From a virus, in the IMG/VR virus record IMGVR_UViG_3300021960_000260, positions 1 through 34,891 of that record: DNA of 34,891 nucleotides, one strand, 5' to 3'. How positions within the stretch are numbered: the stretch's first letter is position 1; each line of letters begins with the position of its first letter. The position numbers and the translations under genes are program-made. Of this stretch, positions 1 through 34,891 are shown piece after piece. The notes under the pieces were generated by a model, which worked only from the letters and a program-made list of their open reading frames with translations, searched no databases and had not been told where the DNA came from.

Positions 1-2504
1 GAAGGAGCAGTTTGACCTATCCCTACGTTACCATTATATCTTTGTAAGACTAAAGGAATATCTCCAACACCCCTATTTGAGGCTTGTAAAAATGCTAAAC
101 TATTAGCTTCATCAACACCAAAATTTAATTGATTACCTGTACCACCACCCGAACTCTTTAATAATAACTGACCAAATGTATCTACACTTGAAAACGTTAT
201 TGCTTGATTAGATTCAATTTTTGCATTAGGACTCGAAGTACCAATCCCTACGTTACCTGAAGAGGTGATGCGGAGTCTTTCTGTATAAGACGCTCCCGAA
301 TGAAAACTTATCTCATCGTTTGTAGCTAAATAATATCTACCTGTAGAAGTAAGACCTGAATAAGCAACTTTACTATTTGAATTATTTAAATACTGAGTAA
401 GTACCTCAGTAGCACCCGATTCTCTTAAAGTTAATTTTTGAGAAAGACTCGAAGCACCTATCCCCACTCTACCTGAAGCGTCTATGCGCATACGCTCATT
501 GTTTCCGTTTGTATAGAAACGAACGCCATTGCCTGATTGAGCATAAAGAGAAATATCCTTATCTGTATTACCGAGAAGTGAACCAATAGTACCAATAAAT
601 CCCGCAGTAGTACCATTAGATTTGAATGCCAAGTTGCTTCCCCAATCATTTACATTAGTATTATCAATGCTCAATGCAGTAGCATTTCCACTTCCTGTAA
701 ATGTTGCAACAGTAGTAGAAGCACCACTTACAGTAAGACTCGATAACGTACCTACTGAAGTGATGTTAGTCTGAGCAGCAGTTGAAAGTGTACCGCCTAG
801 ATTGGTTGCGCTTAGATCTCCGGTTACCGTTACGCTTCCTGATATAGTACCTCCTGTCTTATCGTACTTATCCGATTGCAGATTAGAGATGTCTGTGTCA
901 TTAGAAGCGATATTAGCAGCGTTTGTTGCTACGTTGGCATCAGTTGTTGCTAGATCAGATAAAAGCGGATAGAAGCCACTATAATCGCTCTCGTTGGCTA
1001 CAATAGCGCCTAATCTACCAAATACAGTTGTTACCGCATCGGTGTTGTCTACTTTCTCCCAAGCTGTACCATTAGAAATAACCCAATCACCTACAGCGTA
1101 AGTAATCGTTTCGTATGTGCCTCCTACGCTTACTACGTAGTAATGTCCTTTTACTCCAGTAGCAGCGGGTAAACTTGGTGTATCTGTTGAAGCGTTCCAA
1201 GTACCTTGATATTCTACTTGACCTACTACTGAGTCTGGTAATTGTGCGATTGGAATCTTAGCGCCTGAATCTAAACTAGCATATCCATTAGCTTGACCCT
1301 TTTCGCTTATATCTTGTTTGCCTGACTGTAAAGCCGAGATGTCTGAATCGTTAGATGTGATGTTACCTTCGGCTGTGGTTAGCCTTGAATCAAGACCCGA
1401 AATATCTGTATCGTTGCTAGTAATCTGTGATTGTAAGTTAGAATCTGCTGCTATTCTAGCCGCTTCTTCTGTATCTATATTTCCTTGTAATGTGGTATCG
1501 GCACTTGATCTAGTACTAGCCTCTGCATCAATATTAGATTGAAGTGTAGTATCTGCGCTTGCTCTAGCAGAAGCCTCTGAATCGATGTTATTTTGTAAAG
1601 TTACGTCTGCTGCCTGTAAGGTTGTGATGTCCCCGTCATTCGCAGTTATTTGCGATTGTAGGTTGCTATCGGCAGATGCTCTGGTAGATGCTTCTGAATC
1701 GATATTCGATTGTAGTGTTGTATCCGCTGAGATACGAGCAGACTCTTCATTATCAATGTTAGTCTGAAGAACAACGTCCGCAGCTTGTAGTGCGGTAATA
1801 TCCGAATCGTTAGAGGTGATTTGACCTTGAAGACTAGTGTCGGCAGCGATCCTAGCAGCTTCCTCGTTGTCGATGTTTGTTTGAAGTGTATTATCGTTGG
1901 CTAATCTAGTAGCGGCCTCCGCATCTATATTAGATTGTAGTGTAGTATCGGCAGCAATACGAGCAGTTTCCTCAGCGTCAATATTATCTTGCAATACAAT
2001 ATCTTGCGCCTGCAAGGCCGTAATATCAGAATCGTTTGATGTGATTTGAGACTGTAAAGCTGAAGAATCTAAGGTTAAAGTCTGACCTGATACCGTAGCT
2101 GAAACACCCGCATCACCCGTAAAGATTAAAGACTGAGAATCTAAATCAACACTCCCAGCATTAGTTCCATCGCTGATGTCAAGGTCTTGAGCAGTAATAT
2201 TGTTGTCAACATAATCTTTAACAGCAGCAGAAGTAGGAATGCTAGTGTCATTATCATTGCTACCAATGCCATCCGCTTCATCTACGAATTTTGTTATGGT
2301 TATATTTTCTCCTGAGTCTTTTAGTGATCCAAAAGCAACTGTACCTGTAGCAGTAACGTCTCCTGAAGTGTTTAAACTAACACCAGTCCCATTACCGTTA
2401 CCATCGGTTATTTCCTGTTCAGCGGCTTCTAATTCACCATTATCAGCTACCTTAAGTATCGATTTATAGGTGTCTTTAATCTTTGTACCTGTAAAGCTTG
2501 CCAT
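1..2504 (-). CDS. Tail fibre/spike, N-terminal part (runs off left edge)
   Basis: Open minus-strand frame from an ATG at 2504 to base 1 with no stop. The first ~140 residues carry Ala/Ser/Thr/Gly-rich sequence likely to attach to the virion. Residues ~149-396 are repeats of the type LQSNIDAEAATR / LQSQITSNDSDI, read as a trimeric coiled-coil shaft. After residue ~400 come β-rich domains, then repeats with the motif GNVGIGTSSP (near residues 678, 751 and 826). Such motifs are common in phage fibres and adhesins. The frame matches the fibre fragment at the right edge of the window; joined through the 126-bp repeat, the protein would be about 1200 residues. It lies directly after the connector and a 36-residue ORF. 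Role inferred: host recognition. Confidence 0.85.
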   Translation of the reverse strand, partial: MASFTGTKIKDTYKSILKVADNGELEAAEQEITDGNGNGTGVSLNTSGDVTATGTVAFGSLKDSGENITITKFVDEADGIGSNDNDTSIPTSAAVKDYVDNNITAQDLDISDGTNAGSVDLDSQSLIFTGDAGVSATVSGQTLTLDSSALQSQITSNDSDITALQAQDIVLQDNIDAEETARIAADTTLQSNIDAEAATRLANDNTLQTNIDNEEAARIAADTSLQGQITSNDSDITALQAADVVLQTNIDNEESARISADTTLQSNIDSEASTRASADSNLQSQITANDGDITTLQAADVTLQNNIDSEASARASADTTLQSNIDAEASTRSSADTTLQGNIDTEEAARIAADSNLQSQITSNDTDISGLDSRLTTAEGNITSNDSDISALQSGKQDISEKGQANGYASLDSGAKIPIAQLPDSVVGQVEYQGTWNASTDTPSLPAATGVKGHYYVVSVGGTYETITYAVGDWVISNGTAWEKVDNTDAVTTVFGRLGAIVANESDYSGFYPLLSDLATTDANVATNAANIASNDTDISNLQSDKYDKTGGTISGSVTVTGDLSATNLGGTLSTAAQTNITSVGTLSSLTVSGASTTVATFTGSGNATALSIDNTNVNDWGSNLAFKSNGTTAGFIGTIGSLLGNTDKDISLYAQSGNGVRFYTNGNNERMRIDASGRVGIGASSLSQKLTLRESGATEVLTQYLNNSNSKVAYSGLTSTGRYYLATNDEISFHSGASYTERLRITSSGNVGIGTSSPNAKIESNQAITFSSVDTFGQLLLKSSGGGTGNQLNFGVDEANSLAFLQASNRGVGDIPLVLQRYNGNVGIGQTAP
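15..140. repeat. Identical 126-bp repeat, left copy
   Basis: Identical to 34766-34891. Lies inside the fibre frame. Bases 1-14 differ from 34752-34765 but still encode a GIG-type repeat start (QTAP). Confidence 0.95.
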
Positions 2505-2505
2505 A

Positions 2506-2616
2506 CTATTTATTGTTTATTTTTTCTGTTTGTTTTTTCTCTATCTTCTTTAGAAACTCTATCAGCTTCTTTATATTCTCTTCTTTCGGTTTGTACCTGC
2601 CTCGTACTTTCGTCAT
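2506..2616 (-). CDS. Small basic protein, 36 aa
   Basis: ATG at 2616, stop TAG at 2506. It sits one base after the connector stop codon and one base before the tail-fibre start, which suggests translational coupling. The product is very rich in Lys and Glu (starts MTKVRGRYKPKEENIKKL) and probably a single amphipathic helix. I do not recognise a family. The tight spacing and sensible composition support a real gene, but it is short enough to be chance. Confidence 0.55.
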   Translation of the reverse strand: MTKVRGRYKPKEENIKKLIEFLKKIEKKQTEKINNK

Positions 2617-2617
2617 A

Positions 2618-3136
2618 TTATCCCAAATAGATTCCACCAAAGTTTACGTCTCTATCTGGATGCATCTCCTCATTAGCAGTGCTAGTATACTCAGGATACA
2701 ATTCGCTATTAAAGTCCATATAATCCATAAAGCGTCTAGTATAAAACTCAGCAGTTTCTAGCGCACTTCTAGTAAGCATATTAATCTCTTCCATAGATGC
2801 AGAAACACTGTTCTCGCTAGTATGCTTATAAACTCCTCCGTTGCTTATTTGAAAGGCTGAGAAGGGCATATATTCTGCTTGCGTAAACCAGATAAGCATT
2901 GGCTTAACATAGGTTTCTAGAAGAAGCTTATAGTTAGCATTTCCCGCATCATCAATAGTATCATTAATAATCAGTTCTTGCATCTTGTTATACAGCTTAC
3001 CTCCTAAATAGTTTTGTATATGCGTATCTTGAGCCACCTCAACAAACTGAACGATCTTGTCAGGATCAACAGTTCCTCCAATAATGGACTTCTGCTTGAT
3101 GTCTTTTATAGTTACAAATAATGCTTTCTGTGCCAT
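2618..3136 (-). CDS. Putative head-tail connector (DUF6712-like)
   Basis: 172 residues, mostly helical, with no catalytic motif. It lies two bases after the portal gene, where phages usually place the head-completion/adaptor protein (gp6/gp15 type) that binds under the portal ring. Length and helical content fit that class. The sequence resembles proteins found beside portals in Bacteroidota phages, which I associate with DUF6712. Function is inferred from position and composition; a neck or tail-completion protein is the alternative. Confidence 0.6.
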   Translation of the reverse strand: MAQKALFVTIKDIKQKSIIGGTVDPDKIVQFVEVAQDTHIQNYLGGKLYNKMQELIINDTIDDAGNANYKLLLETYVKPMLIWFTQAEYMPFSAFQISNGGVYKHTSENSVSASMEEINMLTRSALETAEFYTRRFMDYMDFNSELYPEYTSTANEEMHPDRDVNFGGIYLG

Positions 3137-3138
3137 AA

Positions 3139-4896
3139 TTATTTGCTTGTTGGGTAAGCTCCTCTGTTAGGCATATCCTTTGGCGCTATTGGCACCTCTG
3201 AAGGATTGTTTGGGGCTGTATAGCCTTCTGCTAGCGCCTCATCTTCACTTACTCTAGTTTTCTTTTTATATATTCTTTTCTCCCAATAGTGATGGCAATT
3301 CTTTCCGCCCTTAAACTTAAAGAGTGAATAGTTTCTGCCCTGGTGTCCTAGTTCGTTATTGATACCTCTAAACGACATCTGATTGATGTCTTCTAGTCTG
3401 AATACAATATCCTTCTCTGTTAAAGTTTCCATTCTTGAGCAGAACTGTCTGCTGTCAGGAGACTTGCGCATAGGCATATAAGCATAACGTACCTTATAGC
3501 CTTTGTTGTCTTGCTTAGAGGTTTTGCCTGGCTTTGCATCATCTTCTGTTACGCTAGCTAGATCTACTTTCTCAGCAGATACCAATTCCCACTCGTCAGA
3601 GATTACTTCACCAAAGTCTTCTAGTTGATCAAACAGATCTTCAAACTCATCATCAGATAGGTCAGATAGTTCTTCAGGCTCTTGCTTAGAAAGCTTTTCA
3701 CCTGTTTCCTCTTCTCTCTTAACTTTAGTAGAGATGTTGTCTAACTCTGTAAACTCAATCGGTTGTAGTGTTACAAAGTATAGGTTGAGGTATATATTAT
3801 TAAAGGCAAGGATTTCATCCAAGCCGTCTATGATCTGTTGTTGGAATGGACGAATAACCATATTGTCCATAATGATAGAAGCTGTGCGTAGCTCTTCAGC
3901 GTTGTTACCAAAACCAGTATTGTCTTTAATACCTAATAAGATAGGAGATACAATACGGTGGCCCAACATAATCTTCTCTCTAGATTCGTCTGCGAGAAAC
4001 TGATATTGCGCGTGAGCGTCAGGAAGATGGATTGCCTCAATGCTTGCCTGATCTTCTGCGCTCTCATTAAATGTAAGTATGAATTTACCTGCGTTAGAAG
4101 ATCCAGAGAACTTGTCGTATATCTTACGCTCAATTAACTCCTGAGTTTCCTCATTAGGGATTCCGTTGTTAAAGTTAACCAACAAAGAGGGCTGTAAGCC
4201 ATTCTGAATATTGTTGATGTGGTAGTTTGCCACTTCTTCTTCCAATTCAGCATACTGAAGACAGCCATTATAATCGACAGGAGCATAGTAATAGAATCCT
4301 GATTTGTATGGTTTAAACACATATAGTTCTACAGCTTCAGACTTGCTTCCATTTCCAAATGTAGGAATGCGTTTAGGTTTGTCGCTAGGCTTAAGCTCTG
4401 ACCATTTAGGGTGGTAGTAGTAAGCTTCTACTCTTCCATTCTTGGCCTTCTCAGCTCTTAGCGTCTCCATAGGAAAATGACGCACCTGAACAATAGCGGT
4501 CTTAGGTTTGTTGTAAATTACCTGTACAGCGCCCTGTCCTAATAGCTTATAATCGTTAACAAGCTTGCGCATACAAGAAGGCTTAAGCAGAAGCTTCATC
4601 TTAGCATACATCTCAGGCTTCTCAGCGCTGTCTGTGGCATCTAGGCCTCTTCCGTATATCATTTCTGTTATACCGTTGATGCAGCAGGCGTTGGTGGGAC
4701 TGCCCAAGTACTTCTCTATTAAAGAGTCAAAGTAGTCTTCTCCGTCTGCTCCACAGGTATAAAGCACCCAGTCCTTGCGATCATCCTCAATCACTTCAGG
4801 TGACTGATAGCCGCTAAGGTTTACAAGCCTAACGCTATCTTTATACTGCTTAGGCTGTTGAGGTGTTTTAATTGTTCTTATTGTATGCTTTGCCAT
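3139..4896 (-). CDS. Portal protein
   Basis: 585 residues, typical length for a portal subunit. Portals form the dodecameric ring at one vertex of the head through which DNA is packaged. The N-terminal two thirds show portal features: an early NACCINGITEMIYGRGLD segment, alternating helix/strand core, and the stretch around residues 310-370 rich in Asn, Gly and helices (HRIVSPILLGIKDNTGFGNN), as in PBSX/SPP1-type portals. An acidic region (~390-450) is followed by a C-terminal domain with Cys and His residues (QFCSRM ... GGKNCHHYW), common in Bacteroidota phage portals and possibly metal binding. Unusually, the portal comes last in the head block, after the capsid gene. Confidence 0.88.
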   Translation of the reverse strand: MAKHTIRTIKTPQQPKQYKDSVRLVNLSGYQSPEVIEDDRKDWVLYTCGADGEDYFDSLIEKYLGSPTNACCINGITEMIYGRGLDATDSAEKPEMYAKMKLLLKPSCMRKLVNDYKLLGQGAVQVIYNKPKTAIVQVRHFPMETLRAEKAKNGRVEAYYYHPKWSELKPSDKPKRIPTFGNGSKSEAVELYVFKPYKSGFYYYAPVDYNGCLQYAELEEEVANYHINNIQNGLQPSLLVNFNNGIPNEETQELIERKIYDKFSGSSNAGKFILTFNESAEDQASIEAIHLPDAHAQYQFLADESREKIMLGHRIVSPILLGIKDNTGFGNNAEELRTASIIMDNMVIRPFQQQIIDGLDEILAFNNIYLNLYFVTLQPIEFTELDNISTKVKREEETGEKLSKQEPEELSDLSDDEFEDLFDQLEDFGEVISDEWELVSAEKVDLASVTEDDAKPGKTSKQDNKGYKVRYAYMPMRKSPDSRQFCSRMETLTEKDIVFRLEDINQMSFRGINNELGHQGRNYSLFKFKGGKNCHHYWEKRIYKKKTRVSEDEALAEGYTAPNNPSEVPIAPKDMPNRGAYPTSK

Positions 4897-4897
4897 A

Positions 4898-5350
4898 TTA
4901 TAAAACTATGTAAGTATCCTCGCCGTCATCGTACTTTTTGTAAACGCCAGGATAGCTGTAAACTTTCTTCTTGTCCGTATCGCTAGTAACAAAGATAGTA
5001 TCTCTGAATATTAGCAAGGTGTCATTCTTTATCTCTATTCTATATCTAGAACTCTCTTTAAGTTCAGACGTAGAAAGTATGGTTATGTTTAAATAATTCT
5101 CATTAGATGATAATGCAAAACGCCAACCTTCTGTAGCGGTGCTTTCATCAAACTCCCAGTCAAAGTTAGTATCTTCCCAATCGTATTTAACTAAATCCCA
5201 TTGTAGATCAGCTACAGGCAAGTAAGACTGCGTTATGTTGGTCTCCTCGTCTGTTATATATATAAGGCAATCCAATATATCTGCTGCACTGTAACTTGAA
5301 GGTACTACAGAAAAAGTTTGCTCTGTTGTTATCGGCTTTAATCGTATCAC
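4898..5350 (-). CDS. Hypothetical virion protein
   Basis: 150 residues, strand-rich and acidic, with many aromatic residues (LQWDLVKYDWEDTNFDWEF). It ends one base before the portal start region, so the two are probably co-translated. The content suggests a small β-sandwich structural protein. I recognise no family. Position between the tube-like gene and the portal makes a neck or tail role likely. Confidence 0.6.
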   Translation of the reverse strand: MIRLKPITTEQTFSVVPSSYSAADILDCLIYITDEETNITQSYLPVADLQWDLVKYDWEDTNFDWEFDESTATEGWRFALSSNENYLNITILSTSELKESSRYRIEIKNDTLLIFRDTIFVTSDTDKKKVYSYPGVYKKYDDGEDTYIVL

Positions 5351-5394
5351 AATAGGATAACCAAACCCTATTAGTTTTGTTTTTGTTTGAGCAT

Positions 5395-5420
5395 AAAAAA
5401 AGCGGCCTTACGGGGCCGCT
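5395..5420 (-). terminator. Rho-independent terminator after 171-aa gene
   Basis: Perfect 7-bp stem AGCGGCC/GGCCGCT with a 6-nt loop (5401-5420). On the minus strand it is followed by a T run (7 T, counting the last stem base). It lies ~30 bases after the stop at 5447. Confidence 0.88.
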
Positions 5421-5446
5421 CTTTAAATTCAGGTCTAATATAATTT

Positions 5447-5962
5447 CTATGCAGTAATTACAGTAGCCTGTGTAGTGAAATCTCCTCCAGTGATTGAGTT
5501 AGCAGGAGTTCTTTCCATACCTGAGAATGTAAGAGTGTATCCAGAAAGATCACCCATAGCAGCACCAGTTACAATAGTACCACCAGTTACATCGGCTCCG
5601 TGCTCTCTACCAACGTAGATAAAGTTTCCGTTGTAGTCCTCTACCACAATGTGAGGACGGCCGAATGCTAGCAATTTAATTGCTTGATTGTCCGCTGCGC
5701 TTAATTTTGGTAGGGTAAGTTCTAGCACCTGCTCAAAAGCAGTTGTTCCATTCTCTCTAGAAGTCTGGATATTTTGCGTTAAAGAAGAGTTGCCTTTAAG
5801 TTCATACTGGTAGAATGTTTCTCCAGAGAACTCAGTAGAAGGAATAGAATCGTCTGCGCCTGGTGTTACTGAAATACCGTAATTAGCGATGTAAACGTTC
5901 TTAAGACCACCAACTGAATCCTTACAAGGTAAAGCTCTTGCTGTTGAAATGTCACAAGCCAT
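5447..5962 (-). CDS. Putative major tail (tube) protein
   Basis: 171 residues, β-rich, no catalytic motif. It begins MACDISTARALPCKDSVGGL, an N-terminus I associate with abundant virion proteins of Bacteroidota phages. The C-terminal part (GYTLTFSGMERTPANSITGG) resembles the strand-and-tail ending of tail-tube subunits. The gene has its own upstream and downstream terminators, like the capsid gene before it, which fits a highly expressed structural protein. Alternatives are a head decoration protein or stopper. Confidence 0.55.
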   Translation of the reverse strand: MACDISTARALPCKDSVGGLKNVYIANYGISVTPGADDSIPSTEFSGETFYQYELKGNSSLTQNIQTSRENGTTAFEQVLELTLPKLSAADNQAIKLLAFGRPHIVVEDYNGNFIYVGREHGADVTGGTIVTGAAMGDLSGYTLTFSGMERTPANSITGGDFTTQATVITA

Positions 5963-5977
5963 AGTTATTTTTTTATT

Positions 5978-6013
5978 AAAAAAGGGCAGGTAGGCTCAAT
6001 GGCTTACCTACCC
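5978..6013 (-). terminator. Terminator after the major capsid gene
   Basis: Twelve-position stem (5984-5995 with 6002-6013) with one mismatch and one G-T pair and a short loop. On the minus strand it is followed by six T. It lies directly after the capsid stop codon at 6037. Confidence 0.85.
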
Positions 6014-6036
6014 CTTTTTGTTATACAATTATTTTA

Positions 6037-6981
6037 TTAAGCTAAAGTAAGAAGAACTAGATCAGATCCAATTCCGTACTGCACTCCAGAAGTAAATCTC
6101 ATAATAACGCGAACGTTTTGAGATCCGTCTAGATCAGCCATATCAATAACTTTAACTTCGTTGTGGTCAGAAAGAAGACCGGTACCAAAGTACAAGTTAG
6201 AAGCCTCACCAGCAACGATGTGGTCAGCAGGCATACCTGGAGCGTGTTGGATTTTTACTCCGTCAAAAGAAAGAGCATTTCCGTTGTTATACCAAAGTCC
6301 ACCTTTGCTATCAACACCCGCAGCACCAAGACCTGAAGCACCAAATCCACCTAAAGAGCGGATATATGCTTTGTAGGCAATAGTAGGAACGTAGATAGTA
6401 AGATCCTCACGACCGTAAACAGTAGAAGGAACTGCATCAAGAACGTTCTCTAAAAGTCCACCAATGTTAGAAGAAGTAAATGAAGTTTCTGAACCATTAG
6501 CAGCGTCATTTACTGTAGCATCAGCAGCCATAAGTACTGTGAAACCGTCAAACTCACCAGCAGTTGCGTTAACACCTGCCCAGATGTTTTGCTCAGTTTT
6601 CTCAGCTACTTTACCAGCAACGTGAGCGATCAAGAAATCAGCAAATTTAGGAGGAAGTTGGTCAAAAGCACCGATTCCCATTTGTACAGCCTCCCAGTCA
6701 GAACGGAAGTCTTTCTTACAAAGCTCAACGTTTACTTGGAATTCTTCTGGTTGAAGGATACGCTCTGTTAAAGTAACAGCTCCTGTGTCAGTAAAGTCGC
6801 AAGTAGCGTTAGCGATAAGTCCTGAAGTATCAACTTTCTTGATTACCTCTTTGAACTTTACGTTTGGTTTAATGCTAATAGCATTTTCGTTCAGGGTTTT
6901 ACCTGAAAGTAACGCTGCTGAGATATACTGTCCCGCAAATTCACCAGCGTAAGTAGTAGTAATTGATGTAGTAGTTGCCAT
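6037..6981 (-). CDS. Major capsid protein
   Basis: 314 residues, within the HK97-fold size range. The sequence reads as a capsid protein: an N-terminal arm (MATTTSITTTYAGEFAGQYI), an E-loop-like segment with VTLTERILQPEEFQVNVELC, a spine-helix region (PPKFADFLIAHVAGKVAEKTEQNIWAG), and a C-terminal strand GVQYGIGSDLVLLTLA. It follows the scaffold-like gene by 13 bases and is followed by its own terminator, matching high late expression. No separate maturation region is seen, in keeping with the separate scaffold and protease genes upstream. Confidence 0.9.
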   Translation of the reverse strand: MATTTSITTTYAGEFAGQYISAALLSGKTLNENAISIKPNVKFKEVIKKVDTSGLIANATCDFTDTGAVTLTERILQPEEFQVNVELCKKDFRSDWEAVQMGIGAFDQLPPKFADFLIAHVAGKVAEKTEQNIWAGVNATAGEFDGFTVLMAADATVNDAANGSETSFTSSNIGGLLENVLDAVPSTVYGREDLTIYVPTIAYKAYIRSLGGFGASGLGAAGVDSKGGLWYNNGNALSFDGVKIQHAPGMPADHIVAGEASNLYFGTGLLSDHNEVKVIDMADLDGSQNVRVIMRFTSGVQYGIGSDLVLLTLA

Positions 6982-6994
6982 TTTTATTAATTAA

Positions 6995-7444
6995 TTACTT
7001 GTTAAACATTTTCTCATACACAACACTCATTGTGTTGCGAGGTTTTGCCTGAGCAAAGAAGTTTAGCTTTGCAGTCTCTTCTACTTCAGGTGAATGAGTG
7101 ATAGGCTCGGCGGCAGGCTCCTGAGAAGACAACTCCTCTTTAGCTAGCTCTTCGGTAGGAACTTCTACTTCCATTTCCTCAGAACCCATTTTCTCAATGA
7201 TTGCTTCGTACATAGCTTTCATTTCTGCAATAGCAGCTTCAAGCTCTTGTTTTGTAGCATACTTCATTTCTTCTTCTGCTACATCCTCTGCAACATCTTC
7301 AGGTGCCATTTCATCTTCTGGCATATCCTCAAGCATAACAGGGTCGTTTACTTCTACCTCTTCTACAGAAAGCTCCACTTGTGGCTCTTCTTCAGAAGAA
7401 AGCAGGACAGACTTTAATTTGTCTACGATTTCACTTGCTTTCAT
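6995..7444 (-). CDS. Putative scaffold protein
   Basis: 149 residues, strongly acidic, with long Glu/Asp-rich stretches and a coiled-coil core (residues ~60-90, ATKQELEAAIAEMKAMYEAI). The C-terminus is short and basic (NTMSVVYEKMFNK), as in scaffolds whose last residues bind the coat. It lies immediately upstream of the capsid gene and downstream of the protease region, the classic scaffold place. Assignment rests on composition and position, not on a recognised motif. Confidence 0.7.
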   Translation of the reverse strand: MKASEIVDKLKSVLLSSEEEPQVELSVEEVEVNDPVMLEDMPEDEMAPEDVAEDVAEEEMKYATKQELEAAIAEMKAMYEAIIEKMGSEEMEVEVPTEELAKEELSSQEPAAEPITHSPEVEETAKLNFFAQAKPRNTMSVVYEKMFNK

Positions 7445-7496
7445 AAATACTTAAATTATATTAGGTTAACTATTGATTACTTTGATTGTTGTATTT

Positions 7497-7643
7497 TCAG
7501 ACTCTACCGACTCCCTGATTGATCATATTGCCCTTACAGCATCTTCTGCTATACAGGCTTCCTTTCTGGCATAAACAGGCTCTTCTGTTTTCTCTGGGGC
7601 TAGTTCTGCTAGGATTATACTTGCCCCTATCTCTCCTATGCAT
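7497..7643 (-). CDS. Small Cys-rich protein, 48 aa
   Basis: ATG at 7643 overlaps the stop codon of the 209-aa gene (ATGCATAG arrangement); stop TGA at 7497. The product is basic with the motif RRACLCQKGSLYSRRCC followed by INQGVG. I recognise a C-x-C ... CC ... QGIG pattern in short proteins encoded near capsid genes of Bacteroidota phages. The four cysteines may bind a metal. Function unknown. Confidence 0.72.
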   Translation of the reverse strand: MHRRDRGKYNPSRTSPRENRRACLCQKGSLYSRRCCKGNMINQGVGRV

Positions 7644-8265
7644 AAGACTGTACTTTTTGAATAAAGAATATAATATCCCAAACTAGCGCATCACCACCCT
7701 TGGCGGTTATGTTCCATTGTGAACCGTTAACAGCAAAGCTAGAATCGGCGTAATATTGGAACACCTGATGATAGTCGTGAGGTACATCATTTCCTTTAGG
7801 GAAAGTAATCGTATCTCGTATTCTATCATACGGAGTCCCGTTACCGCCTTCAAAGTGTATTTCCAAGTAAGTCTGATTAGCGTTTGGTGCTTGATACTTA
7901 AATACTAGCGTCATTACATAAGTATCGTTTTCTGCATCTGCTAGCACCTTTTTGGTTGTAGGATTGTAGTAGTCTACACCAGTATAACTTCTGTATACGC
8001 TAGCGCCATTATTAGGCAACACAACTTCTGCGTCTTGTAGCAAAGGGAATTTAGAAGCTGAAGTCCATTCTCCGTCATCGTATCTAGCCCATCCTGTTCC
8101 TGATCCAACACCAGCTTGAGGATACAGCTTAACCCACTCGCCATTCCATACAGTCCATACGCCTGCGGCAGTGGTGACATAAGCGCCTTCTTCAATTTGA
8201 TAATATAGACGTTCTTCTTCTGTGTTAACGTCTGACTGAACCTTGTATGAAGTATTTTTAATCAT
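7636..8265 (-). CDS. Putative head fibre/decoration protein
   Basis: 209 residues. Residues ~25-70 (YYQIEEGAYVTTAAGVWTVWNGEWVKLYPQ is the start of this part) look like a Trp-rich carbohydrate- or attachment-type module. The rest, from GWARYDDGEWTSASKF to DALVWDIIFFIQKVQ, resembles a jelly-roll domain that I know from virion proteins of Bacteroidota phages. It lies between the protease and the scaffold, and its start overlaps the preceding 45-aa gene by four bases (ATGA). Exact place in the virion is inferred. Confidence 0.6.
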   Translation of the reverse strand: MIKNTSYKVQSDVNTEEERLYYQIEEGAYVTTAAGVWTVWNGEWVKLYPQAGVGSGTGWARYDDGEWTSASKFPLLQDAEVVLPNNGASVYRSYTGVDYYNPTTKKVLADAENDTYVMTLVFKYQAPNANQTYLEIHFEGGNGTPYDRIRDTITFPKGNDVPHDYHQVFQYYADSSFAVNGSQWNITAKGGDALVWDIIFFIQKVQSYA

Positions 8266-8399
8266 CTGCCTTGTCCTCTATATGGTTTGCTATAATTCTT
8301 AGATGTCTTGCTTTTAGACTGTTTAGTTTTAGAATGAACCCCTTTGCGATTAACCTTTGATTTAGGTTGAAATACGACTATATTCTGTTTCTTAGCCAT
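8262..8399 (-). CDS. Small basic protein, 45 aa (KGVHSKTK family)
   Basis: ATG at 8399 lies inside the end of the protease gene (8-base overlap); stop TGA at 8262 overlaps the next start. The product is very basic and ends in KGVHSKTKQSKSKTSKNY then RGQGR. This Lys/Ser-rich motif recurs in short proteins of Bacteroidota phages in the same place. Both ends are coupled to neighbours, which supports translation. It might bind nucleic acid or scaffold; the role is unknown. Confidence 0.72.
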   Translation of the reverse strand: MAKKQNIVVFQPKSKVNRKGVHSKTKQSKSKTSKNYSKPYRGQGR

Positions 8400-9345
8400 C
8401 TAATTCATCAAGTCCTTTAAGTTTAGACTCTACCCAGTTCTTCATTGATTTGCCTCCCCACAATAGGTAGCTAATCGTACCGCAAGCCTCTGGCTTTGCT
8501 GGGTCGTAGTATGCTTCGGCGCGACTTAGGTAGCTGTAAATTCTCTTCAGCGTTGGTACTGTGAATTTCTCTTTCCGTACTAACTGTTGAGCTCTTACTT
8601 TTCCGACCTGTGTAGCGCATTTATTACCTAGTTCTTTATTGCGTTCAATACCTAATTTAGCGTTGTTAGAAGCACTTTCTGGGTACCCGCCATATGATTC
8701 TAGCTCTACCTCTTGAGAAAGCGCTGAGAGAGCCTCTAAAAGAGCATATTCCGCTTGTAGTTCCTCATAGCGCTCATCACATACCTGACTAGAAGCAGAA
8801 ACTTCCTCTTCCACTTGCTCTTTAGGTCTGTCAGAGCTATCGCTAAAGTATCCCTCAATACTAAAACCCTTAACCTTTCCAGTTTTGACAAATTCTTCCC
8901 AGATCTCATCGTTATTTACTTTTACAGACACCATCCAGGTGCCTTTTGGCATACTTAGGTCGTATAGGGCAGATTTGTCCTTCTTTTCGTCTTCTATGAT
9001 CCAAGATTCGACCACAGACATACCTTTCAGGCTGTATTCGTGCTCTAGCGTTGAATTATTCTGGTTTCCTCTACTCAAGAACAGCTGAGAGGCCTTTCTA
9101 ACGGTATCTTCACTAAAAAAGATGTAGTATTCGGCTCCTAGCTCGTTTCTGCGGTATATCTTCTTATTAGGAATAAGCGCAGGGCCCATTAGAATGCGTT
9201 TTTCAGCATTTACCTCAGCCATTTCTATCTTATGAGCCTTCAGGGCAACAAAATCTGCCTCAATAGCAGGCTCTTCTACGATTGAGATAGCTTCTACTCC
9301 TGAGAATTCGCTATCTTCTTCTATAAACAACTCGTAAACTTCCAT
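8392..9345 (-). CDS. Prohead protease (XkdF-like, S78-type)
   Basis: 317 residues. Residues ~50-170 match the XkdF-like phage serine protease fold: RILMGPALIPNKKIYR, then the His of LEHEYSL (H102) and the Ser of VKGFSIEGYF (S162) as probable catalytic residues. It would cleave scaffold and capsid during head maturation. After an acidic linker, residues ~218-310 form a second domain (YPESASNNAKLGIERNKELG ... YSYLSRAEAYY ... ISYLLWGGKSMKNW) often fused to phage proteases or found in head proteins. It opens the head block right after the tape measure. Confidence 0.8.
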   Translation of the reverse strand: MEVYELFIEEDSEFSGVEAISIVEEPAIEADFVALKAHKIEMAEVNAEKRILMGPALIPNKKIYRRNELGAEYYIFFSEDTVRKASQLFLSRGNQNNSTLEHEYSLKGMSVVESWIIEDEKKDKSALYDLSMPKGTWMVSVKVNNDEIWEEFVKTGKVKGFSIEGYFSDSSDRPKEQVEEEVSASSQVCDERYEELQAEYALLEALSALSQEVELESYGGYPESASNNAKLGIERNKELGNKCATQVGKVRAQQLVRKEKFTVPTLKRIYSYLSRAEAYYDPAKPEACGTISYLLWGGKSMKNWVESKLKGLDELDG

Positions 9346-9375
9346 ATAAGGATAACTTTTTAGTTTGTATTCGTT

Positions 9376-11436
9376 TTATATTGACGCTTCAGCTATTTTA
9401 TTGCGCTCTAGAGACTGAGCAGTAGTTACTTCTCCTGCCACAACATAAGCCTTAATAGGCTGACCTGTTTGACCAGAGATTAGCTGTGCTAATTGGCTTT
9501 GGCCGCTTGCCCCAACTATATTAAAGGCTGGCCCTTGAGCTGCTGGAGCTCCACCCCCGCCCTGCGATGTTAAATTAGGGCTAGGCAGTCCTTGTTCTGT
9601 ATATTTTAGTCTACTAATTGCAGCAACCTGAGCCAATCCAAATGCTGTAGCCACCGCCGCAGCTTTAAAACCTCTAGCCGGAGAAGTTGGGTCAGGTATG
9701 GGAACAAATTGAGACAAATAAGCTTTTACGGCAGAAGAAGCTGTATCTGACAAGGCCATAATTATTTTAAGCGCCTTCTCTCTCTGGAATTGCTTCTTGG
9801 CTATTTTATTTTGTTTTTCTACTAAATCAGCTTCGTTTCTAGATATTTGCTGATTAATCTTATCTCTTTCTTCTGCCGAGAGATTCTCATTTGCTAGCCG
9901 TCTTTTAAGCTGATCATTAAGAGCTGTAGTTTTATTCTTCTCTATAGCGATTTCCCTGTCAGCTTGTGCAGATAGCACATCGTTTAAAGCTCCAGCTACA
10001 TTTTTAACAAGCGCAGCTCTTTCACCAATCTTTTCAGCCTGTTCTTTTAAGCCAAGAAGCTTGGCCATATCTAGCTGTCCTTTTTTAAAGCTTAGATTAG
10101 CTTCAAGATCTTTTTGCATCTGCTCCGGATCAAGAGCCTCTGAAAGACCTTTTATGGCGAGCTCCTTAACGTTGCCCCAGACTCTGGTATTCTCAACCGT
10201 CTTCTCTATTATGGTTCCAACGTTTTGCTCTAGACCCATCATTTCGAAAACATTCTCAGCCTTTATAGGTTGACCACTTCTAAGGCGATCCATAATTATT
10301 TCTAGAGCCTCTATTTGACTCTGAAGATCTTGAATCTCTTCTGTGGTTAAGGCTGTTTCCTCTTGCTGTTCCCTTAGCTTTCCAATAAGGGTTTCATAAA
10401 ATTTTAGCGTGCCAACAATAACTTTCTGCTCCTCCTCTTTCTTCTTCTTGCTTTCCTTGTCCTTTTCTAATAGTCCAGATATTGTCTTATCAATTTTTTG
10501 ATTTTCTATATCTATTTCCCTTTGAACATCTAGTCGCTCTTTGTTAATCACTAAAGATCGCTCTTCTTGTTGAGCTATAGCTTGATCTATGTATAGGATT
10601 TCTTGTTTAAAGCCAGCTTCCATTTCAGCAGCCTGCGCAACAGTTAACTGAGATAGTCTAAACCTTCTTTCTTCTTCTTGCTCCGCAAGCCTCTCAGCTC
10701 TTTTTATCTCTAGCTTTTCAATTCTGTCCTTTATTTTTGCGTTCTCTTCAGCATCTCTTGTTTCAAGTCTCTTTATCTCTCTTTCTTTTTGAAGTATTGA
10801 ATTTCTTTTATCAAGAAGATCGTTTTGCATCTCTTGAGTTATCAACCCTCTCTTAGTGGCCGCAGCTAAATCTGCATTTACCTTTCCATATCTTTCAAGA
10901 ATATCTGCACGCTCTTCGTCAGTAAGGTTCTGCGCTTCTAACTCACGACGAAGCAATTCTAGCTGTGTTCTCTGATCTATAAATGACTGAGTCATTTGAT
11001 CTACGGAATCAGCAGCGTCTTTGTTGTTTCTAGAGAAAACTTCAAGCAAAGCAATCATACCCTGAAAAGCAACCAGAATACCAACTGGGCCGAGGATCTG
11101 TGCTCCCAATAGATTTATGACATTTTTCGTTCTAGACAGGCCATTATTCATATTACCTGCCTGAACAACAAGTAGCGAAAACATAGATCCTAGCTGCGAC
11201 AAGTTGTTCGCGACCCCCTGAATACCATACGGCATATCTGATATTAATCTACCAAATTCTGTAACAGTCGATCCTGCAATACCAGCAGCGCTATTCATAT
11301 CGGCAAATCCTTTTTGCGCAACCTTTGCGCTAGTACCGATGTCTCTAAGCTTGCTGTTTATTTGATCAACGTTAGTTATAACGCCCTTAGAGTCTATCTT
11401 AAACTCTAATATTATAGTTTCCTTACTTATGGCCAT
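9376..11436 (-). CDS. Tail tape measure protein
   Basis: 686 residues. It sets tail length and is ejected on infection. The N-terminal ~100 residues are followed by a hydrophobic segment (LLGAQILGPVGILVAFQGMIALL, split by me at its core), then long charged coiled coil with many Arg/Glu/Lys/Gln (residues ~140-340), a second coiled region (~490-560, NKTTALNDQLKRRLANENLS) and an Ala-rich C-terminal hydrophobic part (FKAAAVATAFGLAQVAAISRL region). Length predicts a tail of roughly 100 nm at ~1.5 Å per residue. The start overlaps a 49-aa ORF. Confidence 0.85.
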   Translation of the reverse strand: MAISKETIILEFKIDSKGVITNVDQINSKLRDIGTSAKVAQKGFADMNSAAGIAGSTVTEFGRLISDMPYGIQGVANNLSQLGSMFSLLVVQAGNMNNGLSRTKNVINLLGAQILGPVGILVAFQGMIALLEVFSRNNKDAADSVDQMTQSFIDQRTQLELLRRELEAQNLTDEERADILERYGKVNADLAAATKRGLITQEMQNDLLDKRNSILQKEREIKRLETRDAEENAKIKDRIEKLEIKRAERLAEQEEERRFRLSQLTVAQAAEMEAGFKQEILYIDQAIAQQEERSLVINKERLDVQREIDIENQKIDKTISGLLEKDKESKKKKEEEQKVIVGTLKFYETLIGKLREQQEETALTTEEIQDLQSQIEALEIIMDRLRSGQPIKAENVFEMMGLEQNVGTIIEKTVENTRVWGNVKELAIKGLSEALDPEQMQKDLEANLSFKKGQLDMAKLLGLKEQAEKIGERAALVKNVAGALNDVLSAQADREIAIEKNKTTALNDQLKRRLANENLSAEERDKINQQISRNEADLVEKQNKIAKKQFQREKALKIIMALSDTASSAVKAYLSQFVPIPDPTSPARGFKAAAVATAFGLAQVAAISRLKYTEQGLPSPNLTSQGGGGAPAAQGPAFNIVGASGQSQLAQLISGQTGQPIKAYVVAGEVTTAQSLERNKIAEASI

Positions 11437-11572
11437 TTTTGTTTCGTTTTATGTAGTTCTTAGCGTCTTGTTTGTTTCTAGGTAACTTATATTTTCCCTT
11501 AGCGAAATCTATGTCAGGATCACCAACATAAAAATCGTTCATATTAAGAAGGTCTATTATGTGTTTTATCAT
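11423..11572 (-). CDS. Small hypothetical protein, 49 aa
   Basis: ATG at 11572, stop TAA at 11423, overlapping the tape-measure start by 14 bases. The product begins MIKHIIDLLNMNDFYVGDPD and ends in a Lys/Arg/Asn-rich basic stretch. It fills the otherwise empty space between the large tail-tip gene and the tape measure. No family recognised. Overlap and composition suggest a translated, coupled gene. Confidence 0.6.
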   Translation of the reverse strand: MIKHIIDLLNMNDFYVGDPDIDFAKGKYKLPRNKQDAKNYIKRNKNGHK

Positions 11573-11582
11573 ACTTTACTTA

Positions 11583-14500
11583 TTAACAAGTTCCGCTTGC
11601 TGTGAATTGTGTTCCATCCCAGTACTTAAAGTCTGATCCGTCAGAATACCATCCAGCATTAGCATAAGTGTATCCATTAACATCTCCAAATAGATTGTTT
11701 GAAGCAAATATGCTAGATTCGTCAGCGTATGTAGTACCTGTGAATCCTGAGTTGTATCTGCTGCAAGCAGTAGCTCCATCAACAAGTGATCTACCTATTG
11801 TAAGGGCATAAGTTCCCGCAACGGTGTCTACATTCAAGGCAACATCATTGCTTCCTTGTGCTACTGTGATTGAGTAGCTAGTTGCGCCTGAAGGAGAAGT
11901 GAAGTCTCCTGGACAAGATGAACTGTTATTGCCTAACAACTCATTTGTTGGAGATGTTACGATTGTGACTGTAGCGCCTGGAGTAATTCCTGTAATAGTT
12001 CCTACTAAAGCGCAGCTGCCAGAAGTAATCGTAGCGGTAGCAATAGTAAAGTAAGAGCCACCTGTGCTGTAAGAGAATGTTCTACTAGCATCAACCAAGT
12101 TTGCTCTTGCATATACATTAAGCGTAGCTACTGGAGGTGCAGATTGACTGATTACTATTGAACCACTAGAAGCAGGATTTGGCGCAGTAGGATTCGTCTC
12201 AGTTGCGGTAATTACCGATCTAAGCGTTTCTGTACCGTTACCATTGTACGCTCCAAAATTAACCGTAAAGTTGGTGTCGTTAGTACCGCTTGTTGAACTG
12301 GTAATTGTAAGGTCAATAGGATTGTATCCTGAAAGCGCAGCGTCAGACAATGACCAAGAAACTGTTGCTGGGTCTACATCTAGCGCATAAACAACTCCTG
12401 TTTCTCCAGCAGAATTAATATCCTGATCTCCTGTTATGGTTAATGTGCTAGGAGGAGGTGGTGGTGTAACGGGACAACCAGTATCTTGAGGTACTGCCGC
12501 TTGCAAATCAACTATTGGATAACCACCTGAATCATTCTGTGTAGAGCCACTATAAGTATAATAAGTAGGATCAGGTGACGTAGAATAGTCTATATATGTT
12601 TGATCGATTACACTTGGAGGTGTGGTCAATCTATCAATGACTGTAGTTCCTCCATCACAAGCGTAGAATATGTAATAGATTGGTAGTACTGTTAAGGTAT
12701 CCGAGTCTGATCCCGATTTACCTTCTCTTATAGCCAATAGGCTTAGCGAGCCAGTTCCAGGCTCTGTCCAAGTTACATCAACACTTGCAGTTCCTTGTCC
12801 GCTAGTAATGACACCGCCTGATACTCCCCAAGAGTAAGTAATCGTTCCTGAAGTGTTTCCTCCAATTACAGATCCATAACTTCTTGATTGCTGCTCTAGT
12901 ACGTTGCTAAAGTCTCCCGTAATGGTGGCTGTGGTTTCAAGAGCATTTACAGTGATGGCGTCTTGATCCGCCGCTTCTATTCCCTCTCTAATCGCATCAA
13001 CTCGTACAGATCCGGCACCAGGAGTAGACCAAGTGACCGTAATGCTATCTGTTCCTTGACCATTAAACGATCCTCCAACAACTGTCCAAGTGTAAGAAAC
13101 AGCTCCTGTAGCGGTTCCTGACAGTGTGGTTCCATAAGTAACTACATCTGTTTCGGTTACTGGGCTAGATACGTTGGTAATATCTATACCAAATGTCGCT
13201 GAAGGCGCAGCAGAGTTAACCAAAACAGGAACTTGATCAAAGTTCAAGTATTCTGTTCCATTTCTAAATGCGTCAACTCTAATGTAGCCGTTTGTTGTTA
13301 CGGTATTCCAAGTTACTCCTACAGTATTTGTACCCTGACCAGACGTAATAATACCTCCACTTATTCCCCAAGTATAAGTTACATTTGTGGTATCACCAGT
13401 AACAGTTAAACCGTAAGTGTCTGTGTCGCCTTCTGTATAAGGACTATTTACACCTGTAATATCTACAGTAAATGCAGCCTCTACATTCTGAATAGTTACT
13501 TGTAGTGTGTTAAAAACGGGAGTTAAATTTCCTACAGTTACAGTACATTTAACCGATCCTGGCGAGTTAGCAGATACAGCGTTCCAAGTTATAGCCACAT
13601 TGCTGCTAGTATTACCCCCGTTTATCGTACCATTAGTTACTTCCCAGAAATATGTAGGAGTTCCTTGTGCCGTACCTCCTACAGTAGCAAGGTAAGTATA
13701 TTGAGTGCTTTCTAGTGGGCTAGTTTGCCCCGACACATTTACCGTTAAAGTTCCTGGCTGTTCTCCTCCTCCATTGCCATTTTCTGGTATCTCCAAGAAG
13801 CCCTCTACAATATTAAGCAGCTCTAGGTCGCTGTTTCCTGTAGCAAGGTCAGTAGTTATACTATTAATATAGTATTCCCTGTCCGATATTAGTATTGTAT
13901 CGGCAAGAGAGTAATTTAATAGAAAAGATACAGGAAGCTGCGCTTTAAACCTAGAAACCCTTCGCTGTCTATTAAAGAGCGCTGCTATATAGTTAAAGTA
14001 GTAGTTATTGAATAATGTTCCAGGAAACGACAGGTCTCTAGTGTATTCGTTCTTCTCAAACTTAAAGTTTATGTTCTGAGTTCCTGTAGCAGAATTAAAA
14101 TAAAGGCTATTAGAAGGCATTACAATAGGCGCAGTAATCTCTATTGTAACGGCAAAGCTTCCTTCGGCATTTGCCTCAGTAACAAAAGCTATCCCGTTTT
14201 GAGCTTGTAGAATAGGATAAAATACCAATGGCTTACCTATATAAGGATCTTCGTTGTCGTCTACAGCATAACCCCACTGTACCTCTACAGTATCGTTTGC
14301 AGAAATGTCTAGTAGATTCTCGTATTTAAAATGTGCAAAAGGAACGACAACGTCAAACTTCTCCCCCTCCTTTACTCCTTGCTGCTCACCATTGTAGCTT
14401 TCTTTCCCCCACTCGCTACCTACTAGATTATTGTGGTTTGCCGCAAGAAAACTTTCTGTATCATCATAGGCGAACGATATTTCTCTATAAGGTACAGTAG

Positions 14501-15815
14501 AGTCTACGCTGTGAGTGTCCGTATGTACGAAGGAGGTTATATTGACTAGATCTCCCTCATCGTAATACTCATCTAACGTTTTAACCGTTATAAAATTATC
14601 GTTATTTACCTCAGCGACTAAATTAAACATCTTAAATAGTCCTGATAGAAAGTCTACTACCTTTATCTCAGGTATCTGATCGGTAATAACAAATTCAAAA
14701 CTAGCAGGCGCAGAAAACGAGCCTGTAGAGTACTGATCTTGATTTACGCCAGCAACTATAGTCCATATGGCATCTGCAAAGGTGGTAGCATTAGAATAAC
14801 TAATAGTAACCTGATAGCTAGCTCCGCTTTGTGCCGCATATAGCAAGTCAACTTCATAGTTGGAGCTTACAATGCCTGACTGAGAAAATATTTCAACATT
14901 GTTTCTAGTTATACTTATGCTGTAGGGGGCTGTTATGGCCCCGCTAACATCTAAATCAAATCTAAAATTTGTAATAGCACTGGCATCCTGTAAGAATAAT
15001 GTATTGCTGGTAACAGAAGAATTAGTACCCTGCGTTGTTGTCCAACCAGTAATTTGCTTCGTATATGACTGATCTTGGTCTATAGAAGTAACTGGCCCCT
15101 TGTTTCTGTGGAGCCACATAAATAGATTGTAGTAAGGCAAGTTGGTCGTAGAAAAGAAGTCGTCACTAAAGGTGAATCCGTATCTAGTTGCTATTGCTTC
15201 TACAATCTTGTGTACTCTAATGGCGTACTTTAATTCTTTCCAATAGACTCCGTGTTGGTTGCTGCCTTTATGCAGGTTCCCAGTATTTAGAATATCTTCA
15301 TTAGAGTCGTAATAAAGTCTTTGGCTGTGCGTAATAAGTGGCGCAACTATATGCGCTGTTGAAGGATCCGCTTTTAGAGCCGTCTCTATATTTGTAGCAT
15401 CGTAAGTTTGATTAAATGCATCTAATGTAGATAATGCTCCAAGATTCTCCTCACCCATAAGGTCTTTAAGGACTACTGTATTTCCGTAGAATGTAATCTT
15501 GTAGGCATACGCCTTGCCCGAGCGCATCTCTACGCCGTCCAGGCGCACTCTACCGAACCTGAAAGGGACATCATTGATGTCTATTTTGGCGGGCGCTTTA
15601 GTGCGAGAATCGAAGCCGTCAAATATGTGGAAGTTATAATAATGCTCAAATATCTTGTTATTATTCTTAGACGCAGGAACGGTAAAGCTTTTAGAGAAGT
15701 CTGTAAATATTTTAGATACGTCCTGTATATTCTTTATGGTCTGCGTAAGCGAGATATTCTCGTCATCAAACAAGTCTACTCTTTGGTCATTTATATATAA
15801 CTGTACTTTCCTCAT
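11583..15815 (-). CDS. Large tail-tip/baseplate hub protein with Ig-like repeats
   Basis: 1410 residues. The N-terminal ~650 residues (MRKVQLYINDQRVDLFDDEN onward, with FSKSFTVPASKNNNKIFEHY) form the conserved tail-tip/hub part typical of Bacteroidota phages. Residues ~690-1040 hold about four Ig/PKD-like repeats of ~85 residues, each with a TYTW/SYTW or SYSW core and SGGxxTSGQGTxxVxVTW. Then comes a Tyr-rich module with paired Cys (YYIFYACDGGTT), more β domains, and a C-terminal module ending WDGTQFTASGTC. Such repeats usually lengthen the tip and bind cell surfaces. It lies between the Dit-like gene and the tape measure. Confidence 0.75.
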   Translation of the reverse strand: MRKVQLYINDQRVDLFDDENISLTQTIKNIQDVSKIFTDFSKSFTVPASKNNNKIFEHYYNFHIFDGFDSRTKAPAKIDINDVPFRFGRVRLDGVEMRSGKAYAYKITFYGNTVVLKDLMGEENLGALSTLDAFNQTYDATNIETALKADPSTAHIVAPLITHSQRLYYDSNEDILNTGNLHKGSNQHGVYWKELKYAIRVHKIVEAIATRYGFTFSDDFFSTTNLPYYNLFMWLHRNKGPVTSIDQDQSYTKQITGWTTTQGTNSSVTSNTLFLQDASAITNFRFDLDVSGAITAPYSISITRNNVEIFSQSGIVSSNYEVDLLYAAQSGASYQVTISYSNATTFADAIWTIVAGVNQDQYSTGSFSAPASFEFVITDQIPEIKVVDFLSGLFKMFNLVAEVNNDNFITVKTLDEYYDEGDLVNITSFVHTDTHSVDSTVPYREISFAYDDTESFLAANHNNLVGSEWGKESYNGEQQGVKEGEKFDVVVPFAHFKYENLLDISANDTVEVQWGYAVDDNEDPYIGKPLVFYPILQAQNGIAFVTEANAEGSFAVTIEITAPIVMPSNSLYFNSATGTQNINFKFEKNEYTRDLSFPGTLFNNYYFNYIAALFNRQRRVSRFKAQLPVSFLLNYSLADTILISDREYYINSITTDLATGNSDLELLNIVEGFLEIPENGNGGGEQPGTLTVNVSGQTSPLESTQYTYLATVGGTAQGTPTYFWEVTNGTINGGNTSSNVAITWNAVSANSPGSVKCTVTVGNLTPVFNTLQVTIQNVEAAFTVDITGVNSPYTEGDTDTYGLTVTGDTTNVTYTWGISGGIITSGQGTNTVGVTWNTVTTNGYIRVDAFRNGTEYLNFDQVPVLVNSAAPSATFGIDITNVSSPVTETDVVTYGTTLSGTATGAVSYTWTVVGGSFNGQGTDSITVTWSTPGAGSVRVDAIREGIEAADQDAITVNALETTATITGDFSNVLEQQSRSYGSVIGGNTSGTITYSWGVSGGVITSGQGTASVDVTWTEPGTGSLSLLAIREGKSGSDSDTLTVLPIYYIFYACDGGTTVIDRLTTPPSVIDQTYIDYSTSPDPTYYTYSGSTQNDSGGYPIVDLQAAVPQDTGCPVTPPPPPSTLTITGDQDINSAGETGVVYALDVDPATVSWSLSDAALSGYNPIDLTITSSTSGTNDTNFTVNFGAYNGNGTETLRSVITATETNPTAPNPASSGSIVISQSAPPVATLNVYARANLVDASRTFSYSTGGSYFTIATATITSGSCALVGTITGITPGATVTIVTSPTNELLGNNSSSCPGDFTSPSGATSYSITVAQGSNDVALNVDTVAGTYALTIGRSLVDGATACSRYNSGFTGTTYADESSIFASNNLFGDVNGYTYANAGWYSDGSDFKYWDGTQFTASGTC

Positions 15816-16738
15816 TACCTGACTGTAGAAATCACATTATTAGATTGCTCAAACTCCACTGTATAGCTAACTAGTTTGTCATTTAATGAATTCTTGTATT
15901 GTACCGAAGTCGTTAGCGGCCTAACGGGAACTACTGATCCGCTAAGAACTAGCCACACCTGCTCAGAAAGCATCAGCTCCTGTACGTATGCGTTATCGGC
16001 TTCGCTAATGAAGCCAGTGTTTAACGAGTAGTTTATCTTACCGTTCTTATTAAAGTCTACTATCTGATGACGTCTTGTGTCATATGTACCGTCACCTGCA
16101 ACAATGTTAGAGATATAATTTTCGCCCGTCACACTAAAAGAGTCTGTTTTCTTAGTGAAGAAGTAAAACTCTTGATGCACACCAAACTTATTGATGAATA
16201 CGCATTTGATAGGCGTATACTTGTCGCACTGCTGTCGTTTAATGGTAATACCTGACGCACTAGTCACTGAAGCTCCATAAGTCTCAATAGCAAGCGTACC
16301 GCCTGCCCCCATCACATAGAAAGAGCCTGTGGTGTTTTGCGGAGCATATATAGAAGTTGACGATAGAAGCGGCCCAGCGGGCAGCACAAAGTTATTACCC
16401 TGATTAAAGTATCTGTAACCGTCATAGGCGGTGTCTGAAGCAGGAGTCTGTGTAGTACCGATCTGAGTTCCTGTTGCGTTAACGGTATCCCAAAAGGACA
16501 CAGATAGCGATATAGTGGCTGTGCCTACCGTAGCTGTACTGAATGACCCGATATAGCTAGGAGTCACGTAGTCCCTTGCTAGTTCAGAGATGTCTATTCG
16601 TACAGATGTTCCTGTATTTTTAACTATCGTATATCTTAGTACCGAATTAATCGTAACCTCAACCTTCGAGGAAACCGCTGTTCCTACTGGATCGGTAAAG
16701 TTTACAAAATATGGACTTCTTACCCCTATATTTGCCAT
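15815..16738 (-). CDS. Putative distal tail protein (Dit-like)
   Basis: 307 residues, almost entirely β structure, no enzymatic motif. It precedes the large tip protein with a one-base overlap (stop/start at 15815), the usual arrangement of a distal tail protein and its hub. The middle part has IKRQQCDKYTPIKCVFINKF followed by GVHQEFYFF, a pattern I associate with tail proteins of Bacteroidota phages. Assignment is from position and fold type. Confidence 0.6.
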   Translation of the reverse strand: MANIGVRSPYFVNFTDPVGTAVSSKVEVTINSVLRYTIVKNTGTSVRIDISELARDYVTPSYIGSFSTATVGTATISLSVSFWDTVNATGTQIGTTQTPASDTAYDGYRYFNQGNNFVLPAGPLLSSTSIYAPQNTTGSFYVMGAGGTLAIETYGASVTSASGITIKRQQCDKYTPIKCVFINKFGVHQEFYFFTKKTDSFSVTGENYISNIVAGDGTYDTRRHQIVDFNKNGKINYSLNTGFISEADNAYVQELMLSEQVWLVLSGSVVPVRPLTTSVQYKNSLNDKLVSYTVEFEQSNNVISTVR

Positions 16739-16745
16739 TTTATTG

Positions 16746-17216
16746 CTATTTCTTTATTTCGTTCTTTAGTTCTCTAGCTTGTCTCATTAAATCGTTTTTA
16801 ACGATAATCAAGGCTTCCTCTTGGAATTTGCCCCGTATCTCTGTTTTAACTATGAAATCTAGCAAGTCGCTACCTCCATAATTAAATCTCTTTATTGTTC
16901 CTCTGTCTGCTATAGTCTTCTGTACCGCATAAGCCACTCTCTTCTGTTCCTTATCACCTTCTACAGCCATTCTTTTCTGAACCCATCGAAGTATATTTTG
17001 CATAGGCGGCTTATTGCCTGGCGCTCTACCTTTATTGATCTGAGCGAAGTAATCTTTACCCAGTATGTTCAAGCCGTCAGGCTTTACTACATACTTGAGG
17101 CTCTTTGCTGCGTTTCCGCTAGCATTGAGATCTAGACTATTCATCTTCTCAATCATACGATCGATTATAATCGAACCGTACTTATCAAAAAGATTCTTTA
17201 ATTTCTCTTCTAACAT
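16746..17216 (-). CDS. Putative neck/tail completion protein (HK97 gp10-like)
   Basis: 156 residues, helix at both ends. The central motif INKGRAPGNKPPMQNILRWV resembles the xxGRxPGxxPPxxxIxxW signature of head-tail joining proteins of the HK97 gp10 family. It overlaps the preceding gene by seven bases. Role inferred: closing the head-tail interface or assembling the neck. Confidence 0.65.
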   Translation of the reverse strand: MLEEKLKNLFDKYGSIIIDRMIEKMNSLDLNASGNAAKSLKYVVKPDGLNILGKDYFAQINKGRAPGNKPPMQNILRWVQKRMAVEGDKEQKRVAYAVQKTIADRGTIKRFNYGGSDLLDFIVKTEIRGKFQEEALIIVKNDLMRQARELKNEIKK

Positions 17217-17674
17217 ACAGAATAATCACTAGGAATATCTATACTTATATCTACAGACCATCCCGCTAGCTGATTCTCGAATCTATCCTTGAACGGCTCA
17301 CATATTGGCTCACCTGCTAGCTGATACTTATCCCTATATAAATCCCCCCTTTTAAGGTCTTGTATTAAAGAATTGGCTATTTGTAGCTGTGTATTGTAAA
17401 TATCAACTAAATCAGTATCGTCTTGCCTAAGACCAAAGTCGTCATTGTTAAACTCCTTTGTATAGTCAACAATGTCCATAAATAACATACTTAACGTAAC
17501 GCGCATAGCGTGATCGGTTACCTGTACATTGCCTAGCAAGAAGTGCGCTAGTGGGAAAATAGTGGTCTTGTTAAGATCGACATCTGTGATGTCTCCAAAA
17601 GTCACGGTATTAACTAATGGATGTGCTAAAAGGAATTCTTTTACCTGTTTAACAATGTCGTATATGTTCGTCAT
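17210..17674 (-). CDS. Putative tail terminator protein
   Basis: 154 residues, mixed α/β. Begins MTNIYDIVKQVKEFLLAHPL and has a strand-rich centre and the end GWSVDISIDIPSDYSVC, compatible with the tail-terminator/tail-completion fold that caps the tube. Its ATG overlaps the stop codon of the frameshifted chaperone frame (ATGA at 17671-17674). No catalytic residues. Function inferred from position next to gp10-like and chaperone genes. Confidence 0.5.
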   Translation of the reverse strand: MTNIYDIVKQVKEFLLAHPLVNTVTFGDITDVDLNKTTIFPLAHFLLGNVQVTDHAMRVTLSMLFMDIVDYTKEFNNDDFGLRQDDTDLVDIYNTQLQIANSLIQDLKRGDLYRDKYQLAGEPICEPFKDRFENQLAGWSVDISIDIPSDYSVC

Positions 17675-17934
17675 TTATAAGCGTCTTTTATTCTTTTGTT
17701 TTCTAACTCTACTTTCTCTTTTTCAAATGTTAACCAGGTTAAGCATTTATGTACATTTAGTTCAGTGACTTTGTCGAACTTGGAAACATCTGATCCAGCC
17801 AGCGCATAAATAGACTGGTACCATCCCCACTTTTGTCCGAAGACTTGTTCCCTGCTAACAATTCCGATTCCTTGATCCCCTGACTCAGTAAATAATCCAT
17901 CATATGTTCTGACAACTTCATCCCTAAACGATAA
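17671..17934 (-). CDS. Tail assembly chaperone, -1 frameshift extension (T part)
   Basis: Open reading frame in the -1 frame relative to the 237-aa gene. It has no ATG and is closed by TAG (near 17963) just upstream of the slippery run, so it can be reached only by frameshifting. Read from the T run it gives 87 residues ending in TGA at 17671. The segment FGQKWGWYQSIYALAGSDVS followed by a Leu/Glu/Lys-rich helix (KCLTWLTFEKEKVELENK) is a sequence type I recognise in Bacteroidota phage tail modules. By analogy with lambda gpGT, the fusion (179 + 87 = 266 residues) would chaperone the tape measure during tail assembly. Confidence 0.8.
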   Translation of the reverse strand, partial: LSFRDEVVRTYDGLFTESGDQGIGIVSREQVFGQKWGWYQSIYALAGSDVSKFDKVTELNVHKCLTWLTFEKEKVELENKRIKDAYK

Positions 17935-18470
17935 AAAAAAACCAGAGCTCCTATTGCAACACTAGCAGGCATATGCTTCATATACTCCTCGTACTTGCTA
18001 GCACTCTCATACTCCTCTATCTCGTAGAAGTCTTTAACCTTCGCCGTAATAGGTCTGAACAATACAGCCATCGCCTTATGCATAGTCTTCCAGTCAGATA
18101 TGTAGTTCTCTATATCCACATACTCACCGAAGCTCATATTGTTGAGGTCTGGGTGCATACCAAACTCAACCTCTACTCCGTTACTGCCTCTCAGCCAAAA
18201 GCGTTTAATAAGAGGTGTTTCCTCAGTCAAACAGTTGGCAATCTTGTTAAGCACCACATCAAAGTGTGATAATGGTAGCTTATAGCTTTCCTTCAGCTCC
18301 AACCCACAAAAGATCTCTAGAGCCTTAAGGTTGATAAACATCTCAGAGTCCTCCCCATCCTTATCAATCTTATCCAGAATCTGGAAGTAGCGTTGATATT
18401 GATCTAGCGTAATATCTGCTAGCTGATTGGGAACTTCAATCTTTACCTGTATTGTTTTTTCCATATACAT
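17757..18470 (-). CDS. Tail assembly chaperone, zero-frame product (G part)
   Basis: 237 residues. It begins MYMEKTIQ with a second possible ATG two codons in. It is mainly helical and has no enzyme motif. At codon 178-179 the frame crosses nine consecutive T (GTT TTT TTT TAT), where a -1 shift gives a second conserved C-terminus. The zero-frame end contains KSSDKSGDGTSLFMRW, also plausible protein, so the last 58 codons are probably coding in both frames. It is the first gene of the tail operon, following ~800 bp of non-coding DNA. In other siphoviruses this gene sits directly before the tape measure; here four tail genes and a 49-aa ORF lie between. Confidence 0.75.
   Translation of the reverse strand: MYMEKTIQVKIEVPNQLADITLDQYQRYFQILDKIDKDGEDSEMFINLKALEIFCGLELKESYKLPLSHFDVVLNKIANCLTEETPLIKRFWLRGSNGVEVEFGMHPDLNNMSFGEYVDIENYISDWKTMHKAMAVLFRPITAKVKDFYEIEEYESASKYEEYMKHMPASVAIGALVFFYRLGMKLSEHMMDYLLSQGIKESELLAGNKSSDKSGDGTSLFMRWLDQMFPSSTKSLN
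17931..17942 (-). promoter_or_regulatory. Slippery site for -1 ribosomal frameshift
   Basis: Minus-strand GTTTTTTTTTAT (T run 17933-17941). Zero-frame codons are GTT-TTT-TTT-TAT, so T-TTT-TTT fits the X-XXY-YYZ heptamer. After slippage the next codon is TTA in the -1 frame, which stays open for 88 codons to 17671. Confidence 0.75.
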
Positions 18471-18480
18471 AGAGATAACC

Positions 18481-19193
18481 TCATAACTTATTTTTGTACC
18501 ACCTTCGGTGGAAGTTCGCCTTGCTGCCTACCACTATAAGTAAATCTTATGGCAAGATAAGGAATATCTATGAACAGATTTAAACCTTTTTAGTTATCTT
18601 TATGAAACAGGAGAGGATCTGTCTAAACCTCCAAACTTCTATAGAGATATAGTTGGTACAGATAAAATAAGTCTGCCTGAGAACTGCGTTGGTAATCTTC
18701 TATTGCTCTTGTCGCGCCCGCCAACATACAGCTCAGCTAGCATTTCATTTATTTTTTTAGAGCAATTAGGGGGCGCATCTTCATAAGCTATCTAGATGCT
18801 TCGCCCCTGGAGGGCTCGCATCAGAATGCTTTGAATTCGTTGAAATGAGATACTAACACCAGCCCAAGTCCGTTTTACGTTGAATTCATCGAAACGGTAT
18901 ACTAACGCCCACCCAAACGCGTTTTACGTTGTTCTTGATATTCAGCGAGCTCCAGCGAGCTGCTGAGGTGATCGGATGAGGTGTAGGGGTAGCGTGTTTA
19001 AGAGGGCAGAGTTTGAAGGAGATCTTTACACCTGCCTTCCATACCCATTATCAACCTCAATCACTTACCAGAAAACTAGGCACAACCTCAACGCCTAAAA
19101 TAAGGCTATTTAAAGGCCGTTTAAGAGCCGTTTGCTAGGGCTCTGGTACTAGGTACTAGCTAGGGTATAGATACGAGCGTACAGGGCACAAAA
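18481..19193. other. Non-coding region with tandem and inverted repeats
   Basis: No ORF of note on either strand and no tRNA that I can fold. It holds a short hairpin CCACC-TTC-GGTGG (18502-18514), an inverted pair ATTGCTCT ... AGAGCAAT (about 18702-18768) next to a second one (GGGGCG-CATCT with AGATG-CTT-CGCCCC, about 18772-18808), a 49-bp-period tandem repeat (18831-18929), a doubled AGCGAGCT (18944-18962), and a 6-bp stem AGAGCC/GGCTCT near 19123-19143. It probably includes the 5' leader and promoter of the tail operon, but I could not place a convincing promoter. Confidence 0.6.
18831..18929. repeat. Imperfect tandem repeat, two copies, 49-bp period
   Basis: Copies 18831-18880 and 18880-18929 match at 39 of 50 positions. 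Conserved blocks are TTGAATTC, GAAA, ATACTAAC and GTTTTACGT; the two share one base. Could be protein-binding sites upstream of the tail operon. Confidence 0.85.
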
Positions 19194-19212
19194 AAGCCCC
19201 ATCTGGTAGGGC
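19190..19212 (-). terminator. Possible second terminator
   Basis: Weak stem GCCC/GGGC (19196-19199 with 19209-19212), followed on the minus strand by six T. It lies just beyond the stronger terminator at 19229-19251 and may back it up. Confidence 0.45.
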
Positions 19213-19228
19213 GTATCGTATAGGCAAA

Positions 19229-19251
19229 GAAAAAGGCCCCATTAGGGGCCT
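19229..19251 (-). terminator. Terminator of the accessory operon
   Basis: Perfect 7-bp stem AGGCCCC/GGGGCCT with an ATTA loop (19234-19251), followed on the minus strand by a T run. It lies 22 bases after the stop at 19273. Confidence 0.9.
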
Positions 19252-19272
19252 CTCTGGTGAGCTGTGCGAGCT

Positions 19273-19485
19273 CTAGCGGTCAAGATCATAGACTACGACG
19301 TCGTGAAGGGGTTCGCCCCTGTACCGATGGTATAAGAAGCTCACGGGCTCGGCGCATAGGTGCCAGCGACCTGACTTGTTTAAGAAGTAGCGTTTAGATC
19401 TGGCGGGGTTATTTATTCGCTTCAGATCTGAGGCCGTCAGGTCTATTGTACTGAGCTCCTGGCGTGGTAATATTTCTAAGTTCAT
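19273..19485 (-). CDS. Hypothetical protein, 70 aa
   Basis: Short, basic protein (MNLEILPRQELSTIDLTASD, then many Arg and aromatic residues, ending VVVYDLDR). No membrane segment or motif recognised. It is the last gene of a five-gene operon with 10-12 base gaps, ended by a strong terminator. GC content is visibly higher than in the head and tail genes. Confidence 0.6.
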   Translation of the reverse strand: MNLEILPRQELSTIDLTASDLKRINNPARSKRYFLNKSGRWHLCAEPVSFLYHRYRGEPLHDVVVYDLDR

Positions 19486-19496
19486 AGTATAGGGGT

Positions 19497-20225
19497 TTAG
19501 ATTGTTACTGCTGTGTTAACTGTAAAGCCGCTGCGGTCTCTCCTGGCGTCTCCTTTAGCTTTAAGCGCTAGCACTGCGCTTCTATTGTAGCACATAACGA
19601 GATCGCTGGTATCCCCGTCAACTACTGGAGCCCCTGCGTAGGTATAAGGAGCTGGGCCGTTAAAAACTACCGAGACGTTCGCGCCTAGGCTCAAGGCCTC
19701 TTCAATCTGGTGCTCGTTATCTTCAGCTCTGGAGAAGGTGAGATAATACCGGCCTTCGCCGGCGTACTTCTTTACCTTCCCTAGTATCTTCGTATAGTCG
19801 TAGAAAATAAGCCAATCAAGTTTAAAGACGTCTAGAGCTGCGTACTTTTTCAGCTGATAAATGAAATCTATGTCACTGGTGCCGTTTAGTCTTATGGCCA
19901 CCAGATCACTGGTCTTCTTCGCTTTATTGTTGATCTTCACCAGCTCACCAGCTAGCTGAAGCATAAAGCCCTCCCGATCTTCTAGGTAGTACTCGGTCCG
20001 GTTAATCCTAGCTTGCTGCACATTGCTAAAGCGCCCGCGGCCTGCTGTGTATAAACAGGCAGCTGCGCAGCCCTGCGAGGCAGCTGGGCAAAGATTGATC
20101 CCTTTGCTGTTTTGACGGTGAGGCGCCAAATAAAGAATGTAGCTTTCGAGGCTATTCTTTGCGGTCTTCGCGTTACTGGCTCCTTTACTGAGGAGCGTTT
20201 TCGGTTTAGTGTAGTTTGTTTCCAT
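19497..20225 (-). CDS. Gp88-family protein
   Basis: 242 residues. The N-terminal motif LCPAASQGCAAACLYTAGRG (Cys 46, 53 and 57) with downstream RLNGTSDIDF, FYDYTK and YLTFSRAEDN is the pattern I know from the 'gene product 88' family (Pfam GP88) of actinobacteriophages and environmental phages. The biochemical role is not known to me. The three clustered Cys followed by evenly spaced β strands would suit a metal- or Fe-S-binding barrel; that is inference. It sits in the GC-richer accessory operon. Confidence 0.75.
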   Translation of the reverse strand: METNYTKPKTLLSKGASNAKTAKNSLESYILYLAPHRQNSKGINLCPAASQGCAAACLYTAGRGRFSNVQQARINRTEYYLEDREGFMLQLAGELVKINNKAKKTSDLVAIRLNGTSDIDFIYQLKKYAALDVFKLDWLIFYDYTKILGKVKKYAGEGRYYLTFSRAEDNEHQIEEALSLGANVSVVFNGPAPYTYAGAPVVDGDTSDLVMCYNRSAVLALKAKGDARRDRSGFTVNTAVTI

Positions 20226-20237
20226 AGTGTTTAGAGT

Positions 20238-20513
20238 TTATTGTTTGCCGTGAGCTGGTCGGCCCACAATGATCGGAAGGCCATATTCGTCCGCATCGAT
20301 CATAAGATCGAGAGGAGCTCCGCAGGCATCGCAGCCCCAGTTATCCACTGGGTTGACGTGGTCGCACATTGCGCACACATTAGGAGCGAGCTCTGGAGCT
20401 GCTGGCGCCTCTGGAGCTATGGCCTTGAATAAAGTGATAAGGCGATCGTCTCTGTCGGCCTGCGCTTGGCGCTTGGCCTTTTGTAGGTTGTGTGTGAACT
20501 GGTCTCGTTTCAT
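20238..20513 (-). CDS. Small zinc-ribbon protein
   Basis: 91 residues. A basic N-terminal helix (MKRDQFTHNLQKAKRQAQAD), an Ala/Pro linker, then CAMC ... CDAC (Cys 47, 50, 61 and 64; C-x2-C-x10-C-x2-C), typical of a zinc ribbon that binds nucleic acid or protein. The C-terminal part is short. Neighbours are an integral membrane protein and the Gp88 protein. Target unknown. Confidence 0.7.
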   Translation of the reverse strand: MKRDQFTHNLQKAKRQAQADRDDRLITLFKAIAPEAPAAPELAPNVCAMCDHVNPVDNWGCDACGAPLDLMIDADEYGLPIIVGRPAHGKQ

Positions 20514-20523
20514 TGTATAAAAA

Positions 20524-20802
20524 TTAAGAGTTGAAAACGTTAGAATTTAAAAGCTTATAAGCGTATTTCGTTATGGCTATCTGTGCTAGCAACCAAGGCA
20601 GGCCCAGGGCCATAGTGATGGCAAAAATGTGCTGGTCAGTATAGGGGAGCTCTACGAGCTCGGCACGCCATAGCAGCAGCAAAGTAACGTGGCCGCAAAA
20701 GTAAGTGAAGAGCAGGGCCGAGATAATCAGGGCCAGCCTAAAGAGGTTTTTAATAGACTCTTCATCTCTGGTGGCTCGGTTCATTCTTTTAGTGTGTTTC
20801 AT
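20524..20802 (-). CDS. Small membrane protein, two predicted TM helices
   Basis: 92 residues. Basic N-terminus, then hydrophobic segments around residues 23-45 (LALIISALLFTYFCGHV) and 60-80 (IFAITMALGLPWLLAQIAI). No signal peptide cleavage site evident. Part of the accessory operon; not a clear holin because it is far from the lysin. Function unknown. Confidence 0.6.
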   Translation of the reverse strand: MKHTKRMNRATRDEESIKNLFRLALIISALLFTYFCGHVTLLLLWRAELVELPYTDQHIFAITMALGLPWLLAQIAITKYAYKLLNSNVFNS

Positions 20803-20813
20803 TGTGTAGGGTT

Positions 20814-21095
20814 TTAGTCTTTAGGGATTAAGTGGGCAAAGGTTTCGTTGTATCCGTCAACAAATTTAGGCTGTATGCTGGCGGTCAAAAAGTATTCATC
20901 GTCAAGCTCGAAAGGCTCGCTAGCATCATTGTACATTTCAATGATATGATCAATAACGAAGGGCACATTTAAGCGGCTGTAAACTGGGTTTAACAGCTCG
21001 CTAATATCCCAGCCGAATCTAACGCGGCTTTCGATCAATTGAACATAAAGCCTTTTCTTTTCGTTTAGTGTAAGTGTGTTTTTTTGTGTTTCCAT
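20814..21095 (-). CDS. Hypothetical protein, first gene of accessory operon
   Basis: 93 residues from ATG 21095 (METQKNTLTLNEKKRLYVQL). A longer frame begins at a TTG at 21152, but that TTG coincides with the -33 box of the promoter below, so I chose the ATG, which also has an A-rich leader. The protein is helical and acidic at the C-terminal half. No family recognised. Confidence 0.6.
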   Translation of the reverse strand: METQKNTLTLNEKKRLYVQLIESRVRFGWDISELLNPVYSRLNVPFVIDHIIEMYNDASEPFELDDEYFLTASIQPKFVDGYNETFAHLIPKD

Positions 21096-21122
21096 TTTAA
21101 TACTTGTTTTAGTTTGATGGTG

Positions 21123-21152
21123 TAAAGATATAAAGCCATTTTGAAAAAGCAA
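21123..21152 (-). promoter_or_regulatory. Bacteroidota-type promoter of the accessory operon
   Basis: On the minus strand TTG (21152-21150), 19-bp spacer, TATCTTTA (21130-21123). This fits -33 TTG / -7 TAnnTTTG except for the last base. The start codon lies 28 bases further on. Confidence 0.65.
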
Positions 21153-21204
21153 GAAAAAAATGAAAAAAAATAAAAAAATTTTAGGCAGGTTTCGGCCATA
21201 AGGA

Positions 21205-21288
21205 ATCCTGCGCGCGTATAGGCGCGTGTGCGTAGGTGCGCGTGTGTGCGTGCGCCCGCGTGTGTATGCGCGTGCGCCCGCGCGCGAC
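21205..21288. other. GC-rich alternating purine-pyrimidine tract
   Basis: About 84 bases made almost only of GC/GT/GTGCG steps (for example GCGCGCGTATAGGCGCGTGTG) in an otherwise AT-rich phage. Such sequence can adopt left-handed (Z) DNA. It directly adjoins the paired direct repeats that start at 21292. Confidence 0.75.
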
Positions 21289-21291
21289 CCC

Positions 21292-21370
21292 TACTATGTT
21301 AAAGAGGGTACTATGTTAAAGAGGGAGGATTAGAGGGTACTATGTTAAAGACCCCACTATGTTAAAGAGG
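21292..21370. repeat. Four copies of a 16-bp direct repeat in two pairs
   Basis: Unit TACTATGTTAAAGAGG at 21292-21307, 21309-21324, 21338 (first 14 bases) and 21355-21370 (first base C). The copies within each pair are offset by exactly 17 bp; the pairs are 29 bp apart. A third pair with the same 17-bp period is at 31858-31889. Confidence 0.9.
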
Positions 21371-21379
21371 AAATATTTT

Positions 21380-21490
21380 TTACCAGCAGTAAATTGCTAG
21401 CGCGGAAGTCATTATCACAAAGGTGCATACGCAAACTATTGAAGCGATAACATATCCCATAATCATTAAAGCAAACTTATTATTTCTCAT
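21380..21490 (-). CDS. Small membrane protein, 36 aa
   Basis: ATG at 21490 overlaps the terminase stop (ATGA); stop TAA at 21380. The product MRNNKFALMIMGYVIASIVC and onward is one long hydrophobic helix with a basic N-terminus. Translational coupling to the large terminase supports expression. Role unknown. Confidence 0.6.
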   Translation of the reverse strand: MRNNKFALMIMGYVIASIVCVCTFVIMTSALAIYCW

Positions 21491-22701
21491 CGTATTACAT
21501 ATCTTCCTAGTGACTTGCCTTGCACCAGGTATTGAAGTCCATAACGGCAAGCATCTAAATAATGGTCGTAAGCGCTGACTGGCTTAGTGTTCCTCTCTTG
21601 CCATACATAGTTGTTAAGCTCTCTGATAACCCCATTAGAGTTCTTATCTACTATAATCTCGTAGTCTTGCATAAGGGCTATCCCTGATAGGATAGATCCC
21701 TGCTTCTTAATGGCTCCTCGTATATTGAGATCCTGAGCCTTCAGCTCTTGGATGAGCCTCGGCTCTGCACTATCACATATAATCAGATCCAATCCGCAGT
21801 ACTGTCTATTCTTCTGTGCGATCTGGCTAGTAGTCATTCCCTTCTGCCCATAGCATTCTCTAACCCACATCTTCTTCTCCTCTGGGTCTACACTGATCTG
21901 CACTAGAGTTGTTGGGTCGGTAGAGAAACCAAAATCCTGTCCGAATACTGTGAGCTCCTTCTGCTGATAATCTCCTACTCTCCAGTTCTTATAGATCGTA
22001 CCTTCTGCCTTGTTAAGCCAACCTCCTAGTATAGCGTGCTGATACTGATCAGGTCTACGCTTCTTCATATCCATTACCTGCTCCAGGAAAGACTCAGATA
22101 GATTATCCTTGTTATCCATATAGGTAGTATGAATGTAAGTAGTGTTGCGTTCAGATCCATTCCATCCTTCTGGTATACCTATATTCTGGAACCATCTCTG
22201 GTAGATCCAATGCTCTTTAGTGGTAGGGTTTAGTATCAGGATACACCTGTTAGGCTTCTCCTGTACTCTGACAGATAAGTCTATCTTGTTAAAGGTGTCC
22301 TCATCTACAAGCTCTTCTGCCTCATCTAGCACAAAGGTCGTAATACCATTTAGAGACTTCAGGGCAGCCGTTTGGTTACCTGATGAGGTTCTGATACCTT
22401 TGAAGATAATAGAGTTCTTAGTGGTCATATTAATGATCTCATCCTTAGTAATCCTAAAGTCCTCTTGCACCCCCATCATCTCAATCTTCTCTACGAACTC
22501 TGGTATGATAGAAGTCTGAGCTGAGGTCATAGTATAACGGCTGAATAGTATTCGGTGTCCCTCTTCATAGGTTAGGTTGAGCAAGAACACTGCTACACTA
22601 AAAGACTTACCAGATCCCCTACCTCCAGTTACTACAAAGTATCTGCTGTCATCCTGGAACAGAGGGATATACTTCTCATTAAGTACTACATTATTCTTCA
22701 T
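21487..22701 (-). CDS. terL: Terminase large subunit
   Basis: 404 residues; ATP-driven packaging motor and nuclease. Walker A GGRGSGKS (26-33), Walker B TTFVLDEAEE (121-130), and coupling region near RCILILNPTTKEHWIY. The C-terminal RNase H-type nuclease has likely acidic metal ligands D256 (GQDFGFS), D310 (IICDSAEP) and D379/D383 (YDHYLD). Resembles the PBSX/SPP1-type (Terminase_3) family. It overlaps the small subunit gene by 11 bases. Full length, intact. Confidence 0.95.
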   Translation of the reverse strand: MKNNVVLNEKYIPLFQDDSRYFVVTGGRGSGKSFSVAVFLLNLTYEEGHRILFSRYTMTSAQTSIIPEFVEKIEMMGVQEDFRITKDEIINMTTKNSIIFKGIRTSSGNQTAALKSLNGITTFVLDEAEELVDEDTFNKIDLSVRVQEKPNRCILILNPTTKEHWIYQRWFQNIGIPEGWNGSERNTTYIHTTYMDNKDNLSESFLEQVMDMKKRRPDQYQHAILGGWLNKAEGTIYKNWRVGDYQQKELTVFGQDFGFSTDPTTLVQISVDPEEKKMWVRECYGQKGMTTSQIAQKNRQYCGLDLIICDSAEPRLIQELKAQDLNIRGAIKKQGSILSGIALMQDYEIIVDKNSNGVIRELNNYVWQERNTKPVSAYDHYLDACRYGLQYLVQGKSLGRYVIR

Positions 22702-23089
22702 CTACTTCTTCAGATTGAATATCAATAGTCCTCTCGTCCGGCTGCTGATTAAAAGAGAAGTTAATAGTAGGAGCTGACTTGCTAGGAGCCGGCCCAGTCT
22801 CTCCTTTCTCTAGGTGATCAAGGTACATCTTAATAGCATTGAGCTTTACGGTATCAGACTCTCCAGACTTAATGAGCTCCGCTAGCTGCTCAAAGATACC
22901 TGCAGCTCCGCCAAGAGTTTTAACAGCAACTCTCTCTGCTATCTTAGGCAGCTGCTTCTTCTTAGCATCATTCATAAGTGCAGGCTTAGAAGTTACTTGC
23001 CCCTTAATCTCTACCTTAGAAGGCAGGCGCTTGTTATGCCTCCTGCCGTCCGTAGATCTAATCTCCTGGCTCTTCTCTCTCTTCGACAT
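22691..23089 (-). CDS. Putative terminase small subunit
   Basis: 132 residues directly upstream of terL. Basic N-terminus (MSKREKSQEIRSTDGRRHNK), a helical middle (GIFEQLAELIKSGESDTVKL, then AIKMYLDHLEKG) and an acidic end. Size, charge and place fit a DNA-binding small terminase that selects phage DNA. No HTH motif is obvious to me, so the call rests mainly on context. Confidence 0.65.
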   Translation of the reverse strand: MSKREKSQEIRSTDGRRHNKRLPSKVEIKGQVTSKPALMNDAKKKQLPKIAERVAVKTLGGAAGIFEQLAELIKSGESDTVKLNAIKMYLDHLEKGETGPAPSKSAPTINFSFNQQPDERTIDIQSEEVDEE

Positions 23090-23357
23090 AGTTCTTGTTG
23101 TATATTTGTTTGTACGTCTCGTAGATCGCGTCTACGACATTATCTTTAGTATATATGTATTCACTCTTTCTATATTGATCTCCGTTTCTTATAGTCAGAC
23201 AATACTTGTCTCCCATCTCCCACTGGCTACCCACCTTAAACCCTTCTATTGAACAGCTCACATAAATGTGTTTGTTAATACACCAGGACGTTTCCTTAAG
23301 CGGGTTATCATTCTTAGGATATCCAAGCCTATAAGGATAAGACTTCTTATTGGGCAT
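23058..23357 (-). CDS. Hypothetical protein, 99 aa
   Basis: Begins MPNKKSYPYRLGYPKNDNPL; mixed β/α, with two Cys (SWCINKHIYVSCS) and a C-terminal helical, Tyr-rich part. Overlaps the small terminase gene by 32 bases and abuts the DnaA-like gene. Not recognised. Confidence 0.55.
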   Translation of the reverse strand: MPNKKSYPYRLGYPKNDNPLKETSWCINKHIYVSCSIEGFKVGSQWEMGDKYCLTIRNGDQYRKSEYIYTKDNVVDAIYETYKQIYNKNYVEEREEPGD

Positions 23358-23866
23358 TAAAGGTAAACTCTATTCTTAATAGCTTTAACAAAGATGTTCA
23401 TCTTATCGTGCACCTCCTGCATCTCCTCCTTAGACAGTCCCTCAATCAGCCTATCAAGCTTGCTGTTACCATACTTTAGAAGATCTAGCTTGTGAGTCAA
23501 AGAAGCATTCTCTTTCTCTAGCGACAGCACTCGCTCTGCTAGAGTCTTAACCTCATCAAAGTTCTCGTCCGCTTCTTTGCTATCTATGAACATAGCCTTC
23601 ATAGTTAAATAGAGCGTGTTAAACGAACTTTCTTGTACGGCGAAGGGGAATATAACGTTCAGGTTGTGAAGTACCGATGCGTGGTCTCTATTGATCACCT
23701 GGCCTATCTCTGCTAGCGAGTAAGACCTTGGCCCATTCATCTCTCTAGCAATCTTACAGAACACAGCTCTAGCATAGGTATAGCTTCTATATCTATCCTT
23801 GCCGTCTATTCTATGACCTACTTCCTTTTCTATTATCTTCTTTACGCTTATTAATCTGTTTCTCAT
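23357..23866 (-). CDS. DnaA domain IV-like DNA-binding protein
   Basis: 169 residues. Residues ~30-72 match the C-terminal DNA-binding domain of DnaA: YARAVFCKIAREMN, then SLAEIGQVINRDHASVLHNL (50-69), corresponding to the DnaA signature helix-turn-helix with the RDHxxVLH motif. There is no AAA+ ATPase domain; the remainder is coiled coil (LSLEKENASLTHKLDLLKYG). It may bind the phage origin or regulate transcription. It overlaps the upstream gene by 56 bases. Confidence 0.75.
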   Translation of the reverse strand: MRNRLISVKKIIEKEVGHRIDGKDRYRSYTYARAVFCKIAREMNGPRSYSLAEIGQVINRDHASVLHNLNVIFPFAVQESSFNTLYLTMKAMFIDSKEADENFDEVKTLAERVLSLEKENASLTHKLDLLKYGNSKLDRLIEGLSKEEMQEVHDKMNIFVKAIKNRVYL

Positions 23867-24188
23867 AAATCTCTTTTAATATGTCTTCATAGATCAGTGC
23901 GCTCACTCTCATATGTTCCTGGTGCGTGTAAGTTACCTCGTTATCCGTCTCAGATATTTTTTCAGCTTCTGAGAAGTGCTTGTCCATTATATCTTCTATC
24001 TTGTCTAGCGCTCGGGTTATCCCCTCGCATACTTCATACTGCTCTATATCTTCGTAGTGTTTTACTAGCGATTCGTAGATTGTGAAGTCGTTGTTAATTA
24101 ACCAGCATCCAAGAGTGTGTAGATACATAGACTCAGCTATGAGTTGGTCGCCACTTGAATCATAGTTATAAAATTCCTCTAACAACAT
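23811..24188 (-). CDS. Hypothetical acidic protein, 125 aa
   Basis: Helical and acidic (starts MLLEEFYNYDSSGDQLIAES), with a basic C-terminus NKRKEDNRKGSRS that lies in the overlap with the DnaA-like gene. Start overlaps the exonuclease gene end by 23 bases. No motif recognised. Confidence 0.55.
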   Translation of the reverse strand: MLLEEFYNYDSSGDQLIAESMYLHTLGCWLINNDFTIYESLVKHYEDIEQYEVCEGITRALDKIEDIMDKHFSEAEKISETDNEVTYTHQEHMRVSALIYEDILKEIYEKQINKRKEDNRKGSRS

Positions 24189-24945
24189 TATTTTTAATTA
24201 ACTCCTCAGAGTTGGGCTGAAGGAAGAAGTTCTTGTAGGCTTGTATACCTGCTAGAACATCCATAGCTCCATAGTCTAAGAACTGATCACTACAGGTAAA
24301 TATACCAATATCTTTAGTATCTTTCTGCACCACAAGGAAAATAAATTCCTCAGCATTAAAGATCTTTAGATACAGGCTAGCTTGTAGCGCATAGTTAAAG
24401 TTCTTAGCGGCCCACTTAAAGTCATCGACCTTAGAGCTAGTAGTCTTGATGTCTATGATTACCTTCCTATCTTTAGTGATAGCATCTGCCTTAGCTCTGT
24501 GAGCTATGCCCTCTATCATAGCAACGCCAGGCACCTCATAGTCACAGTCTGATAATAGATACATAGCTTCCTGATTCTGATGCACAGCATCGGCTATCCA
24601 GTAAGCATTGTTTACCTCAGACTCTGTAAAGACATTACGCTCTCCATACTGAGCTACGGCTTCCTTATATTCCTTTCTGGCTTTGGTTCCTTCTATGATA
24701 ACCAGATCTTTAAGTTTATGTTTCTCAAGGATAGATAGATGCACTAGCTGGCCGTCTCTTAAGGCCTGACTGTTGTCAGACATTCTTAGCGATGCCTGGT
24801 AAGCTTTAGGTGATTCTAGCAACTTCTTAAGTGCAGAGCTGCTAAGAGCATTCTTTCCTAAGTGTCCATAGTAGAAAGAGTCATCATCCATCTTTGCTAA
24901 GATGTCCTGCTCATTCCATTCTTCTCCGTTTAGTAGTGTGATCAT
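24166..24945 (-). CDS. RecE-like exonuclease (PDDEXK, DUF3799 type)
   Basis: 259 residues. PD-(D/E)XK nuclease features: H69 in GQLVHLSILE, HRAKADAI (D154), IIDIKTT (D165, K167) and the helix YALQASLYL (Q188). This matches phage exonucleases of the RecE C-terminal/DUF3799 class, which resect double-stranded ends to give ssDNA for an annealing protein. The ERF protein and SSB-like protein encoded in the same block would be its partners. The start overlaps the preceding gene (ATGA-type). Confidence 0.82.
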   Translation of the reverse strand: MITLLNGEEWNEQDILAKMDDDSFYYGHLGKNALSSSALKKLLESPKAYQASLRMSDNSQALRDGQLVHLSILEKHKLKDLVIIEGTKARKEYKEAVAQYGERNVFTESEVNNAYWIADAVHQNQEAMYLLSDCDYEVPGVAMIEGIAHRAKADAITKDRKVIIDIKTTSSKVDDFKWAAKNFNYALQASLYLKIFNAEEFIFLVVQKDTKDIGIFTCSDQFLDYGAMDVLAGIQAYKNFFLQPNSEELIKNNVVRGIL

Positions 24946-25235
24946 ACTAAGTAGTAATTGTTTCTTACATTTAAGTAGAGAGTCTCTCTCTCCATCTCCA
25001 TAGAGTTCACATAGAAAGCTATATCCTGAATAGCCTTAGCCATCGTCTTTAGACCTTCAGAGTCTTTCTGCTTTCTAGCATCAATAACCATATTGCCTAT
25101 TGTCGTGATCGCTTCTAGATACTTGATAGACTCTTCGGTATTAATCTTCTTCCTCTGTCTCGTCTTCTTCTGTATCTGTGAGTGAAGCGAATTTAGCTCC
25201 GATACGGTCATTCCATTCTTGTTCTTTAATTTCAT
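24942..25235 (-). CDS. Hypothetical protein, 97 aa
   Basis: Begins MKLKNKNGMTVSELNSLHSQ, basic and helical, then a helical domain with Ala/Ile/Met (IKYLEAITTIGNMVIDARKQ). Overlaps the exonuclease start by four bases. Its first 95 bases also overlap the end of the 83-aa gene upstream in another frame, so the true start may be further in. Not recognised. Confidence 0.5.
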   Translation of the reverse strand: MKLKNKNGMTVSELNSLHSQIQKKTRQRKKINTEESIKYLEAITTIGNMVIDARKQKDSEGLKTMAKAIQDIAFYVNSMEMERETLYLNVRNNYYLV

Positions 25236-25392
25236 CTTCTATTTGTATATGTGTGTGAAGGCACAGAAAGCCAAATGAAAAATATACGCCCACCTCATCA
25301 AAGGCAAAGCCTATTGAGGGCAGCAAATGCCAAGACCACTTAATAATATAAGCGTCAGCATCTATTCTGTATCTTCCTATTTTTCTCTCCAT
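25141..25392 (-). CDS. Hypothetical protein, 83 aa
   Basis: ATG at 25392 (MERKIGRYRIDADAYIIKWS) is preferred; an in-frame TTG lies at 25404. Mixed hydrophobic/aromatic core, then a strongly acidic C-terminus (TDTEEDETEEED). No TM or motif that I recognise. Overlaps the small gene before it by 16 bases and the next gene by 95. Confidence 0.5.
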   Translation of the reverse strand: MERKIGRYRIDADAYIIKWSWHLLPSIGFAFDEVGVYFSFGFLCLHTHIQIEDEIKEQEWNDRIGAKFASLTDTEEDETEEED

Positions 25393-25517
25393 TGTGCGTA
25401 GCAAACTGCCAGTCTTTGATCTGTGTTAGAATACTCGCCAATCATCTTTGGATTAGCCATACATCTTGAGATGAACTCTTGCTGAGTGTCATCAACATTG
25501 GGTTTTGGTAAAGGCAT
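25377..25517 (-). CDS. Small protein, 46 aa, QxEFxxRCM type
   Basis: ATG at 25517, stop TAG at 25377. Product MPLPKPNVDDTQQEFISRCM then NPKMIGEY ... DQRLAVCYAQW. This short motif (EFxxRCMxxPxMxxEY ... DQRxAVCxxxW) is familiar to me from the N-terminal tails of phage head proteins/proteases and from stand-alone phage micro-ORFs. Role unknown. Confidence 0.7.
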   Translation of the reverse strand: MPLPKPNVDDTQQEFISRCMANPKMIGEYSNTDQRLAVCYAQWREK

Positions 25518-25519
25518 AG

Positions 25520-26227
25520 TTATTTCTTTTTAAGAGCTTCGTTATACATATCCTTGATGTAGTCAAACATATCAGTTTCATTATTGAAAACTTTTATGTA
25601 ATTATTAGCTGCCATTCTTTCAATAGCTTTCTTATTTACATAAGAGTAATGATTGAATAAAGCTTTTATACCTCTAGTCATCTTTTGATTAAAAGGGTTC
25701 TTCAGCTTATTAGGATAAGAAGCTATAATTTCTAGCGCTTGATAAACTTCATTACCCTCATCATTATCATAATCATAAACACCGCTCTTTATATCTCTAA
25801 GGATTGATGTACCCGTAGCAGAGATCATCTCTAGCGCAGTGGTTACTGTCATTTTGCCTCCTGTAATATCAGAGTAATTTCTAGCAAGGCTTAAAGCTTC
25901 TCGAATCCTGATACTTTCTTGAGACTTAAATTCTGCCCAGTTCTCCGTATTCCAAGATCTCTGGGTATTGTTTATAACAGCAGTATCATACTCATCCTTC
26001 CAGGCGTAAGATACTAAATAAGGAATAGGTCTTTTGAGCTGAGTGAGCGCAGCAAATCTATGCTGACCGTCTACGATCTCATAGCGTCTATTTACCACTA
26101 TGGGAAGTTGTAGTCCATCTTCTTCGATACTCCTTAGCTTTTCCTTAACGTGCTTAGATTTAATCTCTCTGTTTTGAGTTAATTTAAATAATGAATAGTC
26201 AGTTGTTTCTTTTAGTTCAAAGTTCAT
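25520..26227 (-). CDS. ParB/sulfiredoxin-fold protein
   Basis: 235 residues. N-terminal ParB-like domain: LKYKLT-type start, LPIVVNRRYEIVDGQHRFAAL with the ParB-type motif IVDGQHRFAAL (residues 51-61). The C-terminal ~150 residues are helical. Phage ParB-like proteins bind DNA or act as nucleases or NTPases; here no further sign of specificity. It precedes the exonuclease block and follows the diphosphohydrolase-like gene by one base. Confidence 0.72.
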   Translation of the reverse strand: MNFELKETTDYSLFKLTQNREIKSKHVKEKLRSIEEDGLQLPIVVNRRYEIVDGQHRFAALTQLKRPIPYLVSYAWKDEYDTAVINNTQRSWNTENWAEFKSQESIRIREALSLARNYSDITGGKMTVTTALEMISATGTSILRDIKSGVYDYDNDEGNEVYQALEIIASYPNKLKNPFNQKMTRGIKALFNHYSYVNKKAIERMAANNYIKVFNNETDMFDYIKDMYNEALKKK

Positions 26228-26228
26228 T

Positions 26229-26534
26229 TTAGTGATTTTTAATAATTAATGTTTGTTCTTGTTTCTCTATTTCTAATTGTAAATTTGCTAAGGCCCTCCA
26301 GGCTACTTTGGCTGAGTGACGGATGCCGTCATCATCAATCTCGCCCGCTTGGATCAAATGTCTAGCAAGTGCGTCCAGGTGATCTGAAGACTTGCTCCTA
26401 TCCCAATGCAGCGGTTTGTCGGGATGGTGTTGTTGGTTGCCAGCTAGCGAAGCCTTTGCGACTTCTAGTATAGCATCAGGAAAGTATCTTAACACTCCTG
26501 AGAATACTGGCTTACTTTTTCTACCTGATTGCAT
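26229..26534 (-). CDS. dATP/dGTP diphosphohydrolase-like protein (DUF5664 type)
   Basis: 101 residues. Motifs: GVLRYFPDAILEVAKASLAG, then HWDRSKSSDHLDALARHL and AGEIDDDGIRHSAKVAW, which I match to the dATP/dGTP diphosphohydrolase N-terminal family (formerly DUF5664), related to MazG/MazZ all-α nucleotide pyrophosphohydrolases. Might adjust dNTP pools or act in a modified-base pathway; no PurZ or other modified-base gene is seen here. Start overlaps the 54-aa gene by 14 bases. Confidence 0.6.
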   Translation of the reverse strand: MQSGRKSKPVFSGVLRYFPDAILEVAKASLAGNQQHHPDKPLHWDRSKSSDHLDALARHLIQAGEIDDDGIRHSAKVAWRALANLQLEIEKQEQTLIIKNH

Positions 26535-26685
26535 TGTCGACCTTCTGGATTAATTCTCTTAATTCCCAGTGCTCGAACTTGCCTTCGATAGATTCTTTGT
26601 AGGTACTAATCTTTACGTTGTACCAATTCCGATCGCGCTTCTCATCATCGCGTAACGGACTAATCTTGACCTCGAATCTTGCCAT
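26521..26685 (-). CDS. Small hypothetical protein, 54 aa
   Basis: ATG at 26685, TAG stop at 26521. Product MARFEVKISPLRDDEKRDRN and onward, charged, mixed α/β, ending LRELIQKVDNAIR. It is the first gene after a good promoter (26706-26736) and overlaps the next gene start by 14 bases. No family recognised. Confidence 0.68.
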   Translation of the reverse strand: MARFEVKISPLRDDEKRDRNWYNVKISTYKESIEGKFEHWELRELIQKVDNAIR

Positions 26686-26705
26686 ATATAAGTATTAATT
26701 TTTAT

Positions 26706-26736
26706 CAAATATATGGATAAGTTCTTTACAAGTCAA
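26706..26736 (-). promoter_or_regulatory. Bacteroidota-type promoter upstream of 54-aa gene
   Basis: On the minus strand TTG (26736-26734), 20-bp spacer, TATATTTG (26713-26706): an exact match to -7 TAnnTTTG with correct spacing. The ATG lies 21 bases further on. Confidence 0.8.
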
Positions 26737-26742
26737 TACCTA

Positions 26743-27147
26743 TTAAGAAAACTTTAACAAAATATGTCCTTTTTTTACATAGAAGTAGCCGACCTCCTTA
26801 GTAATGAAGTGTCTGCTAGCGAATTCAGTAGTCTTTGGCATATTGCGAAATTCCCATATACCATCGTGAGTTCGCATATCAAAAGCGTAGATTCCCTCCG
26901 GGGTGCTATTGATATATACAGGTATGTCTTCGTGCTTAACGCATTCTGCTAGCACAGCATCATACTTCTTCTTTTCAACAAGGAGCTCAGGATAGTGCTT
27001 CTTTCTACACTTGAGCTCTATCCTGTGCTTTCTTGCTGGTGAATAACAATCCCACCTTGACAGTGGGTTTCTGCAGATGAGCAAGTCTGGATAGACATTC
27101 TCCTGCAACCAAGTAAACAGTTCTTCTTCCCTATTGATAAGCTTCAA
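26743..27147 (-). CDS. Putative PD-(D/E)XK nuclease (Hjc/VSR-like)
   Basis: 134 residues, starting at TTG 27147. RWDCYSP (D33) followed by RIELKCRKK (E44-x-K46) and VEKKKYDAVL has the spacing of the D ... (D/E)xK nuclease motif, as in Holliday junction resolvases or other endonuclease-fold proteins. Small size argues for a minimal nuclease. No HTH. It partly overlaps the Cys-rich gene before it. Assignment is motif-based, medium confidence. Confidence 0.5.
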   Translation of the reverse strand: MKLINREEELFTWLQENVYPDLLICRNPLSRWDCYSPARKHRIELKCRKKHYPELLVEKKKYDAVLAECVKHEDIPVYINSTPEGIYAFDMRTHDGIWEFRNMPKTTEFASRHFITKEVGYFYVKKGHILLKFS

Positions 27148-27583
27148 AATATTCTTTTAGGCGATCATAGATGTTTTTAATACAAGCAGAGCAAGAGGTC
27201 ATTCTCTTGTTTGTTCTAAACACTCTGTTGTATATAAGAAGAAGCTGTTGCTTTTCTAGTCCAGAAATAGCAGATCGCTGTACAGAGAAGAATTCAGATA
27301 GATATTCATATTCATCCTTTGTTAAGCATTCTGGATTGTTGTAGCTGAACAACTTATTTAACTTCTCTTTGCGCTCATCGCATCCGCAGTCTTCTCCTGC
27401 TAGAAACTTAACTGCAGCTTTGATTCCTGTAGCCTCAGTAATCTTCTCAACGCTATCGCCGAAGCCCTCTGGAACGGAGTCTCTGCTCTCCTTCCATTCG
27501 GAGTAGCTTTTGTACTCTTTAGTACGCTTATCCAATTGTTCATAGTACTCTTGATTTTCTTCGTATTTACTAATACTGTCCAT
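27131..27583 (-). CDS. Cys-rich protein, 150 aa
   Basis: The centre reads GDSVEKITEATGIKAAVKFL then GEDCGCDERKEKLNKLF (Cys 66, 68), later ECL (86) and TSCSACIKNIYD (131, 134). The four or five Cys suggest a metal site. I recognise the VEKITxATGIK...DCGCxxRKxxLN pattern from Bacteroidota phage replication/packaging regions, without known function. Six bases follow the sigma-like gene. Confidence 0.65.
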   Translation of the reverse strand: MDSISKYEENQEYYEQLDKRTKEYKSYSEWKESRDSVPEGFGDSVEKITEATGIKAAVKFLAGEDCGCDERKEKLNKLFSYNNPECLTKDEYEYLSEFFSVQRSAISGLEKQQLLLIYNRVFRTNKRMTSCSACIKNIYDRLKEYFEAYQ

Positions 27584-27588
27584 AGTTA

Positions 27589-28134
27589 TTAAATTAAATT
27601 ATAATCTCCATTTTTAAAGTCTTCCCAGTCTTCACCAAACCTATCCTTCAATATACGCTTATTCTCTCTCATAGTATTAAAGATGCTAGTAAGGCTAATG
27701 CCTGAGCCATTGGCTATATCTCTGAGGCTATAGTCTGACTTTAAGTACTTCTCAGAAAGGATCCTGTCGTACTTGTGCCAAGACTCCATCTCGTTATTGA
27801 TCTTGCCTATAAGGCGCTCAAATGCAGTCTCCATAGCTTCATCAAAGCAGAATTCTCTCAGCTCTTCATCTATAGCGTCATCCTCTCTGATCTCAAAGAA
27901 AGTGAACTTGTTGACTGCATTCATATAAGTGGTGTACATATTCTTTAATGTGACGTAACAAAAGAAGCGATTGACTTCCTCGTCATTATACATTATCCTA
28001 TCTTCGTCCTTAACGTATTTATGCATACGCAGATAAAATGACTGGACAATGTCTTGCGACAGATCGTAATCAGCTCCGAAGCCTCTTACCATCCTCAGCC
28101 ATAGTTTATGGTTTTTTGCTAGCAGCTCAAGCAT
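27589..28134 (-). CDS. Sigma-70-family-like transcription factor
   Basis: 181 residues. N-terminal ~75 residues resemble sigma region 2 (LAKNHKLWLRMVRGFGADYD, then LSQDIVQSFYLRMHKY), and the C-terminal part has a helix-turn-helix like region 4 (YSLRDIANGSGISLTSIFNT). Total size fits an ECF-type factor. If functional it would direct host RNA polymerase to phage promoters, perhaps late genes. Overlaps RusA by eight bases. Confidence 0.65.
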   Translation of the reverse strand: MLELLAKNHKLWLRMVRGFGADYDLSQDIVQSFYLRMHKYVKDEDRIMYNDEEVNRFFCYVTLKNMYTTYMNAVNKFTFFEIREDDAIDEELREFCFDEAMETAFERLIGKINNEMESWHKYDRILSEKYLKSDYSLRDIANGSGISLTSIFNTMRENKRILKDRFGEDWEDFKNGDYNLI

Positions 28135-28543
28135 TGATGTGTATTATTATATGGTCGTTTGTTGAATAGTATTTCTTTACATCATCCATAGATACTACGT
28201 TCTGATCTCTCTCCCATACAATGCCTTCTAGCGCATCAAACAATGCTTTGTTGAGATTGTCGTGTAGATCTGGTTTAGTGTATCTGTAATGTATGGTATC
28301 CATCTCTTTCTTCTTCTTAGAGAACGATGAAGGAAACTGGAACACATAGTGAAGCTTTGTGATGTGAATCGGAGTGTCTGCCTTGATGCAACAAAAGCCG
28401 TCAGGGAGTTGACCCTGTACGGCTTCTTTAATGCTAGTCTTGTAGTCGGCTATCTTCTTAGGCTGATAAGTTCTGCCTGATCTGGTAACCCTGACCGACT
28501 GGTGAGGCATTGGCTTTATTGGTATGTTTAACTTTATTTCCAC
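28127..28543 (-). CDS. rusA: RusA-like Holliday junction resolvase
   Basis: 138 residues. N-terminus IPIKPMPHQSVRVTRSGRTY and the core KPDLHDNLNKALFDALEG (90-107; D92, D95, D103) followed by WERDQNVV (D113) are the RusA signature with conserved metal-binding Asp residues. Start is GTG at 28543, chosen because the RusA N-terminal strand needs it. It overlaps the end of the ATPase gene by 86 bases in another frame, unusually long. It would resolve branched DNA before packaging. Confidence 0.88.
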   Translation of the reverse strand: MEIKLNIPIKPMPHQSVRVTRSGRTYQPKKIADYKTSIKEAVQGQLPDGFCCIKADTPIHITKLHYVFQFPSSFSKKKKEMDTIHYRYTKPDLHDNLNKALFDALEGIVWERDQNVVSMDDVKKYYSTNDHIIIHINA

Positions 28544-29390
28544 CTATCAAATCTAAAACTTCTATATCTTGATTGGCTATCTCCGGAAGGCCAGCAGCAT
28601 TAACAAAGAAGCTGAAGCTGTCAAACCCTCTGTTTCTGCTAGACTTGCATTTCACATCAATAACACTATCATCAAATTCATTCTTATCTAAATGTATCTC
28701 TGTTTCGCACTTCTTCTGTAGCGCTGATCCTAAATGTCCTGTAGGCTTTGTTGAGCCCCAGTTCATATGGATTATTGTCATTATGTGTACATTGTACACC
28801 TCTGACCATTTCATCAACTTCTGCACAATCTCATTCGACTCATTTATATCATTCACATCACTAACCAAATCTGCTAGCCCGTCTATAATAACTAGCCCTA
28901 GATTGTCTGATGTGCGTATAGCAAAGTCAATTATGTCAACTCTCTCTTTATAGGATCTAGACCTAAGCCCATAAGTCCTATAGCATTCGTTTGATAGTCC
29001 GGACATTGCAAGAGGTCTTTTAAATACTCTTTGTGCGTGGAACTTCCCCTGCTCCGTGTCAAAGTGTAAAATACATTTACCATCTCTATGCCCTTTTATA
29101 TTACCAGTAAACCTCTTAACATCGCCTCCTAAATAAGCGGCTGATAATAAGCTAACTAGAAAAGTCTTTTTATGTTTTGGCGGCCCTGCTATAACACTTA
29201 TGTTTCCGTAAGTTGCTATTGGTGTTGGATACGTTGTTAATCCATCCTTAGTCTGGTATGAATGCTCTCCGTAGCTTATAGCAACCGGCGGGTGGTCTAT
29301 CTCTTCGTTCGGGTCTATGTAACATTGCTCCAAGTAAACCTCAGCGCGCAAGTCTCTTTCTTCCTGCTCGGTATCAAATTGTCTAGTCAT
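28458..29390 (-). CDS. RecA-fold ATPase / helicase (AAA_25, RepA/DnaB-like)
   Basis: 310 residues. Walker A IAGPPKHKKTFL (GPPKHKKT, 69-76), Walker B LGLVIIDG (164-171), DTEQG (111-115) and an H208-containing strand (IIHMN). These place it in the RecA-like P-loop family often annotated as RepA/AAA_25 or DnaB-like replicative helicase or loader. No primase domain. Probable replication helicase or loader of the phage. Its C-terminal 28 codons overlap rusA. Confidence 0.8.
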   Translation of the reverse strand: MTRQFDTEQEERDLRAEVYLEQCYIDPNEEIDHPPVAISYGEHSYQTKDGLTTYPTPIATYGNISVIAGPPKHKKTFLVSLLSAAYLGGDVKRFTGNIKGHRDGKCILHFDTEQGKFHAQRVFKRPLAMSGLSNECYRTYGLRSRSYKERVDIIDFAIRTSDNLGLVIIDGLADLVSDVNDINESNEIVQKLMKWSEVYNVHIMTIIHMNWGSTKPTGHLGSALQKKCETEIHLDKNEFDDSVIDVKCKSSRNRGFDSFSFFVNAAGLPEIANQDIEVLDLIGGNKVKHTNKANASPVGQGYQIRQNLSA

Positions 29391-29420
29391 TTTGTCTGTT
29401 TGTTTGCTGTTTATAGTCCT

Positions 29421-29439
29421 GGGGGGAACGAATCCCCCC
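29421..29439. other. G6/C6 stem-loop between SSB-like and ATPase genes
   Basis: GGGGGG (29421-29426) pairs with CCCCCC (29434-29439), plus one A-T pair, with a short loop. No T run follows on either strand, so it is not a simple terminator. It may stall polymerase or shield mRNA ends. Confidence 0.6.
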
Positions 29440-29452
29440 TAGACTTACTTAA

Positions 29453-29755
29453 TTAGAATGGTAGATCTACAGCTGCCGCTTGTGGTCTAGCTTGCTGTGG
29501 CTGATCCTGTCTCTCTGCAACAGAGATGTTTCCATCAGTCCATACGACCTTACCGTTTCCTACATAAACCTTAGGATTTTTCAACTCACGATCTTCTTTG
29601 GTCTGTGTGTTAAAGATAGAGGCGTTGTCTCCATACTGGCTAGTGTCATCATTAACAGAAACAGTAAGGTTATAATAGTTACCGTTCTTTCCTTTGATGA
29701 TTTTTGTCTTATCTAGTTTGTCTAGATTGACGCTTACATTAATTAATGCTCCCAT
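29453..29755 (-). CDS. SSB-like single-stranded DNA-binding protein
   Basis: 100 residues, strand-rich (MGALINVSVNLDKLDKTKII, then NYYNLTVSVNDDTSQYG), with a Gln/Pro-rich tail ending AAVDLPF. The acidic-hydrophobic end resembles the DDxPF tip of SSB that recruits partners. It lies between ERF and the ATPase, consistent with a recombination/replication module. Similar proteins occur in Bacteroidota phages. The OB fold is inferred. Confidence 0.65.
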   Translation of the reverse strand: MGALINVSVNLDKLDKTKIIKGKNGNYYNLTVSVNDDTSQYGDNASIFNTQTKEDRELKNPKVYVGNGKVVWTDGNISVAERQDQPQQARPQAAAVDLPF

Positions 29756-29758
29756 AAT

Positions 29759-30316
29759 TTAAGATAATAATAATTGTTCAACTTGATTACTTACTTGGTA
29801 TTTTGCTTTTATAGAATCCATAGAACCTCCGTTCTTAATGAACTCCTTAGCTTTCTGAAACTTTGCGCCTGACTTAGGCAAAGCTTCTTTTCCAGCAGTT
29901 GCCTGCGGTTTGTCGTGTGTGTTAGTAGTGTCTGCATCTCTAGTATCGTCAATAAGGAATAGTCCATTGAGCGCATACTTTCTTGCATAGCTACTAGAAG
30001 AACCGAATGACTGAGCAATATCCATTCCTTTACGGTCAGGATCAATACCTGCCTGGGCAGACACCTCAATAACTGGCTCGTTTTGATCGCCAAAGATTTT
30101 TACTGTAGCATTAATAAATGCTAATCCAGCAACTTCTCTCACCTCATCTGTGACGATCAGATTGAGTGAGTACTTAGCTAGCAGTGGTTTAACTGCCTCT
30201 AAGATGTCCTCTTGGTTTCGGTACTTGTACTTCCCAAAACTGTTGTACTGATTCTTAGGCGCTTTCAATTCTGTCTGCACCTTAAGCAATCTTTCTTGTA
30301 GAGTTAACGTTTCCAT
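29759..30316 (-). CDS. erf: ERF-family ssDNA annealing protein
   Basis: 185 residues. ERF core: KYKYRNQEDILEAVKPLLAK, then IAQSFGSSSSYARKYALNGL followed by FLIDDTRDADT, diagnostic of ERF recombinases. C-terminal ~50 residues form a linker and small helical domain. Promotes annealing of resected ends, pairing with the RecE-like exonuclease and the SSB-like protein. A -7-like TATATTTG lies right before the ATG (30328-30321), so a near-leaderless transcript is possible. Confidence 0.85.
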   Translation of the reverse strand: METLTLQERLLKVQTELKAPKNQYNSFGKYKYRNQEDILEAVKPLLAKYSLNLIVTDEVREVAGLAFINATVKIFGDQNEPVIEVSAQAGIDPDRKGMDIAQSFGSSSSYARKYALNGLFLIDDTRDADTTNTHDKPQATAGKEALPKSGAKFQKAKEFIKNGGSMDSIKAKYQVSNQVEQLLLS

Positions 30317-30338
30317 AATTCAAATATAAACAAATTTA

Positions 30339-30521
30339 TTAAACTTCATCAACTTTATCAAAAACTTCTTTCTTGATAACGTCTTTATACCAGTCAGGAC
30401 ATTCATCACTGATCAATTCAAATATGAATGTTTCTAGCTGTTGAACGCGAACATCCTTCTTGTTGAGCTCGTTAAGGAGAGCTTCGATCCTGGCCTCTTT
30501 AAATGATACTAAGTTATACAT
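30339..30521 (-). CDS. Small hypothetical protein, 60 aa
   Basis: Begins MYNLVSFKEARIEALLNELN; helical, coiled-coil-like, then an acidic tail. Overlaps the preceding gene by eight bases. Not recognised. Confidence 0.6.
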   Translation of the reverse strand: MYNLVSFKEARIEALLNELNKKDVRVQQLETFIFELISDECPDWYKDVIKKEVFDKVDEV

Positions 30522-30687
30522 CTCTATCTATTTTATTAATTTTTCTGTAGGGTATGTTAACACCATACGCACTTCTTTGGGCCATTAAAGACCTGTCTCT
30601 GTTAGTGTACATCTCGTAGCCGAGAATGGGGTTTACTTTACTTAAATCCATAATTGCTTTGTTTAAATTATTTGTAAATCTATACAT
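30514..30687 (-). CDS. Small hypothetical protein, 57 aa
   Basis: ATG at 30687 (MYRFTNNLNKAIMDLSKVNP) preferred; a TTG lies 30 bases upstream. Basic C-terminus. It opens the early operon after the terminator at 30738-30762. Direct repeats GTTAAAG lie just upstream. No family recognised. Confidence 0.55.
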   Translation of the reverse strand: MYRFTNNLNKAIMDLSKVNPILGYEMYTNRDRSLMAQRSAYGVNIPYRKINKIDRDV

Positions 30688-30737
30688 AACGCTTGACTTA
30701 TGCAAAGACTTTAACAAACTTTAACATTCTAGCTAGC

Positions 30738-30762
30738 AAAGAAAGAGGGGCCGAAGCCCCTC
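30738..30762 (-). terminator. Strong terminator after M15-like gene
   Basis: Perfect stem GAGGGGC/GCCCCTC with a TTCG tetraloop on the minus strand (30745-30762), followed by TTTCTTT. Separates the lysis-side genes from the early block. Confidence 0.9.
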
Positions 30763-30798
30763 AATCCAAACAAACAAAACTAAGAAAAGGAAACAACC

Positions 30799-31188
30799 CT
30801 AGCTCCAGAGATAAATCGCCGGAGGTTTCATCTCATCAGTATCAAAGTAAACAACTTCTTTACCGACAGCAAATCTTTGTACGCCCTGCTCCATAAGCGA
30901 ACGAATGAGCTTAAGACGCTTTTTATATCCGATACACCTAATTTGAATAGCCTTACCGATGCGGTGAGAATTATCGCTAACCAGACCAAGCTTGTCAGCA
31001 ACAACTTTAGATGTATATCCGAGTGTAATGTTAGGTATGAATTCATATCTGTGTGCAGCTCTATCTAGCGCAACTACTGGCTCTCTTTCCATAAACCTGT
31101 AGCCTGATCCAGGAGTGTCTGGGCTGTCAAACATAGACCACCTTAACACCCTTAATCCTTCTCTATCTAGCTGTTCTTCTTTAGTCAT
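30799..31188 (-). CDS. Degenerate M15-peptidase homologue
   Basis: 129 residues. The layout FDSPDTPGSGYRFMER, SHRIGKAIQI, then KEVVYFDTDEMKPPAIYLW follows D-Ala-D-Ala/L,D-peptidases of family M15. In an active enzyme the second Zn ligand (Asp) would sit where Q82 is and the second His where Y114 is; only H75 remains. So it is likely catalytically dead or changed. It might bind peptidoglycan or another partner. A true M15 lysin is encoded nearby (31467-31853). It is followed by a strong terminator. Confidence 0.65.
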   Translation of the reverse strand: MTKEEQLDREGLRVLRWSMFDSPDTPGSGYRFMEREPVVALDRAAHRYEFIPNITLGYTSKVVADKLGLVSDNSHRIGKAIQIRCIGYKKRLKLIRSLMEQGVQRFAVGKEVVYFDTDEMKPPAIYLWS

Positions 31189-31275
31189 AACTTAGAAAGC
31201 ATTGGGGAGCTTCCCACGAAAATATTAATCCCTTAATAGTTTTTCTACTCCCCTTTGCCGACAAAATCACTGATG

Positions 31276-31308
31276 TAAATATAGTGAATAAAACACTACT
31301 AACAGCAA
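31276..31308 (-). promoter_or_regulatory. Promoter-like element for the M15-like gene
   Basis: On the minus strand TTG (31308-31306), 22-bp spacer, TATATTTA (31283-31276). Near consensus but spacer slightly long and the last base is A. Confidence 0.45.
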
Positions 31309-31333
31309 ATAACAAGAAATATTTTTAAAGTAC

Positions 31334-31364
31334 TTGATTATGTCAAAAAAAAACCGTAACTTTA
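31334..31364 (+). promoter_or_regulatory. Plus-strand promoter-like element
   Basis: TTG (31334-31336), 20-bp spacer, TAACTTTA (31357-31364), a one-base variant of -33/-7. It points towards hairpins and the 3' end of the lysin gene (antisense); no plus-strand gene is seen. Confidence 0.5.
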
Positions 31365-31388
31365 CCTCAACTTCTAAGTTGCCTATTG

Positions 31389-31434
31389 CAAGTGGCGGGA
31401 GCAACAGCGGGAGCCACTTGACAAGAAGTCTTGT
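31389..31434. other. Pair of adjacent hairpins with internal repeats
   Basis: First stem CAAGTGGC/GCCACTTG (31389-31396 with 31413-31420), perfect 8 bp, with a 16-base loop region holding most of the two GCGGGAGC copies (31395-31402, 31407-31414). Second stem ACAAG/CTTGT (31421-31425 with 31430-31434). No T run follows on either strand. Could be an RNA element or mRNA 3' end structure for the lysin. Confidence 0.7.
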
Positions 31435-31466
31435 AAAGATACTCCGTGTTACAGGCTAGCTATGTC

Positions 31467-31853
31467 TTAGATGGTCTTGTAGTTCCATCTAGCCCTTTCT
31501 TCTCTGATATCGTAATGTGTGAATGTATTGTAGCGGCCAAGGCCGCCTTCTTTCAATATACCTGTAGCTATAAGAAAGTCTATAGCGTCAGCTACATCGT
31601 CAGGGCTTACGCCCTTGACAACTATATCGGCTGCTTTTCCTAGCAAGTGCTGGCTGTTCTTACTGCCGCCAACTGCCTCGTTATGCTCTAAACTTCTGTA
31701 TGCACTATTGATTGTTATAGGAGCGTTGAAGTGTGCTCTTATTATTTCTAGCTGAACTGCTAGCTCTGCTATGTTTAGCTGAACGTCTGTTGGCATCTCT
31801 GATCCATCATCACAGTCAAACTCCTCTCTGCTAAAGTTCTCTGTAAGCTTCAT
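31467..31853 (-). CDS. Endolysin, M15 peptidase
   Basis: 128 residues. Peptidase M15 (M15_3-like) motifs: INSAYRS, then SQHLLGKAADI (H69, D76) and FTHYDIR (H113), the expected Zn-binding His, Asp and His. Cleaves peptide bonds in peptidoglycan during lysis. No signal peptide, so export depends on a holin. It follows the holin-like gene and the paired repeats at 31858-31889. Confidence 0.88.
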   Translation of the reverse strand: MKLTENFSREEFDCDDGSEMPTDVQLNIAELAVQLEIIRAHFNAPITINSAYRSLEHNEAVGGSKNSQHLLGKAADIVVKGVSPDDVADAIDFLIATGILKEGGLGRYNTFTHYDIREERARWNYKTI

Positions 31854-31857
31854 AACG

Positions 31858-31889
31858 TACTATGTTAAAGAGGCTACTATGTTAAAGAG
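31858..31889. repeat. Third pair of the 16-bp direct repeat
   Basis: TACTATGTTAAAGAGG at 31858-31873 and TACTATGTTAAAGAG at 31875-31889: same 17-bp period as the pairs at 21292-21370. Fills the gap between the holin-like stop (31890) and the lysin ATG (31853). Confidence 0.92.
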
Positions 31890-32333
31890 TTACTTGTTGT
31901 CTTTCATAGACGTACCGAAGTAGTACCCGTAAATACTGAGGGCTACGCCCTCTACTATACCTATTAAGTGATAGAACAGCTCTTTGTTCTCAGCAGGAAT
32001 CTCTAGTGCTAATATTGCCCAGATAATTACTGCAAATGCGCCTAAGCCTACTATCCCTGTTAAAGTAAATAGCCAGTCTACTTTGCCTACCTTAGCAACA
32101 TTGACCTCTCTGTTTCTAGCAGAGTCTCTGTCTGATACTTCTGCTTTGTAAGCCTCTACGAGCTGATTGTGGAGCATTTCTTTCTCCGCTGGGCCAATAC
32201 TAGGGTCTGCGTCTATAAGTGTCTTTAAAGCGCCTATAGGGCCGTCTGTTAAAGCAGCTTCTGCTAGGTCTGGCAGTTTACGCATTAAGAACTTACCGAC
32301 AGCGGTGTCCTTAAACTTCTTCTTATCTTTCAT
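31890..32333 (-). CDS. Holin-like membrane protein
   Basis: 147 residues. The N-terminal half is soluble and helical (MKDKKKFKDTAVGKFLMRKL, later DRDSARNREVNVAK), followed by two TM segments (WLFTLTGIVGLGAFAVII and FYHLIGIVEGVALSIYGYYF) and a short C-tail GTSMKDNK. This layout, with YYFG near the end, is common in proteins annotated as holins in Bacteroidota phages. Adjacent to the lysin gene. Role inferred. Confidence 0.65.
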   Translation of the reverse strand: MKDKKKFKDTAVGKFLMRKLPDLAEAALTDGPIGALKTLIDADPSIGPAEKEMLHNQLVEAYKAEVSDRDSARNREVNVAKVGKVDWLFTLTGIVGLGAFAVIIWAILALEIPAENKELFYHLIGIVEGVALSIYGYYFGTSMKDNK

Positions 32334-32604
32334 CTACTAGCTCTCTTAAACGTTGTATATCTTTACGCACTCTTTCCCGTTCTAGCTTAAAATCAATCAC
32401 CTCAGACTCCAAGACTCTAATGTCTGGAAATATATAAGTGTTTTGATTGTATCTTAAACTTCTTAGTTCGTCTTCGTTTGCAGTTACCCTAGCATCCATT
32501 CCTAAATACAAATAAACAGCACTACCTACCAATATGACTATCTGAATAAGCCATTTGATATTGATAGATAAAAAACTGTCATCATTTAGCTTTGGCGCAG
32601 TCAT
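32323..32604 (-). CDS. Putative inner-membrane spanin-like protein
   Basis: 93 residues. N-terminal TM segment (~14-33, IKWLIQIVILVGSAVYLYL), then a coiled coil (RVLESEVIDFKLERERVRKD) like i-spanins, which link inner and outer membranes at lysis. The partner o-spanin is not seen. Overlaps the holin-like gene by 11 bases. Confidence 0.5.
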   Translation of the reverse strand: MTAPKLNDDSFLSINIKWLIQIVILVGSAVYLYLGMDARVTANEDELRSLRYNQNTYIFPDIRVLESEVIDFKLERERVRKDIQRLRELVDER

Positions 32605-32829
32605 TTATAGCTTGCCCTTAACCCACTCAATCTTTTTAACTACCCAAGCCTTTACAATAGGATATTTAGCTTTAACCTCATCTCTTATGTAGTAGTAAGC
32701 CTCTTTACCCAGTAGACCAAAGAAACCACCTAGTAGACCTAGAATGATAGCGTTAAGAAATCCTGCTGCTGTGATAGCAGATGCTGCTGTTAAAATGTAC
32801 CCTGCCAAGAATGATATTTTATTGTCCAT
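32605..32829 (-). CDS. Small membrane protein, 74 aa
   Basis: Hydrophobic, Gly/Ala-rich segments (FLAGYILTAASAITAAGFLN, then AIILGLLGGFFGLLG) followed by a basic amphipathic end. Could be a second holin or antiholin. Directly follows (no gap) the spanin-like gene in the same lysis block. Confidence 0.55.
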   Translation of the reverse strand: MDNKISFLAGYILTAASAITAAGFLNAIILGLLGGFFGLLGKEAYYYIRDEVKAKYPIVKAWVVKKIEWVKGKL

Positions 32830-33052
32830 CTTCTATTTGTATGTATGATCCGTCTGTTAAATCGATGTTGATTTTACCGTACTTATCTTCTAACAGCGTC
32901 TTAGTTTTGCCTTGCTCTTCTAAGATGTTGTCTAATAAGTGAAGTAGTTGGTGTTTTCTTGCTTCAAGAATACCTACTTCGTTTGTAATTTGAACTTTCT
33001 TCGACTCTTGGTCTTTGAGTTGCTCTAACTCTTGTTCAGTAATTTTACTCAT
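32819..33052 (-). CDS. Coiled-coil protein, 77 aa
   Basis: Begins MSKITEQELEQLKDQESKKV; the first ~50 residues are one charged coiled coil, then a short strand-rich end (YGKINIDLTDGSYIQIEDGQ). Similar short proteins are frequent in marine phages. Overlaps the next gene by 11 bases. Function unknown. Confidence 0.65.
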   Translation of the reverse strand: MSKITEQELEQLKDQESKKVQITNEVGILEARKHQLLHLLDNILEEQGKTKTLLEDKYGKINIDLTDGSYIQIEDGQ

Positions 33053-33074
33053 AATAAAGGATTTAAATTCTCTA

Positions 33075-33383
33075 CTAAGATAGTAAATTTAGGCTAATGT
33101 GTGTTGGATTGGCGATAGCATCAAGCTGCGCATCTAATCCTTCTTGCATAACCTCTACGTCCAACTTAGACTCTAACCAAGAGATAACAATATCTTCTGT
33201 TAAATCCTCTGAAGGGATAAAAGAATCTGCTTCAGGTGCTTCTAACCCTACTGAACCGTAAACATCAGCAGAGTATTCTCCGTCTGTTGCTTGGTATATC
33301 CAATGAATCGTATCAATTACGTTTGATAGTTCACCGTCTTGAATCTTAGCGTTAAGGTCGCTAATTACCCATTTGTATTCCAT
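33075..33383 (-). CDS. Conserved marine-phage protein, 102 aa (DUF7936-like)
   Basis: Begins MEYKWVISDLNAKIQDGELS; mixed α/β, ~acidic. I associate this pattern (VIDTIHWIYQATDGEYSADV) with a family of unknown function common in marine phages, placed near structural genes. No catalytic motif. Confidence 0.6.
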   Translation of the reverse strand: MEYKWVISDLNAKIQDGELSNVIDTIHWIYQATDGEYSADVYGSVGLEAPEADSFIPSEDLTEDIVISWLESKLDVEVMQEGLDAQLDAIANPTHISLNLLS

Positions 33384-33385
33384 AA

Positions 33386-33640
33386 TTATACTGTTTCAGG
33401 TTGTGCAATAGATGATTGATATGCTGCGATTAGGTCTTCAGACCATATTGCGTCAGCAATACCTCTTACGTTATGCTCGTCTGCTGCATCAAAGTCACCG
33501 CAGTTTACTACGGTTCTCCAATAGCTTTGAGAAATAACTGAACCATCTTCTACGATTTGGTCAGCGTAACGAATCTGAATAGACTTAAACTGTCCAACGA
33601 TTTCGATTTTGTCTTGTACTTTTTGTTTTGATAGTGCCAT
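33386..33640 (-). CDS. Hypothetical protein, 84 aa
   Basis: Begins MALSKQKVQDKIEIVGQFKS; strand-rich first half (IQIRYADQIVEDGSVISQSY), then helices, ending PETV. Follows the tail-fibre gene by 12 bases. Often found together with the 102-aa gene in marine phages (from my own recollection). Function unknown. Confidence 0.6.
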   Translation of the reverse strand: MALSKQKVQDKIEIVGQFKSIQIRYADQIVEDGSVISQSYWRTVVNCGDFDAADEHNVRGIADAIWSEDLIAAYQSSIAQPETV

Positions 33641-33652
33641 TTTTATTTATGT

Positions 33653-34891
33653 TTAAACGTAATAAGTTCCTGTTATTGACAATCCTGTTGTTCCTGATAG
33701 TATAAAGTTAGTTGTGTCTGCAGGATACCAACCTGTATTATCTTTTGAATATAAAATTCCAATACTTGTATTTGTTGAAAAATAAGCGTACATATTATAT
33801 GAAGTTTCATCAAAATTTATTGCTGAGGTTTGAATAATATATCTATTTACAATTCCACCCGTTCTTGCAAAAGGAAGTCCTGTAATTATAATACCTCCCG
33901 AACCCGCACTTGAAACCGCAGAAGTATCTAATTGAAACATAAAATGCACCATACGACCTATTTTAACATAGTGACCTAATTGATTCAAATAAGTACCACT
34001 AAAACCTGAAGTAGAATAAACAGGAGTAAAAGTCCCTTCTTCGTAATCATCTAACGCATTAGCAGCAGCAGTATCACCATTGAAGGTTAATCCGCCTCCC
34101 GCAAGGAAACGACCTTTTTCTTGGTAATTGGCAGCGAATATTAAATCGTTACCTACTGCACCAACAGATACATAAGAAAAGATACCACCATCTAAAGTAG
34201 TTGTATCGTCTGCAAAGCCAACATAAGCACCCGCATCAGTAGAGCGGAAAACAGCTACTTGATTTGTAGTACCAGCATTAACGTCAAGTTTAGCAAGAGA
34301 TGAAGTTCTTCCTATCCCTACGTTACCTGAAGAGTTAATGACCATTCGAGTAGCAGAATTCGTTTCATCTCTAAAAATGTAAACATCATCATCTACTCCC
34401 GTTGAGAATTTGAATGGTGAACCGCCCGCAGTTGAATTATATACAATTCCTGCATAAGTACCTTCTATTTGCAAAAATCTACTCCAAGTTGCAGAAGAAG
34501 GACTCGAAGTGCCTATCCCTACGTTACCTGAAGAGTCAATGCGCATTCTTTCTGCGCCATTAGTGTAAAAAGTTGTATATCCACCATATCCACTAAATCC
34601 CGCTGTAAGTTGTAATTCTCCTGATGATGGATTAGAAATTAATTTCCCTGTTACAACATTTCCCGAAGCTATTTCATATCCTCTATCTGTGGTTACTGAT
34701 GCTCCCGATAAGGATACTCTTGTATTTCCGCCAAATACTTGTAGTTTAGCAGCAGGACTACTCGTACCTATCCCTACGTTACCATTATATCTTTGTAAGA
34801 CTAAAGGAATATCTCCAACACCCCTATTTGAGGCTTGTAAAAATGCTAAACTATTAGCTTCATCAACACCAAAATTTAATTGATTACCTGT
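33653..34891 (-). CDS. Tail fibre, C-terminal part (runs off right edge)
   Basis: Open frame from the window edge to the stop at 33653, 412 residues, without an upstream start in the window. Contains GNVGIGTSSP-type repeats near 34766, 34515 and 34316 and a C-terminal β domain from LDDYEEGTFTPVYSTSGFSG to GTTGLSITGTYYV, typical of fibre ends. It lacks the S74 peptidase chaperone domain. Its first ~42 codons are identical to the end of the left-edge fibre (15-140), in the same frame. So the two fragments are probably one gene. Confidence 0.85.
   Translation of the reverse strand, partial: TGNQLNFGVDEANSLAFLQASNRGVGDIPLVLQRYNGNVGIGTSSPAAKLQVFGGNTRVSLSGASVTTDRGYEIASGNVVTGKLISNPSSGELQLTAGFSGYGGYTTFYTNGAERMRIDSSGNVGIGTSSPSSATWSRFLQIEGTYAGIVYNSTAGGSPFKFSTGVDDDVYIFRDETNSATRMVINSSGNVGIGRTSSLAKLDVNAGTTNQVAVFRSTDAGAYVGFADDTTTLDGGIFSYVSVGAVGNDLIFAANYQEKGRFLAGGGLTFNGDTAAANALDDYEEGTFTPVYSTSGFSGTYLNQLGHYVKIGRMVHFMFQLDTSAVSSAGSGGIIITGLPFARTGGIVNRYIIQTSAINFDETSYNMYAYFSTNTSIGILYSKDNTGWYPADTTNFILSGTTGLSITGTYYV
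34766..34891. repeat. Identical 126-bp repeat, right copy
   Basis: Matches 15-140 base for base, ending exactly at the window edge. Consistent with a circular or circularly permuted genome or an assembly break in a repeated fibre segment. Confidence 0.95.

Follow-up and report, generated by a model that had tools for sequence, protein, structure and literature searches.

A conserved nine-T frame junction in a probable tail assembly chaperone of Bacteroidota phages, with two overlapping C-terminal ends

Introduction

A viral DNA of 34,891 nucleotides (IMG/VR record IMGVR_UViG_3300021960_000260; this whole stretch is referred to below as the window) carries a gene for a 237-aa protein, the last 58 codons of which are also read in the -1 frame by an open stretch without a start codon of its own. 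The locus raises the question of whether the two frames are joined into one longer protein, and whether the short and the long product each possess a C-terminal end of their own that is kept by selection. The first-pass annotation, made from the letters alone, had proposed a -1 shift at a run of nine Ts in a tail assembly chaperone. Here, we compared the locus with its relatives and with known systems, and weighed the possible routes from one frame to the other.

Results

Arrangement of the two frames

The junction consists of the following features:

17757..18470, minus strand: G, a zero-frame ORF of 237 aa, probable tail assembly chaperone (homologs in 265 loci; AF2 model; weak 2OB9 match)
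17933..17941, minus strand: T9 slippery run with T_TTT_TTT in phase (263 of 265 loci and 104 of 104 representatives have T9 or T10)
17671..17934, minus strand: T, the -1 frame extension, 87 post-slip codons and a TGA, without its own start codon (conserved in 265 loci)
17757..17933, minus strand: C-terminal part of G in the zero frame (58 codons and the stop codon), also read as T in the -1 frame; position-specific substitution and open-frame simulation

At the run, the zero frame reads V177-F178-F179-Y180 (GTT TTT TTT TAT), so that T_TTT_TTT is in phase, both in the window and in all intact split-frame homologs. The -1 frame is open on the minus strand from 17961 to 17674, bounded by TAG (17964..17962) on its upstream side and by TGA (17673..17671), and in the window it contains no ATG, GTG, or TTG ahead of a conserved FGQKWGWY core. 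A slip after F179 would join 179 and 87 residues into a 266-aa G-T fusion, whereas 58 more codons are read without it, yielding the 237-aa G. These observations bear out the first-pass description of the junction, which had given the nine Ts (17933-17941) read as T-TTT-TTT in the zero frame, a -1 frame open to 17671 without ATG and closed by a stop just upstream of the run, and two products of 266 and 237 aa with 58 codons in two frames. The combination of a zero-frame ORF with an overlapping, start-less -1 ORF, which characterizes the gpG/gpGT type of phage lambda, is thus present.

The TGA of T overlaps the ATG (17674) of the next gene as ATGA, which suggests that translation of T and of this gene may be coupled. 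Approximately 0.26 runs of at least nine Ts are expected in the whole window; on the gene strand, the only other one (31345-31353) lies between genes. Upstream of G, a stretch of approximately 800 bases (18471-19272) is without a clear gene and includes a 49-base direct repeat (18831-18928, 78% alike).

Conservation among relatives

G, T, and profiles served as queries for related loci and yielded 265 of them; one locus set was picked by G motifs distant from the slip site and is therefore unbiased with respect to the run. Both parts were present in all 265 loci, and T lay in the -1 frame in 264 of them. The run was T9 in 243 loci and T10 in 20, with two exceptions of T8 and T7. All 104 representatives had nine or more Ts, and 11 or more were never seen. 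T reached beyond the zero-frame stop in 103 of 103 representatives, and the ATGA overlap with the next gene was found in 68 of 103. The initial recognition of the extension as a sequence type of Bacteroidota phage tail modules is supported as to the Bacteroidota phage origin. Among cultured relatives, the Nonlabens phages P12024S and P12024L (Inhavirus) carry true homologs (gp38-39 and gp40-41, respectively), with T9 and a -1 T right after the terminase; this pair, annotated as two hypothetical proteins, is approximately 28% identical to that of the window and has a zero-frame end of just 27 codons.

Profile comparison (T, E 2.2e-6; G, E 1.8e-4) supports a relationship to more distant prophages of Bacteroidota that have this layout as well. 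Four of them (L412, L415, L418, and L419) have a T7 run with A on both sides, and another (L411) has a T8 run, with T_TTT_TTT in phase in each case. In L410, L420, and gp3 of Elizabethkingia phage TCUEAP1, which are more distant again, G and T apparently form one frame without a shift; the matches are weak profile or BLAST matches, and the homology of these single-frame proteins to G and T is a lead. Together with L410 and L420, a seemingly uninterrupted G+T frame in a distant Bacteroidota phage protein was also noted at L421:2164-2706. An uninterrupted frame in relatives had been named beforehand as evidence against a shift; no such case with an intact site occurs within the family, and these distant proteins are the candidates for it. 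Given such single-frame relatives, the shift does not extend to every member of the wider group, which seems to form a natural series of no shift, T7, T8, and T9.

Selection on both overlapping ends

A comparison of variation in both frames across relatives, which had been suggested at the outset, revealed constraint on both. Differences per T-frame codon position were counted in 448 pairs of moderately related sequences. Inside the overlap, positions 1, 2, and 3 of the T frame showed 0.114, 0.073, and 0.137 differences, compared with 0.074, 0.054, and 0.231 past the zero-frame stop; for G alone, the values were 0.087, 0.047, and 0.284. Along T, the third-position rate rose from 0.141 at codons 51-60 to 0.274 at codons 61-70, where the zero frame ends. 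We also recoded the T frame synonymously and scored the length of the open zero frame: the real zero frame was open for a median of 60 codons, versus 13.6 on average in the recoded simulations, and P was below 0.05 for 96 of the 103 representatives and 0.003 for the window. The lowered third-base change and the long open zero frame together make it very probable that the 58 codons at the end of G encode a genuine, constrained product. Judged from these substitution patterns, both alternative ends appear to be kept by selection while overlapping in one stretch of DNA, and this long overlap is the actual novelty of the locus.

Three simpler accounts of the junction were weighed against these data. 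That the 58-residue end is a by-product left open by chance, with T alone selected, would fit its variable length among relatives (27 to 91 codons, the lower figure in Inhavirus), but T loses almost half of its third-base change precisely within the overlap and regains it past the zero-frame stop, and the open length is far above that of the synonymous simulations; we regard this account as very improbable. Separate translation of T from an internal start is still harder to maintain: some ATG, GTG, or TTG precedes the T core in 27 of 104 representatives, but the other 77, including the window, have no start-like codon there, so that most of the family lacks a stand-alone start for T, and a separate start is disfavoured. 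That the break reflects gene decay, or an indel from sequencing or assembly, scarcely deserves credence. Runs of T8 and T7 do occur in two records of one phage, labelled as plasmids (66-67 kb), which are error-laden and whose homopolymers differ between the records, but the other 263 loci, together with prophages in bacterial assemblies, have T9 or T10 and the same frames, and selection is seen in both frames. Exact DNA scans of IMG/VR with the commonest flank agreed: 13 T7 and two T8 sites were found, neither G nor T was nearby at any of them (0/13 and 0/2, respectively), and both G and T were present at 78 of 79 T9 sites among the matches listed. The indel or pseudogene reading was rejected on the basis of the 265-locus conservation and these scans, and the concern that reads might show 8 or 10 Ts was not upheld, short runs (T7/T8) being confined to the two noisy records. 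These two records, CP045836.1 (L096) and NZ_CP040811.1 (L097), are filed under Lysinibacillus and Escherichia fergusonii, respectively, and appear to contain two copies of one Bacteroidota-type phage of approximately 33 kb, with numerous homopolymer errors.

Gene neighbourhood and probable function

The genes that bear on the position of G-T are listed below:

17210..17674, minus strand: next gene, 154 aa, whose ATG overlaps the T stop (ATGA)
16746..17216, minus strand: 156-aa gene of the same operon
15815..16738, minus strand: 307-aa beta-rich gene of the same operon
11583..15815, minus strand: 1410-aa tail protein, beta-rich and containing PKD-like domains (homologous to P12024L gp46, E 2e-79)
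9376..11436, minus strand: gp686, helical and 686 aa long, the fifth gene downstream of G-T and the probable tape measure (composition, position)
21487..22701, minus strand: large subunit of the terminase, located upstream of G-T like its Inhavirus counterpart (P12024L order)

The order of terminase, G-T, and tail genes is common to the window and the Nonlabens phages P12024S/L. Within the tail module, G-T is found on the 5' side of the gene for the probable tape measure and is not adjacent to it. The composition and position of gp686 make it the probable tape measure; its C-terminus weakly matched P12024L gp50 (E 3e-11), and a BLASTP comparison with the annotated tape measure of Elizabethkingia phage TCUEAP1 gave no match. 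The 1410-aa gene was rejected as a tape measure by composition and homology. Its first 670 residues match P12024L gp46, and its second half, which is long, PKD-like, and rich in Thr, Ser, and Gly, is absent from that protein. The first-pass placement of the chaperone four genes before the tape measure is corrected accordingly: four genes intervene, the tape measure is probably the fifth gene, gp686, and the 1410-aa gene is a tail protein. Elsewhere in the window (2618-9345), the genes for the portal (3139-4896) and the protease (8392-9345) come after the tail genes in the direction of transcription, at a long distance from the terminase (21487-22701).

Searches with G and T against Pfam and PHROGs gave no named family, and none of the Pfam tail-chaperone families passed the cut-off for the G/T family; Phage_TAC_7 was weakly matched by 2 of 74 members (best E 0.023), which by itself is within noise. 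A sequence search of solved structures returned no match. The AlphaFold model of G had a pLDDT of 86.4. Foldseek against the PDB yielded no significant match for G and nothing for T, and with VIA-align the HK97 tail assembly chaperone 2OB9 was the second-best match to the G model (residues 7-82 of G, 67 residues, rmsd 3.4), with a Z of 4.0 that alone is within noise. No description of this G/T family was found in a search of the open-access literature.

A tail chaperone is nevertheless the best reading, because these noise-level matches combine with the lambda-like design and the position between terminase and tail genes, and we consider it likely that the locus encodes two forms of one tail assembly chaperone, G and G-T. 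The identification proposed in the first-pass annotation accordingly gains from the gpG/gpGT-like design, although no family match above the cut-off backs it and 2OB9 remains at noise level. Frameshifts occur in other phage structural genes too, and the frameshifted pair G/G-T might serve differently in the virion or in virion assembly, for example as a scaffold or neck protein. The four genes between G-T and the probable tape measure, and the absence of a strong fold or family match, would suit such a role; the lambda-like layout, the place after the terminase and ahead of the tail genes, and the 2OB9 and Phage_TAC_7 hints speak against it and make it a rather unlikely choice.

Possible mechanisms of the proposed shift

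With a tail assembly chaperone as the working identity, most decoding would stay in the zero frame and give the 237-aa G with its own 58-residue end, while a minority event at the T9 run would move decoding one base back and give the 266-aa G-T, in which an 87-residue end takes the place of the 58 residues. If the pair works like lambda gpG/gpGT, the tape measure would be coated by G, and tail-tube subunits would be recruited by the T end of the fusion. The likeliest route for the shift would be tandem -1 ribosomal slippage on T_TTT_TTT, a mechanism favoured because the distant prophages of the same layout have just T7 or T8 in phase. No downstream RNA structure was seen (mean z of 0.15 versus 0.09 in a control stretch, using shuffles that preserved base composition only), most upstream Shine-Dalgarno-like motifs were not enriched, and an Rfam search around the slip site found nothing at the site.

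Alternatively, RNA polymerase may slip on T9, with T10 (or T7) transcripts giving G-T and T9 transcripts giving G; T8 and T11 transcripts would then give a truncated G, with a stop approximately four codons on. We give this route a substantial but minority chance. A T run of nine or more is indeed found at the frame junction. In many bacterial genomes, selection against slippage is evident at a run length of nine, and both mxiE and Thermus dnaX exploit transcriptional slippage on homopolymer runs (PMC1088944). The strict minimum of nine Ts in the family of the window, with 11 or more never reached in the representatives, exceeds the heptamer that ribosomal slippage requires, and no ribosomal stimulator was found. 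Moreover, three codon phases of the run were seen among relatives, and both lineages with fewer Ts in the upstream codon regain at least nine via the next codon (AGT TTT TTT TTT in the L222/L234 clade, a single event on the tree; GGT TTT TTT TTG in L404). Against this, such compensation amounts to just two independent events, and conserved amino acids partly account for the flanking Ts, most other V/L/I/F columns keeping a second-base T in 92-100% of rows. The amino-acid explanation and the distant same-layout homologs with just T7 or T8 weaken the argument for transcription from run length. The two kinds of slippage could also both act. The fuller proposition, that a large group of Bacteroidota phages makes a chaperone with two functional dual-coded C-termini (approximately 60 and 87 residues) by RNA polymerase slippage at a strictly kept T9 run, is a tentative one that we find less likely than not as a whole.

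Discussion

The lambda-like design suggested at first reading is supported by the start-less -1 extension and the predicted fusion. As in lambda gpG/gpGT, one gene in the tail region would give two products with a common N-terminus, the -1 extension has no start of its own, and the stop of T overlaps the next gene; no sequence similarity between the two pairs was found. The site is GGGAAAG in lambda and T9 here. Lambda G ends approximately five codons after its site, whereas 58 codons, themselves selected, follow here, and no genes separate GT from the tape measure in lambda, in contrast to four here.

The E / E+E' pair of phage P2 also has a T-rich -1 site, T_TTT_TTG (TTTTTTG), without a downstream hairpin (PMC3091744). 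The T-only run had been called unusual, but such a site is not in itself very unusual, given the P2 site and T9/T10 throughout the family. The absence of a downstream hairpin is common to P2 and the present locus, in which Phage_TAC_7 was hinted at in the 2 of 74 members; however, P2 E ends approximately seven codons past the shift, versus 58 here, and E+E' lies directly ahead of the tape measure gene, versus four intervening genes here. The HK97 protein 2OB9 resembles G in a fold match within the noise range and lacks sequence similarity to it. Shigella mxiE and Thermus dnaX likewise have a homopolymer run at the junction, and in mxiE the shifted frame yields the longer product (PMC1088944); they differ in not being phage tail genes, and the homologs here include shorter runs.

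The frameshift arrangement is therefore strongly conserved and of a known kind, and the long, doubly selected overlap is its distinctive feature. A large unannotated family of Bacteroidota phages would thereby join the frameshifted tail chaperones. The short form of such a chaperone can have a selected end of its own, and what distinguishes the two products may be an exchanged domain rather than a mere extension. With lineages having T9, T8, T7, and seemingly no shift, ribosomal and transcriptional slippage become testable within one gene family.
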